Of a stretch of 64,000 nt of DNA, positions 1 through 64,000 are shown in pieces. The DNA lies in NCBI RefSeq assembly GCF_000794385.1, contig NZ_JTJB01000003.1, positions 124,001-188,000 on the forward strand. The letters are read 5' to 3'. Numbering within the stretch: position 1 is the first letter of the stretch; each line of letters begins with the position of its first letter. The translations under genes and the position numbers were made by a program. The notes under the pieces were generated by a model. That model was not told the origin of the DNA. It made no database searches and worked only from the letters and a program-made list of their open reading frames with translations. This DNA comes from Thermus sp. 2.9. GTDB lineage: Bacteria; Deinococcota; Deinococci; Deinococcales; Thermaceae.

Positions 1-218
<218 letters not shown>

Positions 219-221
219 CTA

Positions 222-236
222 ACCCAAGTTGCTACC
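222..236 (+). repeat. Left terminal inverted repeat of the IS element
   Basis: ACCCAAGTTGCTACC, exact complement of 1098-1112. The transposase stop codon (232-234) lies inside this repeat. Preceded by target duplication TACGCTA at 215-221. Confidence 0.9.
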
Positions 237-1074
237 CAGCCATCTTCTGGGTCAGGAGACTGATGTTATGGGCCAGGACGAAGGTGAGAACTTTGATGAC
301 GAAACCCTCCTGGGTCACGGCGTGGATGCGCCTGGGGAAGAGGTGATGGAGCATGCTCCCCACCGTCTCCACCACCCTCCGCCCCACGATGGCCAGGTAC
401 TGCATCCAAGGGAGATACCGCCGGCTGTTCCTCCTGCGGATGACCATGGGAACAACCTCCTGGGCCTCCCGGAGGAGGTCCTCGTACAGATGGCTCTCGT
501 ACCCCCGGTCCAGGTAGAGCTCCGCCCCCTCGGGAAGGTCCAGGGGAAGGAGGAGAAGCGAAGCGAGGTCGTGGAAGCTCCCCGGGGTCAGGTTCACCTC
601 GTGGACGAACTTCCCGTCGTCCACCAGGAGGTGGAGCTTGAGGCCGTGGAAGTAGACCCGCTTGCTGGGGATGAAGCCGCGGTAGGCCTTGTCCGGGAAG
701 AGGCGGGAGCGGGGGGCGCGGATGTTCTCGCAGGCGGGGAGGGGGAAGGTGTCCAAGGCATACGCCTGGGCCTGGTGGAGGTGCTTCCAGACCTGGGCCA
801 GGAGGTGGAGGAGGGGGAGAAGGAGGGGGTAGAGGGCGTGGAGCCTGCGGTTGAAGCGGCTTGGGGAGGGGACGTGGGTGAAGAGGCCGAGGTCTTTGGC
901 GAGGGCCAGGGCCTTGTTGTGCTTGCCGCCGAACTCTAGGGCGGCAAGGAGGGCGAGGGTGAGGATGGCGGAGGCGGGCGTTTTGGCTTGGGGGTCATCC
1001 TTGTAGCCCATGGCTTGCAGGGCGTCGTCTATAATGCAAAAGGCCGCTATGAGACGGGAAAGCATAGCGGCCAC
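232..1074 (-). CDS. IS982-family DDE transposase
   Basis: A 280-residue transposase filling almost the whole element. The DDE acid triad can be placed at D108 (ALDTFPLPACENIR), D189 (LYLDRGYES) and E236 (GRRVVETV). The middle signature KAYRGFIPSKRVYFHGLKLH is typical of the IS982 group, where a similar tract follows the first aspartate. Length fits the family. The start is a GTG at 1074, with an alternative ATG three codons in. The frame is uninterrupted, so the protein is probably functional. It acts on the terminal repeats at 222-236 and 1098-1112. Confidence 0.88.
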   Translation of the reverse strand: MAAMLSRLIAAFCIIDDALQAMGYKDDPQAKTPASAILTLALLAALEFGGKHNKALALAKDLGLFTHVPSPSRFNRRLHALYPLLLPLLHLLAQVWKHLHQAQAYALDTFPLPACENIRAPRSRLFPDKAYRGFIPSKRVYFHGLKLHLLVDDGKFVHEVNLTPGSFHDLASLLLLPLDLPEGAELYLDRGYESHLYEDLLREAQEVVPMVIRRRNSRRYLPWMQYLAIVGRRVVETVGSMLHHLFPRRIHAVTQEGFVIKVLTFVLAHNISLLTQKMAG

Positions 1075-1097
1075 TATTTTTTCAGATCCAGGGGATA

Positions 1098-1112
1098 GGT
1101 AGCAACTTGGGT
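1098..1112 (-). repeat. Right terminal inverted repeat of the IS element
   Basis: Exact complement of 222-236. Followed by the second copy of target duplication TACGCTA at 1113-1119, which contains the primase stop codon (1117-1119), so duplication of the target preserved the end of dnaG. Confidence 0.9.
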
Positions 1113-1116
1113 TACG

Positions 1117-2849
1117 CTAAAGCCCCCGGTAGATGCGCCGCTCCGCCTCAATGGCCTGGTCCAGCTCCTGGATCTCCTTAAGGAGCTCCATCCGGGGTTC
1201 CTGGGCCAGAAGGGCCTTGAGTTTCGCCCGCCGTTCCAGGTAGTAGGCCTCCCGCAGGCGGGCGAGGGTCTTTTCCATGACCTCGGGGAAGCGGGGTTCT
1301 TCCAGGGGTGGGGCCATCATGAGCTTTTCCAAGAAGAGCCCCCCCGCCTCCTTGCGGCTTAGCACCTGCCTCAGGTAGTCCCGCCGGGGTTCCCGCCGGG
1401 CCAGGTCCAAAAACTCGGCGAGGAGGGAGCCTGCGGGGGGCCAGACGTGGTCGGAAACGTAGAGGACCCAGTCCAAGAAGCGCTCCTCGGGAAGGGAAAG
1501 GAGGAGGGCCATGACGTCCAGCTCCAAAAGGAGGGCCCGGTCCTTGGGCTCGGCCTTGGGGGGCGGGGGTGGGGCGGGCCGGCCTCGTTTGCGGCTTGCC
1601 AGGTACTCCTCCAGTTGCCTCGGGGAAAGGCCCAGCTTTTCCACCACCAGGGCCTTAAGCCGCTCGGCCACGGGGTCAAAGGGCTCGGGGGAAAGCATCC
1701 TCGGGGTGAGGGCCTCGAGGACCTTCCGCTTGTGCTCCGGCCGGGTGAGGTCTAGGCCCTTGGCGGCCTCCTGGAAGCGGAACTCCACCTCCGGGAGCGC
1801 CGCTTCCAAGGCTTCTGGAAGCGGGCGGGGCCGTCTTCCAAAAGGAGGAGCTCCCCGGGGTCCTTCACGGGCAGGCGCACGGCGTAGAAGAGAAACTGCC
1901 GCGCCATCTCCAGGTCCAGGCTCTGCAAGGCGGCTTTCTGCCCCGCCTCGTCGGCGTCAAAGGCCAGGTAGACCTCCCGCACCTCTTGGCTTTTTAAAAG
2001 CCGGGCCTGCTCCTCGGAAAGCCCGGAGCCCAGCACGGCCACGGTTTCCCCAAAGCCCATCTGGTGCAGGGCGATGGCGTCAAAAAGGCCCTCCACCACG
2101 ATGGCCCGCCCTTCCCGGAGCCTAGCCTTGGCCTCGGGGTAGGCGAAGAGGACCTCCCGCTTGCGGAAGAGGGGGGTTTCCGGGGAGTTCAGGTACTTGG
2201 GGGTTTCCTCCCCCAAGGCCCTCCCCGTGAAGGCCACGATGCGGCCCAGGTGGTCCTTGATGGGGAAGGTGATGCGGTGGCGGAAGCGGTCAAAAAAGCG
2301 CCCCTCCTTTTCCGCCAGCACCCCCGCCTTCAGGCCCTCTTCCGGGCTCACCCCGTGGCGCACGAGGTGGGTGAGGAGGCCATCGGCCTTGGCCGGGGCG
2401 TAGCCCAAGCCGAAGCGGGCCACGCTTTCCTCGCTAAGACCCCGGCTTTGCAGGTAGCCCTTGGCCTCCTCCGAGGCGGCGAGGGCCTCTTGGAAGTAGG
2501 CCTGGGCCAGGCGCAGGACCTCGAGGAGCTCCTTGCGGTTTTGCGGGGTGCCGGGCTTTTGCGGAAGCTCCACCCCGGCCTCCTCCGCCAGGCGCTCCAG
2601 GGCGGCGGGGAAGTCCAACCCCTCTATGCGCTCCACGAAGGCGAAAAGGTCCCCGCCCGCCTTGCACCCGAAGCAGTGGAAGAGGCCCTTCTCCTCGTCC
2701 ACGTAGAAGGAGGGGGTCTTTTCCTGGTGGAAGGGGCATAGGCCCTTCCACCGCCCCCGGCCCGCGGGCTTCAGGGCCACGTAGCGGGAAACCACCTCCT
2801 TCAAGGAGAGGCGGCGCTTGATGGCCTCTACCGCTTGCGCCGTGTCCAT
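1117..2849 (-). CDS. dnaG: DNA primase DnaG, interrupted by a single-base frameshift in this sequence
   Basis: Makes RNA primers for replication and works with the replicative helicase. The first 365 codons contain the CHC2 zinc finger (C38, H41, C59, C62; CPFHQEKTPSF ... HCFGC) and the TOPRIM core (E253 in VVEGLFDA, D298 and D300 in AFDADEAG). Near 1809-1812 the frame shifts: reading AAG-GCC-TTG-GAA instead of the observed AAG-CCT-TGG restores FQKALEAALPEVEFRF and continues in the second frame to the end (about 577 residues in all). That matches a one-base deletion of G in a GG pair. Primase is essential, so a sequencing error is the likeliest explanation; no slippery heptamer is visible. 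The start overlaps the cyclase gene by 22 bases. The IS begins 4 bases after the stop. Confidence 0.85.
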
Positions 2850-5422
2850 GCCATCCCCCGCTCAAGCCAAAGGCGCTGAACCCACCTCCCCAGGATACCG
2901 TATCCCCTGAGCTCCCGCCCCGGGGGTTTTCCGGCCAGGAGGCCGTGCCAGGCTTGGGTCAAGGGGACGGAGGGGGAGAACCCCAGGAGGTGCTCCACGG
3001 GTTCCCCGCTTTCCAGGAGGAGCTGGGCCCTTAGGAGTCTCGCCACCTCGTGGTGCACGGCGAAGCCCGTGCGGTGGGTCTGGTAGAGGAGGTGCTGGGA
3101 GAGGGCCTGGGCCTTCCTGGGGGCTAAGGGCCAGAGGTAAAGGGCCAAGGAGGTGAGGGCCAGGTGGTGCACGTAGGGGTTGGAAAGGCGGCGGGCTTCC
3201 CGCAGGGCCTCTTTGAGGAGGGGCACGGGGTCCAGGCCCTCTTGCCAGCGGTGGTGGGCCAGGGCCAAGGCGGCGAGGCCCCGGCCGTCCGGGTGCTTTA
3301 GGGCCTCCTGGAAAAGGTCCTCTCGGAAGCGGCCCCGGAGGGTCCAGGCGCTTAGGAGGGCGGCGGCGAGCCAAGGATGGGGGGCTTTGTGGTACCACGC
3401 CTCCCCCTCCACCAGGGCTTGGGGCAGGCGGCCCGTTTCCAAAAGGAGGCGGATCCGGGTGGCGCGGAGGCGGGTGAGGGCCTCGAGGTCTCCCTTCCCT
3501 TCCTGGGCGAGGAGGGCTTCCGCCTCGGCGTAGTGGCCCAAGTCCATGAGGAGGCCCGCCAAGAGGCTTTGGCGGTGGAGGTGGAGGGCTGGGGGTAGGG
3601 CGGAGTGGAAGGGGGTTAGCACCTCCAGGGCCCGCTGGGGCTGGAAGCGGCGCCAAAGGGCCCCGGCCAGGAGGAGGCGGGCCTGGGCCTCCTCCAGGGG
3701 GTAGGGCTTGAGCCCGGGGAGGAGGGGGAGGAGGTCCAGGGGGTCTTTGGCCTCCCGGAAGGCCTGGAGGATGGGGTCTTGGGACCTGAGGCCTCCCGGG
3801 GCCTCCTCCCCCAGGCCCAAGGAGGCGTGGGCGTCCCGAAGCTCCGCTTCCAAGAAGCCCCTCCAAGAGGGGGGAGCTACCCGGATCGCCTCCTGGTAGA
3901 GGGGGAGGGCCTTTTCTGGGTGGCCCTTTCTCCAGGCGGCCTGGGCCAGGGAGCGGAGGATCTGCGCCGCCTCCCGGGCTTTCCCGGCTTGGGCCAGGTG
4001 GGAGGCGGCCTGGGCGAGATGGCCTCCTTCCAGGTGGAAGTGGGCGGCCTCCTGGTGCCAGGCCTTGGCCGTGGCCTCGGGCACCAGGGTGAGGGCCACT
4101 TCCCGCACCTCGGGTAGGGCGGTTTCCCCTCGCAGAAGCCCTTCCTTAAGAAGCCTCGCCTTGGAGAAGGGCTCCACCAGCTTCCTCACCAAGGCCTCCG
4201 GGGCTTCCCCCAAGACCCCGTAGGCCAACAGGGCCCGCCGCTCCGCTGGGGGCAAGGCGTCTAGGGCGGGCTGGAGGGCGAGGAGGGGGGGTGCCCTCCT
4301 GCCGCTTAGGGCCAGGCTGGGGGCGAAGAGGGGGAGGCGGCTTTCCACCAGAAGGCAGACGTTGGCCGGAAGCTCGGTGTGGAGAAAGCGCTCCAAGGTG
4401 GGGTCGGGGGCGTGGAGGTCCTTTAGGACGATAAGAAGCGGTTTTCCCAGGGTGGCTAGGAGTTGCTTCCAAGCCTCGAGGATCGCCTGCTCCAACTCTT
4501 CCCGGCCCCAGGAGGGGCGGGCCTCGAGGCCGAGGCTATAACGGAAGGCCAGGGCCAGCCTGGGGGGGAGGCCCGCCTGGGCCAAAAGGGCCTCGGGGTG
4601 GCCTAAGGCGCCTTCCACCGCCTGGCGGAGGCTTGCCCGCAAGGGGGTTTCCGGGCCCATGCGCTCCAGGAGGGCCACGGGAAAGGGCGGGTTTTCCAAA
4701 AACTTGGTCAAGAGAAAGCTCTTGCCGCTTCCCGGGGGGCCCACCAGGTTGAGCCGGGCGGGGGGGTGGGCCAGGGCCCGGTGCAGTTCCTGAAGGAGGG
4801 CCTGTTCCTCGGGGTCCAGGGCCATTTCCACCCTCCTTACCCGGTGCACCGCCACCCATCCCAGGCCCCGGGCTTCCCGCTGGCCCAAGAACTCCGCTTG
4901 GGCCCCTTTGGCCAAGGCCAAGGTGGCGGCGTCCGCCAGGACCTCCCCCGGGGCCGCCAGCTTGGAAAGCCGCTCCGCCAGGACCACGGGGCTACCCACC
5001 GCCGTGGGCTCCCCCGCTTGGCCGCTTCCCAAGGGGGCCCAGAGCACCTCCCCGCTGGCGACCCCGGCCCGGGCGGGGAAGGGGGAGGCCTTCACCATGT
5101 CTAAGGCCGCTTCCAGGGCCCGCCAGGGCTCCAGGCCCCGGGCCCTGGGGGCCCCGAAGAGCACCAGGATCCCGTCCCCCAAAAAGCGGTGGACGAACCC
5201 GCCCTTGGCCCGGGCGGCGCGGGCCGCTTCCTCCAGGGCCTCCTGCAGCCGTGCGTAGGCGGAGTCTAGGCCTTCCTGGAAACCCCGGGTGGAGTCCACC
5301 AGGTCAAAGAAGACCACGCTCACGAAGCGCCGCTCCTCGGGCAGGAGGGCCCCCAGGGCCCGGCCGCAGGCCATGCAGAACCGGGCCTCGGGGGGGTTTT
5401 TGTGCCCGCACTCGCAGCGCAC
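2828..5422 (-). CDS. Zinc-ribbon / nucleotide cyclase domain / AAA ATPase / TPR signalling protein
   Basis: An 864-residue multidomain protein. Residues 1-20 are a zinc ribbon (C3, C5, C16, C19). Residues 31-195 are a class III adenylate/guanylate cyclase homology domain with both metal aspartates (D40 in FFDLVDST, D83 in FLGDGIL). A Walker A loop GPPGSGKS (228-235) starts an AAA/NB-ARC-like ATPase, followed by a long helical TPR-like region to the C terminus. In the cyclase domain the usual transition-state Asn of the NxxxR motif is Val147, with R151 kept (GSPVVLAERL), so catalytic activity is doubtful and it may be a nucleotide sensor. Start is GTG, 2 bases after the stop of the upstream small gene. 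The 3' end overlaps dnaG. The target process is unknown. Confidence 0.82.
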   Translation of the reverse strand: MRCECGHKNPPEARFCMACGRALGALLPEERRFVSVVFFDLVDSTRGFQEGLDSAYARLQEALEEAARAARAKGGFVHRFLGDGILVLFGAPRARGLEPWRALEAALDMVKASPFPARAGVASGEVLWAPLGSGQAGEPTAVGSPVVLAERLSKLAAPGEVLADAATLALAKGAQAEFLGQREARGLGWVAVHRVRRVEMALDPEEQALLQELHRALAHPPARLNLVGPPGSGKSFLLTKFLENPPFPVALLERMGPETPLRASLRQAVEGALGHPEALLAQAGLPPRLALAFRYSLGLEARPSWGREELEQAILEAWKQLLATLGKPLLIVLKDLHAPDPTLERFLHTELPANVCLLVESRLPLFAPSLALSGRRAPPLLALQPALDALPPAERRALLAYGVLGEAPEALVRKLVEPFSKARLLKEGLLRGETALPEVREVALTLVPEATAKAWHQEAAHFHLEGGHLAQAASHLAQAGKAREAAQILRSLAQAAWRKGHPEKALPLYQEAIRVAPPSWRGFLEAELRDAHASLGLGEEAPGGLRSQDPILQAFREAKDPLDLLPLLPGLKPYPLEEAQARLLLAGALWRRFQPQRALEVLTPFHSALPPALHLHRQSLLAGLLMDLGHYAEAEALLAQEGKGDLEALTRLRATRIRLLLETGRLPQALVEGEAWYHKAPHPWLAAALLSAWTLRGRFREDLFQEALKHPDGRGLAALALAHHRWQEGLDPVPLLKEALREARRLSNPYVHHLALTSLALYLWPLAPRKAQALSQHLLYQTHRTGFAVHHEVARLLRAQLLLESGEPVEHLLGFSPSVPLTQAWHGLLAGKPPGRELRGYGILGRWVQRLWLERGMAWTRRKR

Positions 5423-5424
5423 GG

Positions 5425-5823
5425 CTACTCCCGGAAGAGCATTAGGGGAGGGTGGAGGAGGACCTCGGCCTTGGGGGGCAGGGGAGCCTCGGCGTGGACC
5501 ACCACGGGAAGGGGGGCCTTTAGGAGGTAAAACCCTTCCCCTAGGGGCACCGCCTCCCCGCCCAGGCGGTAGCGGTCCTTTTTTCGTTCCAGGAAGGGGG
5601 CGCCTTCCAAGGGCCTGGCCTCCGCCACCACCCCGTGGAGGAGGACGCGGGTGGGCCCCGTGGGGGCCGGGGGGGCACCCCGGTCAAAGGCGTAGACCAG
5701 GACGCCCTCCGCCAGGGCCTCGAGGAGGGGGCTCCCCCAGGGCTCGGGGAAAAGGTGGGCCAAAATGGCGTGTTCCCGGAAGCGGGCGTAAAAGGTTTCG
5801 GGGCTTTCCTCCACCGGGGCCAT
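5425..5823 (-). CDS. Hypothetical protein (132 aa)
   Basis: I do not recognise a family. The protein starts MAPVEESPETFYARFREHAI, is soluble, rich in Leu, Pro and Glu, and lacks a signal peptide or membrane segment. It ends 2 bases before the GTG of the cyclase/ATPase gene, so the two are almost certainly co-transcribed and it may be a partner of that signalling protein. It has its own leaderless-type promoter: TAAACT at 5830-5835, 6 bases before the ATG, sitting in the tail of a hairpin that follows the upstream lipoprotein gene. Confidence 0.7.
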   Translation of the reverse strand: MAPVEESPETFYARFREHAILAHLFPEPWGSPLLEALAEGVLVYAFDRGAPPAPTGPTRVLLHGVVAEARPLEGAPFLERKKDRYRLGGEAVPLGEGFYLLKAPLPVVVHAEAPLPPKAEVLLHPPLMLFRE

Positions 5824-5826
5824 GGG

Positions 5827-5854
5827 AAAAGTTTAAGGGCCCCGAAGGGCCCCT
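5827..5854 (-). terminator. UUCG-loop hairpin with short U run after the lipoprotein gene
   Basis: On the minus strand GGGCCC-TTCG-GGGCCC (5837-5852, extended by a G-U and an A-U pair) is followed by AAACTTTT. It fits a weak intrinsic terminator or a 3'-stabilising hairpin with the very stable UUCG loop. The same bases provide the -10 (TAAACT, 5830-5835) of the next gene. Confidence 0.5.
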
Positions 5855-5874
5855 GGGAAGCCGGCTTTGGGGGA

Positions 5875-6450
5875 TTAGGGGGTGTAGGTGAGGGTGAACT
5901 GCTCCTCCACGGGGTAGGCCTGCCCGTTCACCCAGGTGGTGCCGGAGAGGGTGTAGCTTAGGGCGAAGCCGTTCTCGTACACGGCCTGGACCCGAATTTC
6001 CAGGGAAAGCCGCAGGCTATAGGTTTGGCCCCGGAAGATGGCTTGGCCCTGGCCTTGGTGGCGGTAAACGAAGGAGGCCGCGCTCCCCGTGCCTTGGGCC
6101 CAGCCGGTGTACGTGAGGGAAAGGTTGCGGTACTCCAGCGGCTCGGGCTCGGCGAAGGCGCACCGCTCCCCTTGGAGGCTCCCCGAGAAGCTCCCCCCGT
6201 TTTCGCTCCAGTCGGCGCTGTGCTGGACCGCCAGACTCCCCCCGGCGGGGCAGGCCTTGGTCAAGGTGAGGCTGATGCCCGCCGGGCTTAAGCTTCCTTG
6301 GGGCTCGGGGGCTTTGGGCACAAGCAAGGGAGCCAGGGGCTTCACCATGGCCTCCACGTCCTGGGCGCTAAGGGGTGGCCCTTGGGTGCAGGCGCTGAGG
6401 AGCCCCAGTAGAAGAATACCCGGTATAAAAAGCGCTTTTAATCCCTTCAT
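5875..6450 (-). CDS. Predicted lipoprotein, unknown function (191 aa)
   Basis: An N-terminal signal sequence with lipobox LLSAC (Cys about residue 21) predicts lipid attachment and localisation to the envelope. The mature part is rich in Ser, Gly and Tyr with alternating polar/hydrophobic stretches (SFSGSLQGERC, YRLSLTYTGW-like strands), suggesting a beta-sheet domain; no family recognised. The ATG is preceded by TAAACT (6457-6462) with 6 bases between, so the mRNA is probably leaderless, and this promoter lies inside the last codons of the helicase gene. Confidence 0.75.
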   Translation of the reverse strand: MKGLKALFIPGILLLGLLSACTQGPPLSAQDVEAMVKPLAPLLVPKAPEPQGSLSPAGISLTLTKACPAGGSLAVQHSADWSENGGSFSGSLQGERCAFAEPEPLEYRNLSLTYTGWAQGTGSAASFVYRHQGQGQAIFRGQTYSLRLSLEIRVQAVYENGFALSYTLSGTTWVNGQAYPVEEQFTLTYTP

Positions 6451-6454
6451 GGCT

Positions 6455-8676
6455 TCAGTTTATGATTCGTCTAGGAGTTCCGTCAAGGCCCCACGCCAGT
6501 TGCCAGGCCAGGGCCTCGGCCAGGCGGAGCGCCGCCTTCTTGTCCAGGTACTGGTTGCCGTTGCCGCACTTGGGGGAGAGGACGCACCGGGGGCAGCCCT
6601 CCTCGCAGGGGCAACCCTTTAGGAGCTCAAAGGTGGCCCGCACCCACTCCGCAAAGCGCTGGGCTGCGGCCCGGGCGTAGCCCACGCCCCCGGGGTAGCC
6701 GTCGTAGATGAAGACGCGGGGCCCTGCCCGGAGGGGAGGGGCCTAGGGTAGAAGGGGTAGGAGATGCCCCCGATGTCCTGCCTTTCCGCCAGGACGAAGA
6801 GGGGCAGGAGGCCGATCATGGCGTGTTCCAGGGCGTGGATGCCCCCAGGGATCTGGTGGGGGGGCACCGCCTCGAGGGGGTGGAACCACAAGGCCTCCGT
6901 GGGGAAGGAGATCTCGGGGAGCTCCAGGGGTACCTCCTCCAGGACGCTTCCCGTGAAAAAGCGCTTCTTCACGTAGCCCACCACCCGCTCCCGGATCACC
7001 ACCTTGCCCACGTAGACCCCCTGGCCCACGGGCTCCCCGGAGAGGACCTCCAGGTCCGTTTCCGCCCGGGGCTCGGTGTAGTAGTCCTCCAGGGCGGGGA
7101 GGAGCCACACCTCCCGCCGCGCGGGGTCCACGTTCCGCACCAGGTAGCTTTCCCCCCCGTGGAGGTAAATGGCCCCGGGATGGGCCTCCCAGTAGGCCTG
7201 GCGCTCGTCCAGGTAGCCCAGAACCTCCCCCTCCGGCCCCCTTAGGGTGAAGGTGGCCCCAAGGCCCCGCAAGGAGATCTCCCGGTGGGGCCGCCGCCTT
7301 GGGGTGTAGAAGCGGCCGTCCTTCTCCTGAAGTTCGGCCAGCGCCTCCCGGCAGCGCACCTCTTCCCGCAGGAGGGGTATCTCCCAGGCGGCGGCGTGGA
7401 GGTGCAAGGGGCAAAGCACCGGGTTCTTGGGGTCTGCTACCGCCACCTCGGGGGGGGTTTGGAGGAGGAGCTCGGGGCGGTGGAGGAAGTACTCGTCCAA
7501 GGGGTCTTCCCGGGGGATATAAACCACCAGGGCCCGCCGCTCCCCCCGCCCCGCCCGCCCCGCCCGCTGCCAGAAGGCGGAAACCGAGCCCGGGTAGCCC
7601 ACCAGGACCACGGCGTCCAGCTCCCCGATGTCCACCCCGAGCTCCAAGGCGCTGGTGCTCACCAGGACCCGCACCGCCCCCTCCTTCAGGGCCTCCTCCA
7701 GCCGGCGCCTTTCCCGGGCGGTGTAGCCCGCCCGGTAGGGCCTAACCCCGGGGTGGGCGGCGTAGCGGGCGATGAGCTCGGCGCTCTTGCGGGCGTTGGC
7801 GAAGACCAGGGCGCGAAGCCCCCCCTCCGCCAGGGCCCGGGCCAGGTAGGCCGCTTCCAAAAGGGGGCTCCGCCGCCTTTCCCCCCTTCGGTCCAGGGGC
7901 TTGGGGAGGAGGACCAAAAGCTCCCGCTCCGAGCGGGCCACCTCTTCTTGGAGCTCCACGAAGGGGAGGCCCGTGAGGTTTTCCGCGTGCTCCCTGGCGT
8001 TGCCGATGGTGGCGCTGGCGGCGATCACCTGGGGGTCCGCCCCGTAGTGGCGGGCGAGGCGCAGGAGGCGGAAGAGGACCAGGGCCACGTGGGTGCCGAA
8101 GACCCCCCGGTAAGCGTGCAGCTCGTCCAGGACGAGGTAGCGGAGGCGGGCGAGGAAGGGGGCCCACTCCCCGTGCCGGGGCAGGAGGCCGAAGTGGAGC
8201 ATGTCGGGGTTGGAGAGGAGGACCCTCCCCTCCTCCCGGGCCTTCCGGCGGGTGGCGGCGGGGGTGTCCCCGTCGTAAGGGTAAACCCCCTGGATCCCCA
8301 GGGCCTCCGCCATGGCCCGGAGGCGCTTTAGCTGGTCGTGGGCCAGGGCCTTGGTGGGGAAGAGGAGGAGGCTCGTCTCCCCCTCCAAGGCGGCCTTGAG
8401 CACGGGCGCCTGGAAGACGAGGCTTTTCCCCGCGGCGGTGGAGTAGGCCATGACCAGGTTCTGCCCCTCGGCCACCCGGTCCAGGGCCTCTTGCTGGTGG
8501 CGGAAGGGGACCAGGCCCAAGGCTTCCAGGACCCCGGCGAAGGGGCCGTGGGGTGGGGTCCTTTCCGGGGGCCTTTTCGGGAGGAGCCGGGCGAAGGCGA
8601 TGCGCCCTTGGAACTCGGGGTCGGCCTCGAGCCACTCCCGGTAGCTCTCCCACCCCCTTAGGGCCTCGGGCAACAC
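6455..8676 (-). pseudogene. MrfA/YprA-type DEAD-box helicase with DUF1998 zinc domain, frameshifted near the 3' end in this sequence
   Basis: Superfamily 2 helicase of the kind implicated in DNA repair (B. subtilis MrfA). The first 650 or so residues carry Walker A STAAGKS, the DELH box (LDELHAYRG) and the helicase C motifs (TSALELGVDIGE; QRAGRAGR). The C-terminal zinc domain (GCPCEEGCPRC, SPKCGNGNQYLDKK) is in another frame. Adding one base to the G run at 6718-6721 (CCCC to CCCCC on the coding strand) joins them through GPRVFIYDGYPGG, as in intact relatives. This is either a mutation or a homopolymer sequencing error. Start is GTG at 8676, from a promoter shared with the divergent ybjQ-like gene. 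Confidence 0.82.
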
Positions 8677-8681
8677 CCCTT

Positions 8682-8688
8682 TATTATG
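8682..8688. promoter_or_regulatory. Shared bidirectional -10 between helicase and YbjQ genes
   Basis: Only 17 bases separate the two start codons. Read on the plus strand, TATTAT (8682-8687) is 6 bases before ATG 8694. Read on the minus strand, CATAAT (8683-8688) is 6 bases before GTG 8676. Both match TATAAT at 5 of 6 positions, so one AT-rich heptamer can serve two leaderless genes. Confidence 0.6.
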
Positions 8689-8693
8689 GGCCC

Positions 8694-9017
8694 ATGATCC
8701 TCACCACCACCCCAAACGTGGAAGGGCGGCGGATTGAGGCTTACCTGGGCGTGGTCTTCGGCGAGGCCATCCTGGGGGCGAACCTCTTCCGGGACCTCTT
8801 CGCCCAGATCCGGGACATCGTGGGGGGCCGGAGCGGGGCCTACGAGGCCGAACTTAAGCGGGCGCGGGAAATCGCCCTAAAGGAGCTGGCGGAGGCGGCT
8901 CGGCGCCTTGGGGCCGACGCCGTGGTGGGCATAGACGTGGACTACGAGGTCTTGGGCCAGGGCAACTCCATGCTCATGGTCACAGTAAGCGGCACCGCGG
9001 TGCGCCTCGCCCCCTAA
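8694..9017 (+). CDS. YbjQ/UPF0145 family protein
   Basis: A 107-residue protein of the YbjQ family (heavy-metal-binding domain fold, usually pentameric; function not established). It begins [19 protein letters not shown] and has the family pattern [13 protein letters not shown] near the middle-to-end. Soluble and of usual length. Its stop codon overlaps the stop of the convergent acetyltransferase by 4 bases. The promoter is shared with the divergent helicase gene. Confidence 0.85.
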
Positions 9018-9637
9018 AGCGCCTTCACCCAGACCTCGTGGATCACGGGGCGGCCGTGGTAAGGGGCCCAGAAGGGGCTCGCCCGCTTGGCGTAAAGGCG
9101 GAAGCCAAAGCTTTGGTAAAGCCTGCGGGCCGCCTGGTTGGCCCGGGTGGTGGAAAGCTGCACCCCGGGTACCCCCTTTTCTTTGAGGCAGTCCAGGAAG
9201 GTGGCGAGGAGGGCCCGGCCCACCCCCTGGCCCTGGGCCTTGGGGCTTACGGCGATGTGGAGGTGGGCGGGGTAGCGGTCTTTGGGGGCCCTGGGGCCCC
9301 GGAAGAGGAGCAGGCGGAGGAGGTAAGCCAGGTGGGGGAGCGGGGGACCGAAGCGGCCGAGGGCGAGCCAAAGGAGGAGGAGGGGTAGCCGGGGGAGGAG
9401 GTGGCCCAGGAGGGCCCAGTCGGAACAGGCCCCGAGGATGTAGCCCACCACCTCGTTCCCCTCCTCCGCCACCAGGTTGCAGCACCCCCGCTTCAAGTAC
9501 GGGGCCACGAAGAGCTCGCCCCAAAGGGCCTCACTGGGGAAGACCTGGGACCCTTCCCGGCCCAAAAGGAGGGTTTGGTGGGAGATGTGGGTGATGGCGG
9601 GGAGGTCCTGGGGCTTCGCCGGGCGCACCTTGGGCAC
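9014..9637 (-). CDS. GNAT family N-acetyltransferase
   Basis: 207 residues, starting at a GTG. The acetyl-CoA binding segment is visible as [15 protein letters not shown], preceded by the strand [13 protein letters not shown], and the C-terminal motif [15 protein letters not shown] completes the GNAT fold. Substrate is unknown. An unusual hydrophobic insertion ([18 protein letters not shown]) in the middle could contact a membrane. TAAACT (9644-9649) is 6 bases before the start, pointing to a leaderless transcript, divergent from the PIG-L gene. Confidence 0.85.
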
Positions 9638-9643
9638 GCTTCC

Positions 9644-9663
9644 AGTTTACCCCTGGGTAGAAT
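9644..9663. promoter_or_regulatory. Divergent leaderless-type promoters (acetyltransferase / PIG-L)
   Basis: Minus strand TAAACT (9644-9649) is 6 bases from GTG 9637. Plus strand TAGAAT (9658-9663) is 7 bases from a GTG at 9671. The plus arrangement is the same as for purD (TAGAAT, 7 bases, ATG). Confidence 0.55.
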
Positions 9664-9687
9664 GCCCCTCGTGCGCCGTTTGGCTCC

Positions 9688-10749
9688 TTGCAGTGGTTCC
9701 TTCTTCTCCTCCTCGCCTACTTGGTCCTGGCGGAGGCGCTGAGGCTTTGGCTGGGGCTCCTTTGGGCCGAGCGGGTGGCGCTCCTTTTCGCGGCCCTTGG
9801 GGTTTGGGCCTTCATCAACGGCCGCTTCCTCTTCGCCTACTATCACGCCTTTTTCGCCTCCTTGCGGACCCGGGGGCTTTCCCTGGCGGAAGACCCTCGG
9901 CCCGGGGAGCACCTCCTCGTCCTCGCCCCCCACCCCGACGACGAGGTGCTGGCGGCGGCGGGGCGCATGCGCCGAGTGGCGGCCCAAGGGGGGCGGGTTA
10001 GCGTGGTCTACCTCACCTCGGGGGACGCCTTTGACCTGGCGGCGGGAAGCCCCTTGCCCTCGCAAGAGGCCATGCGCCGGTTGGCCCTAAGGCGCATGGT
10101 GGAGGCCTGGCGGGGCCTCGAGGCCCTGGGGCTTGGCCGGGAAAGCGCCGTCTTCCTGGGCTTTCCCGACCAGGGGCTTTTCGCCCTCTTCACCACCCAC
10201 TACTACCTGCCCTGGGGAAGCCCCTACACCGGGCTTAAGGCGGTGGCTTACCCCGGGGCTTACCGCTTGGGCCTCCCCTACACGGGCAAGGCCCTGGAAG
10301 GGGTTTTGCTGGAGCTTTTTCGGGAGCTTAGGCCGAACCGCATCCTCTTGCCAAGCCCCTTGGACGCCCATCGGGACCACCAGGCCACCGCTTACTTCGG
10401 CATGCAGGCGGCGGCGGCCTTGGGCCTGGAGGGGATTTTGGAGTACTACATCGTCCACGGGGGGTACCAGTACCCCCTGCCCAAGGGCCTCCACCCCCGG
10501 CTTCCCCTCTACCCGCCCCCCAGGGGCCGGGGGCTTCCCTGGCGGCGCTTTCCCCTTGCGGAGGAGGAGGTGCGCCTCAAGGAAAAGGCCATCCGGGCCC
10601 ACCGGAGCCAGATGCGCCTTTTGGGGCGGTTTCTCCTGGCCTTCGTGCGCCAGAACGAGCTCTTTAGCCCCCTGCCCATCCCCGCCAAGGAGGCCCTAGC
10701 CGCGGAGGAGGAGGGGTGGGCCGTCCTCGAGGGGCGGGAGGTCTTCTAG
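9688..10749 (+). CDS. PIG-L family deacetylase with N-terminal membrane anchor; N terminus uncertain
   Basis: Zinc-dependent N-deacetylase of the LmbE/PIG-L family, acting on a GlcNAc-type or related amide. The metal motif PHPDDE is at about residues 81-86, and the second histidine motif DAHRDHQ lies in the last third. Two hydrophobic segments at the N terminus predict a membrane anchor. As it stands the frame opens at a TTG (9688) without an obvious ribosome binding site. A GTG at 9671 has an ideal leaderless promoter (TAGAAT, 7 bases) but is out of frame by one base; adding one C at 9686-9687 would give MRRLAPLQWF and a normal anchor. The 3' end overlaps scpB by 54 bases. Confidence 0.8.
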   Translation: MQWFLLLLLAYLVLAEALRLWLGLLWAERVALLFAALGVWAFINGRFLFAYYHAFFASLRTRGLSLAEDPRPGEHLLVLAPHPDDEVLAAAGRMRRVAAQGGRVSVVYLTSGDAFDLAAGSPLPSQEAMRRLALRRMVEAWRGLEALGLGRESAVFLGFPDQGLFALFTTHYYLPWGSPYTGLKAVAYPGAYRLGLPYTGKALEGVLLELFRELRPNRILLPSPLDAHRDHQATAYFGMQAAAALGLEGILEYYIVHGGYQYPLPKGLHPRLPLYPPPRGRGLPWRRFPLAEEEVRLKEKAIRAHRSQMRLLGRFLLAFVRQNELFSPLPIPAKEALAAEEEGWAVLEGREVF

Positions 10750-11217
10750 GCTTTCCAGGCCGAAGACCTCCAGGAAGCGCTCCGTGGTGCCGTAGAGCTT
10801 TGGGCGGCCCGGGGCCTCCTTTTCCCCCACCACCCGGATGAGCCCCCGTTCCAGAAGGCTTTCCAGAACGCCTTCCACGCTTTTCCCCCGCATGGCCTCC
10901 AGCTCCGCCCGGGCCACGGGCTGGTGGTAGGCGATGAGGGCCAGGACCTCGAGGGCCGCCTTGGAAAGCCTGGGGGGGGAAGGCTTGAGCACCTTTTCCA
11001 CCGCGGGAAGGGCGCTTTCGTGCACCACGAGCCGCCACCCTCCCGCCACCCGCTCCAGGGCCACCCCCAAATGGCCCTCCGCCAGGTCCTTCTCCAGGGC
11101 CTTTAGCGCCCGCAAAATCCCCTCCTCCGGGTGGCCCAGGGCGCGAAGCTCCTTGAGGCGCACGGGCCTCCCCGCGGCGAAGAGGACGGCCAGAATCTCC
11201 GCCTTCAGGCTAGGCAT
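10696..11217 (-). CDS. scpB: Segregation and condensation protein B
   Basis: 173-residue subunit of the SMC-ScpA-ScpB condensin complex that organises and segregates the chromosome. Two winged-helix domains are visible: the first around MPSLKAEILAVLFAAGRPV and the second with LSKAALEVLALIAYHQPVAR and LIRVVGEKEAPGRPKLYGTT, which is a strong ScpB signature. ATG at 11217 is chosen because it starts the conserved domain, and it overlaps the end of the upstream Sua5/YwlC gene by 8 bases. Its partner scpA is in this window at 60321. Confidence 0.93.
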   Translation of the reverse strand: MPSLKAEILAVLFAAGRPVRLKELRALGHPEEGILRALKALEKDLAEGHLGVALERVAGGWRLVVHESALPAVEKVLKPSPPRLSKAALEVLALIAYHQPVARAELEAMRGKSVEGVLESLLERGLIRVVGEKEAPGRPKLYGTTERFLEVFGLESLEDLPPLEDGPPLLLRG

Positions 11218-11803
11218 CCTGGAGGTAGGCGAGGAGGGCTTCCTTGGGAATGGCGCCTTCCCGCAGGACCTCTCCCGTGCGCAGGTCCACCACGCTGGAG
11301 GCGAGCCCCCCCGCCTCCCCGGGGAAGACAAAGTCCACGGCGAAGGACCGGGCTTCCTCGGCGGTGCGCACCGGCGCTTCCCCGCTCCGGTTCAGGCTGG
11401 TGGCGGCGGCGTAACCCCCCACCCGGGAAAGGAGCTCCCGCAACACCTCGTGGGCGGGCATCCTTAGGCCCACGGAGCCGTCCTTGCTGATCCAAGGGGG
11501 GATGTTCCGCCCCGGCACCACCACGGTGAGCCCCCCGGGCCAGAAGGCCTCCACCAGGCGCACGAACCTGTCCTCCAGGGGGCCCAGCTCGGCGAGCCTT
11601 AGGGCGCTTTCCAGGTCCGCCACCAGGACCTGGAGGGGTTTTTCCTCGGGCCGTCCCTTGACCTGGTAGATGCGGCGGCAGGCGGCCTCGTCCTCCATGC
11701 GGGCCAAGACGCCGAAGACCGTGTCCGTGGGGAAGGCCACAAGCCCCCCTTCCCGAAGGGTACGGGCGGCTTCTTCCAGTTCCTTCTGGTATACTTCTAC
11801 CAT
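11210..11803 (-). CDS. Threonylcarbamoyl-AMP synthase (Sua5/YrdC/YwlC family)
   Basis: Makes threonylcarbamoyl-AMP for the t6A37 modification of ANN-decoding tRNAs. 197 residues with the YrdC fold: GGLVAFPTDTVFGVLA near the N terminus, KGRPEEKPLQVLVA, FWPGGLTVVVP and the ATSLNRSGEAP segment are family hallmarks. Length equals a lone YrdC domain without the Sua5 C-terminal extension. Its ATG (11801-11803) overlaps that of the divergent pilC by two bases (CATG). Confidence 0.92.
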   Translation of the reverse strand: MVEVYQKELEEAARTLREGGLVAFPTDTVFGVLARMEDEAACRRIYQVKGRPEEKPLQVLVADLESALRLAELGPLEDRFVRLVEAFWPGGLTVVVPGRNIPPWISKDGSVGLRMPAHEVLRELLSRVGGYAAATSLNRSGEAPVRTAEEARSFAVDFVFPGEAGGLASSVVDLRTGEVLREGAIPKEALLAYLQDA

Positions 11804-11820
11804 GCCAGTCTACCAGTATA
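11790..11820. promoter_or_regulatory. Overlapping divergent start codons and promoters (Sua5/YwlC and pilC)
   Basis: The palindrome CATG at 11801-11804 supplies both start codons. For pilC, TATACT (11790-11795) lies 6 bases before the ATG and inside the first codons of the Sua5/YwlC gene. For that gene, TATACT on the minus strand (11815-11820) lies 11 bases before its ATG and inside the first pilC codons. Confidence 0.6.
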
Positions 11821-13022
11821 AGGCCCGCGACCGGCAGGGCCGCCTGGTGGAGGCCACCATTGAGGCCGAAGACCTCCGCACCGCCGCGCGGCTCCTTCGC
11901 GACCGGGGCCTTTTCGTGGCGGAGATCAAGGAGCCGGGAAAGGGCCTGAGGGCCGAGGTGCGGCTTCCCGCCTTGGAGCGGGGTCCTGGCCTTAAGGACC
12001 TCGCCATCTTCTCCCGGCAGCTCGCCACCATGCTGGGGGCAGGCCTCACCCTCCTCCAGTCCCTGGCCATCTTGGAGCGGCAGACGGAGAACAAGAAGTT
12101 CCGGGAAATCCTAAAACAGGTGCGCGCCGATATAGAAGGCGGCATGGCCTTCTCCGAGGCCCTGGCCAAGCACAAGCTCTTCTCCCGGCTTTACGTGAAC
12201 CTGGTGCGGGCGGGGGAGACCTCGGGGGGCTTGGACGTGATCCTGGACCGCCTGGCGAGCTTCTTGGAGAAAGAGCTGGAGCTCAGGGGCAAGATCAAAA
12301 GCGCCATGACCTACCCAGCCATCGTCTTCGTCTTCGCCGTGGGCGTGGCCTACTTCCTCCTCACGGGCATCGTGCCCCAGTTCGCCCAGATCCTCACGGA
12401 TCTGGGTTCGGAGCTCCCCCTCCTCACCCGCTTCCTCATCGCCGTTTCCAACCTGCTCCGGGCCGCCACCCTACCCCTCCTCCTTTTGGGGGTGGTCCTC
12501 TTCTTCGTCTACCGCTGGTACTACAGCACCCCCCAGGGGCGCAAGGTCATTGACCGCATCAAGCTCCGCATCCCCGTCTTTGGCAACCTGAACCGCAAGA
12601 CCGCGGTGGCCCGCTTCTCCCGCACCCTGGCCCTCCTTTTGGGAAGCGGGGTGAACATCGTGGAGTCCTTGGACATCACCAAGGGGACGGCGGGAAACGT
12701 GGTGGTGGAGGAGATCGTGGAGGCGGCGAAGCAGCGCATCCAGCAAGGCGACCCCTTGAACCTCACCTTGGCCCAGCATCCCTTCATCTTCCCCCCCATG
12801 GTGAGCTCCATGGTGGCCATCGGCGAGGAGACGGGGGCCTTGGACACCATGCTGAACAAGCTGGCGGACTTCTACGAGCGTGAGGTGGACGAGGCGGTGG
12901 CGAGCCTCACCGCGGCCATTGAGCCCCTCATGATCATCTTCCTGGGCGTCATCGTGGGCATGATCGTGGCCGGGATGTTCCTGCCGCTTTTCAAGATCAT
13001 CGGCACCCTTTCCGCGCAATAA
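11802..13022 (+). CDS. pilC: Type IV pilus inner-membrane platform protein PilC (GspF family)
   Basis: 406-residue polytopic protein that anchors the pilus motor. In Thermus, type IV pilus proteins serve twitching motility, adhesion and natural transformation. Two tandem GspF domains: the first around LKDLAIFSRQLATMLGAGLT and the second around TAVARFSRTLALLLGSGVNI, with three membrane segments (FVFAVGVAYFLLTGIV; LLLLGVVLFFVY; IIFLGVIVGMIVAGMFLPL). The start MPVYQYKARDRQG is the family's usual opening. A -10 (TATACT) 6 bases before the ATG suggests leaderless mRNA. No other pilus gene is adjacent. Confidence 0.95.
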   Translation: MPVYQYKARDRQGRLVEATIEAEDLRTAARLLRDRGLFVAEIKEPGKGLRAEVRLPALERGPGLKDLAIFSRQLATMLGAGLTLLQSLAILERQTENKKFREILKQVRADIEGGMAFSEALAKHKLFSRLYVNLVRAGETSGGLDVILDRLASFLEKELELRGKIKSAMTYPAIVFVFAVGVAYFLLTGIVPQFAQILTDLGSELPLLTRFLIAVSNLLRAATLPLLLLGVVLFFVYRWYYSTPQGRKVIDRIKLRIPVFGNLNRKTAVARFSRTLALLLGSGVNIVESLDITKGTAGNVVVEEIVEAAKQRIQQGDPLNLTLAQHPFIFPPMVSSMVAIGEETGALDTMLNKLADFYEREVDEAVASLTAAIEPLMIIFLGVIVGMIVAGMFLPLFKIIGTLSAQ

Positions 13023-13449
13023 GCCGTTCGGCCACCTCCGGGGGGACCGGCATCACGGAAAGCCGGTTCCCCTTTTTCACCAGGGGGTGGTCGGGGGGGA
13101 AGCAGGCCCTGAGCTCCTCCAGGGGGATGAGGGGCCAGGCCTCGAGGAAGGCCACCTCCACCGTGTACCACCGGGGCTTTTCCGGGGTAGCCTTGGGGTC
13201 GTGGTAGGGGCTACTTGGGTCAAACTGGGTGGGGTCGGGGATGCCCACGCGCACCACCCGGCATAGCCCGGCGATGCCCGGGGGTTGGACGCTGGAGTGG
13301 TAGAAGAAGCAGAGGTCCCCTTCCCGCATCTTTAGGAGGTAGTTGCGGGCTTGGTAGTTGCGCACCCCATCCCACAGGGACCGCCCCTCCCGCCGGAGGT
13401 CCTCCATGCTGTACACCTGGGGCTCGGACTTGAGGAGCCAGTACGCCAT
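12997..13449 (-). CDS. EVE domain-containing protein
   Basis: 150 residues beginning MAYWLLKSEPQVYSMEDL, the standard opening of the EVE (PUA-like, thymocyte nuclear protein 1) family, with WDGVRNYQARNYLL and GDLCFFYHSS. Such domains bind modified bases in nucleic acids; the target here is unknown. It overlaps the pilC 3' end by 26 bases, convergently. TAGACT at 13457-13462, 7 bases before the ATG, indicates a leaderless promoter. Confidence 0.9.
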   Translation of the reverse strand: MAYWLLKSEPQVYSMEDLRREGRSLWDGVRNYQARNYLLKMREGDLCFFYHSSVQPPGIAGLCRVVRVGIPDPTQFDPSSPYHDPKATPEKPRWYTVEVAFLEAWPLIPLEELRACFPPDHPLVKKGNRLSVMPVPPEVAERLIARKGCR

Positions 13450-13520
13450 GGGGTCCAGTCTAAAGTTCCCTTTAGCCTGGGCAAAGCCTGGAGGGGTGGG
13501 GAGGAGGCAAAGATGAGGGT

Positions 13521-14000
13521 ATGCGAGAGTTCCTCCTCCTTCTTCCCCTCTTGGCCGCCTGCTCCTTGACCCTGGAGGTGGTCTACCCCGGGCACCGCAT
13601 TTCCGATCTCGCCACCCAGACCACCTACTGCACCTCTGGTACCACCCAGGTGGACTACCGCTTCTTCCTCGAGGGCAGGCTGGACAGGCTAGCGTTCTAC
13701 TGGCTCCCCGAGGGGGCTTCTCCTGAGAGCGCCCTGCCCGAGGAGCGGGCGGTCCTCCAGGGCCCCATCTACGGCGGGGTGGTCCGGGGCTACGTGGAGG
13801 TGACCCCAGACGGGGCCATCCGGGGGGTTTCCGCCGTGTCCCCTCAAGGGAGGGTGGGGGTTCAGGGAATTGGCGTGGAGCCCAACCTCCCGCCCCGCCG
13901 CCTTTGGCTACAGGGCTTCACCGGGGGGCTCGCGGGGCCCTACGTGCGGGGGAACCCCGTCTATCCGGACGGCACCCTTTCCTGCGACCCCGCCTGGTAG
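13521..14000 (+). CDS. Predicted lipoprotein (159 aa)
   Basis: Short signal peptide with lipobox LLAACS (Cys about residue 14), then a domain with two further cysteines (TTYCTSGT; LSCDPAW at the C terminus) that could form a disulfide. I recognise no family. It sits between two unrelated genes, with the next gene starting 9 bases later. Function unknown; location predicted in the envelope. Confidence 0.75.
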   Translation: MREFLLLLPLLAACSLTLEVVYPGHRISDLATQTTYCTSGTTQVDYRFFLEGRLDRLAFYWLPEGASPESALPEERAVLQGPIYGGVVRGYVEVTPDGAIRGVSAVSPQGRVGVQGIGVEPNLPPRRLWLQGFTGGLAGPYVRGNPVYPDGTLSCDPAW

Positions 14001-14009
14001 CCTAAGGGC

Positions 14010-15359
14010 ATGGGGGCTTGGGAGGCGGCCAAGGAGGAGCTGAGGCGGCTTTTGGGGCCAAAGGCGCTCCTCTCCCCGGCGGAAAAGGAGGTCTACCGCT
14101 ACGACGCCATCCTGGTGGGGGAAAGGCCCTTGGCGGTGGTCCTCCCGGAAACCCGGGAGGAGGTGCAGGCCCTGGTGCGCCTCGCCCGGCGGTACGGGCT
14201 TCCCCTGGTGCCCCGGGGGGCGGGAAGCGGGCTTTCCGGGGGCGCGGTGCCCCTGGGGGAGGTCGTCGTGGTGTCCTTCACCCGCATGGACCGCCTGGCC
14301 CTGGACCCCGTGGCGCGCACCGCCTGGGCCGAGCCGGGGGTGACCACCGCCCGCCTCTCCGAGGCGGCGAGGCCCTACGGGCTCTTTTACCCCCCCGACC
14401 CCGCCTCCCACCGCACCAGCACCCTCGGGGGCAACCTGGGGGAAAACGCCGGGGGGCCCCTTTGCTTTAAGTACGGGGTCACGGGGGACTACCTCCTGGC
14501 CCTGGAGTTCGTGGACGCCTTCGGGGAGGCCCACCTGCTGGACAGGAAGGCCTTTGACCTCGCGGGGCTTTTGGTGGGCTCCGAGGGCACCCTGGGCCTC
14601 ATCACCGGGGCCCGGGTGCGCCTTTTGCCCTTGCCCCGCCACCGGGCCGCCCTCATGGCCGCCTTCCCCGAGGTGGGGGCCTTGGCGGAGGCGGTTTCCC
14701 GGGCCATCGCCTTGGGGGCGGTGCCGGCTAGGCTGGAGTTTTTGGACCCGGCTTGCGTGGATGCCGTGGAGGACTACCTGGCTATGGGCTTACCCCGGGG
14801 GCACGCCCTCCTTCTGGCGGAAACGGACGGGGACGATCCCGAGCTCGTGGAGGAGGAACTCTCCCTCCTGGAGGAAACGGCCAAGGCCCACGGCGCCCAG
14901 GTGCGGCGGGCCCAAGACGAAAAAGAGGCGGAGGCCCTTTGGCGGGCCCGGCGGGCGGTGAGCCCGGCCTTGGGGCGGATCCGGCCCAAGCGGGTGAACG
15001 AGGATATCGCCGTGCCCCGCTCCGCTTTGCCCCAGGTGGTGCGGGAGATCCGGGCCTTGGGGGAGGCCTCTGGCCTCATCGTGGTGCAGTTTGGTCACAT
15101 CGGGGACGGCAACCTCCACCCCAACATCCTCTTTGACCCCAGGCGGGAGAGCGAGGAGAGGGTCTGGGCGCTGGCCCACGAGATCGCCCGGGTGGCCCTC
15201 AGGCATGGCGGGGTGCTTTCCGGGGAGCACGGTATCGGGGTCATGAAGCGGAAGTTCATGGCGGAGGCGGTGGACGGGGAGACCCTCGAGGCCTTCCGCC
15301 AGGTGAAGGCGGCCCTGGACCCGGCGGGGCTTTTAAACCCGGGGAAGCTGCTTCCTTAG
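14010..15359 (+). CDS. FAD-binding oxidase, GlcD / D-lactate dehydrogenase-like
   Basis: 449-residue flavoprotein of the VAO/PCMH superfamily. The FAD-binding half shows [19 protein letters not shown] (about residues 66-84) and [11 protein letters not shown]. The C-terminal substrate half ends with [18 protein letters not shown] and [10 protein letters not shown], hallmarks of glycolate oxidase GlcD and related 2-hydroxyacid dehydrogenases. The exact substrate (glycolate, D-lactate or D-2-hydroxyglutarate) cannot be told. No GlcE/GlcF partners are adjacent, so it may act alone. TAGCCT lies 6 bases before the ATG. Confidence 0.88.
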
Positions 15360-15393
15360 TTTTCTTTCACACCCTTTTCGCCTTCTTTTTGGA

Positions 15394-15399
15394 TAAAAT
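15394..15399 (+). promoter_or_regulatory. -10 of the diguanylate cyclase gene
   Basis: TAAAAT, 6 bases before ATG 15406, inside a locally T-rich gap (15360-15405) that contrasts with the GC-rich surroundings. Leaderless arrangement. Confidence 0.55.
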
Positions 15400-15405
15400 G
15401 ACTCC

Positions 15406-16359
15406 ATGGACCGCTTGGCCCGCCTCCTTTACTGGTCCGCTTGGTTCGGCCTTCCCTTGGGTATCGGCCTCCAGTTGCTTTGGTACCCGCCAGAGACCTT
15501 GGGTCTATGGCTTGCCTATGGTGTCTTCGCCCTTTACTTCCTCTTTGCGCTGACCCGCGGGCCAAGGCGGGCCCCTAAGTTCTTGGTTCACGGGCTTGGG
15601 GCGTACCTGCTCTTTGAGCTTTGGCGGGCCCAGGAGGACGGGTGGGTGGTGGGGTACTGGTCTCCCGCCCTTTACCTGGTGGCTGCCTTCGCTTACCCTG
15701 TGCCTTGGGCCTTGGCGGCCTCCCTCTTTTGGGGGGCGCTTCTTCTCCTCGCCCCGCCTCTTTGGGGCCGGGAGCTCGGTCCTTATTACGCCCACTTCGC
15801 CCTGAGCCAGCCTGTGCTCCTCGCCCTCACCCTTCTCCTCGCCCGCTTCCGGGAGTTTTACGGCCGGACTCGTTTTTGGCGGGAGCAGGCCCTCACCTGC
15901 CCCCTCACGGGCCTGCCCAACCGCCGGGCCTTGGAGATGGCCTTGGAGCGGGAGGCGGCCCGGGTGGAGCGGGGCGGGAAGCCCTTCAGCCTGGTGCTTT
16001 TGGACCTGGACGACTTCAAGCGGGTGAACGATGAAAAGGGTCACCCGGAAGGGGACCGGCTCCTGAAGGAGGTGGCCCGCTACCTGGTGGCCCACGTGCG
16101 CCAGGGGGATCTGGTGGGCCGTTGGGGTGGGGAAGAGTTCGCCATCCTCCTGCCGGAGACCGACGCCCTCCAGGCCACCCGCCTGGCGGAGCGGTTGCGG
16201 GAGGGCCTCAAGGCCCTGGGCACCACGGCCAGTTTCGGCGTGGCCTCCTACCGGGGGGATTTGGAGACGCTTTACCGGAAGGCGGACGAGGCCCTTTACC
16301 GGGCCAAGCGGGGGGGCAAAGACCGCGTGGCCCGGTACACCGATCAGGGAAGCCGGTAG
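15406..16359 (+). CDS. Membrane-bound diguanylate cyclase (GGDEF)
   Basis: 317 residues: five or so hydrophobic segments in residues 1-145, then a GGDEF domain (about 155-310). The active-site loop is RWGGEEFAI (GGEEF at 241-245), a functional variant, and the inhibitory I-site RQGD (232-235) sits exactly five residues before it. So it probably makes cyclic di-GMP from two GTP and is feedback inhibited. The membrane part may sense an envelope signal. Its end overlaps the convergent tyrA gene by 16 bases. Confidence 0.92.
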   Translation: MDRLARLLYWSAWFGLPLGIGLQLLWYPPETLGLWLAYGVFALYFLFALTRGPRRAPKFLVHGLGAYLLFELWRAQEDGWVVGYWSPALYLVAAFAYPVPWALAASLFWGALLLLAPPLWGRELGPYYAHFALSQPVLLALTLLLARFREFYGRTRFWREQALTCPLTGLPNRRALEMALEREAARVERGGKPFSLVLLDLDDFKRVNDEKGHPEGDRLLKEVARYLVAHVRQGDLVGRWGGEEFAILLPETDALQATRLAERLREGLKALGTTASFGVASYRGDLETLYRKADEALYRAKRGGKDRVARYTDQGSR

Positions 16360-17423
16360 CCCGCCCTCTCCAAAACCCGCCTGGCCTCCTCCCGCTCCTC
16401 CCGAGTGGCGAAGGAAAGGCGGAGGGCCCCCGCCGCTTCCCGGATGGTGAGGACCTCTATGTCCTTGATGTTCACCCCGGCCTCCCCCAAGGCGGTGGCG
16501 ATGCGGGCGATCTCCCCAGGGCGGTCCGGCACCTGCACCACCAGGTCGTACATCTCGGGGAGGAGGCTCCGGCGCACGATGGGAAGGCTGTCCCGGGTGC
16601 GCTTGGCCTCCTCCGCCACCTGCAAGAGGGCCTCGGGCTCGTCCAGAAGTCCTTCCAGTTGCAAAAGCACCGCCCGGAGTTCCTCTATGGCCTCCTTGAG
16701 GGCTTCCCGGTTCTCCACCACCATGTCCCGGCTCATCCTGGGGCTTCCCGAGGCGATGCGGGTGAGGTCGCGGAAGCCCCCGGCGGCCAGGAAGATGAGG
16801 AGGTCCTTATGGGGGTTTTGCGCCACCATGCGGTTTAGGGCCACGGCCAGGAGGTAGGGGAGGTGGGAGATCCGGGCCACCAGCTGGTCGTGAAGGAGGG
16901 GGGGCATCTCCAGGGGGTAGGCCCCTAGGGCCTCCACCAGGCGCAGTATGCCCTCCCGGGCCTTGGGGCTCGTGCGGGCCGTGGGGGTTAGGACCCAGAC
17001 GGCGTTTTGCAGAAGCCCGGCGTGGGCGTTTTCCACCCCGGCCCGCTCGCTTCCCGCCATGGGGTGGCCCCCCAGGTAGTGGGGAAGAAGCCCCTCCAGG
17101 GCCGCCACCACCTTGCCCTTGACGCTCCCCACGTCCGTCCAGAGGCTTTCGGGGTGGGCCAGGGGGCTTAGGGCCTGGGCCAGGGCGGGCAAAGCCCCCA
17201 CGGGGGCGGCGAGGATGCCCAGGGAAAGCTCCCCCACCCAGGGCCCGAGCTCGGCGTGGACCCGGTCCGCCACCCCCAGGAAGAGGGCCTTTTCCAGGGC
17301 CAAGGGGTCTTGGTCGTAGGCGTGGACCTCCTCCGCCAGGAAGCGCTCCTTGAGCCCCAGGGCCACGCTTCCCCCCAGGAGGCCCACGCCGAAGATGCCC
17401 ACCTTGCCGAAGAGGGGCTTCAT
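16344..17423 (-). CDS. tyrA: Prephenate dehydrogenase with C-terminal ACT domain
   Basis: Oxidative decarboxylation of prephenate to 4-hydroxyphenylpyruvate in tyrosine synthesis. 359 residues: Rossmann loop VGIFGVGLLGGSVALGLKE at the N terminus, catalytic region containing GGHPMAGSERAG, and an ACT domain at about 290-355 (QVPDRPGEIARIATALGEAG) that normally binds tyrosine for feedback control. The start ATG overlaps the stop of aroF by 4 bases, so both are one operon under the attenuator upstream of aroF. Confidence 0.94.
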   Translation of the reverse strand: MKPLFGKVGIFGVGLLGGSVALGLKERFLAEEVHAYDQDPLALEKALFLGVADRVHAELGPWVGELSLGILAAPVGALPALAQALSPLAHPESLWTDVGSVKGKVVAALEGLLPHYLGGHPMAGSERAGVENAHAGLLQNAVWVLTPTARTSPKAREGILRLVEALGAYPLEMPPLLHDQLVARISHLPYLLAVALNRMVAQNPHKDLLIFLAAGGFRDLTRIASGSPRMSRDMVVENREALKEAIEELRAVLLQLEGLLDEPEALLQVAEEAKRTRDSLPIVRRSLLPEMYDLVVQVPDRPGEIARIATALGEAGVNIKDIEVLTIREAAGALRLSFATREEREEARRVLERAGYRLP

Positions 17424-18454
17424 GCCAGGGCAGGGGTGGAAAGGGTCTTGTCCAAGGCCACCACCAGGCGGCGCACCCTTTCCATGAGCTCGGCGAACTC
17501 GTGCTCATGAAGCTGTTGCGCCGCGTCGGAAAGGGCTTTTTCGGGCTCCGGGTGGGTTTCCACGATGAGCCCATCTGCCCCGGCGGCGAGCCCCGCCAGG
17601 GCCAGGGGGATGACCCAATCCCGCTTGCCCGCGGGGTGGGAGGGGTCCACCCAGACGGGAAGGTGGGTCCAACTCTTGAGCACGGGCACGGCGGCGACAT
17701 CCAGGGTGAAGCGGGTGGCCTTCTCAAAGGTGCGGATGCCCCGCTCCACCAGGATGACCTGCATGTTTCCCCGGGAGAGGATGTACTCCGCGCTCATCAA
17801 AAACTCCTCCAGGGTCATGCTCATGCCCCGCTTGAGAAGCACGGGCTTTTTCGCCTCCCCCACCGCTTGGAGGAGGGGGAAGTTCTGGGCGTTACGGGCG
17901 CCGATCTGGAAGGCGTCGGCGTACTCCGCCACGAGCTCCACCTGTTCCGGGGAGAGGACCTCGGTGACCACGGGGAGGCCCGTTTCCTTACGGGCTTCCG
18001 CCAGGATCTTCAGGCCTTCCACCCCTAGGCCCTGGAAGGCGTAGGGGCTCGTGCGGGGCTTGAAGGCGCCGCCCCGAAGCATCGCCCCCCCGTGGGCCTT
18101 CACGTACCGGGCCGCCTTCAGGGTCTGCTCCCGGGACTCCACCCCGCAGGGGCCCGCCGCCACCATCACGTGCCCGCCCCCCGTTTTCCCCGTGGGGAAG
18201 TCTAAGACGGTGGGGAAGGGTTGAACCTCGAGGCTCGCCAGCTTCCAGGGCTTGGAGATGGGGATGACCTCCGCCACCCCGGGAAGGGCCCGGAAGTGCT
18301 CCATGAGCTCGGGGGTGGGGCCGCGGCCGATGGCCCCCACCAGGGTGGTCTCCACCCCCCGGGAGACGTGGGGCCGGTAGCCCACCTTCTCTATCTCCCG
18401 CACCACCTCGTCCAGCTCCGCCTCCGTGTGTCCCCGCTTCATCACGATGAGCAT
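17420..18454 (-). CDS. aroF: 3-deoxy-7-phosphoheptulonate (DAHP) synthase
   Basis: First committed step of the shikimate pathway, joining PEP and erythrose 4-phosphate. 344 residues of the type I-beta class: an N-terminal ferredoxin-like regulatory domain (MLIVMKRGHTEAELDEVV, residues 1-70) and a TIM barrel with AGPCGVES, GGAFKPRTSPYAFQGLG and PVWVDPSHPAGKR. The regulatory domain is the usual site of Tyr/Phe inhibition. The ATG has a strong AGGAGGGG site immediately after the U run of an attenuator terminator. Overlap with tyrA implies translational coupling. Confidence 0.95.
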   Translation of the reverse strand: MLIVMKRGHTEAELDEVVREIEKVGYRPHVSRGVETTLVGAIGRGPTPELMEHFRALPGVAEVIPISKPWKLASLEVQPFPTVLDFPTGKTGGGHVMVAAGPCGVESREQTLKAARYVKAHGGAMLRGGAFKPRTSPYAFQGLGVEGLKILAEARKETGLPVVTEVLSPEQVELVAEYADAFQIGARNAQNFPLLQAVGEAKKPVLLKRGMSMTLEEFLMSAEYILSRGNMQVILVERGIRTFEKATRFTLDVAAVPVLKSWTHLPVWVDPSHPAGKRDWVIPLALAGLAAGADGLIVETHPEPEKALSDAAQQLHEHEFAELMERVRRLVVALDKTLSTPALA

Positions 18455-18465
18455 CTTCCCCTCCT

Positions 18466-18498
18466 AAAAACCTTGGGCGCCCCCTTTTGGGGGCGCCC
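18466..18498 (-). terminator. Attenuator terminator of aroF-tyrA
   Basis: Perfect 10-bp stem GGGCGCCCCC-AAAA-GGGGGCGCCC (18475-18498) followed, on the minus strand, by AAGG and five T (18466-18470), only 12 bases before the aroF start. Its ascending arm can instead pair with an identical copy of the descending arm inside the leader peptide gene (18528-18537), the antiterminator. Confidence 0.85.
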
Positions 18499-18513
18499 GG
18501 TTGCGGTGAAAGC

Positions 18514-18579
18514 CTATGCGGACCGCAGGGCGCCCCCGGCGGGATAATAAAAGCCGAAGTAGCGCCCTGGTCTCCGCAT
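18514..18579 (-). CDS. Phe/Tyr leader peptide of the aroF-tyrA operon (21 aa)
   Basis: A 21-codon frame starting ATG 18577-18579, with GGGGG four bases upstream, and ending TAG 18514-18516. The peptide begins MRRPGR, then YFGFYY, then PAGGALRSA: five aromatic codons (TAC, TTC, TTT, TAT, TAT at codons 7, 8, 10, 11, 12) in a row of six. TTT and TAT are unusual in this GC-rich genome. Codons 4-6 form attenuator segment 1 (CAGGGCGC, 18562-18569), pairing with GCGCCCTG (18526-18533), extended by ATGCGGA with TCCGCAT. A ribosome stalled on the aromatic codons would cover segment 1 and free segment 2 for the antiterminator. The role is inferred from this architecture. Confidence 0.8.
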   Translation of the reverse strand: MRRPGRYFGFYYPAGGALRSA

Positions 18580-18589
18580 ATTGCCCCCA

Positions 18590-18619
18590 AGTTTAGGGGG
18601 TGGCCCCATGGCCTGTCAA
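18590..18619 (-). promoter_or_regulatory. Promoter of the aroF leader
   Basis: Consensus -35 TTGACA (18614-18619), 18-base spacer, -10 TAAACT (18590-18595). The predicted start is only a few bases before the leader ATG at 18579. The promoter lies in the 3' end of the VOC gene. Confidence 0.75.
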
Positions 18620-19360
18620 CCGCACCCGTATCCCCACGGGGTCCAGGAGGGTTTCCTCGCGTCCTTTGGGGTCCAAGAGGGTGTAGCCCACAAGCCCCGT
18701 GGCCCCTTCTGGAGCCCTCCTTGGCCCCGCCCAGGTGTTGGCCCCCACGTGGTGGTGGTAGCCGTCCCAGGCGAAGAAGAGGGCCCCGGGGTAGGTGCGC
18801 AAGGTGACCTCCATCCCAAGCCTTCCGGCGAAGAAGGTTTCGGCCTCGCCCAGGTCCGCCACGTGCAGGTGGAGGTGGCCGAGGAGGGTTTCCGGGGCCA
18901 GGGGGGTGGCCTTGGGGTTTTCCGCCAGGAGCCTTTCCAGGTTTAGGGGGGCGGTGAACATCAAAGGCCCTTTGGGCCACTCCCCCTGGGGGCGGTCCCG
19001 GTAGAGCTCGAGGCCGTTCCCCTCAGGGTCGCGGAAGTAAAGGGCCTCGGAAACCCCGTGGTCCGCCGCCCCCTCAAAGAAGGCCCCGGCTTCCAGGAGC
19101 CTGCGGCAAACCCCGGCCAAGGCCCTGCGGTTCGGGAGGAGGAGGGCGAAGTGGTAAAGGCCCAGGGAGGGGTAGGGCCTTAGGGGGGCCTTGGGGTCGT
19201 GGTGAAGCTCTAGGCAAAACCCCTTCCCTTGGGGAAAGAGGCGGAAAAAAGGGGGGTCTTCCTCCACCTCTAGCCCCAGAAGGTCCCGGTAAAACCCCAA
19301 GGCGGCCCCCAGGTCCCGCACCCTTAGGGCCAGGGAAAGGAGCCGCCTGGGAAAGGGCAT
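18593..19360 (-). CDS. VOC family protein with two glyoxalase/ring-cleavage dioxygenase-type domains
   Basis: 255 residues made of two vicinal-oxygen-chelate modules. Domain 1 (LALRVRDLGAALGFYRDLLG) ends with FRDPEGNGLELYRD. Domain 2 (HLHLHVADLGEAETFFAGRL) contains YHHHVGANTW. The arrangement is that of CatE-like catechol 2,3-dioxygenase homologues, with candidate metal ligands in LYHFALL, ELYRD and HLHLHV. Substrate is unknown. Its ATG overlaps the stop of yceI by one base, so it is second in the yceI operon. Confidence 0.85.
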   Translation of the reverse strand: MPFPRRLLSLALRVRDLGAALGFYRDLLGLEVEEDPPFFRLFPQGKGFCLELHHDPKAPLRPYPSLGLYHFALLLPNRRALAGVCRRLLEAGAFFEGAADHGVSEALYFRDPEGNGLELYRDRPQGEWPKGPLMFTAPLNLERLLAENPKATPLAPETLLGHLHLHVADLGEAETFFAGRLGMEVTLRTYPGALFFAWDGYHHHVGANTWAGPRRAPEGATGLVGYTLLDPKGREETLLDPVGIRVRLTGHGATP

Positions 19361-19896
19361 TACCGGGCCACCGCCTCCTGCGCCTTTACCGCTTCGGTGT
19401 CCACGCTAAAGCGCACCTCTTCCCCCACCAGCACCCCGCCCATTTCCAGGGGCACGTTCCAGGTGAGGCCGAAGTCCTTGCGGTTGAGCTTGCCCTCAAA
19501 GTGGGCCGCGATGCGCTCGTTGCCCCAGGGGTCCTTGGCGGGGCCATGGGTTTCCACCTCAAAGGAAAGGGGCCGGGTCACGCCGCGGATGGTCACCTCC
19601 CCTTCCACGCGGTAGCGCCCCTCGCCCAGGGGGGTGATCTTCTCGCTCCGGAAGACGATCTCGGGGTGGTTTTCCACGTCCAGGAAATCAGGCGAGCGCA
19701 GGTGGTTATCCCGGTCCGCCACCCCGGTGTGGATGCTCCTGGCGTCCAGGCGGGCTTCCACCCGAAGGGGCTTGCCGCCTTCGTCCGTTTCCACGTACCC
19801 CTCCTTGAGGTTCAGGGTGCCCTTTACCGTGGCGATCATCATGTGCCGTACGGCGAACTCCACGCTGGTGTGGGTGGGGTCCAGGTTCCAACGCAT
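19360..19896 (-). CDS. YceI family protein (lipocalin-like, polyisoprenoid-binding)
   Basis: 178 residues starting MRWNLDPTHTSVEFAVRHMM, the exact family opening. YceI proteins form a beta-barrel that binds isoprenoids such as polyprenyl quinones. No signal peptide, so cytoplasmic, as in the Thermus homologue whose structure is known. ATG at 19896 was chosen over an upstream in-frame ATG because it has a GAGGAGG site and matches the family start. Located next to menaquinone genes, which may be relevant for a quinone-binding protein. Confidence 0.92.
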   Translation of the reverse strand: MRWNLDPTHTSVEFAVRHMMIATVKGTLNLKEGYVETDEGGKPLRVEARLDARSIHTGVADRDNHLRSPDFLDVENHPEIVFRSEKITPLGEGRYRVEGEVTIRGVTRPLSFEVETHGPAKDPWGNERIAAHFEGKLNRKDFGLTWNVPLEMGGVLVGEEVRFSVDTEAVKAQEAVAR

Positions 19897-19927
19897 ACAC
19901 ACCTCCTCGGGCCCTCGGCCCAGTAGA

Positions 19928-19960
19928 ATATTATCTAAAGCGCTATATGAAGTCAAGCGC
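19928..19960 (-). promoter_or_regulatory. yceI promoter with flanking AGCGC inverted repeats
   Basis: -35 TTGACT (19951-19956), 17-base spacer, -10 TAATAT (19928-19933). The -35 is bracketed by GCGCT (19940-19944) and AGCGC (19956-19960), an inverted repeat with 11 bases between that could be an operator. It lies at the 3' end of mqnA. Confidence 0.65.
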
Positions 19961-20770
19961 TAGCTGGGTAGTACGTGGGCTGGAAGGGAAGCCCCAAGGC
20001 CTCGGCGAAGGCCTTTAGGCCCAGCCGGTCGGGCTCCTCCAGGTGGTAGCGGAAGTTCCAAAGGTAGTGCTGCAGGAGGGCGGGGTTCACGCCAAGCCGC
20101 TTCCCTTCCGCCTCCGCTACCTCCTTAAGCCGGCCCAAGCCCTCCCGCCTCGCCCGCCTGAGGGCCTGCACCAGGGCCTTGGGGGGAGGGTTTTCCTTGC
20201 GGTAGGCCCAGACGGCGAAGACGAAGGGGAGGTGGGTCCTTTGGAACCAAAGGGCCGAGAGGTCCACCACCTCCACCCCGCCGAAGCGGGTGGGAAGAAC
20301 ATGGGGGGTTTCGGGAAGCTCGGGTAGGAGGCTGGCATAAGCTTTTATGGCTCGGTCGCCGATGAGGAGGACGCCGTCGTACCTTTCCAAGAGTTCCAAG
20401 CCCCCCTCCACCTGGGCGTAGCTGGGGGTTAGCCCCTTTTCCCGTAGGAGGAGCTTGAGGAGTTCCACGCTGGTGGCGCTTTCCGTGGTGAGGGCCACCT
20501 GCTTTAGGGCCTCGAGGGGCACCTTGTGGAAAAGGTTCACGGAGTACACCCGGCCCAACACCGCCACGGAGAAATCGGGAAGGAGGCCGAGGACGTCTTG
20601 GTGCTTCAGGTAGAAGTAGCTGGAAACCAGGGAAAGCCCCACCTCCCCCGAAAGTACCATGCGGTTCAGCTCCGCCGGCACCCCGTGGCGGAGGAGAAAC
20701 CCATCCGCTTCCAGAAAGCGGTGGAGGGGGGCGGTGTTGGCGTAAAGAGGCACCCCCAGGACGTAGGCCA

Positions 20771-20771
<1 letters not shown>
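19953..20771 (-). CDS. mqnA: Chorismate dehydratase MqnA (futalosine pathway)
   Basis: First step of menaquinone synthesis by the futalosine route, converting chorismate to 3-enolpyruvoyl-benzoate. 272 residues with a periplasmic-binding-protein-like fold: PLYANTAPLHRF near the N terminus, GEVGLSLVSSYFYL, TTESATSVELLKLLL and LLIGDRAIKAY are family motifs. The ATG overlaps the mqnE stop by one base. Thermus uses the futalosine pathway, as known for T. thermophilus. Confidence 0.93.
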
Positions 20772-21889
<1,118 letters not shown>

Positions 21890-21899
21890 GGGGGGCAGT

Positions 21900-22565
21900 C
21901 TACTCCCCGCCGAGGCGCCTGACCAGGGCCTCCACCTCTTTTTGCCTTCCCCCCACGCTCTTTTGGGGGAGGAGGTTCCTAAGGTAGCGGTCGGTGAGGA
22001 GGAGGTCCACGTAGGGGTAGACCGTGGCCGCCATCACCGCATCCAGGAGGTCGGAGGGGCGGGGTTTGCGGGTGGGGTCCGTGGCCATGCGGGCTAAGAG
22101 CTCCGCCAGGAGGCGGACGAAGGGGACCTCCTTCAGGCCGGTGCGGGCCAGGATCTCCCGGCGGGCGGTTTCTTGGGCCTCGAGGAAGGGAAGCCCCCTA
22201 AGGCCCTCGGGAAGGCCCAGGAAAGGGGAGAGGTCCGCCGGCTCCTCCCAACTTCCCCCCCGCCAGAGAAGGTCTTCCCGGTAAAGGCCCCGGCCCTGCC
22301 GCCAGGCCACCTCCGGCCACGGGCGCACCCAGTACCCGTGGGAAAGCTCGCCGAAGACGGCCTTAAGGGCGGGGAGGAGGTAGCCCACCTTTTCCTCGGG
22401 GCCCCTTTGCGGGTGAAGGGTTTCCAGGACGTGAAAGGGGCTGGGCGGGGCCAGGGCCTTTCCCTTTAGGGCCTCATAGAGCCTGCCAAAGGCCTCGTGG
22501 CCCGGCTGGCCCAGGAGGTGCTTGGCCATGCGGCTGGCATAGTTTTGGTCCAGGTAGGCGAGCAC
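21900..22565 (-). CDS. Hypothetical PIN-like protein (221 aa)
   Basis: No firm family. It begins VLAYLDQNYASRMAKHLLG, like the first acidic strand of PIN-type nucleases, and near the end has PSDLLDAVMAATVYPYVDLLLTDR, with acidic residues where PIN domains carry the second half of the active site. GTG at 22563-22565 is preferred to an upstream frame opening because it has an AAGGAG site and overlaps the yqhA stop by one base. It ends 10 bases before mqnE. No antitoxin-like neighbour, so a toxin role is not supported. Confidence 0.65.
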   Translation of the reverse strand: MLAYLDQNYASRMAKHLLGQPGHEAFGRLYEALKGKALAPPSPFHVLETLHPQRGPEEKVGYLLPALKAVFGELSHGYWVRPWPEVAWRQGRGLYREDLLWRGGSWEEPADLSPFLGLPEGLRGLPFLEAQETARREILARTGLKEVPFVRLLAELLARMATDPTRKPRPSDLLDAVMAATVYPYVDLLLTDRYLRNLLPQKSVGGRQKEVEALVRRLGGE

Positions 22566-23008
22566 TACTCCTTGGCCTTGGCGAGCCAAAGCGCCCCCGC
22601 CAAGAGGGCCACCCCCCCGGCGAAGAGGAGGAAGTCCAGGGCGCTATTGGGTTTGAAGCCCAGGGCCCTCTCAAAGAACTTCACCACCAGGATCATGACG
22701 ATCACCTGCCCCAGTTTGGCCTTGAGGTCGGAGAGGCTTGCCACCGCCAGGATGTTCCCCATGGGAAGCTCCAAGGGGCGGATGAAAAGCTCAAAGAGGC
22801 CCAGGGAGAAAAGGAGAAAAACGGCGGCCAAAAGGGCCAGGTCCACCGCCCCCACCAAGGCGGGGAGGGCTTCTTCCAGGGGGTGGAAAAGGGCCTTTAC
22901 GGCCTCAAAAAAAGCGTTCCAGGCGAAGTAGGAGGCCCCGAGGAGAAGCCCCGCCACCGGCAGGAGCATAACCCAACGGACCAGGTTGGCGAAGGGTTCC
23001 AGGCGCAT
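22565..23008 (-). CDS. YqhA family (UPF0114) membrane protein
   Basis: 147 residues with four hydrophobic segments. The family signature is GLFELFIRPLELPMGNILAV and SLSDLKAKLGQVIVMILVVKFFE. Function of YqhA proteins is not established. It starts 3 bases after the stop of the LacI-type regulator and overlaps the PIN-like gene by one base, so all three probably share a transcript. Confidence 0.88.
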   Translation of the reverse strand: MRLEPFANLVRWVMLLPVAGLLLGASYFAWNAFFEAVKALFHPLEEALPALVGAVDLALLAAVFLLFSLGLFELFIRPLELPMGNILAVASLSDLKAKLGQVIVMILVVKFFERALGFKPNSALDFLLFAGGVALLAGALWLAKAKE

Positions 23009-23011
23009 GGC

Positions 23012-24044
23012 TTAGGGCACGTAGGGTACGGCGGGCGGGGTCCCGGTGGAGGCCCGCTCAATCAAAAGGGGTTCAAACCGCACCTCCCGCGGGGGGCCGG
23101 CGTAGCCCTGCATCCTCTCCAAGAGGAGCTGGGCCGCCTTGGCCCCCATGGCCTCCACGGGCTGGGCGATGGTGGAAAGCCCCACTTCCTGGGTGAAGGG
23201 GTGGCCGTCAAACCCCAGGACCCGCACCTCCTTGCCCAGGGTGAGGCCGAGCCGCCCCGCCTCCTCCAAGACCCCCAGGGCCACCTGGTCGGCCCCGGCG
23301 AAGACGTTGAGGGGTGGGGAGCTTTTCTCCAGGAAGTACCGAAGGGCGAGCCGCCCCCCTTCGGGGGATAGGCGGGTGGTGTAGAGGTGCTCCTCCGGGA
23401 AAGGCCGCCCCCGCTCCTTGAGCGCCTGCAAAAACCCCGCCATGCGCTCGGCGAAGACCGTGTGGCGGAAGGCCCGGTCGGGCTCCTCCTCCACCTTCAC
23501 GGCGAAGATGGCCCCGGGGAAGCGGGCCAGGTAGGCCCCCGCCAGGTGGCCGCCAGGAAGTTGTCCAGGTAGACGGAGTCGTACCGGGGGTTTTGGCGTC
23601 CACCAGGACCACGGGCCGGTCCGTGGGGAGCCTGCCCCCTTCAAAGTGCTCCGTGAGGTCGTAGGAGGCCAGAATGAGGCCGTCCGTGAGGTAGGCCAGG
23701 GTGTGGCTTTCCAGGTAGCGCCTAAGCCGGGCCTCGGAGAGGATGGGGAAGAGGGCCAGGTCGTAGCGCTTTTCCAGGAGGACGCTTTCTATCCCCTCAA
23801 TGAGCCTGCGGTAGAACTCCGTGGCCACGAAGGGGAGGAGGACGCTCACCGTGTAGCTCCTTCCCCCGGCGATCCTGCGGGCGTGGGGGTTGGGGGTGTA
23901 GCCCAGTTCCTCCATGGCCCTCAGGACCCGGGCCCGGGTTTCCGGGCGCACCGCCGGGTGGTTGTTGAGCACGCGGCTCACCGTGCCCAGGCCCACGCCG
24001 GCCCGGGCGGCCACCTCGTGGATGGTGGGCTTTTTCTTTCTCAT
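23012..24044 (-). pseudogene. LacI/GalR-family transcriptional regulator, broken by two single-base deletions in this sequence
   Basis: The helix-turn-helix (TIHEVAARAGVGLGTVSRVL) and the sugar-binding-like domain (SYTVSVLLPF ... VLGFDGHPFTQEVGLSTIAQP) are both well preserved but lie in different frames. Restoring one A in the AAAA run (23591-23594, T on the plus strand) gives DAKNPRYDSVYLDNFL, and restoring one G at about 23563 brings in GGHLAGAYLARFPGAIF and the rest. ATG 24044 starts MRKKKPTIHEVA. With both bases restored it would be about 345 residues, normal for the family. Effector unknown. LacI-type operators lie just upstream. Confidence 0.85.
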
Positions 24045-24059
24045 GGCCTGGTCCCGTGG

Positions 24060-24084
24060 TGGAAGCGCTTCATGGAAACTTCCA
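24060..24084. promoter_or_regulatory. Two LacI-type operator palindromes
   Basis: TGGAAGCGCTTCA (24060-24072) is a palindrome with the central CG typical of LacI/GalR operators. It is followed directly by TGGAAACTTCCA (24073-24084). They lie 16-40 bases upstream of the regulator's own ATG and in front of the divergent plsY-like gene, suggesting autoregulation. Confidence 0.65.
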
Positions 24085-24128
24085 CCCTCAGGATAGAGCA
24101 AAAGGGGGTCTTCCGCAAGAATGGGGGC

Positions 24129-24659
24129 ATGGGGTACGTGCTCCTGGCCTACCTCATGGGTTCCTTGGTGGGGGGGCTTCTCTTTTATCCCGAGATCCGG
24201 GGGAAGGATCTTCCCGGGGGCTCCGGGGTCTTCCGGAAAAAGGGACCTTGGGCGGCGCTGGGGGTGGTGCTCTTTGACGTGGGCAAAGGGGTTTTGGTGG
24301 GCCTTTTAACCCCGCTGGCCTGGCGCCCGTGGGCGGGGGCGGCCTTGGTGGCGGGGCACACCTGGCCCCTTTTCTTCCGCTTCCGGGGGGGCGGGGGGAT
24401 CGCGCCCTCCTTGGGGTTTTTCCTAGCCTGGTTCCCCCGGGAGGCCCTCCTTTCCACCCTTTTCGCCCTCCTGGTGGCTGGGGTTTACCACCTCCTTTGG
24501 TGGCGCAGGCGGCGGGGGGTCTACCCCATCCCCTTCGGGGCCGCCTTCGGCTACCTGGCCTTCTTCCTCTTGGCCCCCGAGGAAGGGCGGCTTGCCGTCC
24601 TCTTGGTGGCCCTGGTGGTGGGCTTAAGGGGCCTACAAATCCTAAGGGGAAGGTGGTAG
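24129..24659 (+). CDS. PlsY-like glycerol-3-phosphate acyltransferase
   Basis: 176-residue membrane protein of the PlsY family, which transfers acyl groups from acyl phosphate to glycerol 3-phosphate. Family landmarks are LLAYLMGSLVGGLLF, GGSGVFRKKGPWAALGVVL, HTWPLFFRFRGGGGIAPSLG. Two catalytic motifs differ from the usual GSGNIGATNV and GGKGVAT: here GGSGVFRKKG and GGGGIAP, so the conserved Asn and Lys are missing. It may be a diverged paralogue with altered substrate. ATG 24129 is preceded by AAGAAT at 6 bases. Confidence 0.78.
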   Translation: MGYVLLAYLMGSLVGGLLFYPEIRGKDLPGGSGVFRKKGPWAALGVVLFDVGKGVLVGLLTPLAWRPWAGAALVAGHTWPLFFRFRGGGGIAPSLGFFLAWFPREALLSTLFALLVAGVYHLLWWRRRRGVYPIPFGAAFGYLAFFLLAPEEGRLAVLLVALVVGLRGLQILRGRW

Positions 24660-24668
24660 CTTTGGGGC

Positions 24669-25463
24669 ATGAAGATCCTCCGGTTTAACGGCGGAAGCTG
24701 GGGCATCCTGGAAGGGGAGGTGGTCCTGGAAACGGACGGCCCCGGGGGAAACCCCACGGGCCGGCGCTACGATCTGGCCTCGGTGCGGCTTCTGGTGCCG
24801 GCGACCCCTAGCAAGATCGTCTGCGTGGGGCGAAACTACCGGGAGCACATCCGGGAGATGGGGCACGACTTCGGCCACGACCTGCCAAAGGAGCCGGGGC
24901 TTTTCCTCAAGGCCCCCAACACCCTGGCCCACCCGGGCAACCCCATGGACCCGTGGAACACGGGGGACGCCGTGCCTTACCCCTTCTTCACCGAGGAGCT
25001 CCACTACGAGGGGGAGCTTGCCGTGGTGGTGGGCGACCGCATGCGCAACGTTCCCCCCGAGAAGGCCTTGGACCACGTGCTCGGTTACACCGTGGCCGTG
25101 GACATCACCGCCCGGGACGCCCAGAAAAAGGACCTGCAGTGGGTGCGGGCCAAGAGCGCCGACAAGTTCCTGCCCCTGGGGCCTTGGCTGGAGACCGATC
25201 TGGATCCGCAGAACGTCTGGCTCCGCACCTACGTGAACGGGGAGCTCCGGCAGGAGGGGCACACTTCCCAAATGATCTTTAGCGTGGCGGAGATCCTTGC
25301 TTACATCTCCACCTTCATGACCCTCGAGCCCTTGGACGTGGTCCTCACGGGCACCCCAGAAGGGGTGGGTGCCCTAAAGCCCGGGGACCGGTTGGAGGTG
25401 GCGGTGGAGGGGGTGGGGACCCTCCACACCCGCATCGGCCCCAAGGAGGAGCGGCCGTGGTGA
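24669..25463 (+). CDS. Fumarylacetoacetate hydrolase (FAH) family protein
   Basis: 264 residues. The FAH catalytic domain has [17 protein letters not shown], the metal-binding [16 protein letters not shown] (two Glu spaced E-x-E), [14 protein letters not shown], and [15 protein letters not shown]. Members are hydrolases, hydratases or decarboxylases of diketo acids and oxaloacetate; the substrate here cannot be told. TAGCTT lies 6 bases before the ATG. The next gene starts within its last codons. Confidence 0.9.
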
Positions 25464-26357
25464 GGGTGTTGGACCTGGGGTTTCAGGGGGCGGAGAGGGT
25501 CATCGCCAGTTTCCTCCTGGAGACCCCCATAGGTCCGGTCCTGATAGAAACGGGCCCCGAGAGCACCTACCCCCGCCTGGTGGAACGGCTTAAGGCCCAC
25601 GGGGTGGAGCTCGAGGCGGTGCGCCACGTCTTCGTCACCCACATCCACCTGGACCACGCCGGGGCCGCTTGGCGGCTGGCCGAGGCTGGGGCCACGGTCT
25701 ACGTTCCACCCCAAGGGGGCGCCGCACCTGGTGGACCCTTCCCGGCTCCTGGCCTCGGCGGAGCGCATCTATGGGGCGCTCCTCAAGCCCCTCTGGGGGG
25801 AGCTTAGGGGCATCCCCCCGGAGCGGGTGCGGGTCCTGGAGGACGGGGAGGTGGTGGACCTGGGCGGGGTGAAGGTGCAGGCCCTGGAAACCCTGGGCCA
25901 CGCCTCCCACCACCACGCCTATCGGGTGGATGGGGTGGTCTTCGCCGGGGACATCGCCGGGGTGCGCATCGCCCCGGGGCCGGTGCTTCCCCCCACCCCT
26001 CCCCCCGACATCCACCTGGAAAGCTGGTACGCCTCCTTGGACCGGCTTCTGGCCTTGCGCCCGGAGGCCCTTTACCTCACCCACTTCGGCGCCTACCAGG
26101 ACGTGGAGGAACACCTCTTGGCCCTGCGCCACGTCTTGGAGGAGTGGGCAGGCTGGACGCTAAGCCGCCTCAAGGAGGGGCTTTCGCCGGAGGAGCTCAC
26201 CCGGCGCTTTGAGGCCTACTGGCGGGAGGGCCTGAAGCGGGCGGGGGTGGACGAGGCGGGGATGCGCCTTTACGAGCTCGCCGACCCTCCGTACATGAAC
26301 CTGCAGGGCCTGGCGCGCTACTGGCAGAAGCACCATCCCGAGGCCTTGGAGGGCTGA
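25457..26357 (+). pseudogene. MBL-fold metallo-hydrolase, frameshifted in this sequence
   Basis: Metallo-beta-lactamase fold hydrolase. The first frame carries the zinc motif THIHLDHAGAA, the second carries LGHASHHHAYRVDGVVFAGDIAG and LTHFGAY. They join if one C is removed at 25706-25707 (GTTCCACCCC to GTTCACCCC), giving VYVHPKGAPHLVDPSRLLA. Unlike the other indels in this window, this one is an insertion. The intact form would be about 300 residues and start at 25457 inside the FAH gene. Substrate unknown. Confidence 0.82.
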
Positions 26358-26358
26358 G

Positions 26359-27231
26359 ATGGCCTGGCCCTTTCCCCTGGGCCGCCCGGCCCGGATGGCG
26401 GTCTTGGCCTCGGGCCGGGGGACGAACTTGATGGCCCTCCTCCAGGCCTTCCCTCCCGGCAACCCCTTGGGGGAGGTGGTGCTGGTGCTTTCCGACAACC
26501 CCGAGGCCCTGGCCCTAAAGCGGGCGAGGGAGGGGGGTGTGGAGGCGGTGGCCCTGCCCTGGCGGGGGCGGCGGGCCTTTGAAGGGGAGGCCTTGGCCCG
26601 CCTCGAGGCCAAGGGGGTGGACGTGGTCCTCCTGGCTGGATTCATGCGCCTCCTTTCCCCGGGCTTCGTGGAGAGGTGGTACGGCCGCCTCCTCAACATC
26701 CACCCTTCCCTCCTCCCCGCCTACCCCGGCCTCCACGTGCACCGGCGGGTTTTGGAGGCGGGGGAAAAGGAAACGGGCTCCACGGTGCACTTCGTGGACC
26801 AGGGGATGGACACCGGGCCCATCGTCCTCCAGGGGCGGGTGCCCATCCTCCCCGGGGACCGGGAGGAGGAGGTGGAGGCGCGGGTCCTGCGCCTGGAGCA
26901 CTGGCTTTACCCCAGGGCGGTGCGCCTCCTCCTCCTGGGCCTGGCCCGCCCCCCCGAGGCCTTCGGCGGGCTTAGGGAGGCCCTCTACGCCCTTACCCCG
27001 GGGGAGCGGGCCCTATGGGCCCGGGCCCTTTCCGCCCTCGCCCTTTGGGGCCGGGAGGACCTCTGGCCCGAGGCCTTGGGGCCTTCCCGCAACCCTTGGG
27101 TGCGGGGAGCCCTTCTCCTCGCCCACCTCCTCGCCGCGCCCCACCTGCCCCTGGAGGAGGAACTCGCCGCCTTGCCCGAGGTGGGGGAGGCGGCCCTGGC
27201 CCTTTGGAAGCGGGTAGAATCCCCTCTATGA
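26359..27231 (+). CDS. purN: Phosphoribosylglycinamide formyltransferase with C-terminal extension
   Basis: Third step of purine synthesis: formylation of GAR using 10-formyltetrahydrofolate. 290 residues; about 200 form the PurN domain with RMAVLASGRGTNLMAL, LAGFMRLLSPGF, the catalytic NIHPSLLPAY and GSTVHFVDQGMDTGPI. The remaining 90 residues are a helical, Leu/Ala-rich extension not found in standard PurN. The 3' end overlaps purD, which performs the preceding step. Confidence 0.93.
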   Translation: MAWPFPLGRPARMAVLASGRGTNLMALLQAFPPGNPLGEVVLVLSDNPEALALKRAREGGVEAVALPWRGRRAFEGEALARLEAKGVDVVLLAGFMRLLSPGFVERWYGRLLNIHPSLLPAYPGLHVHRRVLEAGEKETGSTVHFVDQGMDTGPIVLQGRVPILPGDREEEVEARVLRLEHWLYPRAVRLLLLGLARPPEAFGGLREALYALTPGERALWARALSALALWGREDLWPEALGPSRNPWVRGALLLAHLLAAPHLPLEEELAALPEVGEAALALWKRVESPL

Positions 27232-28481
27232 AGGTTTTGGTGGTGGGGAGCGGGGGGCGGGAGCACGCCCTCCTTTGGAAAGCGGCGCAAAGCCCCCTGG
27301 TGGAGAAGCTCTACGCCGCCCCCGGCAACGCCGGGATGGCGGCCTTGGCGGAGCTCGTCCCCTGGAACGGGGACGTGGAGGCCCTGGCGGACTGGGCCCT
27401 GGCCGAGGGGATAGACCTCACCCTGGTGGGCCCCGAGGCCCCCTTGGTGGAGGGGATCGCCGACGCCTTCTCGGAGCGGGGCCTTAAGGTCTTCGGCCCC
27501 GCGCAGAAAGCCGCCATGATTGAGGGCTCCAAGGCCTTCGCCAAGGGCTTCATGGAGCGCCACGGCATCCCCACCGCCCGCTACCGCGTCTTCACCGAGG
27601 CCCTCGAGGCCCTGGAGTACCTGGAGGCGGTGGGGGTCCCCATCGTGATCAAGGACTCGGGGCTCGCCGCCGGGAAAGGGGTCACGGTGGCCTTTGACCT
27701 ACACCAGGCCAAGCAGGCCGTCTTAAACCTCCTCTCGGGCCCCGAAGGGGGGGAGGTGGTGGTGGAGGAGTACCTGGAGGGGGAGGAGGCCACGGTCCTG
27801 GCCCTCACCGACGGGGAGGCCATCCTACCCCTCATCCCCTCCCAGGACCACAAGCGCCTCCTGGATGGGGACCAGGGCCCCATGACCGGGGGGATGGGGG
27901 CGGTGGCCCCTTACCCCATGGACCCCGCCACCCTCAAGCGGGTGGAGGAGGAGATCCTCAAGCCCCTCGTCCGGGGCCTCCGGGCGGAGGGGGTGGTCTA
28001 TCGGGGGGTGGTCTACGCCGGGCTCATGCTCACCCGGGAGGGCCCCAAGGTCCTGGAGTTCAACGCCCGCTTCGGCGACCCCGAGGCGCAGGCGGTGCTT
28101 CCCCTCTTGGAAAGCGACCTGGTGGAGCTCGCCCTGAAGGTGGCGGAGGGGCGGCTTGGGGGCACCGCCCTCGCCTGGAGGGAGGGGGCCGCCGCCTGCG
28201 TGGTCCTGGCCGCCCCCGGCTACCCCGAGGCCCCCAAGAAGGGCATTCCCCTCCACGTGCCCGAGCCCCCGGAGGGGGTCCTTGTCTTCCACGCGGGCAC
28301 CCGCTGGGAGGGGGGGCGGCTCGTGAGCGCCGGGGGAAGGGTGTTGAACGTGGTGGGCCTGGGGAAGGACCTGGAGGAGGCCCTGGGCCGGGCCTACGCC
28401 TTCGTCCCCAAGGTGGGCTTTCCGGGGTCGGTTTACCGCAAGGACATCGGGCGCAAGGCCCTGCGGCGGGCTAGTACCTGA
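27228..28481 (+). CDS. purD: Phosphoribosylamine-glycine ligase
   Basis: Second step of purine synthesis, ATP-dependent ligation of phosphoribosylamine with glycine. 417 residues with the ATP-grasp fold: MKVLVVGSGGREHALLWK, APGNAGM, LVGPEAPLVEGIAD, and QDHKRLLDGDQGPMTGGMGA. ATG 27228 starts the canonical N terminus, overlaps the purN stop, and has TAGAAT (27215-27220) 7 bases upstream, so it can also be transcribed alone as a leaderless message. Convergent overlap of 11 bases with the exonuclease gene. Confidence 0.96.
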   Translation: MKVLVVGSGGREHALLWKAAQSPLVEKLYAAPGNAGMAALAELVPWNGDVEALADWALAEGIDLTLVGPEAPLVEGIADAFSERGLKVFGPAQKAAMIEGSKAFAKGFMERHGIPTARYRVFTEALEALEYLEAVGVPIVIKDSGLAAGKGVTVAFDLHQAKQAVLNLLSGPEGGEVVVEEYLEGEEATVLALTDGEAILPLIPSQDHKRLLDGDQGPMTGGMGAVAPYPMDPATLKRVEEEILKPLVRGLRAEGVVYRGVVYAGLMLTREGPKVLEFNARFGDPEAQAVLPLLESDLVELALKVAEGRLGGTALAWREGAAACVVLAAPGYPEAPKKGIPLHVPEPPEGVLVFHAGTRWEGGRLVSAGGRVLNVVGLGKDLEEALGRAYAFVPKVGFPGSVYRKDIGRKALRRAST

Positions 28482-30345
28482 GGCGGGCCAGGGGAAGCCG
28501 CCTGCAGGCGGAAAGCACCGCCCCCAAGGTGGTGTAGCCCTTTTCCTTCAAGAGGGGGACCATGCGGATGAAGACCTCCGCGGTCATGAGGGCGTCCCCC
28601 AGGGCGGTGTGCCGCCCCAAAACGGGAACGCCGAAGCGCTCCGCCAGGGCCTCGAGGCGGTGGTCCTTGAGGTCGGGGAAGAGGAGGTGGGCGAGGAGGA
28701 GGGTGTCCACCAGGGGGGGCTCCCCCACCCCCACCCGCCGCAGGAAGGCCAGGTCAAAGGCCCCGTTGTGGGCGAGGAGGACTGTGTCTTCCAGGAAGGC
28801 CTTGAAGGCGGGGAGGACCTCCTCCAGCCTGGGCTTGCCCTTCAGCATCTCCCAGGTGAGGCCGTGCACCTCCGTGGCCGCCTTGGCGATGGGGCGGCCG
28901 GGGTCCACCAGGGCCTCAAAGGTTTCCTGGTGGAGGACCCGCCGTCCCAGGACGTGCACCGCCCCCAAGGCGACGATGGCGTCCTTTTCCGGGTCCAGCC
29001 CCGTGGTTTCCAGGTCAAAGGCGGTGTAGAGGAGGCCCTCCAGGGGGGCGTCCTCGAGGGCCTCCGGCACCAGGAGGAGAGCTGGGTCCACCACCTCGGC
29101 CCGGGGCGGGGGGCCTTGGGGCGCGGGGAGGCTCGGGGCTTCCCGGGCCGGCAGGAGGAGGTGAAGCCGGCCATCCTCCCGCCAAAGGCTTCCCTGGGCG
29201 GCCTCCACCGCCTTCTGCAGCAGGGGGTGGGGCTTCGGGGCTGGGTGGGGGAAGAGGAGGGTGAGGCGGAAGAGGTTCCCCTGCCGCCCCCCTTCCCAAA
29301 AGACCTCTTCCTCCCCCGCCAGGGTGGCGGCGAGGCCCCGGGCGAGGGCGTAGGTGTCCGCCTGCACCAAAAGCCCCTCGGCCCCTTCCTTCAGGGAAAA
29401 CCCCGGGGAAAGTCCCGCTTCCCGTTCCAGGGCCTCGGCCAAGAGGGCAAGGAGGTCCTCCGCCCGCACCTCCTCCGCCCGCACCGGCGCCTTCAAGCCT
29501 TCCACCAGGCGGGAAAGGGCCTCCGCCGTGGCCCGGGCCTGGGCCAGGAGGGGATGGGGGGCTTCCTGCGCCGCCGCCTCCACCAGGGCCCTAAGCCCCG
29601 CCAGCTTGTCCTTGAGGCGGTGCAGGGTGGCCTCCTCCAGGGCCCCCTCCTCCCGAGCCTCCTCCAAGAGGAGCAAAAAGCCAGCTTCCAGGGGCACCGC
29701 CTGCAGGCGCAAGGGGCCCTTGGGGCCCTGGGTGAGGAAGCGCTCCTCGGGCAGGGCCAGGGCGTGGGCCAGCAGGCTCCGGTCCAGAAGGCCAAAAAGG
29801 CTTTTCCCCGCCCCAAGCCCCTCCCCCAAGAGCCGGCGGGCCGGGGGGTTGTAGAGGAGGACCTGGCCCTTGGGGTTGGCCAGGACCACCCCTTGGGGCA
29901 GGTGGGCGATCAGGGTGGCCAAGACCTCCCGCTCCCGGGTTAAAAGGGCCTTGGCCTCCGCCACGCGGGCCTCCACCTCCTTTTCCAGGGCTTCCTTCTC
30001 CTCCGCCAGGCGGTTGATGAGGTCCGCCAGGGCCCTGAGTTCAAAGGGCCCCCGGAGGCGCAGGCGGTGGCCGGGGTTGGCCAGGAGGATCTCCGCCTCC
30101 TGGCCCAGGGCCCGGGTGGCGGCCAGGTACCCCAGGAAAAGGGGGTGGAGGAGGGCGGCCAGCACCAAGGCGAAGAGGAAGGCCAAAAAGAGGAGGAGGA
30201 AGGCCTTTTCCCGGGCCAGCCGCAGGAGTTCCCGCGCCAGGGCCTCCTCCCCCTGGAGGAGGAGGAAAAGCCCCGCCCCCGCCGTTCCCCCCACCAGGAG
30301 GAGGCCCAAAAGGAGAGCGCCCAGGAAGCGTAGGATCTCCCTCAT
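28471..30345 (-). CDS. Membrane sensor-like protein fused to a DEDDh 3'-5' exonuclease domain
   Basis: 624 residues. Two N-terminal membrane segments (about 4-30 and 46-75), a HAMP-like linker and coiled coil (to about 140), a PAS-like domain (LIAHLPQGVVLANPKGQVLL), a degenerate histidine-kinase-like region (HRLKDKLAGLRALVEAAA), then a DnaQ-type exonuclease from about 440: FDLETTGLDPEKDAIVALGA (D-x-E), LLAHNGAFDLAFLRR, and GRHTALGDALMT, so the DEDDh acids look complete. Such proteins occur beside acetate symporter/kinase genes in proteobacteria. Role in signalling is unknown. The ATG overlaps the stop of the receiver gene by 4 bases. Confidence 0.85.
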   Translation of the reverse strand: MREILRFLGALLLGLLLVGGTAGAGLFLLLQGEEALARELLRLAREKAFLLLFLAFLFALVLAALLHPLFLGYLAATRALGQEAEILLANPGHRLRLRGPFELRALADLINRLAEEKEALEKEVEARVAEAKALLTREREVLATLIAHLPQGVVLANPKGQVLLYNPPARRLLGEGLGAGKSLFGLLDRSLLAHALALPEERFLTQGPKGPLRLQAVPLEAGFLLLLEEAREEGALEEATLHRLKDKLAGLRALVEAAAQEAPHPLLAQARATAEALSRLVEGLKAPVRAEEVRAEDLLALLAEALEREAGLSPGFSLKEGAEGLLVQADTYALARGLAATLAGEEEVFWEGGRQGNLFRLTLLFPHPAPKPHPLLQKAVEAAQGSLWREDGRLHLLLPAREAPSLPAPQGPPPRAEVVDPALLLVPEALEDAPLEGLLYTAFDLETTGLDPEKDAIVALGAVHVLGRRVLHQETFEALVDPGRPIAKAATEVHGLTWEMLKGKPRLEEVLPAFKAFLEDTVLLAHNGAFDLAFLRRVGVGEPPLVDTLLLAHLLFPDLKDHRLEALAERFGVPVLGRHTALGDALMTAEVFIRMVPLLKEKGYTTLGAVLSACRRLPLARLRY

Positions 30346-30701
30346 GTCCCCTCCAAAAGCGCCCGCACCCGGGCGAGGAGGTCCTCTACGGCGAAGGGTT
30401 TACCCAGGAAGCCCTCCGCCCCCAAGGCCTCCGCCTTGGCCCGGTCCGCCTCCCGGCCCCGGGCGGTGAGGACCAGGACCTTTGGGGGATGGGAGTGGGC
30501 CTTGAGGCGCTCCAGGACGGCAAAGCCGTCCACACCGGGGAGCATGAGGTCCAGCACCACCAGGTCAAAGGGGCTCGCCTCCGCCGCCCCCAAGGCTTCC
30601 TCTCCCGTCTTGGCCAAGGCCACCTCGTACCCCGCCTTGCGCAGGAGGAACTCCAGGGGCACCAGGATGCTCTCCTCGTCATCCACCAGAAGGATCCGCA
30701 T
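30342..30701 (-). CDS. Receiver-only response regulator
   Basis: 119 residues consisting of one CheY-like receiver: acidic pocket VDDEES, phosphoacceptor Asp in VVLDLMLPGVDGF, Thr in VLTARG and Lys in LGKPFAVEDL. No DNA-binding output domain is attached, so it must act through protein contacts. It overlaps the histidine kinase gene by 23 bases and the exonuclease gene by 4, so kinase, receiver and exonuclease form one translational unit. ATG 30701 begins the domain exactly. Confidence 0.92.
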   Translation of the reverse strand: MRILLVDDEESILVPLEFLLRKAGYEVALAKTGEEALGAAEASPFDLVVLDLMLPGVDGFAVLERLKAHSHPPKVLVLTARGREADRAKAEALGAEGFLGKPFAVEDLLARVRALLEGT

Positions 30702-33171
30702 CTTCCACCTCCAAGGGTACGGTGAAGGCGAAGGCCCCGCCTTCCCCCGCTTCCAGGTAGACCCGCCCGCCCAAGCCCTCGGCCAGGCGCCTCGCCAGGT
30801 AAAGCCCGAGCCCCATGCCCCCCGAGAGGCTTTGGAAGGGCTCAAAGATCCGCTCCCGCGCCTCCTCGGGCACCCCGGGGCCGTCGTCCAAGACGCGGAA
30901 AAGGGCCTCTTGCCCCTTCGGCATAAGCTCCAGGCGCACCCGGCTTCGGGCGTGGCGTATGGCGTTGGTGAGGAGGTTAAGGAGCACCTGGAGTACCCGG
31001 TCCCGGTCGGTGTGGGTGAAAAGGGGGGTCAAGGCCCTTTCCAGTCTGATCCCCCGCTCCCGGGCCAGGGGCTCGGTGAGGCTTAGGGCCTCCTCCGCCA
31101 GGGCCTTTAGGTCTGTGGGCTCCTTCCTTGGGGCGGGGCCCGTCTGGAGGCGGGCGTAGCGCAGGACCTCCTCCACCAGGCGGGAAAGCCTTGCCGCCTC
31201 CTTCGCCAAGAGGGCGGTGAAGCGTCCCCGCTCCTCCTCGGAGAGGTCAGGGTGGGCGGCCAGGATCTCCGCCAGGGCCCGCACCGCGGTGAGGGGGGTC
31301 TTGAGCTCGTGGGACACCGCCCAAAGGAGCTCGTCCTTGGCCCGGTCCAGGGCCTTTAGCCGCTCGTAGGCCTCGGCCAGCTCCGCCTGGGCCCTTTCCA
31401 GGGCCTGGGCGTAGGCCCGCACCTCTTTTGACTCCCGGGCCGCCTCCTCCAGGAGGGGCCGATGCGCCCCTGGGGCTTCCTCCGTGACGGAAAGGAGGAG
31501 GAGCCGGGCGGTGGCGGGCCCCAGGGCGGAGGAGAGGAAGGCCTCGGCCCTTTGGGCGGCTTCGGTGCCGGGAAGGCCTTCGGCCTCCTTGAGGAAGGCC
31601 TCCGCCGTCTCCTTCCCCAAGACCCTTTCCAAAAGGGATGCGAGCGCCGCCACCTCCCCGGTGCGCCCCCCTAGGGGAGCGTCCTTGCGGGTGAAGAGGG
31701 AAACGCCCAGGGTGAGGGCCAGGTTCACCCCCAGGCTCACCAGGAAGCCGTGGGTGATGGGGTCTAGGCCCTTTAGGCCCAAAAGCCCCTCGGGATGGAG
31801 GAGGGGGTGGGGGCCTTCCAGGAAGAGGGGGGAAAGGAAGCCGGAGCGGGCCAGGGTGGGGAGGAAGAGGGTGTAGGCCCAAAGGCCCACCCCGGCCAGG
31901 AACCCCGCCAGAGCCCCCGTCCCCGTGGCCCCCTTCCAGTAGAGGCCGAGAAGGGCCGCCGGGGCCAGCTGCGCCACCGCCACGAAGGAGATGAGCCCCA
32001 TGCCCACCAAGGCGTGGGCTTCCCCCGCCAGGCGGAAGTAGAGGTAGGCCAAAAGCATCACCAGGAGGATGGCAAGCCTTCGCCACAGGAGGAGGCTTCC
32101 CAGGGCCCGGTAGCGCAGGAGGAGGGGGGAGAGGAGGTGGTTGGAAAGCAGGATGGAGAGGGCAAGCCCCTCCACCACCACCATGGCCGTGGCGGCGGAC
32201 ACTGCCCCCAGGAAAGCTAAAAAGGCCACGGGGGGGCTTCCCGCCAGGAGGGGGAGGGCCAGGACGAAGAGGTCGGGGTTTTCCCCGGGCAAAAGAAGCC
32301 TCCCCCAAAGGGCCAGGGGGAGGATGGGCAGGTTGATGAGGAGGAGGTAGAGGGGGAAGGCCCAGGCGGCCTGGGGCAGGTGGCGGGGGTCTTGGCCCTC
32401 CACCACCGCCACGTGGAACTGCCGGGGCAGGAGGAGGAAGGCGAGGCCGGAAAGCGCCACCAGGCTCACCCAAGCCAGGTGCCCGGAAAGCCCCTCAGGG
32501 GGGAGGAGGAGGGGGTGGAGGTGGGGCTCGGCCTGGGCGCGGGGAAAGGGGTTCCCGAGGCTTAAGAGGACCAAGGCCCCCACCAGGAGGAGGGCGAGGA
32601 GCTTCACCACGGATTCAAAGGCCACCGCCAGGACCAGGCCCGGGTGGCGCTCCGAAGGGTCCAGGCGGCGGGTGCCGAAGAGGATGGCGAAGAGGGCGAG
32701 GAGAAGGGCGGTGAGGAGGGCTACGTCCGCCAAGGGGGCCTTTTCCCAGCTAAGGAAGAGGAAGGCTTGGGCGATGGCCTTAAGCTGCAGGGCCAGGTAG
32801 GGCAGAAGCCCCACCACCAAAAACCCCGCCGCCAGGGGGGCCAAGGGACCTGGGCCATAGCGCAGGTGGAGGAAGTCCGCCCAGGAGGTGAGGCGGTGGG
32901 TCCGGGCCAGGGCGAGGAGCCTTCCGTGAAGCCAAGGCCAGAGGAGGAGGACCAAGGTTGCCCCCAGGTAGACGGGGAGGAAGGTGGCCCCTTCCGTGGC
33001 CGCCCGCCCGGCGCTGCCCAGGAAGGTCCAGGCGGTGGCGTAGACCGCTAGGGAGAGGGCGTAGATCCAGGGGCTTTGCGTGAAGCTCGGGCGGCTTTCC
33101 CCCCACAGGGCCACCAGGAAGAGGAGGCCCAGGTAGAGGAGAAGGCCGAGGAGAAGCACCCCAGGGCTCAT
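30679..33171 (-). CDS. Sodium:solute symporter-domain histidine kinase (CrbS/CbrA type)
   Basis: 830 residues. The N-terminal 480 or so residues hold about 13 membrane segments of the SSSF/PutP symporter fold (WIYALSLAVYATAWTFLGSAG is its TM2-like segment). Then a coiled coil and a kinase core: H-box DELLWAVSHELKTPLTAVRA, N-box LLNLLTNAIRHA, and G-boxes DDGPGVPE and GMGLGLYLAR. In Vibrio and Pseudomonas such hybrids (CrbS, CbrA) control acetate or carbon use; gene context here also points to acetate. ATG 33171 starts at the first membrane segment. Confidence 0.9.
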   Translation of the reverse strand: MSPGVLLLGLLLYLGLLFLVALWGESRPSFTQSPWIYALSLAVYATAWTFLGSAGRAATEGATFLPVYLGATLVLLLWPWLHGRLLALARTHRLTSWADFLHLRYGPGPLAPLAAGFLVVGLLPYLALQLKAIAQAFLFLSWEKAPLADVALLTALLLALFAILFGTRRLDPSERHPGLVLAVAFESVVKLLALLLVGALVLLSLGNPFPRAQAEPHLHPLLLPPEGLSGHLAWVSLVALSGLAFLLLPRQFHVAVVEGQDPRHLPQAAWAFPLYLLLINLPILPLALWGRLLLPGENPDLFVLALPLLAGSPPVAFLAFLGAVSAATAMVVVEGLALSILLSNHLLSPLLLRYRALGSLLLWRRLAILLVMLLAYLYFRLAGEAHALVGMGLISFVAVAQLAPAALLGLYWKGATGTGALAGFLAGVGLWAYTLFLPTLARSGFLSPLFLEGPHPLLHPEGLLGLKGLDPITHGFLVSLGVNLALTLGVSLFTRKDAPLGGRTGEVAALASLLERVLGKETAEAFLKEAEGLPGTEAAQRAEAFLSSALGPATARLLLLSVTEEAPGAHRPLLEEAARESKEVRAYAQALERAQAELAEAYERLKALDRAKDELLWAVSHELKTPLTAVRALAEILAAHPDLSEEERGRFTALLAKEAARLSRLVEEVLRYARLQTGPAPRKEPTDLKALAEEALSLTEPLARERGIRLERALTPLFTHTDRDRVLQVLLNLLTNAIRHARSRVRLELMPKGQEALFRVLDDGPGVPEEARERIFEPFQSLSGGMGLGLYLARRLAEGLGGRVYLEAGEGGAFAFTVPLEVEDADPSGG

Positions 33172-33344
33172 GGCCGGCGGAAGAGGAGAAAGGCCAAGAG
33201 GACCACCAAGGCCCAGGCCCCGAAGAGGTAGAGGTAAAGGGGGGGAAGCCCCCAAGGCCCCTCCACCCCCCGGAAGAGGAGGCTTAGGGGCAGGGTGAAG
33301 AGGAAGAGGGCCAGGAGGAAGAGGGCGAAGGCTTTCTCCTTCAT
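33168..33344 (-). CDS. Small two-helix membrane protein (58 aa)
   Basis: Begins MKEKAFALFLLALFLFTLPL and ends AFLLFRRP, with two hydrophobic segments separated by a short GVEGPWGLPPLY loop. ATG 33342-33344 overlaps the stop of the CBS-domain gene (ATGA) and its own TGA overlaps the kinase ATG, so translation is continuous through all three. The position, just before a symporter-type kinase, recalls the small subunits (DUF485/DUF4212) that accompany such symporters, but the sequence is too short to classify. Confidence 0.75.
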   Translation of the reverse strand: MKEKAFALFLLALFLFTLPLSLLFRGVEGPWGLPPLYLYLFGAWALVVLLAFLLFRRP

Positions 33345-35089
33345 CGCAGGTTGAAGCGGCTTGCCGTGCTCTCCTGCACCTCCTGGATGGCCCTAAACCC
33401 CTCCAGGGCCCGCCGCCTTTCCCCGGGGGAGAGGGCCGCCCAGAGCACCTTGTTGCCGATCTCCTTCCCCTCGCGGAAGGCCTGGAGCTGGTGGGCCAGG
33501 CGCAGGCCGAAGAAGAAGCGGAAGGCCTCCTCCAGCCTTTCCGCCCCTTCGCGGCTTAGCGTCCCCCCTTCCGCCGCCGCCCTAAGCCGCTCCACCGTGC
33601 CCTTGGCGGCGCTTCCCGCCAGGAGGGCGTAAAGCCTTGCCAGGGCCACGATGGGGGCGAGGGCCGAGCGCTTGAGGTCCACGAAGCCCTCCTCCGTGCG
33701 CACCCGGCCCAGAAAGCCCAAAGGAGGGTGGAACGCCAGGCTGGCCCGGGCCAGGTGGTAGAGGAAAACCCCCCGCTTGGCCCCTTCCAAGACGGCCTCT
33801 TCCAAGGGCTTTAGGGAAAGCTCCCCGGCGGCGCCCCGGAAGTCAAAGAAGATCTGGGACTCCAGGAGGGCCTGGGGTTCGGGCGTTTCCATGAAGCGGC
33901 GGAAGGTGGCGATCCAGTCCGTGAGGGGCATGCGCCAGCGGGTGGCCATATACCCCCCCTTGCACTCGGGGATCCCCGCCTCCAAAAGCCCCCCCACCAC
34001 CCGCTCCGCCAGGGCCTGGAAGTAGGCCTCGTGCCCCCCTTCCCCCAGGACCAGGGCGTTGTCCTGGTCGGTGAGGAGGGCCTGCTCCCGGCGGCCTTCC
34101 GAGCCGAAGACCATGAAGCTATAGGGGGTGGGGGGTGGCCCTAAGGCGGCTTCCCCCTCCTTCACCAGGCGGCGGATCAGGGCGTCGTTCAGGGAGGCCA
34201 CCACCCGGCCGATCTCCAGGGCCTCGAGGCCCTTCTGAAAAAGCCCCTCCACCAGGTGGGCCACCTCGGCGCTGTAGCGGGTGAGCTCCAGGCGCTCAAT
34301 CCGCCGCAGGAGGAGAAGGGGGCTTTGCGCCTGGTGCAGGAGGAGGTCGGTGTGGGTCAAAAGGCCCACGATCCTCGTCCCTTCCGTGAGGGGCAGGTGG
34401 TGGATGCCCCGCTCCACCATGGCCGCCACCGCCTCGTAGAGGGGGGTGTCCGCGGGCAGGGCGAAGAGGGGGGCGGTCATCACCGCCGCCACCGGGGTAG
34501 AGGGGGGAAGGCCCTCCGCCAAGACCCGGTTCCTCAGGTCCCGGTCGGTGAGGATGCCGGGGGGGTCGGAGGCCACCAGGAGGCTGCTGATGCCCTCCTC
34601 CCGCATCCTCCTTGCCGCCTCCTGCACCGGGGCTTCCGGTGCGATGAAGACCGGTGCCCGCCGCACGAGCCGCCCCACGGGAGCAAAGAGGGAAAGTTCG
34701 GGCAAGGCCCTAAGCCGCACCCGCTCCGCCAAGCCCTGCCCGAAGAAGCGGGCGGCCTCGGGGTGGGCGAGGAGCCGGCGAAAAGCGGCTTCGGGAAAAC
34801 GCAGGAGGCGCACCGGGGTCTTGGCCACCACGCTAAACGCCGGGGGCTCCCCGGTAAGGAGGGAAGGGAATCCGAAAAACTCCCCTGCGCCCAACACCCC
34901 CACCTCCCTTTCCCCGTCCAGGAGGGCCACCTCCCCCTCCAGCACCAGGTAGAGCGCCTGGACAGGTACTCCTCCTTGCTCCAGGAAACGGGTTCCGGGA
35001 GGGTGGGCCTCCTCTACCCCTTGGGCTAGGAAAGCCTCTTGTACGGGTTTGGGCAGGGCCTGTAACGGGGGTATCGTCCTCGGACGCAT
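33341..35089 (-). CDS. cNMP-binding / CBS-pair / DUF294 nucleotidyltransferase-like protein
   Basis: 582 residues. A cyclic-nucleotide-binding fold (about 15-125, GEVALLDGEREVGVLGAGEFFGFPSLL), a pair of CBS domains (about 145-265, MREEGISSLLVAS and MVERGIHHLPLTEG), then a GlnD-like nucleotidyltransferase domain with MVFGSEGRREQALLTDQDNA and a helical C terminus. This architecture is typical of the DUF294 proteins encoded with acetate symporters and SSSF kinases. It probably senses adenylates or cNMPs; its target is unknown. A structured region with a U run ends right at its ATG. Confidence 0.88.
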   Translation of the reverse strand: MRPRTIPPLQALPKPVQEAFLAQGVEEAHPPGTRFLEQGGVPVQALYLVLEGEVALLDGEREVGVLGAGEFFGFPSLLTGEPPAFSVVAKTPVRLLRFPEAAFRRLLAHPEAARFFGQGLAERVRLRALPELSLFAPVGRLVRRAPVFIAPEAPVQEAARRMREEGISSLLVASDPPGILTDRDLRNRVLAEGLPPSTPVAAVMTAPLFALPADTPLYEAVAAMVERGIHHLPLTEGTRIVGLLTHTDLLLHQAQSPLLLLRRIERLELTRYSAEVAHLVEGLFQKGLEALEIGRVVASLNDALIRRLVKEGEAALGPPPTPYSFMVFGSEGRREQALLTDQDNALVLGEGGHEAYFQALAERVVGGLLEAGIPECKGGYMATRWRMPLTDWIATFRRFMETPEPQALLESQIFFDFRGAAGELSLKPLEEAVLEGAKRGVFLYHLARASLAFHPPLGFLGRVRTEEGFVDLKRSALAPIVALARLYALLAGSAAKGTVERLRAAAEGGTLSREGAERLEEAFRFFFGLRLAHQLQAFREGKEIGNKVLWAALSPGERRRALEGFRAIQEVQESTASRFNLR

Positions 35090-35165
35090 AAAACAAAGGC
35101 CTATGGCCAGCCTGGCTTCAACCTCCTCCAGGACCCCTTGGGGTCCTGGAGGAGACTTGAGCCAG
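35090..35165 (-). terminator. Long hairpin plus short hairpin/U run between actP and the CBS gene
   Basis: A perfect 15-bp stem (35123-35137 with 35140-35154) is extended by CTGGCT/AGCCAG and CAA/TTG to a 54-nt hairpin (35112-35165). On the minus strand it is followed by GGCC-ATA-GGCC (35098-35108) and TTTGTTTT (35090-35097), which abuts the ATG of the CBS gene. It looks like a terminator or attenuator limiting readthrough from actP into the signalling genes. Confidence 0.6.
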
Positions 35166-35194
35166 CTTTGGGTGCCGGAGCTAAGGCGGGATAC

Positions 35195-36730
35195 CTAGTC
35201 CCCTCCCAGGTGCACCCGACGCTCAACCTCCCGGTAGCGTTCCTCCGCCTCCTTTTCTTGGGACAGAAGGGAAAAGAGGTAGCCGGCCAAGAACCCTAGC
35301 GGGATGGAAACAATGCCCGGGTTTTTGAGGGGGAAAATGGGGCTTGCATGCTTAAGGATGTCCACCTGCACCGTGGGGGAGAGGTAGATGAGGATGACCG
35401 CGGAGAGAGTGCCGACGAGGATGGCGCCTACTGCTCCGGCGGTTGTGAATTTGCGCCAAAAAACCGAGTAGACGATGGCGGGAAGGTTTCCACTGGCAGC
35501 GATGGCGAAGGCTAGCCCCACCGTGAAGGCCACGTTTTGCCCCTTGAAGGCGATGCCCAGGAGGATGGCCACGATGCCCAAGAGCAAGGTGGCGATCCGA
35601 GCGACCGCCAGCTGTTCCTTTTCGGGGGCCTTTCCTTGCCGGACCACATTCACCCAAAGGTCGTGGGAAAGGGCGGCGGCTCCAGACAGGGTAAGGCCTG
35701 CCACCACCGCTAGAATGGTGGCGAAGGCCACGGCGCTGATGAACCCTAAAAAGGCTGTCCCCCCGAGCGCCTCGGCGAGCAGGGGCGCCGCCATGTTGCC
35801 CCCCTTGTCGATGGCCCGGATGGGGTCTCGGCCCACCAGGGTCATGGCGCCGAACCCCAAGACGAAGGTGAGAAGGTAGAAGAAGCCGATGAAAAGGGTA
35901 GCCCAGCTCACGGACGTTCTGGCGGCCCTGGCGTCGGGAACCGTGTAAAACCGCATGAGGATATGGGGTAGGCCTGCGGTGCCCAGCATTAGGGCCAAGC
36001 CCAGGGAAAGGGTGTCTATGGGGTTGGCAACGAGCCCTCCAGGAGCCAAGACTTGTTCCCCGTACTTAGCGGCCGCATCTTGGAACAACGAAAGAGGGTT
36101 CAGGCCATAGCGGACCAGCACCAGGAGGGCAAGGAGGAAGGCCCCGCTTAAGAGGAGTACGGCCTTGACGATCTGAACCCAGGTGGTGGCCACCATGCCT
36201 CCGAAGAGAACATAGGCCAGCATCACCACCCCTACGAGCACCACCGCCCACTCGTAGGATAGCCCGAAGAGGAGCTTGATCAGGTTGCCGGCCCCCACCA
36301 TTTGGGCGATGAGGTAGAGGGTGACCACAACCAAGGTGCTCACCGCTGCGGCGCTGCGCACCGGAGCTTGCCGGAGGCGGTAGGCCACCACGTCGGCGAA
36401 GGTGTATTTGCCGAGGTTTCGCAGGGGCTCGGCCACGAGGAACATGACCACGGGCCAGCCCACGAGGAAGCCGATGGAGTAGAGGAGGCCGTCAAAACCG
36501 GAAAGGGCTACGAGACCGGCGATGCCGAGGAAGCTCGCCGCTGACATGTAGTCACCGGCCAGGGCGAGGCCGTTCTGAAAACCAGAGATAGACCTGCCGG
36601 CGGCATAGAACTCCTCCGTAGACCTCGTTCGCCGCGCGGCCCAGTAGGTGATGCCCAGAGTTAGTGCGATGAAGACGAAGAAGAAAAGGATTGCCGTGGG
36701 GTTGGGTTGTCCCAACGCGCTTCCGCTCAT
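35195..36730 (-). CDS. actP: Sodium/solute symporter, acetate permease ActP type
   Basis: 511 residues, about 13 membrane segments, SSSF family. The signature [24 protein letters not shown] near the N terminus is that of cation/acetate symporters. It probably imports acetate or a similar small carboxylate for the adjacent acetyl-CoA synthetases. Its ATG overlaps the DUF485 stop by 4 bases. Base composition is visibly less GC-rich, with more A/T at third positions, than neighbouring genes, suggesting a different origin. Confidence 0.9.
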
Positions 36731-37002
36731 CCTCGCACCTCCTTCAGCTGGCGAATGGCCTCGTCGTAGTAACGGTTAGCCCACCGGACGTAGATCCCGT
36801 TGAGCACCCAGGCGGTCAGGATCACCAAGACGCCAAGGAAAATACCCCAGCTCAAGCCAGGTACGATTTGCGTGCCCATAGCCCCCTTTGCGTAAGCGAC
36901 AAGGAGGAAAAACCCCAAATAGATGGCGAGCATGGCCCCTGTGAGGGCGAGGGCGATCCGCCATCTTGCCTGAACGAGCTGCTCCAACTGGTCTTTGGAC
37001 AT
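36727..37002 (-). CDS. DUF485 membrane protein (YjcH type)
   Basis: 91 residues with two membrane segments ([21 protein letters not shown] and [20 protein letters not shown]) and the family ending [22 protein letters not shown]485 proteins are regularly encoded directly before ActP and are thought to assist it. Good AGGAGG site before the ATG. Transcribed from the TTGACA promoter at 37090-37119. Confidence 0.92.
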
Positions 37003-37089
37003 GGTTGACCTCCTCCCTTTCCTTCTCGGTACCCCAAGGGGAACCTGCTCCGCTGGGCAGGGCCTTTAAACTCCCTTGGGTTGGGGCCC

Positions 37090-37119
37090 AGTATGATTTC
37101 TCGGTGAGGAGCATGTCAA
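37090..37119 (-). promoter_or_regulatory. Promoter of the DUF485-actP operon
   Basis: -35 TTGACA (37114-37119), 18-base spacer, -10 CATACT (37090-37095) on the minus strand. The -35 is preceded by GTTTTC, giving the extended GGTTTTCTTGACA that resembles the CCCTTTCTTGAC shared by the two acs promoters. Confidence 0.7.
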
Positions 37120-37161
37120 GAAAACCAGCTTTTTCGGTCATGCGCAAAAGGTGGGTTTTCT
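37119..37161. promoter_or_regulatory. Dyad operator candidate at the actP promoter
   Basis: AGAAAACC (37119-37126) and its complement GGTTTTCT (37154-37161) are separated by 27 bases. The acs intergenic region has AGAAAGGG and CCCTTTCT with the same 27-base gap, so the AGAAA to TTTCT span is 43 bases in both places. The left arm touches the actP -35. Probably bound by the same regulator. Confidence 0.6.
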
Positions 37162-37248
37162 CCTTTACTTTCCGAGAAGAGGAAGGGCGTGATTTTCCAC
37201 CCGGAGACCCTTTGCTTGGACCCGGTTTCGCCCTCACGGGTGTTGGGG

Positions 37249-39132
37249 TTACTCCTCGAGGGTGGAAAGGTCCCCAGGGTCTTTCCCCAGCTCCCTCGCC
37301 TTCAGAAGCCGCCGCAGGATCTTGCCCGAGCGGGTCTTGGGAAGCTTCTCCAGGAAGACCACCTCGCTGGGCGTGGCGATGGGGCCAAGCTCCCGGCGCA
37401 CGTGCTGGATGATCCCTTCCTTGAGCGCCTCCGAGGGGCTCTGCCCCGAGCGCAGGACCACGAAGGCCTTGATGGCTTCCCCCTTCAGGGGGTCGGGCAC
37501 CCCGATCACTGCCGCCTCCGCCACCGCCGGGTGGGAGACCAAGGCGCTTTCCACGTCCGCGGTGCCGATGCGGTGGCCGGCCACGTTGAGGACGTCATCC
37601 GCCCGGCCCAGGACGCTGAAGTAGCCTTCCTCGTCCTGGCTTGCCACGTCCCCGGCGGCGTAGACCCCCCCAGGAACCTCCCGCCAGTACTGGAGGTAGC
37701 GCTCGTGGTTGCCCCAGACGGTGCGCATCATGTGGGGGAAGGGCCGCTTGAGCACCAAAAGCCCCCCCTGCCCTGGGGGCACGGGCTTCCCCTCCTCGTC
37801 CACCACGGCGGCCTCCACCCCGGGCAGGGCCACCCCGGCAAAGCCCGGCTTGGCCGGGAGGGTGAGGGGGGTGCCCAGGGTGGGCCCCCCCAGCTCCGTC
37901 TGCCACCAGTTGTCCGCCACGAAGCCCCTTTTGCCCCCGTCCACCAGGTGCGCATAGGCCCAGCGCAGGGCCTCCGGGTTTAGGGGCTCTCCCGCCACGG
38001 CCAGGAGGCGCAAGGAGGAGAGGTCGTACCGCTTGGGCCACTCGGGGCCGTACTTCATGAAAAGCCGCACCGCCGTGGGGGCGGTGAACATCACGTTCAC
38101 CCGGTACCGCTCCACCACCTGCCAGAAGGCCCCGGGGTCGGGGTAGTCGGGGGCCCCTTCCCGGAGCACGGAGGTGATGCCCTCCAAGAGAGGGGCGTAG
38201 ACGATGTAGGAGTGGCCCACGATCCAGCCGATGTCGCTGCTGGCCCAGAAGACGTCCTCGTCCTTCACGTCAAAGAAGGTGCGCAGGTGGTAGGTGGTGC
38301 CCACCATGTAGCCCCCGTGGACGTGGACCACCCCCTTGGGCTTGCCCGTGGAGCCCGAGGTGTAGAGGATGAAGAGGGGGTGTTCCGCCTCCACCATCTC
38401 CGCCCGGGCCTCCGGGGGGGTGTTCCAAAGGAGTTCCTGGAAGTCATGGTGGCCTTCGGGAAGCTCCGCCCGGTAGGCCCTCTGGAACCAGATGACCTTT
38501 AGGGGGAGGTCCCGGATGGCCTCCTCCACGATGGAGCGGAGGTCCACCCCCTTCCCCCTTCGGTGGCTCACGTCCCCGGCGATGAGGAGCTTGGCCCCTG
38601 CATCCAGGATGCGCTCCCTCAGCGCCGCCACCCCAAGCCCGGCGTAGACCACGCTGTGGATGGCCCCCAGGTAGGCGGTGGCCAGCATGGCCATCACGCC
38701 TTCCAGGGTGAGGGGCATGTAGATCACCACCCGGTCCCCCTTGCCCACCCCAAGCCGCTTAAGGGCGGTGGCCAGGCGGCGCACCCGGTCCAAAAGCTCC
38801 CCATAGGTGAGCTTTTGCTCCTGCCCGTCCTCGCTTAGGTAGAGGAGGGCCACCTTGTTCCGGAGGCCCCGCTCCACGTTGCGCTCCAGGGCGTTGTAGA
38901 CGGCGTTGGTGGTGCCTTCCAGGAACCAGCGGTGCTCGGGGAGGTCCCACTCCAGGACCTTCTGGAAGGGCGTTTCCCAGTAGAACCGCTTGGCCCACTC
39001 CCCCCAGAAGCCCTCGGGGTCCTCGAGGCTCCGCCGGTACTCCGCGGCGAAGCCCTTGAGGTTTGCCGCCCGGCGCAAGGCTTCAGGGGCCCAAAGCCGC
39101 TCTTCCGCTTTAAGAAGCTTTTCCACCGCCAT
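37249..39132 (-). CDS. Acetyl-CoA synthetase-like enzyme (second acs)
   Basis: 627 residues of the AMP-forming acyl-CoA synthetase family. Adenylation motif [43 protein letters not shown] and the C-terminal catalytic lysine region KTRSGKILRRLLKA are present, and the N-terminal ACAS domain (EDPEGFWGEWAKRFYWETPF) is complete. It lacks the canonical TETGG, having TELGG, as does the IclR-fused paralogue, so the acyl preference may differ from acetate. The start overlaps the upstream fused gene by 23 bases, so both are made together. Confidence 0.88.
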   Translation of the reverse strand: MAVEKLLKAEERLWAPEALRRAANLKGFAAEYRRSLEDPEGFWGEWAKRFYWETPFQKVLEWDLPEHRWFLEGTTNAVYNALERNVERGLRNKVALLYLSEDGQEQKLTYGELLDRVRRLATALKRLGVGKGDRVVIYMPLTLEGVMAMLATAYLGAIHSVVYAGLGVAALRERILDAGAKLLIAGDVSHRRGKGVDLRSIVEEAIRDLPLKVIWFQRAYRAELPEGHHDFQELLWNTPPEARAEMVEAEHPLFILYTSGSTGKPKGVVHVHGGYMVGTTYHLRTFFDVKDEDVFWASSDIGWIVGHSYIVYAPLLEGITSVLREGAPDYPDPGAFWQVVERYRVNVMFTAPTAVRLFMKYGPEWPKRYDLSSLRLLAVAGEPLNPEALRWAYAHLVDGGKRGFVADNWWQTELGGPTLGTPLTLPAKPGFAGVALPGVEAAVVDEEGKPVPPGQGGLLVLKRPFPHMMRTVWGNHERYLQYWREVPGGVYAAGDVASQDEEGYFSVLGRADDVLNVAGHRIGTADVESALVSHPAVAEAAVIGVPDPLKGEAIKAFVVLRSGQSPSEALKEGIIQHVRRELGPIATPSEVVFLEKLPKTRSGKILRRLLKARELGKDPGDLSTLEE

Positions 39133-41641
39133 CGCTTTCCTCCAGTCCCGAGGTGTCCCCCGGGTCTAAGCCCAAGAGTTCCGCCTTAAGAAGCCGCCGC
39201 AGGATCTTGCCGCTCCGGGTGCGGGGCAGGCTTTCCGCAAAAAGGACCCGGGGCGGGGTCACCGGGCCCAGGTGGCGCAGGAGGTGGGCCTTGAGCTTTT
39301 CCGCCAGGAGGGGCTTGAGCTCCTCGGGGACCGCCTGCTTGGGCACCACGAAGACCACGATCTCCTCCCCCTCTTCCCCCGGCACCCCCACCGCCGCCGC
39401 CTCCGCCACCTGGGGGTGGGTGAGGGCGGCGGCCTCCACCTCGGCGGTGCCGAGCCTGGCCTCCCCCACCTTGATCACCTCCTCCGAGCGGCCCAGGATG
39501 CGGAAATACCCCTCCTCGTCCATCACCGCCAGGTCCCCGGTCCAGTAGAGCCCGCCCCGCCACGGGTTTTCCCCCCCCAGGAGGTCCACCATGTGGGCGG
39601 GGCCCGCCCGGAGGAGGACCAGGTGCCCCTTGGCCCCCGGGGGGAGGACCTGGCCTCCCTCATCCACCACCCGGGCCTCCACCCCGGGGAGGGGCACCCC
39701 CACGTAGCCGGGCTTGGCGGGGAGGGCGAGGGGGGTGGCGAGGGCCGGGGCCCCGAGCTCCGTCTGCCACCAGTTGTCCAGGGGCCACGCCAGGTTTTCC
39801 CGGGTCCACCGCCACACCTCCGGGGCCAAGGCCTCCCCCACGCTCCCCACCAGCCGTAGGCCCGTGGGCCTTGCCTCCCCGTGGCGCCTGAGGGTGCGGA
39901 GGAGGGTGGGGGAGGTGAGGAGGACATCCACCTTGAGCCGGGCCAGGCGCTCGTAGAAGGCGGCGGGGCTTGGGTGGTCGGGGCGGTCCTCCACCAGCAG
40001 GCTGGTGCCCCCCAGGAAAAGGGGGGCGTAGAGGCCGAAGGAGTGGCCCACCACCCAGAAGAGGTCGGCGGTGGTGTGGAAGACCTCCCCCGGCTTTAGG
40101 TCAAAGAGGTAGCGGAGGGCCCAGGCCACCCCCACCATGTACCCCCCGTGGCCGTGGACCACGCCCTTGGGCCTCCCCGTGGACCCGGAGGTGTGGAGGA
40201 GGAACAAGGGGTGGTGGGCGGGCACGGGCACAGGGTCCACCGGTCTCCCTTCGGAGGCCCTTTCCAGGAACTCCGTGGTTCCCCGCACGTGCCAGAGCAC
40301 GGGGAGGTCCAGCCCCGCTACCGCCGCCTCCACCACGGGGCGCAAGGGGATGAGCTGGCCCCTGCGGTAGTAGCCGTCGGCGGCGAGAAGGAGCCGGGCC
40401 TGGCTTTGGAGAAGTCTGTCCCTTAGCGCTTCAGGCCCTAGGCCCACGGGCAAGGCCATGTGCACCGCGCCTATGCGGGCCAGGGCCAAGAGGGTTAGGG
40501 TGGCCTCGGCTCCCGTGGGCGTATAGAGGGCCACCCGGTCCCCAGGCCGCACGCCCAGGCCCCAAAGGAGGCCCGCCAGGCGGGCAGAAAGCTCCTGGAG
40601 CTCCCGGTAGGTCCACTTTTCCAGGCGCCCTTCCCCGTCCAGGGTGAGGAGGGCCACCTGTTGGGCCTTTTCCGGGAGGTGGCGGTCCAAGGCGTTGAGG
40701 GCGGCGTTGGTGAGCCCCCCTTGGAACCAGCGGCGGCTCTCGGGGTCGTAGGCCTTTTCCCAAGGCCTTTCCCAGAAGAACTCCCGGGCGAAGGCGCCAA
40801 AGAAGGCTTCGGGGTCCTCGAGGGCTTCTCGGTAGGCGGCGGCGAGGTCCTGTAGGTTGGCCTTCTCCTTCAACTCGTCGGGAGGCTCCATCACCTCCAC
40901 CCGGAAGCCCGCCTCCGGGGGCAGGGCCAGGCTTGGGGGCTCGGGGGGCTTGAGGTAGGGGGAGACCTGGGCCACCTCGGAAAGGGCCCGGGCCAGGCGG
41001 CTAAAGGCGAAGGGGAAACGCCGAGCCGGCACCACCACGCCCAAGGCGCCAAGAAGCTCCCCCCCCGGGCCGAAAAGGGGAGCGGCCAGGGCGGAAAGCC
41101 CCAGGGCGTACTCCTCCATCTCCGCCGCCAGGCCCGACTCCCGCACCCGCTTGAGTTCCTCCTCGAGGGCCAAGGGGTCGGTGAGGGTGTAGGGGGTGCG
41201 GGGGCGCAAGGGGGGTAAGGGCAGGGCGCCAAAGGCCAGGAGCACCTTGCCTAAGGCCAGGGCGTGAGCCTCCTCGGGAAGGGTTTCCCCCAGGGGGTGG
41301 GGCTGGCCCTGCCGCCCCCTCGTCTTCAGCCTCACCCCTTGGGGGGTGAGGAGGGCCAGGTAGCAGCGCTCCCGGGTGCGGAGGTAAAGCTCTTCCAGGG
41401 CCTCCTCCAAGGGGGTGGTCTCCAGGGGAACCGGCTTGGCGCTCCCCAGGCGGTAACCCCTTTCCCCTTTGACGGCAAAGCCTTCCTCCACCAGGCTATT
41501 CAGGAGGGCGTAGGCGGTGGAGAGGCTCTTGCCCAGGAGGCGGGCCACCTCCTTCACCTCTACCCCTTCGGGGTGCTCCGCCAGGTAGGCCAGGATGCGC
41601 AAGGCGGCCTGCACGGTGGAAAGGCTTCGCTTCTTGGCCAT
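39110..41641 (-). CDS. IclR-type regulator fused to an acetyl-CoA synthetase
   Basis: 843 residues in a single frame. Residues 1-65 are an IclR winged helix (LSTVQAALRILAYLAEHPEG, EVARLLGKSLSTAYALLNSL). Residues 75-230 resemble the IclR effector domain (AHALALGKVLLAFGAL, GLAAEMEEYALGLSALAAP). From about 252 an acetyl-CoA synthetase follows: EDPEAFFGAFAREFFWERPW, TSGSTGRPKG (484-493), DNWWQTELGAPA, YWTGDLAVMDEEGY and the catalytic Lys in SGKILRR (K812). So both a DNA-binding and an enzymatic half look intact. It is divergent from the canonical acs and may link acetate activation to transcription. The start at 41641 begins the HTH with MAKKRS. Confidence 0.88.
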   Translation of the reverse strand: MAKKRSLSTVQAALRILAYLAEHPEGVEVKEVARLLGKSLSTAYALLNSLVEEGFAVKGERGYRLGSAKPVPLETTPLEEALEELYLRTRERCYLALLTPQGVRLKTRGRQGQPHPLGETLPEEAHALALGKVLLAFGALPLPPLRPRTPYTLTDPLALEEELKRVRESGLAAEMEEYALGLSALAAPLFGPGGELLGALGVVVPARRFPFAFSRLARALSEVAQVSPYLKPPEPPSLALPPEAGFRVEVMEPPDELKEKANLQDLAAAYREALEDPEAFFGAFAREFFWERPWEKAYDPESRRWFQGGLTNAALNALDRHLPEKAQQVALLTLDGEGRLEKWTYRELQELSARLAGLLWGLGVRPGDRVALYTPTGAEATLTLLALARIGAVHMALPVGLGPEALRDRLLQSQARLLLAADGYYRRGQLIPLRPVVEAAVAGLDLPVLWHVRGTTEFLERASEGRPVDPVPVPAHHPLFLLHTSGSTGRPKGVVHGHGGYMVGVAWALRYLFDLKPGEVFHTTADLFWVVGHSFGLYAPLFLGGTSLLVEDRPDHPSPAAFYERLARLKVDVLLTSPTLLRTLRRHGEARPTGLRLVGSVGEALAPEVWRWTRENLAWPLDNWWQTELGAPALATPLALPAKPGYVGVPLPGVEARVVDEGGQVLPPGAKGHLVLLRAGPAHMVDLLGGENPWRGGLYWTGDLAVMDEEGYFRILGRSEEVIKVGEARLGTAEVEAAALTHPQVAEAAAVGVPGEEGEEIVVFVVPKQAVPEELKPLLAEKLKAHLLRHLGPVTPPRVLFAESLPRTRSGKILRRLLKAELLGLDPGDTSGLEESDGGGKAS

Positions 41642-41651
41642 CTGCTCCCAT

Positions 41652-41666
41652 CTTGCCCTTGGCAAG
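41652..41666. promoter_or_regulatory. Perfect inverted repeat in front of the IclR-acs gene
   Basis: CTTGCC-CTT-GGCAAG, 10 bases upstream of the ATG at 41641 and where the -10 of that gene should lie (17 bases from its TTGACA). Position and symmetry suit an autoregulatory operator for the IclR domain. Confidence 0.5.
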
Positions 41667-41674
41667 CCCCCTTC

Positions 41675-41750
41675 TGTCAAGAAAGGGGGGCTTTGGCAAA
41701 TGGTGAAAAACACTCCCTTTCTTGACCCTACCCTTGGTTCTCCCTATCCT
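41675..41750. promoter_or_regulatory. Divergent acs promoters with a shared 12-base dyad
   Basis: GTCAAGAAAGGG (41676-41687) and its exact complement CCCTTTCTTGAC (41715-41726) flank a 27-base centre. The left arm contains, on the minus strand, the -35 TTGACA (41675-41680) of the IclR-acs gene. The right arm contains the -35 TTGACC (41722-41727) of acs, whose -10 is TATCCT (41745-41750) after 17 bases. Two promoters are thus built on mirror images of one motif, implying joint control. Confidence 0.7.
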
Positions 41751-41769
41751 CAAGAGCAAAGGAGGAGGT

Positions 41770-43716
41770 ATGGACCGGATTGAAGGCGTCCTCAAGGAAG
41801 AGCGGGTGTTTTACCCGAGCGAGGCCTTCCGCCAGCAGGCCCACATCAAGAGCGAGGAGGAGTACGCGCGCCTCTACGAGGAAAGCCTAAGGGACCCCGA
41901 GGGCTTCTGGGGACGGGTGGCCTCGGAGCTCCACTGGTTTGAGCCTTGGCAGAAGGTCCTGGAGGGGGACCTCCCCCACCCCAAGTGGTTCGTGGGGGGC
42001 AAGACCAACCTCTCCTACAACGCCTTGGACCGCCACGTGAAGACCTGGCGCAAAAACAAGGCGGCCATCATCTGGGAAGGGGAGCCGGGGGAGGAGCGGG
42101 TCCTCACCTACCACGACCTTTGGCGGGAGGTGCAGAAGTTCGCCAACGTCCTAAAGCGGCTCGGGGTGAAGAAGGGCGATAGGGTCACCATCTACCTCCC
42201 CATGGTTCCCGAGGCGGCCATCGCCATGCTGGCCTGCACCCGCATTGGGGCGGTGCACTCCGTGGTCTTCGGGGGCTTTTCCTCAGGGGCCTTGGCCGAC
42301 CGCATCAAGGATGCCCAGGCCAAGGTCCTCATCACCGCCGACGGCGGCTACCGCCGGGGCGGCATCGTCCCCCTGAAGCAGAACGCCGACGAGGCCCTCA
42401 AGGAAACCCCCAGCGTGGAGCACGTGGTGGTGGTGCGCCGCACCGGGGAGGAGGTGCCCTGGACCCCGGGCCGGGACCACTGGTGGCACGAGCTCATGGA
42501 GGCGGCCCCCGACCGCCTGGACCCGGAACCCATGGAGGCGGAGGAGCCCCTTTTTATCCTTTACACCTCGGGCTCCACGGGTAAGCCCAAGGGGGTCCTG
42601 CACACCACGGGCGGCTACATGACCTACGTCTACTACACCACCAAGCTGGTCTTTGACCTCAAGGATGAGGACGTCTACTGGTGCACCGCCGACGTGGGCT
42701 GGATCACGGGCCACTCCTACGTGGTCTACGGGCCCCTTCTGAACGGGGCCACCACGGTGATGTACGAGGGGGCTCCCAACTGGCCGGAGCCCGACCGCTT
42801 CTGGCAGATTGTGGACAAGTACGGGGTGACCATCTTCTACACCGCCCCCACCGCCATCCGCGCCTTCATGAAGTGGGGGGAGGGGTGGCCCGCCAAGCAC
42901 CGCTTGGAAACCCTGAGGCTTCTGGGCACCGTGGGCGAGCCCATCAACCCCGAGGCGTGGCTTTGGTACTACCACGTGATCGGCAAAGGGCGCTGCCCCA
43001 TCGTGGACACCTGGTGGCAGACGGAAACGGGCGGCATCATGATCACCACCCTGCCCGGGGCCCATGCCATGAAGCCGGGGCACGCCGGCAAGCCCTTCTT
43101 CGGGGTGAAGCCGGAGATCCTGGACAGCGAGCACCGCCCCGTGGAGAACCCCGATGAGGGCGGCCACCTCTGCATCACCAGACCCTGGCCCAGCATGCTC
43201 CGCACCGTCTGGGGCGACCCGGAGCGCTTCCTGCAGCAGTACTTCAGCCAGCATCCCGGGGTCTACTTCACCGGGGATGGGGCCCGGCGGGACAGGGACG
43301 GCTACTACCTGATCCAGGGCCGGGTGGATGACGTCCTGAACGTGGCGGGCCACCGCCTGGGCACCATGGAGATTGAGTCCGCCCTGGTCTCCCACCCGGC
43401 GGTGGCGGAGGCGGCGGTGGTGGGCCGGCCCGACCCCATGAAGGGGGAGGCCATCGTGGCCTTCGTGACCCTGAAGGAGGGCTTCGCGCCTTCCGATGCC
43501 CTTAAGGAGGAGCTCAAGGCCCACGTGGCCAAGGTGATCGGCCCCATCGCCCGCCCCGACGAGGTGCGCTTCACCGACGCCTTGCCCAAGACCCGCTCCG
43601 GCAAGATCATGCGCCGCCTCCTGCGGCAGATCGCCGCCGGGGAGAAGGAGATCAAGGGGGACACCTCCACCCTCGAGGACCGCTCCGTGGTGGAGAAGCT
43701 CAAGGAAGGGGCCTAA
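41770..43716 (+). CDS. acs: Acetyl-CoA synthetase
   Basis: AMP-forming acetate activation to acetyl-CoA. 648 residues, the standard length. Motifs: [47 protein letters not shown] (Trp of the acetate pocket), [20 protein letters not shown], and the catalytic/acetylatable lysine in [17 protein letters not shown] 41770 has a GGAGGAGG site. This is the canonical copy of three; it is divergent from the IclR-fused paralogue. Confidence 0.96.
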
Positions 43717-43730
43717 GGCCCCGTCCTTTG

Positions 43731-43758
43731 GCCCGGCGGGCTAGCCCGCCGGGCTTTT
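43731..43758 (+). terminator. acs terminator
   Basis: GCCCGGCGGG-CTAG-CCCGCCGGGC (43731-43754), a perfect 10-bp stem followed by TTTT. The central CTAG holds the stop codon (43741-43743) of the convergent gene, so that gene's end is embedded in the terminator. Confidence 0.85.
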
Positions 43759-44121
43759 GTGCACGTGGACCACCTTCCACCCCTCGGGGAAGCGCACCGC
43801 CACCCGGCTTTCGTTCACCGCCCGGTGCCTCAGCCCCCCTTCCTCCTCCACGGTGAGGAGGAGGGTGTAGCTGAAGATGGCCACCTCCCCGTAGCGCTGG
43901 AGCCGGCGCTCCAAGAGGTCAATGCGGTAGGGCCTACCCCTGGTGGCCCAGTTCTTCTCCACCATGAAGCGGTGGAAGTCCAGGCCGTCCAGGCGGTGGG
44001 GGGTGACGAACCACTCATAGAGGGCAAGCTCCTCGTGGGTGGTGGCGGCGTAAGTCGTGTAGTCCCCCTCGTAGATGCTCCTCAGGTGGCGCTCCAAGAA
44101 GGCCCAAAGCTCCCCTTCCAC
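43741..44121 (-). CDS. SnoaL/DUF4440-like (NTF2 fold) protein
   Basis: 126 residues starting at GTG 44121 behind a GGAGG site, 4 bases after the mutase stop. VEGELWAFLERHLRSIYEGD, then HEELALYEWFVTPHRLDG, YGEVAIFSYTLLLTV and NESRVAVRFPEGWKVVHVHKS follow the one-helix/sheet pattern of calcium/calmodulin-kinase association and SnoaL-like domains. Function unknown. Co-transcribed with the methylmalonyl-CoA mutase gene. Confidence 0.78.
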   Translation of the reverse strand: MEGELWAFLERHLRSIYEGDYTTYAATTHEELALYEWFVTPHRLDGLDFHRFMVEKNWATRGRPYRIDLLERRLQRYGEVAIFSYTLLLTVEEEGGLRHRAVNESRVAVRFPEGWKVVHVHKSPAG

Positions 44122-44125
44122 GGCT

Positions 44126-45670
44126 TTACCTCCCCGGCTGGTACTCCCCCCACTCCTCCCGCAAAACCCCGCAGACCTCCCCCAAGGTGGCCCGGCGGCG
44201 GAAGGCTTCCAAAACATAGGGGAAGAGGTTTTCCTGGCCCCGCGCCGCCTGGCGCAGGCGCTCTAGGCCCACCCGGACGCTTTCCCCATCCCGGTTGGCC
44301 CTGAAGGCGGCAAGCTCCCGCTTCCTCCTCTCGTGGAGCTCGGGGTCAATGCGCTGCACGGGCACGGGCTCGTTTAGGGGGCTGTTGGGGTCAAAGAAGC
44401 GGTTCACCCCCACGAGGATCCGCTTGCCCTCCTCCACCTCCTTCTGGAACTGCCAGGCGGACTCCTCTATGGCCCGCTGGAAGTAGCCCGCCTCCACCGC
44501 GGCCACCGCCCCGCCCAGGGCGTCTATCTCGGCGATGAGCCTTTCCGCCTCCTTTTCCAACTGGTCCGTGAGGTGCTCCACGTAGAAGCTTCCCCCCAAG
44601 GGGTCAATGGCCTTGGTGACCCCGCTTTCATAGGCCAGGATCTGCTGCGTGCGCAGGGCGAGAAGGGCGCTTTTTTCCGTGGGCAGGCCCAAGGCCTCAT
44701 CGTAGGCGTTGGTGTGGAGGCTTTGCGTGCCCCCGAGCACGGCGGCCAGGGCTTGGTAGGCGGTGCGCACCACGTTGTTCAAGGGCTCTTGGGCGGTGAG
44801 GGTGGAGCCCCCCGTCTGGGTGTGGAAGCGGAGCATCCAGCTTTTGGGGTCCTTGGCCCCGAACTCCTCCCGCATGATCCGGGCCCAAAGCCGCCTGGCC
44901 GCGCGGAACTTGGCCGCCTCTTCAAAGATATCCCCGTGGGCGGCGAAGAAGAAGGAAAGCCTGGGGGCGAAGGCGTCCACGTCCAGGCCCCGCTCCAGGG
45001 CCGCCCGCACGTAGGCCTTGCCGTCGGCTAGGGTGAAGGCGATCTCCTGGGCGGCGGTGGCCCCCGCCTCGCGGATGTGGTAGCCGGAGATGCTGATGGT
45101 GTTCCACTTGGGCACGTGCCGGGCGCAGAACTCAAAGATGTCGGTCACGAGGCGCATGGAGGGGCCAGGGGGATAGATGTAGGTGCCCCGGGCGAAGTAC
45201 TCCTTCAGGATGTCGTTTTGCACCGTGCCCGAGACCTTGTCCCAAGAAACCCCTTGCTCCTCCGCCACCAGGAGGTAGAGGGCGAGGAGCATCATGGCGG
45301 GGGCGTTGATGGTCATGCTGGTGGAGACCTTGTCCAGGGGGATGCCGTCAAAGAGCTTGCGCATGTCCTCGAGGGTGGCGATGGACACCCCCACCCGCCC
45401 CACCTCCCCCACGCTCATGGGGTGGTCGGGGTCCAGGCCGAGCTGCGTGGGCAGGTCAAAGGCCACGCTGAGGCCGGTTTGGCCCTGGGAAAGGAGGTAT
45501 CGGTAGCGGGCGTTGGACTCCTCGGCGGTGGAGAAGCCGGCGTACTGGCGCATGGTCCAGAGCCGGTCCAGGTACATGCGGGGGTAGATGCCCCGGGTGA
45601 AGGGGTACTCCCCTGGCCGCCCTAGCCTTTCCCGGTAGCCCTCCGGCAGGGACTCAAAGAGGCCTTCCAT
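44126..45670 (-). CDS. Methylmalonyl-CoA mutase large (catalytic) domain protein
   Basis: 514 residues corresponding to the substrate-binding TIM barrel of methylmalonyl-CoA mutase. It begins near the family opening [27 protein letters not shown], with [38 protein letters not shown] and [14 protein letters not shown]. The C-terminal cobalamin domain is absent, so a separate B12-binding subunit encoded elsewhere must complete it. It interconverts succinyl-CoA and methylmalonyl-CoA or acts on a related acyl-CoA. Confidence 0.92.
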
Positions 45671-45679
45671 AGCCTAGTT

Positions 45680-45817
45680 TTACAGGAAAAGGCGGAGCAA
45701 GAGAAGGAGGAGGAAAAGAACCCCCAAGACGAGGAGGAGGGGCGGCAAGAGGAGGCTGTAGGCGGCGAGGACCAGGGCTAAGAAGTCCTTCCAGTCGGGC
45801 TTGGGCTCTTCCCGCAC
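45680..45817 (-). CDS. Small single-helix membrane protein (45 aa)
   Basis: Begins MREEPKPDWKDFLALVLAAY and then runs into a long Leu-rich membrane helix ending RLFL. GTG at 45815-45817 has TATGCT (45824-45829) 6 bases upstream, the same hexamer and spacing type seen before the dsbB-like gene. This fills the gap between the mutase gene and the HxlR gene. Evidence is the frame, the amphipathic start and the promoter; no family recognised. Confidence 0.55.
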   Translation of the reverse strand: MREEPKPDWKDFLALVLAAYSLLLPPLLLVLGVLFLLLLLLRLFL

Positions 45818-45878
45818 CCCCTTAGCATACCCCTTTCCCCGCCTCGCTTCCCCGCTTCCTAGCTACCTCCTCCTTTGA

Positions 45879-45884
45879 TAGCAT
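45879..45884 (+). promoter_or_regulatory. -10 of the HxlR-minD operon
   Basis: TAGCAT, followed by 6 bases (TAGCCC) and ATG 45891: leaderless arrangement for the HxlR-minD-minE-rodA run. Confidence 0.45.
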
Positions 45885-45890
45885 TAGCCC

Positions 45891-46199
45891 ATGGCCCTAT
45901 CCAAAAACGCCCGCAAGGTGCTCAAGGTCCTGGCCAGGCGGGGAGCGCCGGAAGTGCTCTTCGCCTTGAGCCGGGGGGCCTCCCGCTTTTCCGACCTGGA
46001 AAGCCTCCTCGTCCTTTCCCCCAGGACCCTGGCGGAAAGGCTTCGGGAGTTCCACCTTTTGGGCTTCGTGGAGCGGCGGGCCTACCCCGAGGTGCCGCCC
46101 CGGGTAGAATACACCTTGACCCCGCGGGGCAAGCGGGTTTTGGATTTCCTGCGCGGATTGGAGGAGGTATTGGAGGCCAAGCAGGAGGAGGTACGGTGA
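45891..46199 (+). CDS. HxlR-type winged-helix transcriptional regulator
   Basis: 102 residues with one winged helix: PEVLFALSRGASRFSDLESLL, the recognition segment LSPRTLAERLREFHLLGFVERR, and wing PPRVEYTLTPRGKRVLDFLRGL, all standard for HxlR proteins. The usual N-terminal cysteine of redox-sensing HxlR members is absent. Its stop overlaps the GTG of minD by 3 bases, so regulator and division genes are translationally coupled, an uncommon pairing. Confidence 0.87.
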   Translation: MALSKNARKVLKVLARRGAPEVLFALSRGASRFSDLESLLVLSPRTLAERLREFHLLGFVERRAYPEVPPRVEYTLTPRGKRVLDFLRGLEEVLEAKQEEVR

Positions 46200-46999
46200 A
46201 AGCGAAAGCCATCGTGGTGACTTCCGGCAAGGGCGGGGTGGGGAAGACCACCACCACCGCCAACCTGGGTGCGGCCTTGGCCAAGCTGGGGGAGAAGGTG
46301 GCGGTGGTGGACGTGGACGTGGGCCTCCGCAACCTGGACGTGGTCATGGGCCTCGAGGGGCGGGTGGTCTTTGACCTCATTGACGTTCTGGAGGGACGGG
46401 CCAAGCCTCGGCAAGCCCTCATTCGGGACAAGCGGGTGGAAAACCTCTACCTCCTCCCCGCCTCCCAGACCAAGGACAAGGAGGCCCTGGACCCCGCCAA
46501 GTTCAAGGAGCTCGTCCAGTTTCTCCTCACCGAGGAGGGGTTTGACCGGGTGCTGATTGACTCCCCCGCCGGCATTGAGAAGGGCTTCCAGACCGCCGCC
46601 ACCCCGGCGGAAGGGGCCTTGGTGGTGGTGAATCCGGAGGTGAGTAGCGTAAGGGACGCCGACCGCATTATCGGCCTCTTGGAGGCCCGGGAGATCCGGG
46701 AGAACTACCTCGTCATCAACCGCCTGCGGCCCAAGATGGTGAGCCGGGGGGATATGCTCTCCGTGGAGGACGTGGTGGAGATCCTGGGCCTAAGGCCCAT
46801 CGGCATCATCCCCGAGGACGAGCAGGTCATCGTTTCCACCAACCAGGGGGAGCCCTTGGTCCTGAAAGGGGCGAGCCCCGCCGCCCAAGCCTTCTTGGAC
46901 ACCGCCCGGCGCATGCGGGGCGAGGAGGTGCCCTTCCGCCACCTGGAGGAAGCCCAGGGCTTCTTGGGGGTCATCCGCAAGCTCTTCGGGGGTCGGTGA
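46196..46999 (+). CDS. minD: Septum-site determining ATPase MinD
   Basis: 267 residues. Deviant Walker A KGGVGKTTTTANLGAAL near the N terminus, VDVDVGLRNLDVVMGLEGR, DSPAGIEKGFQTA, and the C-terminal amphipathic membrane-targeting helix FLGVIRKLFGG. It positions the FtsZ ring together with MinE and MinC. GTG start at 46196 gives MKAKAIVVTSGKGG. Overlaps the HxlR stop and the minE ATG. Confidence 0.95.
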   Translation: MKAKAIVVTSGKGGVGKTTTTANLGAALAKLGEKVAVVDVDVGLRNLDVVMGLEGRVVFDLIDVLEGRAKPRQALIRDKRVENLYLLPASQTKDKEALDPAKFKELVQFLLTEEGFDRVLIDSPAGIEKGFQTAATPAEGALVVVNPEVSSVRDADRIIGLLEAREIRENYLVINRLRPKMVSRGDMLSVEDVVEILGLRPIGIIPEDEQVIVSTNQGEPLVLKGASPAAQAFLDTARRMRGEEVPFRHLEEAQGFLGVIRKLFGGR

Positions 47000-47220
47000 T
47001 GTGGTGGCGCAAAAGGAGCAAGGACAAGGCCAAGGAAAGGCTCAAGCTGGTCTTGGCCTACGACCGGGCCAAGCTTTCCCCGGGATTGGTGGAAAGCCTA
47101 AAAAAAGACCTTTTGGAGGTCCTCCGCCGCTACTTCCCCGCCCAGGAAGAAGGGCTCCAGGTGGCCCTGGAGGAGCGGGGGGAAAAGGTGGTGCTGGTGG
47201 CGGACATCCCCTTGCGTTAA
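46999..47220 (+). CDS. minE: Cell division topological specificity factor MinE
   Basis: 73 residues. The N terminus KDKAKERLKLVLAYDRAKLSPG carries the anti-MinCD segment with the conserved RLKLVLAYDR, and the C-terminal half (KKDLLEVLRRYF ... VVLVADIPL) the topological domain. ATG 46999 overlaps the minD stop (TGATG). No minC is visible in the window. Confidence 0.92.
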   Translation: MWWRKRSKDKAKERLKLVLAYDRAKLSPGLVESLKKDLLEVLRRYFPAQEEGLQVALEERGEKVVLVADIPLR

Positions 47221-47227
47221 GGGCGGC

Positions 47228-48307
47228 ATGGTCCTCAGACGGCCTAACCTCCTCGCCTACGACTGGGGCCTAGCCCTCCTGGCCTTGGCCTTGGCCGCCT
47301 TGGGGCTCGTCAATCTGAAAAGCGCCACCCCGGACCCCGCCCTCATCCCCAGGCAGGCCTTGGCCCTGGCCTTGGGCTTGGGGCTTGCCGTGGCGATCCA
47401 GTTTCTCTCCCGCAGGCTCCTCTTCGCCTGGGCCTACCCCCTTTACGCCCTCTCCCTGGTCCTCTTGGTGGCGGTGCTTTTGGTGGGGCGGGAGATCAAC
47501 GGGGCCAAGGCCTGGTTTGTCCTGGGGCCCTTGCAGTTCCAGCCCTTGGAGCTCGCCAAGGTGGGCCTGGTTCTGGCCCTGGCCCAGTTCCTCGCGGAAA
47601 GGCCCATCCGCCGGGTTTGGGACTACGTGCCCCCGGGTCTCCTCACGGCCCCGGTGGCGGCGCTTCTCCTCCTCCAGCCCGACCTCGGGGGCACCCTGGT
47701 GGTCCTCTTCGGCGCCTTCACCGTGCTCTTCGTGCGGGGGCTTCCCTGGAAGCATCTTCTGGTGGGGGTCTTGGCCTTGGTCCTCCTGGTGCCCACCGTG
47801 GTCTGGCCCAACCTCAAGCCGTACCAGCGGGAGCGGGTCCTCATCGTCTTGGACCCCTACCGCGACCCCTTGGGCCAGGGCTTCCAGGTGATCCAGTCCA
47901 CCATCGCCATCGGTTCCGGGGGGCTTTTCGGCAAGGGGTACGGGCAGGGAACCCAGACGCAACTGGGCTTCGTCCCCTTCCGCCACACGGACTTCGTCTT
48001 CGCCGTCTGGGCGGAGGAGTGGGGGTTCGTGGGGGCGGTGGCCCTCCTCGGCCTTTACGCCCTCTTGCTCCTTCGCCTCCTGGGCCTGGCCCTGGAGTGT
48101 TCCCGGATGGCGGACCGCCTTTTTATCGCCGGCGTGGGGGGGATACTGGGCTTTCAGGTGGTGGTGAACCTGGGGGTGGCCTTGGGGGTGATGCCCGTCA
48201 CCGGGCTTACCCTGCCCCTTTTTTCCTACGGGGGTTCTAGCCTCATGGCCACCCTGTTTTCCTTAGGCTTGGTCCTCTTGGTCCACCGGGACCGGGCGGC
48301 GCCCTAG
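47228..48307 (+). CDS. rodA: RodA, SEDS-family peptidoglycan glycosyltransferase
   Basis: 359 residues with ten membrane segments. SEDS hallmarks: GREINGAKAWFVLGPLQFQP, the periplasmic-loop aspartate region LDPYRDPLGQGFQVIQS, GSGGLFGKGYGQGTQTQLGF, and the ending MPVTGLTLPLFSYGGSSL. It polymerises lipid II during elongation. It starts 8 bases after minE, so division-site and elongation genes share an operon. The homologous T. thermophilus RodA has a known structure. Confidence 0.93.
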   Translation: MVLRRPNLLAYDWGLALLALALAALGLVNLKSATPDPALIPRQALALALGLGLAVAIQFLSRRLLFAWAYPLYALSLVLLVAVLLVGREINGAKAWFVLGPLQFQPLELAKVGLVLALAQFLAERPIRRVWDYVPPGLLTAPVAALLLLQPDLGGTLVVLFGAFTVLFVRGLPWKHLLVGVLALVLLVPTVVWPNLKPYQRERVLIVLDPYRDPLGQGFQVIQSTIAIGSGGLFGKGYGQGTQTQLGFVPFRHTDFVFAVWAEEWGFVGAVALLGLYALLLLRLLGLALECSRMADRLFIAGVGGILGFQVVVNLGVALGVMPVTGLTLPLFSYGGSSLMATLFSLGLVLLVHRDRAAP

Positions 48308-48312
48308 CCTGC

Positions 48313-48318
48313 TAAACT
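48313..48318 (+). promoter_or_regulatory. -10 of the potABCD operon
   Basis: TAAACT, 7 bases before GTG 48326. Suggests the pot genes start with a leaderless message although they follow rodA closely. Confidence 0.5.
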
Positions 48319-48325
48319 GGGCCCC

Positions 48326-49393
48326 GTGGCGGAGGTGCTGGTGCGCGTGGCCGGGGTGCGCAAGGCCTTCGGTGGGGTGGTGGCCTTGGATGGGGTGGAC
48401 CTGGAGGTGAAAAGGGGAGAGTTTTTCAGCCTCCTGGGGCCTTCCGGGTGCGGCAAGACCACCTTGTTGCGGATCCTGGCCGGCTTTGACACGCCGGACA
48501 CCGGGCGGGTGGAGATCGCCGGCAAGGACATGGCGGGGGTCCCTCCCTACGCTCGCCCGGTGAACACCGTGTTCCAGAACTACGCCCTTTTCCCCCACAT
48601 GACCGTGGAGGGGAACGTGGCCTTCGGTCTCCGGATGAAGGGCTTGCCCCAGGCCGAGGTGAAGCGGAAGGTGGCCTGGGCCTTGGAGCTCGTGGACCTT
48701 TTGGGCTTGGAGAAGCGCTATCCCCGGGAGCTCTCTGGGGGGCAGAAGCAGCGGGTGGCCCTGGCCCGGGCCCTGGTTTTAGAGCCCCTGGTCCTCCTTT
48801 TGGACGAGCCCCTTTCCGCCTTGGACGCCCGGCTGCGTCAGGAGCTTCGGGTGGAGCTCATGCAGCTCCAGAGGCGGCTTGGCACCACCTTTATCTTCGT
48901 CACCCACGACCAGGAGGAGGCCTTGGTCATGTCCGACCGCATCGCCGTGATGCGCGCGGGGCGCATCGTGCAGGAGGGGCTTCCCGACGAGGTGTACGAA
49001 AGGCCCAAAAGCCGCTTTGTGGCGGAGTTCCTGGGTCGCTCCAACTTCCTTGCCGCCAAGCCCCACCCCTTGGGGGCGGAAACCCCCTTGGGGCCCTTGC
49101 GTCTAAGGGAGCCTTTGCAGAAGGAGGCCCTCTTGGCCATCCGCCCGGAAAAGATCCGCCTTTACCCGGCGCAAAACGGGGCCCCGGCCCGGGAGAACCT
49201 GGTGCGGGCGGCGGTGGAGGAGATCGTCTACACGGGGGCGGAGAACCAGTACTACCTCAGGGCGGGGGAAGTGCGGCTCCTCGCCTACACCCTCAACCAG
49301 GACCTGCAGGAGCCTGGGGCGGAGGAGTTCGGCTATGGGGAGGAGGTTTACTGCTACCTCCCCCCGGAGAACCTGGTGGTGGTCCATGAATGA
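48326..49393 (+). CDS. potA: Spermidine/putrescine ABC transporter ATPase PotA
   Basis: 355 residues. Walker A LLGPSGCGKTTLLR, Q-loop FQNYALFPHMTVEGNV, ABC signature LSGGQKQRVALARAL, Walker B LVLLLDEPLSALD, and a C-terminal TOBE domain (from about 240). It energises polyamine import with PotB, PotC and PotD. Start GTG. Polyamines are especially abundant in Thermus. The stop overlaps the potB ATG. Confidence 0.94.
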   Translation: MAEVLVRVAGVRKAFGGVVALDGVDLEVKRGEFFSLLGPSGCGKTTLLRILAGFDTPDTGRVEIAGKDMAGVPPYARPVNTVFQNYALFPHMTVEGNVAFGLRMKGLPQAEVKRKVAWALELVDLLGLEKRYPRELSGGQKQRVALARALVLEPLVLLLDEPLSALDARLRQELRVELMQLQRRLGTTFIFVTHDQEEALVMSDRIAVMRAGRIVQEGLPDEVYERPKSRFVAEFLGRSNFLAAKPHPLGAETPLGPLRLREPLQKEALLAIRPEKIRLYPAQNGAPARENLVRAAVEEIVYTGAENQYYLRAGEVRLLAYTLNQDLQEPGAEEFGYGEEVYCYLPPENLVVVHE

Positions 49394-50246
49394 GGCGGCG
49401 ACCCCTGCGCAGCGCTTCTTGCGGGTCCTGGTCACCGTGGGGCCGGGGGGGCTTTGGCTTTTTCTCTTCGTGCTCCTCCCTTCCCTTTTGGTCCTCCTGG
49501 CCTCCCTCCTCTCCCGGGGGCCTTATGGCGAGCTCGGCCTGCCCTTGGGGCTTCACAACTACGCCCGGGCCCTACAGCCCGTCTACCTCGAGGCCTTCAC
49601 CGAAAGCCTCTTGGTGGGCGTCTGGGCCACCCTCCTTTCCGCCCTCCTGGGCTACCCCTTAGCCTTTTACATCGCCCGCCATCCCAAGCGGGACCTCCTC
49701 CTCTTTTTGCTCCTTCTTCCCTTCCTCACCAACTTCCTCATCCGGGTCTACGCCTGGCTGGTGTTGCTCCAGAGGGAAGGGCTGGTGAACGCCCTTTTGG
49801 GGGCTTTTGGCCTTGGTCCTTTCGCCTTCTACCCCTCCTTCGGCGCCGTGCTTTTGACCACGGTCTACACCTTCCTGCCCTTCTTTGTCCTTCCGGTGTA
49901 CGCCAGCGTGGAAAGGCTGGACTGGCAGCTTTTGGAGGCGGCCTACGACCTGGGGGCGAGGCCCTTCCGCGCCTTCTTGCACGCGGTGCTCCCCCAGACC
50001 TACCCGGGGCTCTTTGCGGGAAGCGTCCTCGTCTTCATCCCCGCCATGGGAACCTTTGTGGTGGCGGACCTTTTGGGGGCGGGGCGGGTGGTCCTCATCG
50101 GCAACCTCATCCAGCAGCAGTTCGGCGTCACCCGGGACTGGGCCTTCGGGGCGGCATTGAGCGTCTTCCTCATGGGCTTCGTCCTCTTGAGCCTTTACCT
50201 CTACGCCCGCCTACAGGGGGAAAGGGGGCTCGAGGAGCTGGTATGA
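49386..50246 (+). CDS. potB: Polyamine ABC transporter permease PotB
   Basis: 286 residues with six membrane segments. The permease EAA loop, which docks to PotA, reads EAAYDLGARPFRAFLHAVLP at about 195-215. ATG 49386 overlaps the potA stop by 8 bases, and its TGA overlaps the potC ATG. Confidence 0.92.
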   Translation: MNEAATPAQRFLRVLVTVGPGGLWLFLFVLLPSLLVLLASLLSRGPYGELGLPLGLHNYARALQPVYLEAFTESLLVGVWATLLSALLGYPLAFYIARHPKRDLLLFLLLLPFLTNFLIRVYAWLVLLQREGLVNALLGAFGLGPFAFYPSFGAVLLTTVYTFLPFFVLPVYASVERLDWQLLEAAYDLGARPFRAFLHAVLPQTYPGLFAGSVLVFIPAMGTFVVADLLGAGRVVLIGNLIQQQFGVTRDWAFGAALSVFLMGFVLLSLYLYARLQGERGLEELV

Positions 50247-51022
50247 GGCGGCTACTCTCCCTCCACGCCCTCTTGGTGTACCTCTTCCTCTATGTGCCCA
50301 TCCTGGTCATCGTGGCCCTTTCCTTCAACGAAAGCCGCCGGGGGGTGCGCTTCAGCGGCTTCACCCTGGACTGGTACCGGGCCCTGTTCCAAGACCCGCG
50401 GGTGCTGGAGTACTTCCTGAACACCCTGGTGGTGGCCCTGGTGTCCACCCTGGTCTCCACGGTTCTAGGCACGCTCCTCGCCTTGGGCATGGTGCGCTAC
50501 CGCTTCCTGGGTAAGGAGCTTTTGCGCTACCTCCTTTACATCCCCGTGGTGGTGCCCGACGTGGTCATGGGGATTTCCCTCCTGCTCCTTTTCGCCTTTT
50601 CCCGGGAACTTTTCGGTTTTCCCCGGCTTTCCCTCTTCACCGTGATCCTGGGCCACATCACCTTCCAGCTCGCCTTCGTCACCTTGGTGGTGCGCTCCCG
50701 GCTCCTCCTTTTGGACCCCGCTTTGGAGGAGGCGGCCCGGGACCTGGGGGCCAGGGGGTTCCAAACCTTTCTCCACGTCACCTTGCCCTTGGCCTGGCCG
50801 GGGGTGGCGGCGGGGGCGCTCCTCGCCCTCACCCTTTCCTTAGACGACTTCGTGGTCACCTTCTTCACCGCCGGCCCTGGGGCCACCACCTTGCCCCTTT
50901 ACATTTACTCCAGCGTCAAGCTTGGGGTAAGCCCTAAGGTCCACGCCCTTTCCACCCTCATCGTGGGGCTTTCGGCGTGTTTTCTGGCTTTGGGGTATGC
51001 TCTTTCCCGGAGGCGGGTATGA
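50243..51022 (+). CDS. potC: Polyamine ABC transporter permease PotC
   Basis: 259 residues, six membrane segments, beginning in a membrane segment with YVPILVIVALSFNESRR, which is the typical PotC opening. EAA loop EEAARDLGARGFQTFLHVTL. Second permease subunit of the transporter. Overlaps potB and potD by 4 bases each. Confidence 0.93.
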   Translation: MRRLLSLHALLVYLFLYVPILVIVALSFNESRRGVRFSGFTLDWYRALFQDPRVLEYFLNTLVVALVSTLVSTVLGTLLALGMVRYRFLGKELLRYLLYIPVVVPDVVMGISLLLLFAFSRELFGFPRLSLFTVILGHITFQLAFVTLVVRSRLLLLDPALEEAARDLGARGFQTFLHVTLPLAWPGVAAGALLALTLSLDDFVVTFFTAGPGATTLPLYIYSSVKLGVSPKVHALSTLIVGLSACFLALGYALSRRRV

Positions 51023-52074
51023 GGCGAGGGATTTTTCTCCTGTTGCTGGCAGCTTTGGTCCTCCTCGGGGTTTTCCTCTTGCGGCCCAAGCCGGCCCGGG
51101 GGGCGGGTACCCTCTACTTCCTCAACTGGGCGGACTACATCCCCGAGGAGCTGGTTAAGAAGTTTGAGGCGGAAACGGGGGCCAAGGTGGTCCTGGACAC
51201 CTTTGAGTCCCCCGAGGCGATGTTGGCCAAGCTGAAGGCGGGGGCGGACCAGGAGTTCTCCTTGGTGGTGGCCCCCGACTACTACGTGCTGCAGATGGCC
51301 CGCGAGGGCCTCCTCGCCCCCTTGGACAAGGGGAAGCTCGCCAATCTTAAAAACCTGGACCCATTCTTCCAAAATCCCCCCTATGACCCGGGCCTCCAGT
51401 ACTCCGTCCCCTACCTTTGGGGCACCACGGGGCTTGCCTACCGGGAGGACCTGGTGAGGGGTCCGGTGGACTCCTACGCCGTGTTCTTTGACCCGGGGCG
51501 CCAGGTGGGGCCTTTCCTTCTCCTGGACGAGATGCGGGAGACCATTGGGGCGGCACTGAAGTATCTGGGCTACTCGGTGAACACCACCGACCCCGCGGCC
51601 TTGGAGAAGGCCAAGGAGCTTTTGATCGCCGCCAAGGGACGCTCCGTGGGCTTCGCCGGGGGTGTAGAGGCGCTAAACCGCATCCTGGCGGGGGACGCCG
51701 CCTTAAGCCTGGCCTACTCGGGGGACGTCCTCCAGGCCCGCCAAGAGGACGAGCGCCTGCGCTACGCCATCCCCAAGGAGGGGGGAACCCTTTGGACCGA
51801 CGCCATGGTGGTCCTGAAGCGGGGCCCGGCCCAGGAGCTGGCCTACCGCTTCATAGACTTCCTCTTGGCCCCGGAAAACGCCGCCGCCTTGGCTAAGTAC
51901 ACCCGCTACGCCACCCCGGTGGCCGCCGCCATTCCCCTCCTGCCCCAGGAGATGCGCCAAGACCCGGTGGTCTTCCCCCCTGAGGAGGTGCGGGCCAAGC
52001 TGGAGTACCTCAAGGACCTGGGGCCGGAGATTGCCCTTTTTGACCGGGTCTGGACCGAGGTGAAGGCTCGCTAA
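51019..52074 (+). CDS. potD: Polyamine-binding protein PotD
   Basis: 351 residues. A secretion signal/anchor (residues 1-28, GIFLLLLAALVLLGVFLL) without a lipobox cysteine, then a solute-binding fold: LYFLNWADYIPEELVKKFE, VAPDYYVLQMAREGLL, LAYSGDVLQAR and TDAMVVLKRGP. It captures spermidine, putrescine or longer polyamines outside the cytoplasmic membrane and delivers them to PotBC. Last gene of the coupled pot run. Confidence 0.93.
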   Translation: MRRGIFLLLLAALVLLGVFLLRPKPARGAGTLYFLNWADYIPEELVKKFEAETGAKVVLDTFESPEAMLAKLKAGADQEFSLVVAPDYYVLQMAREGLLAPLDKGKLANLKNLDPFFQNPPYDPGLQYSVPYLWGTTGLAYREDLVRGPVDSYAVFFDPGRQVGPFLLLDEMRETIGAALKYLGYSVNTTDPAALEKAKELLIAAKGRSVGFAGGVEALNRILAGDAALSLAYSGDVLQARQEDERLRYAIPKEGGTLWTDAMVVLKRGPAQELAYRFIDFLLAPENAAALAKYTRYATPVAAAIPLLPQEMRQDPVVFPPEEVRAKLEYLKDLGPEIALFDRVWTEVKAR

Positions 52075-52109
52075 AGGCCGTTTGGCGAGGGATGGGGTAA
52101 GCTTGACCC

Positions 52110-52487
52110 ATGAGGAAGCTCCTGGCCCTTCTCCTGGCCTTGGGTCTGGCGTGGGGTCAAGGGACCGAGGCCCTTTGGGGGAAGACCTGCGCCCTGTGCC
52201 ACGGGGAGAAGGGCCAAGGGGTGCGCCCTTACCCCTCCCTTCAAGGAGTGGCGCCCCTCTTCGCCACCCCAGAAGGGCGGCGCTACCTGGTCCTGGTGGT
52301 CCTCTACGGCAAGAAGGGCGAGGCAGGGCTGATGCCCGGCTTCGCCCAGCTCAAGGACGAGGAGCTCGCCTCCCTTTTGAACCACCTCCGCGCCCTGCTG
52401 GGGGCCAAGGGGGAGCCCTTCACCCCAGAAGAGGTGCGCCGGGGGCGGGGCTTAAACCTCACCCCCGACGGGGTGAAGCGCCCCTAA
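52110..52487 (+). CDS. Secreted monohaem c-type cytochrome
   Basis: 125 residues with a Sec signal ([16 protein letters not shown]) and one haem-binding CALCH motif at about residues 27-31, [20 protein letters not shown], and a candidate axial methionine in [21 protein letters not shown]. Electron carrier of the cytochrome c class I type. TAAGCT (52098-52103) lies 6 bases before the ATG. It converges on ilvD with a 4-base overlap. Confidence 0.9.
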
Positions 52488-54151
52488 AGGGGGTCTTCCA
52501 GGGTGGCGCCCTCGTCCGCCTGGCGCACCAAGGCGGCGTAGCGGGCGAAAAGGCCGTGGCGGAAGGCGGGGGGGCGAGGTTGCCACCTCGCTTTGCGCCG
52601 GGCGAGTTCCTCCTCGGGGAGGAGGACCTCGAGGCGGCGGTTCTCCACGTCTATCCGCACCCGGTCCCCCTCTTCCAGGAGGGCGATGGGGCCGCCCACG
52701 AAGGCCTCGGGGGCGATGTGGCCGATCATGAGGCCCCGCGTGCCCCCGGAGAAGCGGCCGTCGGTGAGGAGGGCCACCTCGGGGCCCAGGCCTTCCCCCA
52801 CGATGGCGCTGGTCACGGAGAGCATCTCCGGCATGCCGGGGGCTCCCTTGGGCCCCACGTAGCGGATGACCACCACGTCCCCCGGGCGGATCTCCCCCTT
52901 GAGGACCTTTTCCATGGCCGCCTCCTCCGAGTCAAAGACCCGGGCGGGCCCCTCAAAGAAGGTGCGCTCGGTGCCGGCGAGCTTCAAAACCGCCCCTTGG
53001 GGGGCGAGGTTTCCCTTTAGGACCACCAGGCCGCCGTGGGGCTTTAGGGCCCTTTCCACGGGGAAGACCACCCGCTGCCCCTCCCGCTCCCGGTAGGCCC
53101 GCTCCACCTCCTCCGCCAGGGTCCTTCCAGTGAGGGTCTTTTCCTCCCCAAAGAGGAGGCCCGCTTCCAAAAGCCGCTTAAAGACCAAGGCGGTGCCCCC
53201 CGCCTCGTAAAGCTCCCAGGCGGTGTAGGTGCCCCAGGGCCTCAGGTCGGCGATGACCGGGGTCTTGCGGGAAACCTGGTCAAAGTCGTCCAGGCTGAGC
53301 TCCACCCCCGCTTCCTTGGCCATGGCCAGGAGGTGGAGCACGGCGTTGGTGCTCCCCCCCGTGGCGGCCACGGTGGCGATGGCATTGAGGAAGCTCCTGC
53401 GGGTGAGGAAGTCCTTGGGCTTCCAGTCTTTGGCGATGGCCTCCGATAGGATCCGCCCCGCCTCCCGGGTGGCCTGGGCCTTTTCCGGGTGGACGGCGGG
53501 GATGGCGTTGTAGCCCACGGGGGAGAGGCCCAGGACCTCCAGGGCCATGGCCATGGTGTTGGCGGTGTACTGGCCGCCGCAGGCCCCGGGGCCGGGGATG
53601 GCCCGCTTTTCTATCTCCAAAAGCTCCTCGTCCGTGATCTTGCCCGCCGCCCGCTGGCCCACCGCCTCAAAGACCTCCACGATGGTGAGCTTCCTGCCCC
53701 GCCACTCCCCGGGGGCGATGGTCCCCCCGTAGAGGACCATGCCGGGGACGCCGCTTCGGATGACCCCCATGGCCCCCCCGGGGATGGTCTTGTCGCAGGC
53801 GGAAAGGGCCACCATGCCGTCGTAGAGGTAGCCTTGGGCGATGAGCTCAATGCTATCGGCGATGACCTCGCGGCTAACGAGGCTTGCCCGCATGCCTGGG
53901 GTGCCCATGCTGATGCCGTCAGAGACGGCGGGGGCCCCAAACTCAAAGGGCACCAGGCCCGCTTCCCTTAGGCCCGCTTTAAGGTCTAGGGCCAGTTGCC
54001 GCAGGTGAAAGTTGCAGGGCATCCCGTCGGTGAAGGTGTTCACCACCCCCACAAAGGGCCTGGCGAAGTCCTCGTCCCCCACCCCCACCGCCCGGAACAT
54101 GCTCCGGGCCGGGGCCTGCTGCAGTCCCTTCTTGATGCGGTCCGATCTCAT
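52484..54151 (-). CDS. ilvD: Dihydroxy-acid dehydratase
   Basis: Iron-sulfur dehydratase of valine and isoleucine synthesis. 555 residues with cluster-binding [30 protein letters not shown], and [14 protein letters not shown], plus the C-terminal [23 protein letters not shown] 54151 (MRSDRIKKG) overlaps the SDR stop by 4 bases, making it the last gene of the run that starts with leuC, and hence probably under the leucine attenuator. Confidence 0.95.
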
Positions 54152-54882
54152 GCGTCCCTCCAGCTGGCGGTTTTGCCGTGGTACTGCCTCGCCTTGGGAA
54201 GAAGGCACACCAGGGCCCTGGCTGCCTCCTCCGGCGTGAGCAGAAGCCCTTCTTCCTTGTAGCCCCTAAAGACCCGCTGGAGCACGGGCGCGGCGCTTCC
54301 CTGCGCCTCGCGGGCCTGGCGCTGCATTTCCGTTTCCACCACCCCGGGGCGGTAAACCAAACAGGCCACCTCGGGCACCTCCGCGGCCAGCTGCCGCGCC
54401 AGGTGCTCCTCCGCCGCCTTGGCCACGGCGTAGGCGCCGATGCCGGGGAGGTTTGTCTCCGCCGCTCCCGAGCCCACGTAGACCGCAAGCCCCTCCCCCT
54501 GGCGCCTTAGGAGGGGGTAGGCGAAGCGGGCGAGCTGGTAGCCGGCGATCAGGTTGGCCTCGAGGACCTCCATAAAGAGAGCCTCCGCCACCTCATAGAG
54601 CAAAGGCCCCGGGTGGAGGACCCCGGCGTTGTGGATGTAGCCGAAGAAGTTCCCAAGCCCCGCCGCCTTCTCCACCAAGGCCTCCGCCACCTCGGCCTTG
54701 CCGGCGCTTCCCGCCACGTGGGCCACCCTGGCCCCCAGGGCCTGGGCCTCCTCCGCCACGCCCCTTAGGGGAGCTTCCGAGCGGGCGTTGAGCACCAGGT
54801 CGTAGCCCGCCTTGGCGAGCTCCAGGGCTAGGGCCCTGCCGATGCCCCGGCTCGCCCCGGTGAGGATGAGGGTTTTTCTCAT
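54148..54882 (-). CDS. Short-chain dehydrogenase/reductase
   Basis: 244 residues. Cofactor loop [12 protein letters not shown] (TGxxxGIG), IHNAGV corresponding to the NNAG motif, and the catalytic Tyr/Lys YAVAK in [20 protein letters not shown]. It resembles sepiapterin reductase-like members; substrate unknown. Position in a leu/ilv operon might indicate a role with branched keto acids, but that is speculation. Overlaps ilvD and the degenerate uma2 by 4 bases each. Confidence 0.86.
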
Positions 54883-55321
54883 AGGAGTTCCTCCGTGGGG
54901 ATTTCCACGCGGAGGGGGGGCTGGTTTTCCCCTTCCCAGCAGGCCCCGCCTTCGGGGCGGCGGTGGAGGAGGGCGCGCCTGCCCTCGAGGTCCACTGCCC
55001 AGGCCTTGGGCGCCCCGGCCTGGGCGTAGCGGGGGAACTTGGGGGTGGGATCGGGGCACAAGGGCGTGCCCACCCCCTCCGCCATCAGGAGGGCGCGGTT
55101 GGGATAGGGCCCGGACCCGGCAGCCACCAGGGGGTTCTGCGCGGAAAGCGGGGCCTCGCCGCGGGCGGCGAGAGGGGCGAAGCGGGCGGTGGGCGGCCGC
55201 ATGGCGGCAGCGAGCTTGGGACGGATGGGGTTCATCTCCCCGAGCCCCGGCCGCAGGTCCTCGGGAAGGACCCCAGCTTCCGCCGTGCGAGGGAATCCTT
55301 CTGGGGTGAGCCGGCAGTGGG

Positions 55322-55325
<4 letters not shown>
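54879..55325 (-). pseudogene. Degenerate Uma2-family paralogue with preserved reading frame
   Basis: 148 residues. The start (FPRTAEAGVLPEDLRPGL), middle (PLSAQNPLVAAGSGPYPN) and YAQAGAPKAWAVDLEGRR align with the intact Uma2 gene immediately upstream (FHRMGEAGILPEDARVEL; LSVQNPLVLEPETEVYPD; YAQAGVPEVWVLDLTRDR), so it is a tandem duplicate. The nuclease residues are lost: the YPD aspartate is YPN and the VIEVAESSLDYD segment is missing. The frame is nevertheless open and keeps 4-base overlaps with both neighbours, so it may survive as a translational bridge in the operon. Confidence 0.75.
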
Positions 55326-57500
<2,175 letters not shown>

Positions 57501-57511
57501 CTTCCACCTCC

Positions 57512-58930
57512 TCAGCGCGCGCCCACCACGCCGAAGACCTCCCGGGCGTCGGCGATCTCCCCGGCCACCGCCGCCGCTGCCACCATGAGGGGGCTCATGA
57601 GCACCGTGCGCCCCCTGGGGCTTCCCATGCGCCCTTTGTAGTTGCGGTTGGAGCTGGAGGCGCAAAGCTCATCCCCTTCCAGGCGGTCCGGGTTCATGGC
57701 CAGGCACATGGAGCACCCCGGGTTGCGCCACTCAAACCCCGCCTGGCGGAAAATCTCGGCGATCCCTTCCTCCTCGGCCCGCTTCGCCACCCACTCGGAG
57801 CCCGGCACCACCAGCGCCCGCACCCCCTTCTTCACCTTGTGCCCCTGGAGGTGGCGGGCCACCTCCCGGAGGTCGGAAAGCCTGGCGTTGGTGCAGCTTC
57901 CGATGAAGGCCACCTGGATGGGCACCCCCTTGATGGGCTGCCCCGGCCGAAAGCCCATGTAGGCCAAGGCTTCCTCGGCCACGGGGCGCTCCTCCTCGGG
58001 AAGCTCCTCCAAGAGGGGGATGCGCCCGTCAATGGGGATGGCCTGCCCCGGGGTGATGCCCCAGGTGACCGTGGGGGCGATCTCCTCGGCGCGGAAGGTG
58101 ACCACGTCGTCATAGGCGGCGTCGGGGTCGGAACGCCAAGCGAGCCACCTTTTCTTGGCCTCCTCCCATTCGGCCCCTTTGGGGGCGTAGGGGCGGCCCT
58201 CGAGGTAGCGGAAGGTGGTCTCGTCGGGGTTCACGTAGCCCACCCGGGCCCCACCTTCAATGGACATGTTGCAAAGCGTCATGCGGCTTTCCATGTCCAT
58301 GGCCTCCACGGCGCTCCCGCCGTACTCGTAGGCGTACCCCAGGCCCCCCTTCACCCCCAGGTGGCGGATGATGTGGAGGATCACGTCCTTGGCGTAGACC
58401 CCAGGGGCGAGCTTCCCCTCCACGTTGATCCGCCGCACCTTGAGCTTTTGGGCGGCGAGGGTTTGGGTGGCGAGAACGTCCCGCACCTGGCTCGTGCCGA
58501 TGCCAAAGGCCACGGCCCCAAAAGCCCCGTGGGTGGAGGTGTGGGAGTCGCCGCAGGCGATGGTCATCCCGGGTTGGGTGAGGCCAAGCTGGGGCCCGAT
58601 CACGTGGACGATGCCCTGGTTTCCGCTCCCCAGGTCAAAGAAGGTGATGCCGTGCTCCTTGGTGTTTTGCCGGAGGGCGTCCAGCATGCTCTGGGCCAAG
58701 GGGTCTTGGAAGGGCTCGGTGCGGTCGTGGGTGGGGACGATGTGGTCCACGGTGGCGAAGGTGCGGTGGGGGTAGCGCACCTTGAGCCCCAGGTCCTTCA
58801 GCATCCCGAAGGCCTGGGGGCTCGTCACCTCGTGCAGGAGGTGCAGGTCTATGAAGAGCTGGCTCTGCCCGTTTCTGAGCTTCCTCACCTCGTGGGCTTC
58901 CCAAACCTTCTCGTAAAGCGTTTTTCCCAT
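57512..58930 (-). CDS. leuC: 3-isopropylmalate dehydratase large subunit
   Basis: 472 residues of the aconitase superfamily. Cluster cysteines are in [14 protein letters not shown] and [13 protein letters not shown], with [14 protein letters not shown] for the active site. It starts [16 protein letters not shown] with a GGGAGGGA site immediately after the attenuator U run. First structural gene of the leu operon; expression should depend on the leader peptide upstream. Confidence 0.96.
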
Positions 58931-58944
58931 GGTTCCCTCCCTAT

Positions 58945-58976
58945 AAAAAGCCCCCCGGGTCCTTGGGGCCCGGGGG
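58945..58976 (-). terminator. Attenuator terminator of the leu operon
   Basis: On the minus strand CCCCCGGG (58969-58976) pairs with CCCGGGGG (58952-58959), with a short loop, followed by five T (58945-58949), 15 bases before leuC. The ascending arm CCGGGCCC can alternatively pair with GGGCCCGG in the leader gene. Confidence 0.82.
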
Positions 58977-58993
58977 AAAGCGGAAAGGCCTCC

Positions 58994-59041
58994 CTAGACC
59001 GGGCCCGCCCGGTCTAGGTCTAGCAGAATGCCCCGCCGCAT
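58994..59041 (-). CDS. Leucine leader peptide of the leu operon (15 aa)
   Basis: ATG 59039-59041 to TAG 58994-58996 encodes MRRGILLDLDRAGPV. Three of 15 residues are Leu (CTG, CTA, CTA), the CTA codons being unusual in this genome, with Ile (ATT) and Val as well. The last codons form a perfect 11-bp hairpin with the bases after them: CCTAGACCGGG-CGGG-CCCGGTCTAGG (58993-59018). A ribosome waiting at the CTA codons covers the first arm and lets GGGCCCGG pair with the terminator's ascending arm. Function is inferred from this arrangement. Confidence 0.78.
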   Translation of the reverse strand: MRRGILLDLDRAGPV

Positions 59042-59049
59042 TGCCCCCT

Positions 59050-59079
59050 AGCCTAAGGGTTTCGGGGCCCTTTGGTCAA
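59050..59079 (-). promoter_or_regulatory. Promoter of the leu operon leader
   Basis: -35 TTGACC (59074-59079), 18-base spacer, -10 TAGGCT (59050-59055), then 8 bases to the leader ATG. Same spacing as the aroF leader promoter. Confidence 0.7.
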
Positions 59080-59136
59080 GGTGGGATTTCGGGGAAGGGG
59101 GTGGAAGGGGGCTCCTTGGCTGGAGAAGGGGCCAGC

Positions 59137-59165
59137 TTGACGGGAAGCGCCCGTCCCCCTACAAT
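59137..59165 (+). promoter_or_regulatory. tRNA-Leu promoter
   Basis: -35 TTGACG (59137-59142), 17-base spacer, -10 TACAAT (59160-59165), 13 bases before the first base of the tRNA. Divergent from the leu leader promoter. Confidence 0.75.
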
Positions 59166-59178
59166 GACCCTTGCGTCT

Positions 59179-59265
59179 GCCGGGGTGGCGGAATTGGTAG
59201 ACGCGCATGATTCAGGGTCATGTGCCCGCAAGGGCGTGCGGGTTCAAGTCCCGCCCCCGGCACCA
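59179..59265 (+). tRNA. tRNA-Leu (anticodon CAG)
   Basis: Acceptor arms GCCGGGG and CCCCGGC with discriminator A and encoded CCA (59263-59265). The anticodon stem CATGA/TCATG holds loop TTCAGGG, anticodon CAG, reading CUG, a major Leu codon in this genome. A long variable arm (GTGCCCGCAAGGGCGT) marks a class II tRNA, and the T arm has GGTTCAAGTCC. It lies between the leucine attenuator and trpS. Confidence 0.95.
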
Positions 59266-59268
59266 AAA

Positions 59269-59286
59269 GGCCCCCGCAAGGGGGCC
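59269..59286 (+). terminator. Hairpin after tRNA-Leu
   Basis: GGCCCCC-GCAA-GGGGGCC, 4 bases after the CCA end, followed by CAAACCTTTT. A moderate intrinsic terminator separating the tRNA from trpS. Confidence 0.6.
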
Positions 59287-59310
59287 CAAACCTTTTGCTA
59301 CACTTAGGCC

Positions 59311-60324
59311 ATGAAGCGCGTCCTCTCGGGCATCCAGCCCTCGGGGGAGATCCACATTGGCAACTACCTGGGGGCCATCAAGCAGTGGGTGGCCATCGGG
59401 GAGAAGCTGGGCCGGGAGGCCTTCTTTTGCATCGTGGACTACCACGCCCTCACCAACCCCCTGGCCTACGATCCCCAGACCCTGGCCCGCCGCACCTTTG
59501 AGGCGGCCTTGGTGAACATCGCCGCCGGGCTTGACCCGGACAAGGTCACCCTCTTCGTCCAGTCCCACGTGCCCGAGCACACGGAGCTTGCCTGGGTCTT
59601 CACCACCCTCACCCCCCTAGGCGACCTCACCCGCATGACCCAGTTCAAGGACAAGGCCAGCAAGCAGGAAACCATCTGGAGCGGCCTCCTCATGTACCCC
59701 GTTTTGCAGGCGGCGGACATCCTCATCTACAAGGCGGACACCGTGCCGGTGGGGGAGGACCAGGTGCAGCACATTGAGCTCACCCGGGAGATCGCCCGCC
59801 GCTTCAACCACCTCTTCGGGGAAACCTTCCCCGAGCCCGAGGCCCTCTTGAACCCGGAGGCCCCCCGGGTGCCGGGCATTGACGGCAAGGCCAAGATGAG
59901 CAAGTCCCTGGGAAACACCATCGGCCTTCTGGAGCCCGAGGAGAGCATCTGGCAGAAGATCCAGCACCTGCCCGATGACCCCCAGAGGATTCGGCTTTCC
60001 GACCCCGGGGACCCCGAGAGGACCATCGTCTTCACCTACCTCTCCTACTTCGCCCCCAAGGAGCTGGTGGAGGTCCTGAAGGAGGAGTACCGCAAGGCGG
60101 GGGTGGGCACGTACGTGGTGAAGCGCATCCTCTTTGAGGAGATGATGAAGACCCTAAGGCCCATTCGGGAGCGGGCGGAGGCGCTTAAGCGGGACCCCGA
60201 CTACGTGATGGACGTTTTGGTGGAGGGGGCGAAGCGGGCGCGGGGGGTGGCGGCGGCCACCATGGAAGAGGTGCGGGAGAAGGTGGGCCTCCTCCTGCCC
60301 AAGAAGCGGCCGGTCCCGGCGTGA
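59311..60324 (+). CDS. trpS: Tryptophanyl-tRNA synthetase
   Basis: 337-residue class I aminoacyl-tRNA synthetase. HIGH-like motif SGIQPSGEIHIGNYLGAIKQ at the N terminus, and KMSKSLGNTI as the KMSKS loop at about 194-203. TACACT (59299-59304) is 6 bases before ATG 59311, a leaderless arrangement. Its TGA overlaps the GTG of scpA. Confidence 0.96.
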   Translation: MKRVLSGIQPSGEIHIGNYLGAIKQWVAIGEKLGREAFFCIVDYHALTNPLAYDPQTLARRTFEAALVNIAAGLDPDKVTLFVQSHVPEHTELAWVFTTLTPLGDLTRMTQFKDKASKQETIWSGLLMYPVLQAADILIYKADTVPVGEDQVQHIELTREIARRFNHLFGETFPEPEALLNPEAPRVPGIDGKAKMSKSLGNTIGLLEPEESIWQKIQHLPDDPQRIRLSDPGDPERTIVFTYLSYFAPKELVEVLKEEYRKAGVGTYVVKRILFEEMMKTLRPIRERAEALKRDPDYVMDVLVEGAKRARGVAAATMEEVREKVGLLLPKKRPVPA

Positions 60325-60971
60325 TCCGCTTGGCGTTTCCTGGTTTTGCCGGGTCTCCCTCAGAGCTCCGGGAGGCCCTAAGGCGGGGGCGGCTTTCCCC
60401 CAAGGACCTCCCCGTCCTCCAGGTGGTGGAGCAGGCCCTTTCCCAGGTGCCGGAGGACCTAAAGGCCAAGGCCGAGCTTCTGCCCCTTTTGGCGGAGCTC
60501 CTCGTCCTGAAGCTCGCTCCGGAGAAGGCCCTGACGCCCAAGGAGGAGGGGGAGGAAGCCCCCTTGGTGCGGGTTCTTTTGGACCTTTCCGAGGCCGTGG
60601 CCTTTTTGGAAGGGCGTTTGGCCAAGCGGGCCCGGCTCTACCCAACGGCGCCTCCCCCTGTGCCCAGGCCTTCCCTGCGGCTTCCCCCCGGGGTCTTGGC
60701 CGAGGCGGCCCGCCCCTTCCGCAAGGCGGTGCTTCACCTGCCGCGGGAGGCCTTTGGATTGCAGGAGGCCTGGGCTAGGCTTTTGCCCTTCCTGAAGGGC
60801 CGGGTGGCCTTCCACCGCCTACCCCTTCCCTCCTGGGAGGAAAAGGTGGTGGGCTTCGCCGCCCTTTTGGAGGCCCGCCGCCTCGGGCGGGTGCGGCTTC
60901 ACCAGGAGGCTCCCTTCGCTCCCCTCTACGTGGAGGTGGAGGGTGCCCTCGAGGCGCGGCGCTTGGCCTAA
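60321..60971 (+). CDS. scpA: Segregation and condensation protein A
   Basis: 216 residues, kleisin of the SMC complex. The N-terminal SMC-binding helix bundle (LAFPGFAGSPSELREALRRG) and the C-terminal winged helix (WEEKVVGFAALLEARRLGRV) are typical, although the protein is shorter than many ScpA and the linker is Pro-rich (APPPVPRPSLRLPPG). GTG start coupled to trpS. The partner scpB is about 50 kb away in this window. Confidence 0.85.
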   Translation: MIRLAFPGFAGSPSELREALRRGRLSPKDLPVLQVVEQALSQVPEDLKAKAELLPLLAELLVLKLAPEKALTPKEEGEEAPLVRVLLDLSEAVAFLEGRLAKRARLYPTAPPPVPRPSLRLPPGVLAEAARPFRKAVLHLPREAFGLQEAWARLLPFLKGRVAFHRLPLPSWEEKVVGFAALLEARRLGRVRLHQEAPFAPLYVEVEGALEARRLA

Positions 60972-61374
60972 CCCCGCCTCGCCTCCCGGGCCAGAAGCCC
61001 CATGCTGATGGCGATGAGGAGGAAGGCGATCAGGGCCTGCAAGGGGATGGGGAACTGGGGGATGTATTCCACGGAGCAGGGCACCGGGGGCTTGCAGGCC
61101 AGGGTGAAGAGGTCAGGGAAGCGCTGCTCCATAAGGTGCAGGGTGCTGATGCTTCCTCCGATGAGGGAAAGGGTGAGGCTGTAGGGCCACACCCCAAGGT
61201 CCTGCCGCCAGAGGGCGAGGCCCAGGATCACCGCTGCGGGTACATGAAGATGCGCTGGTACCAGCAGAGCTCGCAGGGGAGGAAAAGCCGCACCTCGGAG
61301 TAGTAGAGGCTACCCAAGGTGGCCACCAGGGCCACCACCCAGGCGAAGCTGAGGAGGAAAGCGCCGCGCTTCAT
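60968..61374 (-). pseudogene. DsbB/BdbC-type disulfide bond formation protein, frameshifted in this sequence
   Basis: Four-helix membrane oxidase that re-oxidises a DsbA-like partner. The first frame gives a membrane helix and [13 protein letters not shown] with the CxxC active site. The second frame gives LALWRQDLGVWPYSLTLSLI and ACKPPVPCSVEYIPQFPIPL with the second cysteine pair. Adding one G in the GGG run at 61238-61240 joins them ([15 protein letters not shown]). TATGCT (61382-61387) lies 7 bases before the ATG. It converges on scpA with a 3-base overlap. Confidence 0.85.
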
Positions 61375-61381
61375 CGGCTAA

Positions 61382-61397
61382 AGCATACCCCTAAACT
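61382..61397. promoter_or_regulatory. Divergent leaderless promoters (dsbB-like / DUF5522 gene)
   Basis: Minus TATGCT (61382-61387), 7 bases from ATG 61374. Plus TAAACT (61392-61397), 7 bases from GTG 61405. Only 30 bases lie between the start codons. Confidence 0.55.
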
Positions 61398-61404
61398 GGT
61401 GCTT

Positions 61405-61557
61405 GTGAAGGGCGAGGACGAGGCGTTGCGCGAAGGGGAAGACTTCTACTGGGAAGGGGATAGGATGGTCTTCACCGAGGCTTACCACCGCAAGCGGGGC
61501 TACTGCTGCGGCTCGGGGTGCCGCCACTGCCCCTGGCGGCCCAAGGAGGAGGATTAG
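61405..61557 (+). CDS. DUF5522 family small cysteine-rich protein (50 aa)
   Basis: GTG start. The protein starts MKGEDEALREGEDFYWEG and ends with the family signature GYCCGSGCRHCPWRPKEE: four cysteines that could bind a metal. Function of the family is unknown. It overlaps the convergent ftsY stop by 4 bases. Confidence 0.82.
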   Translation: MKGEDEALREGEDFYWEGDRMVFTEAYHRKRGYCCGSGCRHCPWRPKEED

Positions 61558-62468
61558 GCTTCTAGAAGGGCCTCCACGAAGGCTTCGGCGTCAAAGGGCT
61601 GGAGGTCCTCCGGGCCCTCCCCCACCCCGATGAACCGGATGGGCACCTTCAAGGTGCGCACGATGGGCACCAGGACCCCTCCCTTGGCGGTGCCGTCCAG
61701 CTTGGTGACGATGACGCCGGTTAGGCCCACCGCCTCGTGGAAGCGCTTGGCCTGCTCCAGGCCGTTTTGCCCGGTGACGGCATCCAGTACCAGCCAGACC
61801 TCCTTGGGCTCCTCGGGGTCGGCCTTGGCGATGGCCCGCTTCACCTTCTTGAGCTCCTCCATCAGGTTGTGCTTGGTGTGGAGGCGGCCGGCGGTGTCCA
61901 CGAAGAGGAGGTCAAAACCCCGCGCCTTTCGGGCCTGGGCGGCGTCAAAGGCGAGGGCGGCGGGGTCCGCCCCTTCGGGGCCTTGGATCACGGGGATGCC
62001 CAGGCGCTTGCCCCACTCGGCGAGCTGCGTGGCCCCGGCGGCGCGGAAGGTGTCCCCGGCGCAGAACATCACCTTCTTGCCCAAGGCTTGGTAGTAGCGG
62101 CCCAGCTTGGCGATGGTGGTGGTCTTGCCCACCCCGTTCACCCCCACCACCATCACCACGTGCCCTTGGGGCTCCACGGGCTTGGGGGTTTGGGGGCGGA
62201 AGCCCAGCTTGCGCAGGGTTGCCCGGCGCTCGTCCGGCTCCAGCATCTGGACGAGCTTTTCCTTCACCGCCTCCTTCAGGTCCTTCCTTCCCGAGGCCTT
62301 GAGCTCCGCCAGGAGTTCCTCCGTGGCCGCCACCCCCACGTCGGCGGCCAGGAGGGCCATCTCCAGCTCTTCCAAGACCTCCTCGGGGTTGCCGCCCCAG
62401 GGGATGGCCTTGAGGAGGGTTTCCCGGGTCTTGGCGAGCCCGGCCTTTAGGCGGTCAAAGAAGCCCAT
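61554..62468 (-). CDS. ftsY: Signal recognition particle receptor FtsY
   Basis: 304 residues: N-terminal helical bundle (KAGLAKTRETLLKAI) and GTPase domain with VVGVNGVGKTTTIAKLGRYY (G1), DTFRAAGATQLAEWG, VDTAGRLHTKHNLMEELKKV (G3), TKLDGTAKGG (G4) and GVGEGPEDLQPFDAEAFVEAL. It docks SRP-ribosome complexes at the membrane. It lacks the long acidic A domain, as in other Thermus. The start overlaps the stop of the barrel gene by one base. Confidence 0.96.
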   Translation of the reverse strand: MGFFDRLKAGLAKTRETLLKAIPWGGNPEEVLEELEMALLAADVGVAATEELLAELKASGRKDLKEAVKEKLVQMLEPDERRATLRKLGFRPQTPKPVEPQGHVVMVVGVNGVGKTTTIAKLGRYYQALGKKVMFCAGDTFRAAGATQLAEWGKRLGIPVIQGPEGADPAALAFDAAQARKARGFDLLFVDTAGRLHTKHNLMEELKKVKRAIAKADPEEPKEVWLVLDAVTGQNGLEQAKRFHEAVGLTGVIVTKLDGTAKGGVLVPIVRTLKVPIRFIGVGEGPEDLQPFDAEAFVEALLEA

Positions 62469-62905
62469 CAGCGGAAGTTTACCCCCAGGGCGAAGCGCCA
62501 GACCTTGGGGAAGTCGGCGAAGCCGTAGACGTAGCTCCCCTCGGCGAAGAGGCCCGTGTAGGGGTCCAGAAGGCCCTCGAGGCCCAGGGTGAAGCCCACC
62601 CCGGCGGTGGGGCGTGGCCCCAAGAGGGCGCCCAAGCCGCCCCCGAAGTAGGGGAGGAGGCCCTGTAGGCCCGGCTCGTACTGGCCCAGGTCCGGCTTGA
62701 AGAGGAGGGCGGCCTCCAAAGCCACCCCGGGAGCGGCGGGGGCGAGCTCCGCCGTGAGGCGGCCCACCAGGTTCTGTCTTAAGTGGCTTTCCACCCCGGC
62801 CCCAAAGGTGAGGCCCAGGGCTTCCCCGTGGCCGAAGCGCATCTGGATGGCGCTTTGGGCGCCGGCCAAACCGAGCAGGAACAAGAGGACGAAAACCCGC
62901 CTCAT
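62468..62905 (-). CDS. Secreted protein, possible small outer-membrane beta-barrel (145 aa)
   Basis: Signal peptide MRRVFVLLFLLGLAGAQS, then Gly-rich alternating strands (LTFGAGVESHLRQNLVGRLT, LLPYFGGGLGALLG, GVGFTLGLEGLLDPYTGLFA) ending ...WRFALGVNFR with a terminal aromatic-x-Arg pattern typical of outer-membrane barrels. No named family. TATACT (62913-62918) lies 7 bases before the ATG, giving a leaderless transcript that continues into ftsY. Confidence 0.72.
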   Translation of the reverse strand: MRRVFVLLFLLGLAGAQSAIQMRFGHGEALGLTFGAGVESHLRQNLVGRLTAELAPAAPGVALEAALLFKPDLGQYEPGLQGLLPYFGGGLGALLGPRPTAGVGFTLGLEGLLDPYTGLFAEGSYVYGFADFPKVWRFALGVNFR

Positions 62906-62936
62906 CCCGCCCAGTATAGCCCTTTCGCGCTTCTTT

Positions 62937-64000
62937 TCACGAGGCGGCCAGGGCCCGCGCAAGCCGCCCCAGGACCCGCTCCTTGCCCAAAAGGGCCAGG
63001 ATCTCAAAAAGCCCCGGGGTTTCCAGGCTGCCGGTGACGGCGGCCCGGAGGGGTTGGGCCACCTGGCCCAGCTTGAGGCCCCTCGCCTCGGCGAACCCCC
63101 TTAGGAGGCCTTCCAAGGCGGCCTCGCTCCAGTCCTCCTGGGCCCTTAGGGCGGGAAGGAGCTCCCGGAGGAGAGGTAGGCCCTCCCGCAGCTTGGCCAG
63201 GGCCTTCTCCGAGAAGGGGTAGTCCTCGGCGAAGAGGTAGCGGGCCTTTTCCGGGAACTCCTTGAGGGTGTCAAAGCGGGGGCGCATGAGGGCCACCGCC
63301 CTTTGCAGGTAGGCCTCCTCGGGCCAGGAAAGCCCCGCCTGTTGCAAGAAGGGCTTCACCCGCTCGGCCACTTCCTCCAGGGAGAGGACCTCCCGGATGT
63401 ACTTCCCGTTCATCCACCGGAGCTTCTCCAGGTCAAAGACGGGCCCCCCCAAGGACACCCGGTCCCAGCTGAAGGCCGCAATGAATTCCTCCAGGGTGAA
63501 GATCTCGCGTCCATCGGGCATGGAAAAGCCCATGAGGCAGAGGTAGTTGCGCAGGGCCTCGGGCAAAAACCCCTCCGCCTTGTACCACTCCAAGGAGGTG
63601 TGGCTTTTCCGCTTGCTGATCTTGGTCTTGTCGGGGTTGCGCAGAAGGGGCATGTGGTAGAACTTGGGCACCTCCCAGCCGAAGGCCCGGTAGAGGAGGA
63701 CGTGGATGGGGGTGGAAACCAGCCACTCCTCCGCCCGGATCACGTCCGTGACCCCCATGAGGTGGTCGTCCACCACGTTGGCCAAGTGGTAGGTGGGGTA
63801 CCCATCGGACTTCAGGAGGACCACATCGGGGATCTCCTGGTTGTCGTACACCACCACCCCCCGGAGCTCGTCCTTCACCTCGGTGGCGCCGGGGCGGGGG
63901 ACCTTGAGCCGGATCACGTGGGGCTCGCCCCGCTTAGCCCGCTCCTCCGCCTCCTCCGGGGGGATGTTCCGGGCCCGGCCATCGTATCCCCCCTTTTCCT
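62937..64000 (-). CDS. gltX: Glutamyl-tRNA synthetase, C-terminal part (runs off the window)
   Basis: Class I synthetase charging tRNA-Glu. The visible 353 residues start in EKGGYDGRARNIPPEEAEE and contain VVYDNQEIPDVVLLKSDGYP, the KMSKS equivalent KISKRKSHTSLEWY, and the anticodon-binding C-terminal domains through TGSLETPGLFEILALLGKER. The sequence is very close to the well-known Thermus enzyme. The N-terminal HIGH half lies beyond 64000. Confidence 0.96.
   Translation of the reverse strand, partial: EKGGYDGRARNIPPEEAEERAKRGEPHVIRLKVPRPGATEVKDELRGVVVYDNQEIPDVVLLKSDGYPTYHLANVVDDHLMGVTDVIRAEEWLVSTPIHVLLYRAFGWEVPKFYHMPLLRNPDKTKISKRKSHTSLEWYKAEGFLPEALRNYLCLMGFSMPDGREIFTLEEFIAAFSWDRVSLGGPVFDLEKLRWMNGKYIREVLSLEEVAERVKPFLQQAGLSWPEEAYLQRAVALMRPRFDTLKEFPEKARYLFAEDYPFSEKALAKLREGLPLLRELLPALRAQEDWSEAALEGLLRGFAEARGLKLGQVAQPLRAAVTGSLETPGLFEILALLGKERVLGRLARALAAS

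Follow-up and report, generated by a model that had tools for sequence, protein, structure and literature searches.

A predicted ribosome-mediated Phe/Tyr attenuator ahead of aroF-tyrA in Thermus and related Thermaceae

The pheL/pheA attenuator of enterobacteria combines a Phe-rich leader, which has its own Shine-Dalgarno site, with a switch between 1:2, 2:3 and 3:4 RNA helices; it controls pheA and senses Phe only. The Sinorhizobium peTrpL peptide of trpLE, which is translated from a leaderless transcript, is likewise an attenuator leader peptide, but one that serves Trp control of trpE. In E. coli, aroF-tyrA, the same gene pair as the one described below but with a different type of DAHP synthase, is mainly under TyrR repression. 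Attenuation of this E. coli operon was once hypothesised (Camakaris 1980, as cited in PMC8632094), peTrpL has been found to act also in trans (PMC7298713), and a survey of Rfam leaders suggested that amino-acid attenuators may have originated in gamma-proteobacteria (PMC3766115). Two further reports come nearer to the present locus. The uORFC-13-1 motif of 2021, for which attenuation was proposed (PMC8632094), places a Phe-codon uORF, a possible -10/-35 and an intrinsic terminator before Acholeplasma aroF; compared by description only, it resembles our locus in these elements but belongs to another phylum, has at least one Phe codon and comes with no mention of Tyr. In 2005, T. thermophilus aroA-Ibeta>tyrA was entered among putative attenuators (Table 7, from the Merino attenuator website; PMC1173090), that is, attenuation was predicted for the same operon in the same genus, but the entry says nothing of a leader peptide, of the amino acid sensed, of segments or of conservation. 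The sequence-only reading from which this work departs had known of no Phe/Tyr leader controlling DAHP synthase in this group; as regards the leader peptide this still holds, whereas the idea of attenuation had been anticipated by the 2005 entry. In the openly accessible literature, we found neither a description of a Thermus aroF leader peptide nor a T. thermophilus start-site or term-seq paper.

We propose, with a probability of about 0.88, that the aroF-tyrA operon in the stretch of Thermus sp. 2.9 DNA analysed here (the window, 64 kb) is controlled by a classical ribosome-mediated transcription attenuator that would sense charging with both Phe and Tyr, a reading based on sequence comparison and RNA modelling. 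Its parts are as follows.

18590 to 18619, minus strand: promoter, TTGACA (18619-18614) and TAAACT (18595-18590) with an 18-nt spacer
18514 to 18579, minus strand: leader ORF of 21 codons, MRRPGRYFGFYYPAGGALRSA and stop, from ATG at 18579 to TAG at 18516-18514
18562 to 18579, minus strand: segment 1, ATGCGGA (18579-18573) and CAGGGCGC (18569-18562), containing the leader start codon
18544 to 18561, minus strand: control codons Y7 F8 G9 F10 Y11 Y12 (TAC TTC GGC TTT TAT TAT)
18516 to 18537, minus strand: segment 2, with GCGCCCTG (18533-18526) and TCCGCAT (18522-18516) pairing with segment 1, and GGGGGCGCCC (18537-18528) pairing with segment 3
18489 to 18498, minus strand: segment 3, the ascending terminator arm GGGCGCCCCC
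18466 to 18484, minus strand: segment 4, GGGGGCGCCC (18484-18475), spacer AAGG and T5 (18470-18466)
18458 to 18465, minus strand: Shine-Dalgarno sequence of aroF, AGGAGGGG, adjoining the T-run
17420 to 18454, minus strand: aroF, DAHP synthase of the PRK08673/TIGR01361 type, 344 aa
16344 to 17423, minus strand: tyrA, prephenate dehydrogenase, 359 aa

The order on the minus strand is thus promoter, leader ORF, hairpin, T-run, Shine-Dalgarno sequence and aroF ATG. The aroF protein scores 478.8 bits against NCBIfam PRK08673 (cut-off 335) and 384.5 against TIGR01361 (cut-off 268), and the best matches of the tyrA product are prephenate dehydrogenases, at scores under the per-model cut-offs. Because the start of tyrA and the stop of aroF share 4 bases, the two genes form one operon, the products of which make Phe/Tyr precursors. 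The promoter lies where the sequence-only reading had placed it and is the sole sigma-70-type match within 2 kb around, where shuffles give 0.1. The leader ATG follows the -10 hexamer by about 11 nt and the transcript is therefore expected to be near-leaderless; from the sequence we infer a start site some 3-6 nt upstream of the ATG and, in Thermus, a leader ORF that is probably translated in this near-leaderless manner. The Thermus leader would work in the same way as pheL but with Phe and Tyr codons in place of Phe alone, and apparently near-leaderless.

The 21-codon frame bears out the earlier claim in full: five of codons 7-12 (YFGFYY) specify Phe or Tyr (7, 8, 10, 11 and 12), so that a short predicted ORF rich in aromatic codons, whose translation we deduce from its sequence, stands before biosynthetic genes. 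No other ORF in the 64-kb window has Phe or Tyr at five codons out of six. Both codon 11 and codon 12 are TAT, a triplet that makes up 9% of the Tyr codons in nine neighbouring genes of the window. The window has a single composite, the present one, of a short ORF with at least five Phe/Tyr codons in six and a following perfect hairpin of at least 8 bp whose descending arm is repeated within the ORF; 60 order-1 Markov copies of the window contained neither such a composite nor any ORF with five or more Phe/Tyr codons in six. The hairpin by itself is weak evidence, since such perfect hairpins (at least 8 bp) abound in the window, at about 24 sites.

This abundance of hairpins, together with a promoter that overlaps the VOC-family gene upstream at its 3' end, could be taken to mean that the hairpin merely terminates readthrough from that gene and that the leader ORF is incidental. 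We give this very little credence, as promoter, ORF and hairpins persist where the sequence further upstream varies, and the aromatic codons and alternative pairings are retained at 45/45 loci (see below). The conserved unit begins at the promoter, because mean pairwise identity among species is only 0.36 upstream of the -35 element and 0.885 in the leader.

Folding of the leader yields -73.9 kcal/mol, as against -56.2 +/- 4.2 in 200 shuffles, none of which equalled it (z -4.2), and the minimum free energy structure consists of the 1:2 and the 3:4 hairpins. The four segments come in the order 1-2-3-4, as had been claimed, and give the helices 1:2, 2:3 and 3:4, which are mutually exclusive; in the Thermus loci, the 2:3 helix amounts to approximately -24 to -36 kcal/mol. 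Two pairings on which the sequence-only reading had relied are indeed there: the copy of the descending arm at 18537-18528, inside the leader, can pair with 18498-18489, and the segment 1 arm at 18569-18562, upstream of the aromatic codons, is extended by ATGCGGA/TCCGCAT. As the 1:2 stem holds the leader start codon, free leader RNA would conceal that codon.

The 3:4 stem comprises 10 GC pairs and is accompanied by T5. The 10-bp stem and the U run of the earlier description are both there, with the qualification that AAGG intervenes between them; throughout Thermus, the T-run (3-6 T) begins 4-5 nt beyond the GC stem, which is a weak form of intrinsic terminator. This spacing, and the fact that the aroF Shine-Dalgarno sequence starts right after the T-run, might suggest a switch that acts on aroF translation or mRNA stability rather than on transcription termination. 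We regard such a switch as highly improbable, given that 9 nt separate the end of the 3:4 stem from the Shine-Dalgarno sequence, which the stem leaves uncovered, that a T-run is present in all Thermus, and that in Meiothermus-type loci the terminators are textbook ones with the T-run directly after the stem.

A T-box or riboswitch would be another way to control aroF-tyrA; T-boxes are known in the phylum (PMC3766115) and one sub-threshold match lies elsewhere in the genome. The leader is only some 110 nt long, however, and filled by the ORF and the stems. An Rfam search of 17000-20000 brought no family near its gathering score, the Rfam amino-acid leaders (Phe, Trp, His, Leu, Thr) gave no match at E up to 5, and T-box RF00230 did not match at the aroF locus, and thus we assign this explanation next to no probability. 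The T-box-like element itself, on another contig of the same genome (69212-69448), reaches 78 of the 93 bits of the Rfam cut-off.

Whether the position of a ribosome could throw the switch was modelled on RNA truncated after segment 3, the stage at which segment 4 is yet to be transcribed, with the ribosome footprint masked; for the footprint, sizes usual for ribosomes in general were assumed. In Thermus, the probability of the 2:3 helix is 0.93-0.96 when the A site lies anywhere from three codons before F8 through Y11 (through Y12 if the footprint reaches less far downstream). Past codon 12, and likewise at the stop, it does not exceed 0.16; in the absence of a ribosome it is 0.11-0.35. Under the assumed footprints, a stall thus frees segment 2 and a ribosome at the stop masks it, with the control codons just inside the zone where a stall frees segment 2, in keeping with the register claimed originally. 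For Meiothermus-type loci (see below), the probability on the control codons is mostly 0.4-0.8, with one position at about 0.2, and it is near 0 from three codons later. Equilibrium folding of the full-length masked RNA was also tried in Thermus and set aside as non-discriminating, for it favoured the terminator at nearly every codon. For this reason the switch must be kinetic, with segment 3 captured first; textbook attenuators likewise depend on early capture of segment 3.

From the anatomy, its conservation, the exclusive pairings and the modelled register we infer where transcription would start and terminate and how it would respond to Phe and Tyr. Transcription would start a few nucleotides ahead of the near-leaderless leader ORF. 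With ample supplies of both Phe-tRNA and Tyr-tRNA, the ribosome would reach the stop codon and mask segment 2, and the 3:4 hairpin would then halt transcription just before aroF. If either Phe-tRNA or Tyr-tRNA were short, the ribosome would stall at codons 7-12 and cover segment 1, such that segment 2 could pair with segment 3 before segment 4 was made and RNA polymerase would enter aroF-tyrA. Without translation, the 1:2 helix would form, sequestering the leader start codon, and 3:4 would terminate transcription.

Conservation was followed in aroF orthologues of 27 Thermus species and one sister genus (28 species). The whole element adjoins aroF in 28/28 of them; the leader frame, its 21-codon length and its stop are kept in every one, as are the control codons, the segments and the T-run (28/28), and relatives retain TTGAC and a TANNCT-like -10. 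With a covariance model built on Thermus, each genome scanned yields a single strong match, next to aroF in 28/28, and no paralogous strong copy away from aroF. Among the 27 species tabulated, codons 8, 10 and 11 are aromatic in all, codon 12 in 22 and codon 7 in 18; codon 8 is Phe (Tyr once), codon 10 always TTT and codon 11 always Tyr. In 25 sequences, the 2:3 pairs are formed in 100% (49-72% in slid registers), as are the 3:4 pairs of these Thermus-type sequences (100%), and 91% of the cells of the 1:2 helix, taken over 17 pairs, are paired (30-53% in slid registers). Formal covariation within the genus is nearly absent and cannot be demonstrated, because the Thermus stems are almost invariant.

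The evidence lies in the comparison between genera. In 17/17 genomes of two further genera with this type of aroF, including Meiothermus rufus, M. luteus, M. hypogaeus, Calidithermus roseus and C. chliarophilus, the same architecture stands ahead of aroF: a leader of the form ..FFGYFYWP..PVRxA and stop (for example MQTSRGFASQSARFFGYFYWPGVPVRLA), a terminator and an antiterminator. Segment 2 is here CCCCGTGAGG.., segment 3 is CTTCCGGGG or CCTCCGGGG with a complementary segment 4, and the terminator, CTTCCGGGG..CCCCGGAAG, is canonical, with its T-run directly after the stem. The stem sequences are largely replaced relative to Thermus, yet 1:2, 2:3 and 3:4 still form: 3:4 is 97.8% paired in 15 sequences, with one two-sided change, 2:3 is 97% paired, and 1:2 only 80% in the register as written. 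The leader ATG follows the -10 hexamer at a distance similar to that in Thermus (about 11 nt), and in three of these genomes the Thermus-only model matches weakly, precisely on the aroF leader. Altogether, the leader, the register and the three helices are kept at 45/45 aroF loci, that is, in the Thermaceae genera possessing aroF of this type. The conservation in relatives to which the sequence-only reading had exposed itself is hence found; as for the stem covariation it had looked for, this is near nil inside the genus, and replacement of the stems between genera takes its place as evidence. One genome of the Meiothermus type has about 110 nt more between attenuator and aroF, and a TTGACA-like sequence follows the terminator, possibly a second, attenuator-independent promoter.

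Measured from the stop, FG and the next aromatic codons line up in most loci of the two groups; within this alignment Phe and Tyr are interchanged (FGFYY in Thermus, FGYFY in the Meiothermus type), as would be expected under codon sensing. The leader peptide is also conserved beyond its aromatic residues, at G9, P13 and the R..A ahead of the stop, which could perceivably indicate a TnaC-like arrest peptide, in which the nascent chain and free Phe or Tyr set the ribosome stop and the RNA switch is the same. We consider this improbable. The conserved non-aromatic codons are fixed at their third positions too and lie inside segments 1 and 2, and RNA pairing therefore accounts for them; Phe and Tyr trade positions between genera; and the sign of control by an arrest peptide would be awkward, given that a biosynthetic operon should open on starvation. 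Sensing of Phe and Tyr charging at the control codons thus remains our preferred reading.

The same genome encodes a second DAHP synthase, an AroQ-AroA fusion, with a promoter/-10-like element a few bases before its ATG and neither a leader nor an attenuator in its upstream region; accordingly, only one of the two DAHP synthases seems to be attenuated. Five Thermaceae genomes have no match to the aroF type and only the fusion-type DAHP synthase, and hence some lineages may be able to do without the attenuated enzyme.

In two sister families, another in-frame, near-leaderless ORF lies upstream of aroF and encodes a peptide of the form M...GGxx[MV][DE]DGY.... The pattern has one match per genome in 24 genomes, while its reverse has no match; the ATG sits just past a -10-like hexamer in 23/24, and a second, internal start follows a GGAGGTG-like sequence. 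In two genomes this leader precedes tyrS (TIGR00234, 331.9 bits) and not aroF, and the subset of loci searched against Rfam gave no match. As there is just one Tyr codon in some copies, codon counting may be insufficient as an explanation, and it is possible that the peptide is a Tyr-dependent arrest peptide or an attenuator. It is tempting, though for now rather doubtful, to bring both kinds of leader together and to suppose that aroF is placed under near-leaderless, aromatic-sensing leader ORFs in several lineages of the order by two devices. One would be codon-counting attenuation, with a 1:2 stem locking the leader's own start codon, in Thermaceae; the other would be the GGxx[MV][DE]DGY peptide, possibly a Tyr-dependent arrest peptide, in the two sister families, where it also stands before tyrS.

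Taken together, the proposed mechanism is of a known kind, and what is new is its detailed documentation, through sequence comparison and modelling, in Thermus and its relatives. With it, the Deinococcota gain a detailed, family-wide case of predicted classical attenuation at the point where aromatic synthesis begins, one that falls outside the proteobacterial and actinobacterial examples. The near-complete exchange of stem sequences between genera amounts to a natural experiment, and a clean one, on the segment model, and terminator and antiterminator would have to switch at high growth temperature. The host ribosome and RNA polymerase are structural models, and because the leader seems to be started without a Shine-Dalgarno sequence, in vitro experiments with Thermus components could directly address its initiation, the stalling and the coupling.

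Follow-up and report, generated by a model that had tools for sequence, protein, structure and literature searches.

The acetate gene cluster of Thermus sp. 2.9 raises the question of whether two widely spaced inverted repeats, located at two promoters of acetate genes, are copies of a single operator and, if so, which protein might bind them. We analysed a window of 64,000 nucleotides of this genome, and all positions given here refer to that whole stretch. On the permease side, the dyad consists of AGAAAACC (37119-37126) and GGTTTTCT (37154-37161), separated by a gap of 27 bases and spanning 43 bases, and the acs-side copy of AGAAA-N33-TTTCT is found at 41680-41722. The gap, the span and the equal spacing at the two promoters, as reported in the original prediction, were confirmed in the window sequence. 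The genes concerned are as follows.

35195 to 36730, minus strand: ActP-type sodium:acetate symporter (domain match)
36727 to 37002, minus strand: DUF485 small membrane protein, first gene of the permease operon (domain match)
37249 to 39132, minus strand: acs2, second acetyl-CoA synthetase, in the same operon as iclR-acs (domain matches)
39110 to 41641, minus strand: iclR-acs, IclR regulator with an acetyl-CoA-synthetase-like domain (Pfam; start ATG at 41641)
41770 to 43716, plus strand: acs, acetate--CoA ligase (TIGR02188, above the cut-off)

The acs gene is divergent from iclR-acs, and acs2 followed by the DUF485-actP operon are located downstream of the latter. Downstream of actP, the cluster (28471-36730) codes for a DUF294/CBS/cNMP-binding protein (33341-35089), a CrbS-like kinase with an SSF-type N-terminus (30679-33255), a receiver-only response regulator (approximately 30342-30716) and, at its end, a protein with PAS and DnaQ-type exonuclease domains (28471-30345). 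Convergent to acs are genes for a CaMKII_AD/SnoaL-like small protein (43741-44217) and for the large subunit of methylmalonyl-CoA mutase (44126-45670).

Comparison with relatives resolved a four-box pattern, GAAA-N7-TTT-N13-AAA-N7-TTTC, of approximately 41 bp, in which the centres of the outer pairs are 26 bp apart. In an alignment of 53 Thermus sites, 26 from acs and 27 from permease promoters, GAAA, TTT, AAA and TTTC occupy fixed offsets of 0, 11, 27 and 37, and the box triplets are invariant or near-invariant in both sets; a further alignment included 46 sequences in both orientations. The arm sequence described as shared in the original prediction is conserved as far as these four boxes are concerned, but the outer letters (CC/GG, ACC/GGT, GGG/CCC) show no conservation among the Thermus sites. 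The dyad is thus real, and the conserved operator to which it belongs is larger.

37119 to 37161, minus strand: four-box operator of the acetate permease operon (rarity, box alignment, 27 of 27 Thermus genomes), with boxes on the plus strand GAAA 37120-37123, TTT 37131-37133, AAA 37147-37149 and TTTC 37157-37160
41680 to 41722, no strand assigned: four-box operator between iclR-acs and acs (window sequence, box alignment, relatives), with boxes GAAA 41681-41684, TTT 41692-41694, AAA 41708-41710 and TTTC 41718-41721

The 43-bp span and a TTGAC -35 element share one base, the last of the span and the first of the element. This is the case on both sides of the acs site but on only one side of the permease site. 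The fusion of a -35 element to an arm, also part of the original prediction, is found at the permease promoter (TTGACA, minus strand, 37119 to 37114) and on either side of the acs site. The promoter elements are listed below.

37114 to 37119, minus strand: -35 TTGACA of the DUF485-actP promoter, fused to the operator arm
37090 to 37095, minus strand: -10 CATACT of the DUF485-actP promoter, spacer 18
41722 to 41727, plus strand: -35 TTGACC of the acs promoter, at the operator end
41745 to 41750, plus strand: -10 TATCCT of the acs promoter, spacer 17
41675 to 41680, minus strand: -35 TTGACA of the iclR-acs promoter, at the operator end
about 41655 to 41650, minus strand: predicted weak -10 CAAGAT of the iclR-acs promoter

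The sequence TTTCTTGAC is invariant across the 27 Thermus permease promoters, and most relatives harbour TAAGAT or a similar sequence at the position of the DUF485-actP -10 element. The permease operator is centred at 37140, approximately -57 relative to the predicted start of transcription, and the acs-side operator at 41701, approximately -56 for acs and -58 for iclR-acs as deduced from the predicted -10 elements. The predicted transcription start of iclR-acs is only a few bases away from the ATG, and since the -10 element is only approximately 10 bases 5' of ATG 41641, the message is probably leaderless. The GTG at 41713, which gives the longest ORF, is wrong as the start of iclR-acs; conservation fits the ATG at 41641.

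Such sites are rare. The window contains two AGAAA-N33-TTTCT motifs when 0.04 are expected, and the 2.4-Mb genome has three against one for the reversed control. Simulated sequence (2.56 Mb) contained no exact match to the four-box pattern, and in the window only the two sites were found even with 2 mismatches allowed; the whole genome has just 10 copies of TTTCTTGAC. We also scanned 27 Thermus genomes with a sequence profile of the operator, which overlooks both G014 sites, where the spacing differs, and one G025 site. All matches at E < 0.006 correspond to the two sites, except for one within a predicted coding sequence (G022), and no recurring additional regulon member was detected in these 27 genomes. 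The many random matches that might have spoken against the original prediction thus did not appear. As the scan revealed essentially no other sites, the putative regulon has two, and it is predicted to be local, encompassing three ligase genes for acetate activation as well as acetate uptake. A four-box site with one mismatch, close to transporter genes (G000 contig 37; L146 1501-1541), was found in this genome only and was set aside as probably due to chance.

The operator was found in every one of the 27 Thermus genomes, at both promoters alike. Its association with the permease does not depend on the gene context, as in three of these genomes (G016, G017 and G026) the permease is relocated beside a yebC-like gene, with the operator still upstream. 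Nor does it depend on the type of permease: this Thermus, G006 and G014 have the ActP-type permease with DUF485 and most Thermus a VC_2705-type symporter, which are approximately 50% identical or less, and the operator is common to both. The transporter has thus been swapped between species under the same operator (35195-37002; loci L034-L059 and L137). Outside the genus, CAAG-N39-CTTG was found between acs and iclR-acs in all 20 further loci, from Meiothermus, other members of its family and a single genome from a different family, whose IclR parts are approximately 58-79% identical. Loss of the dyads from relatives that keep the genes, which would have refuted the prediction, was therefore not observed. 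At the Meiothermus-type permease promoters, the element is related and diverged, AATAA...CTTTTCGCA.ATATACAAAAAC...AATAACTTGACC.

Altogether, CAAG-N39-41-CTTG occurs in 46 of 46 acs/iclR-acs intergenic regions, with a spacing of exactly 39 in 43 of them, and in none of 20 acs upstream regions of genomes of the same class without the IclR-Acs fusion. The 46 positive regions are related and do not represent independent samples; one of the negatives, G054, belongs to a genus that otherwise carries the fusion and the element in the genomes examined. Because the acs operator adjoins the fusion gene, the co-occurrence partly reflects gene order, and to a large degree it follows gene order and phylogeny. 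The permease site provides more independent evidence, being distant from the fusion gene and unlinked to it in three genomes. A close permease was sought in the genomes devoid of the fusion, and none was found.

The IclR-Acs protein harbours the Pfam domains HTH_IclR, IclR_C, ACAS_N, AMP-binding and AMP-binding_C, with scores of 48.4 bits for PF09339 (cut-off 22) and 57.5 bits for PF01614 (cut-off 24) in its N-terminal part. With 843 residues, against approximately 250 for stand-alone members, it represents a variant of the IclR family rather than a standard member. Fusions of IclR with an Acs-like domain are found in Thermus, Meiothermus and relatives, and the region of the recognition helix, GKSLSTAYALL.SL, is nearly identical between the two genera. 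The Acs core motifs TSGSTG, WWQTE, TGD, LGR and PRTRSGK, the last of which corresponds to the acetylatable lysine motif PxTxSGK, are kept in the orthologues except in a few split frames. The iclR-acs frame appears split in L025, L028 and L029 (G007, G024 and G017, respectively), with an intact operator, and these cases may reflect faulty assembly or genuine decay of the Acs part. Against TIGR02188, the Acs domain of the fusion reaches 466.5 bits, below the cut-off of 725, and its substrate is therefore uncertain; this Acs-like domain may act as an enzyme, sense acetate or acetyl-AMP, or do both. It is approximately 50% identical to the adjoining acs2 (both in 37249-41641), which suggests that the fusion arose via tandem duplication of acs2. 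In an AlphaFold2 model of moderate confidence (mean pLDDT 68.6), the HTH region forms a winged helix (pLDDT approximately 75-84) and the effector domain is poorly modelled. All of the best 60 structural matches cover the Acs part only, with no solved structure of the fusion among them, and neither the fusion nor its operator is described in the open-access literature searched.

Taken together, these data argue for the two dyads being copies of one operator that defines a compact acetate regulon, most likely bound by an IclR-Acs tetramer, a reading to which we assign a probability of about 0.82. The regulon of two acetate promoters put forward in the original prediction is supported by the rarity of the operator and its conservation at both. 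For IclR-Acs, which had been proposed as the possible regulator, the gene position, the IclR-type boxes and the co-occurrence point in the same direction. It is the best candidate because box type, conservation of the recognition helix, presence of the operator at its own promoter and co-occurrence concur.

It is improbable, though worth considering, that the operator is real and bound by another regulator, such as the output of the CrbS-like two-component system, a stand-alone IclR protein or a CRP-type protein. The CrbS-like kinase, with its SSF-like N-terminus, and the receiver protein are coded downstream in the same cluster, in Gammaproteobacteria acs and actP are under the control of the CrbS/CrbR system (PMC5715377), and 15 HTH_IclR-like matches, including IclR-Acs itself, were found in the genome. 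However, the nearby response regulator consists of a receiver domain only, the CrbR motif, e.g. TACTACCATCGTCGAAT (PMC5715377), is unlike the Thermus element when compared by eye, and the element tracks the IclR-Acs fusion and sits at the promoter of its gene. CrbR-type control, defined by the ACTU motif and a LuxR-type CrbR, was rejected on the grounds of the different motif and the receiver-only regulator.

One might also argue that there is no operator, and that back-to-back promoters with A/T tracts, akin to UP elements, next to strong -35 boxes account for the pattern, since the outer arms of the acs site coincide with two divergent -35 elements. This is very unlikely. The permease site has a promoter at one end only, and the -35 letters are not kept at the other end, yet across 27 genomes the far AAA box there is invariant and both inner boxes keep constant offsets; the conservation of this far box indicates that the boxes do not simply result from two promoters. 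Moreover, in G036 and G037, which lack the fusion and are among the 20 negatives, the acs promoter CTTGAC...TATGCT seems to be kept and the boxes are absent, and the scarcity of TTTCTTGAC in the genome also speaks against this explanation. Chance likeness of two promoters has a negligible probability: the arms are short and A/T-rich, and AGAAA-N33-TTTCT occurs once more in the genome, but the conservation at both loci genus-wide, and at acs beyond the genus, refutes it, and the lack of exact four-box sites in the simulated sequence also argues against it.

In the regulon proposed for IclR-Acs, the shared divergent site would control iclR-acs with acs2 on one side and acs on the other, and the second site would control the acetate permease operon. 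A tetramer, as two dimers, would occupy the four boxes, abutting the -35 elements and centred at approximately -57, at three promoters. The signal would be acetate or its activated forms, acetyl-AMP or acetyl-CoA, and either the IclR effector domain or the Acs domain would sense it. Control by activation appears somewhat likelier than repression, as the operator is wholly upstream of the -35 element at all three promoters, a location compatible with RNA polymerase contact. Repression, which we consider slightly less than an even bet, would be compatible with the contact between the operator and near-consensus -35 elements. More tentatively, IclR-Acs might be a BirA-like trigger enzyme, whose Acs domain would make or bind acetyl-AMP or another acyl-AMP and whose state would switch the tetramer on the four-box operator. 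If so, a single polypeptide would measure acetate activation and set both acetate uptake and activation. This analysis thus proposes a defined, testable acetate regulon for Thermus and Meiothermus, whose candidate regulator combines a transcription factor and an acyl-adenylating enzyme in one protein; such a fusion could link enzyme state directly to gene control. In the symmetric site, one operator would serve two divergent promoters, with the -35 elements built into its ends.

Among known systems, TtgV is an IclR-family tetramer that binds approximately 40 bp. Its operator resembles the four-box operator in length and in the proposed two-dimer layout, whereas TtgV represses drug efflux and has no enzyme domain, which distinguishes it from IclR-Acs. 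More generally, IclR-family proteins are dimers or tetramers that usually control their own gene and one or two adjacent operons, and their operators consist of palindromic A/T-rich boxes, with alternating directions in multi-box sites (PMC8222616). The Thermus sites share A/T-rich alternating boxes with the operators of groups 1 and 2 and with three-box sites, including those of TphR and KdgR (Suvorova and Gelfand 2021, PMC8222616), as well as, according to our predictions, autoregulation and control of adjacent operons. They differ in having four boxes rather than two or three and in that their outer boxes touch the -35 elements. The published consensuses, GKTYCRYW3-4RYGRAMC or TGRAACAN1-2TGTTYCA, and the 18-22 bp between tandem centres (PMC8222616) do not match the N7-N13-N7 arrangement and the 26 bp between pair centres in Thermus. 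Nevertheless, the inner part of the permease site, TTTTGCGCAT..GCAAA, is strikingly similar to the TphR site TTTTTGCGCATAGCGCAAAAA. The ACTU regulon of CrbS/CrbR (PMC5715377) is comparable in its acs and actP content and in having one short inverted-repeat motif per promoter. It relies on another motif and another class of regulator, and the response regulator near the Thermus genes has no DNA-binding domain. BirA, for its part, is also an adenylate-forming enzyme. Together with PutA, it belongs to the trigger enzymes, which provide precedents for enzymes acting as regulators (PMC6978683). Both join an enzyme and a DNA-binding regulator of the pathway in one polypeptide, as predicted for the Thermus protein, which differs from them by its IclR-type HTH and effector domain.

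Follow-up and report, generated by a model that had tools for sequence, protein, structure and literature searches.

The leucine genes of Thermus sp. 2.9 appear to be controlled by a leaderless, ribosome-mediated transcription attenuator, which would set expression of leuCDB and the following genes down to ilvD by reading the supply of leucyl-tRNA through CUA codons; we give this reading a probability of about 0.87. Its parts, their conservation, the mutual exclusion of its hairpins, and the coevolution of two pairing regions come from sequence, comparison, and folding, and from these we infer the start site, ribosome stalling, termination, and the response to leucine.

The leader and the genes behind it

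Inspection of the window (the whole stretch of DNA that was analyzed, 64 kb) placed all parts of the attenuator on the minus strand, from 59079 to 58945, upstream of leuC. A sequence-only reading of this DNA had proposed a leucine attenuator here, and the promoter it named, TTGACC/TAGGCT, is present, with a -35 element at 59079 to 59074, an 18-nt spacer, and a -10 element of the form TANNNT at 59055 to 59050. Behind the promoter lies the leader open reading frame (ORF) MRRGILLDLDRAGPV (59041 to 58994), 15 codons long and closed by a TAG stop. Three of its 15 codons specify leucine, two of them as CTA, just as that reading had described: CTG at codon 6 (59026 to 59024), CTA at codon 7 (59023 to 59021), and CTA at codon 9 (59017 to 59015). 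The 11-bp leader hairpin (1:2; CCTAGACCGGG/CCCGGTCTAGG, 59018 to 59008 and 59003 to 58993) is real, and its first arm covers the last CTA, each base of which pairs with the TAG stop; codon 7 falls outside the stem. The alternative 8-bp pairing was likewise recovered: region 2, GGGCCCGG (59006 to 58999; leader nt 36 to 43), matches region 3, CCGGGCCC (58973 to 58966; nt 69 to 76), without a mismatch, and region 3 overlaps the 5' arm of the terminator. The predicted intrinsic terminator (3:4; stem 58977 to 58969 and 58959 to 58951, T-run TTTTT at 58949 to 58945) does precede leuC; the distance from its T-run to the leuC ATG at 58930 is 14 bases rather than the 15 originally counted. A Shine-Dalgarno-like GGGAGGG for leuC (58941 to 58935) sits 3' of the T-run, outside the terminator.

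Generic promoter and terminator scans of the window reported neither the promoter nor the terminator of the leader, probably because TAGGCT matches TATAAT at only three of six positions and the terminator has a 9-nt loop. Folded as a single sequence, the leader was modestly more stable than its shuffles (z = -2.06).

Two features went beyond the sequence-only reading, namely, the 8-nt distance of the ORF from the -10 element and the predominance of CTA, a codon rare elsewhere, among its leucine control codons. The 8-nt gap was found here and in all 28 rule-found Thermus-type loci, and it measures roughly 5 to 10 nt in relatives. With the -10 element so close to the ATG (8 nt), transcription would be expected to begin at that codon or a single base ahead of it (an A, 59042 to 59041), and the leader transcript is thus predicted from sequence to be leaderless, with a 5' untranslated region of 0 to 1 nt. 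A G-rich stretch 2 nt before the leader ATG lies mostly upstream of the predicted start and, for this reason, would not be expected to serve as an ordinary ribosome-binding site. Such a start would fit the phylum, in which leaderless genes were put at about 39% over five Deinococcus-Thermus genomes (available text of PMC3160421) and -10 boxes that adjoin ORFs are common, according to a 2025 paper (PMC12340547); the available main text of the latter contains neither the term "leader peptide" nor "attenuat."

The downstream run, all on the minus strand, comprises leuC (58930 to 57512; TIGR00170), leuD (57500 to 56895; TIGR00171), leuB (56898 to 55861; TIGR00169), a Uma2-family gene (55864 to 55322; PF05685), a second, weakly Uma2-like gene (55325 to 54879; below the Pfam cutoff), a short-chain dehydrogenase (SDR) gene (54882 to 54148; PF00106), and, last, ilvD (54151 to 52484; TIGR00110). 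Apart from the second Uma2-like gene, each match lay above its cutoff, and LeuC, LeuD, LeuB, and IlvD were named by NCBIfam cutoffs. An 11-nt gap separates leuC from leuD, and overlaps of 4 nt join the genes at the other five of the six junctions. The order leuD, leuB, SDR gene, ilvD was kept in 10 of 10 relatives examined. The overlaps and conserved order support a single transcription unit, short of proving it, as the sequence-only reading had supposed for the seven-gene run. The two Uma2-type genes inside it (55864 to 54879) are variable or missing in relatives.

On the opposite side of the promoter, a tRNA-Leu(CAG) gene diverges from leuC (59179 to 59265, plus strand), and among the 27 loci L001 to L027, 23 have such a gene no more than 1.5 kb upstream of leuC. 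In 13 loci, the divergent -35 boxes abut as CGTCAAGCTTGAC, an arrangement in which the tRNA-Leu(CAG) and leuC promoters may compete.

Conservation of the leader and its CTA codons

The sequence-only reading had named comparison with relatives as a check on itself and absence of the leader frame from them as grounds for giving it up; the frame proved to be present throughout the genus (27 of 27 genomes) and across most of the phylum. In a first set, regions upstream of leuC were scanned for TANNNT, a gap of 5 to 10 nt, ATG or GTG, and an ORF of 8 to 40 codons, with no selection for leucine codons. A short leaderless ORF was present in 51 of 56 loci, and all 51 ORFs contain CTA; every genome of the genus was positive, with at least two CTA codons each. 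One Thermus-type locus (L026) escaped the rule and has its ORF by eye; its -10 reads CACGCT and contains no TANNNT box. At a second locus (L048) the contig ends, and the first-set rule found no such leader before leuC in three relatives of family f5 (L052 to L054).

A second set of 46 upstream regions was fetched after the pattern was known and scanned by a slightly different rule (-35 matching at least 4 of 6 positions, gap of 5 to 11 nt, ORF of 8 to 45 codons). This gave an ORF in 42 of 46 loci and a CTA-containing ORF in 40; L366 and L391 have an ORF without CTA, and L374, L375, L387, and L397 have no ORF. The same rule matched 20 of 1,840 shuffles and 3 of 46 opposite strands; of 290 window tiles, it matched only one, the tile with the leu leader itself. 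Joining both sets, with their slightly different rules, a CTA-bearing ORF was found by rule in 91 of 102 loci upstream of Thermus-type leuC.

A strict rule (-35 matching at least 4 of 6 positions, TANNNT, 7 to 10 nt, ATG, ORF of 8 to 40 codons) returned a CTA-bearing candidate at 48 of 52 leuC loci compared to 0 of 2,080 dinucleotide shuffles. Applied to both strands of the 64-kb window, it left two candidates only, the leuC leader and an amino acid leader at 18579 on the minus strand. A scan of genome contigs with the LeuC of the window gave matches mostly from Verrucomicrobia and cyanobacteria, and these were used as the outgroup control. Of 80 named LeuC loci, the 74 outside the phylum gave no strict-rule match with CTA, and five of the six from within it carry a CTA-containing ORF. 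Such leaders were also present, found by eye, in two family f2 genomes whose LeuC is only 37 to 39% identical; a wider search for leuC of this type yielded two genomes only. The loci are related, so counts of leader-bearing loci are not independent events. As judged by these sequence comparisons, the leader layout is old and common to the Thermus group.

Trueperaceae-like leaders (L041, L045 to L047, L371 to L373, and many of L377 to L395) share a conserved peptide around RRRLRVI..RQT. This conservation exceeds what control codons would need, and a role for the nascent peptide or a constraint on the RNA is possible.

CTA accounts for 86 of the 128 leucine codons in 49 distinct leader ORFs (three of them located by eye), and each ORF has at least one. 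Elsewhere the codon is scarce, with 15 of 405 leucine codons in nine of the ten window genes (ilvD left out) and 5 of 988 in 26 leuC genes. Across 26 leaders aligned together (alignment A1), the CTA at codon 7 and that at codon 9 never change, in contrast to the variable codons 6 and 8. The genome has leucine tRNAs with anticodons CAA, CAG, GAG, UAA, and UAG, each represented by a single gene in the tRNA set scanned (L337 and L399 are the same UAG gene). By ordinary wobble rules, CUA needs the tRNA with the UAG anticodon. Theory singles out CUA as the best leu control codon in Escherichia coli (available text of PMC1183508). Because the leu and ilv leaders here share the enterobacterial preference for CUA, in a distant lineage with five single-copy leucine tRNAs, the theory of selective charging could be tested there.

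The RNA switch and its alternatives

The three hairpins 1:2, 2:3, and 3:4 of the leu leader are mutually exclusive. To compare regions 2 and 3 across clades, we swapped partners among 15 hand-picked clade representatives of 21 (22 before L011, which has no terminator by our rule, was dropped). The leaders' own 2:3 duplexes averaged -18.7 kcal/mol compared to -14.9 kcal/mol (standard deviation, 0.69) for permuted partners (P = 5e-5), and leaving out the Thermus-type representatives L001 and L026 gave a P value of 1e-4. At single loci, L038, L040, and L058 were no better than the median swap and L029 was hardly better. Judged by this pairing test, regions 2 and 3 coevolve across clades. Together with the frame kept in relatives and the invariant CTA at codon 7, this coevolution supports the attenuator that the sequence-only reading had suggested.

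Folding with a modeled ribosome, masked on the assumption of a 12-nt edge, behaved as a switch would. With the 5' arm of hairpin 1:2 masked by a ribosome at the last CTA and the terminator half made, the 2:3 helix formed in 29 of 29 Thermus-type leaders, and with no ribosome hairpin 1:2 formed in 28 of 29, in both cases at 37 and 65°C. Among non-Thermus-type leaders at 37°C, for some of which (e.g., L028 and L035) the automatic choice of helices is doubtful, the modeled switch was seen in 19 of 23 and the no-ribosome hairpin in 15 of 23. Hairpin 1:2 hardly varies within the genus, with both-sided change at 1 of 11 pairs (columns 29/44). The RNAalifold consensus on alignment A1 recovered it well and the terminator poorly, the latter because MAFFT staggered the terminator arms. 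The intrinsic terminator stands before the first structural gene; two Thermus-type leaders, L011 and L026, have only a weak T-run.

Put together, these elements suggest the following course of events. RNA polymerase would start at the AUG of the 15-codon frame or one base before it, and a ribosome would consequently load directly at the 5' terminus of the RNA. When charged tRNA-Leu(UAG) is short, the ribosome would stall at CUA codon 7 or 9 and mask the 5' arm of hairpin 1:2, leaving region 2 free to pair with region 3 before the second arm of the terminator exists; transcription would continue into leuC-leuD-leuB-Uma2-Uma2-SDR-ilvD. With ample leucine, the ribosome would get to the UAG stop, which adjoins region 2, and cover that region; the terminator 3:4 would form, and transcription would end before leuC. 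If the leader were not translated at all, hairpin 1:2 would hold region 2 and the terminator would again form.

Other explanations assign the same parts different roles. The control codons might sense nothing specific, with CTA kept as the reverse complement of TAG to build the hairpin and the leader answering to translation generally. Codon 9 invites this explanation, since its CTA pairs exactly with TAG in hairpin 1:2, which could alone account for the conservation of that CTA, and 40 of the 49 leaders do stop at TAG. Codon 7, however, is invariant outside the stem, and the nine leaders that stop at TGA or TAA all keep CTA, and on these grounds we reject pure stem pairing as the cause of CTA conservation. 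CTA is likewise the preferred leucine codon in the ilv leaders of the genus (71 of 116 leucine codons in 23 distinct leaders), other leaders carry the codons of their own pathways, and we regard an unspecific response as improbable. It is less probable still that a fixed terminator lowers leuC expression constitutively next to an incidental short frame: the terminator is strong in silico, but the frame and its control codons are conserved, and regions 2 and 3 coevolve. We also see very little chance that the leader acts on translation, by coupling or reinitiation at leuC, instead of on termination. Only 63 nt separate the leader stop from the leuC start, and reinitiation between leader and gene has been proposed at short distances (about 65 bp at most), this phylum included, in the available text of PMC4833913. 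Against it, the leuC Shine-Dalgarno sequence lies 3' of the T-run and is not contained in any of the hairpins, the hairpin that precedes it is a GC stem with a T-run, and the same source gives longer distances as needed for attenuation.

Control of the leader or promoter by a protein or metabolite (repressor, riboswitch, or T-box), with the ORF as a relic, is hardly credible. A palindrome, TTGGTATACCAA, does lie between the -35 and -10 elements in 23 Meiothermus-like loci (L028, L030, L031, L033 to L038, L165, L353 to L356, L358, and L360 to L367, of which L165 and L365 are one genome), and a repressor may add control there. The palindrome is absent, however, from all Thermus-type loci fetched, and its confinement to Meiothermus-like loci led us to discard the idea that control rests mainly on a conserved repressor site. 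A T-box for leu was rejected as well, since an RF00230 search of the genome gave one match, which precedes a gene that is presumably ileS. Rfam at the gathering score detected no riboswitch and no match in the window to Leu_leader, which we take to be the family of the enterobacterial leu leader. Up to an E value of 10, 31 Rfam matches fell within 58900 to 59100, none of them the enterobacterial leu leader; these subthreshold matches look like chance, and we set aside an Rfam riboswitch or leader family. Ribosome-mediated attenuation remains our preferred reading of the leu leader.

Sister leaders and known systems

The second strict-rule candidate in the window is a leaderless Phe/Tyr leader, MRRPGRYFGFYYPAGGALRSA (18579 to 18514, minus strand), before a DAHP synthase gene (18454 to 17420). 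A leader of this kind was present in 25 of 25 genus loci. In the window, its GGGGGCGCCC could pair with GGGCGCCCCC of the terminator as a perfect 10-bp antiterminator. Genome-wide, a simple search pattern (promoter, 7 to 10 nt, ATG, short frame) marked only 14 places, and the reversed pattern marked none. Pathway-matched leaders are included, before homocitrate synthase, ilvB, a LysJ-like transaminase, and aspartate-tRNA(Asn) ligase; the rest include long leaderless genes and other short frames.

Before ilvB lies a leaderless Leu/Ile/Val leader, MRLALALSLALVLIVGPAGGRV, again with CTA (L245/L072; G000:C24, about 23480, minus strand); it was present in 24 of 24 genus loci, and some candidate was present in 29 of 30 ilvB loci. 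A Trp-containing leader precedes trpE in 17 of 30 loci. The leaderless frame before aspartate-tRNA(Asn) ligase, MRPRFLNNG, has nine codons and an Asn-Asn pair (L248/L252; G000:C31, about 92496 to 92358, minus strand), and related Asn-containing leaders occur before this gene in 29 of 30 loci; the Asn leader hairpin is without a T-run in the species of the window and has one in a family f4 relative. Before the LysJ-like transaminase gene we observed a seven-codon frame, MAVRGKT, with one Lys codon and a terminator-like hairpin (L247; G000:C30:56263, minus strand); the match to the transaminase family stops near residue 277, which would fit a broken frame. A further leaderless frame, MLGPLPSSPKR, has three Pro codons (L241; G000:C10:14743, minus strand) and precedes a gene that we take to encode an MgtE-like magnesium transporter, the Shine-Dalgarno region of which lies within a possible hairpin.

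The homocitrate synthase gene has the leaderless frame MLARGKKLGRRGVG, with two Lys codons (L238; G000:C1:139724, plus strand) and the same promoter-to-ATG layout as the leu leader. A Thermus thermophilus lysine attenuator, with a short leader and two Lys codons before homocitrate synthase, is said to have been described by Tsubouchi et al. in 2005, and MLARGKKLGRRGVG is probably that attenuator. Unlike the leu leader, it senses lysine and serves another operon.

On balance, we favor the view that amino acid synthesis in the Thermus phylum is governed by a long-established group of attenuators, all leaderless (leu, ilv, aro, lys, trp, and asparagine), whose first sensed codons lie near the 5' end, that Asn codons before aspartate-tRNA(Asn) ligase belong to this group, and that the leu and ilv leaders came to CUA independently of the enterobacteria. 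If so, the most unusual member would place the tRNA-dependent asparagine pathway under the control of the very Asn-tRNA that it makes, and the independent choice of CUA would be a natural second test of the theory that control codons are set by isoacceptor charging and not just by their rarity.

Leaderless attenuation as a kind is already known and is otherwise familiar from Actinobacteria; the more novel part here is the phylum-wide leaderless set with its Asn member, which suggests that such attenuation is in general use in another phylum as well. For a much-used thermophile, the leu leader also offers a specific, testable mechanism of leucine operon control. A 1998 paper reportedly deals with Thermus leuCDB. 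We found no Thermus leu attenuator in the literature searched, which lacked most subscription papers, and we make no claim of absence.

Among known systems, mycobacterial leaderless polycysteine ORFs are amino-acid-responsive attenuators, to go by the title of Canestrari 2020. They share the leaderless short-ORF design, again by title, and differ in amino acid (cysteine) and in lineage. Mycobacterial cysteine genes are elsewhere referred to as being under translation attenuation (available text of PMC13236596). The ilvBNC operon of Corynebacterium glutamicum is alike in starting one nucleotide before the leader start codon and in having a 15-codon leader, no ribosome-binding site, and alternative hairpins (available text of PMC11857589, citing Morbach 2000). 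It belongs to another phylum, with another operon and amino acid set, and the leader peptide is unrelated. Also comparable is leuL of E. coli and Salmonella, a short Leu leader with CUA control codons that acts by transcription attenuation on leu genes downstream. Four CUA codons are reported for E. coli leuL (PMC8384417) and three for Salmonella enterica serovar Typhimurium (S. typhimurium), where changing CUA to CUG lost or reduced sensitivity (PMC1183508, citing Carter 1986; both sources as available in part). Thermus leaders, in contrast to the four CUA codons of E. coli, have two to three leucine codons each. The frame described here, of 15 codons with two CTA, is predicted to lie at the 5' end of its RNA without a ribosome-binding site, differs in sequence, matches no Rfam leader, and precedes an operon, leuCDB...ilvD, that lacks leuA. 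We conclude that the Thermus leu leader and leuL are likely convergent.
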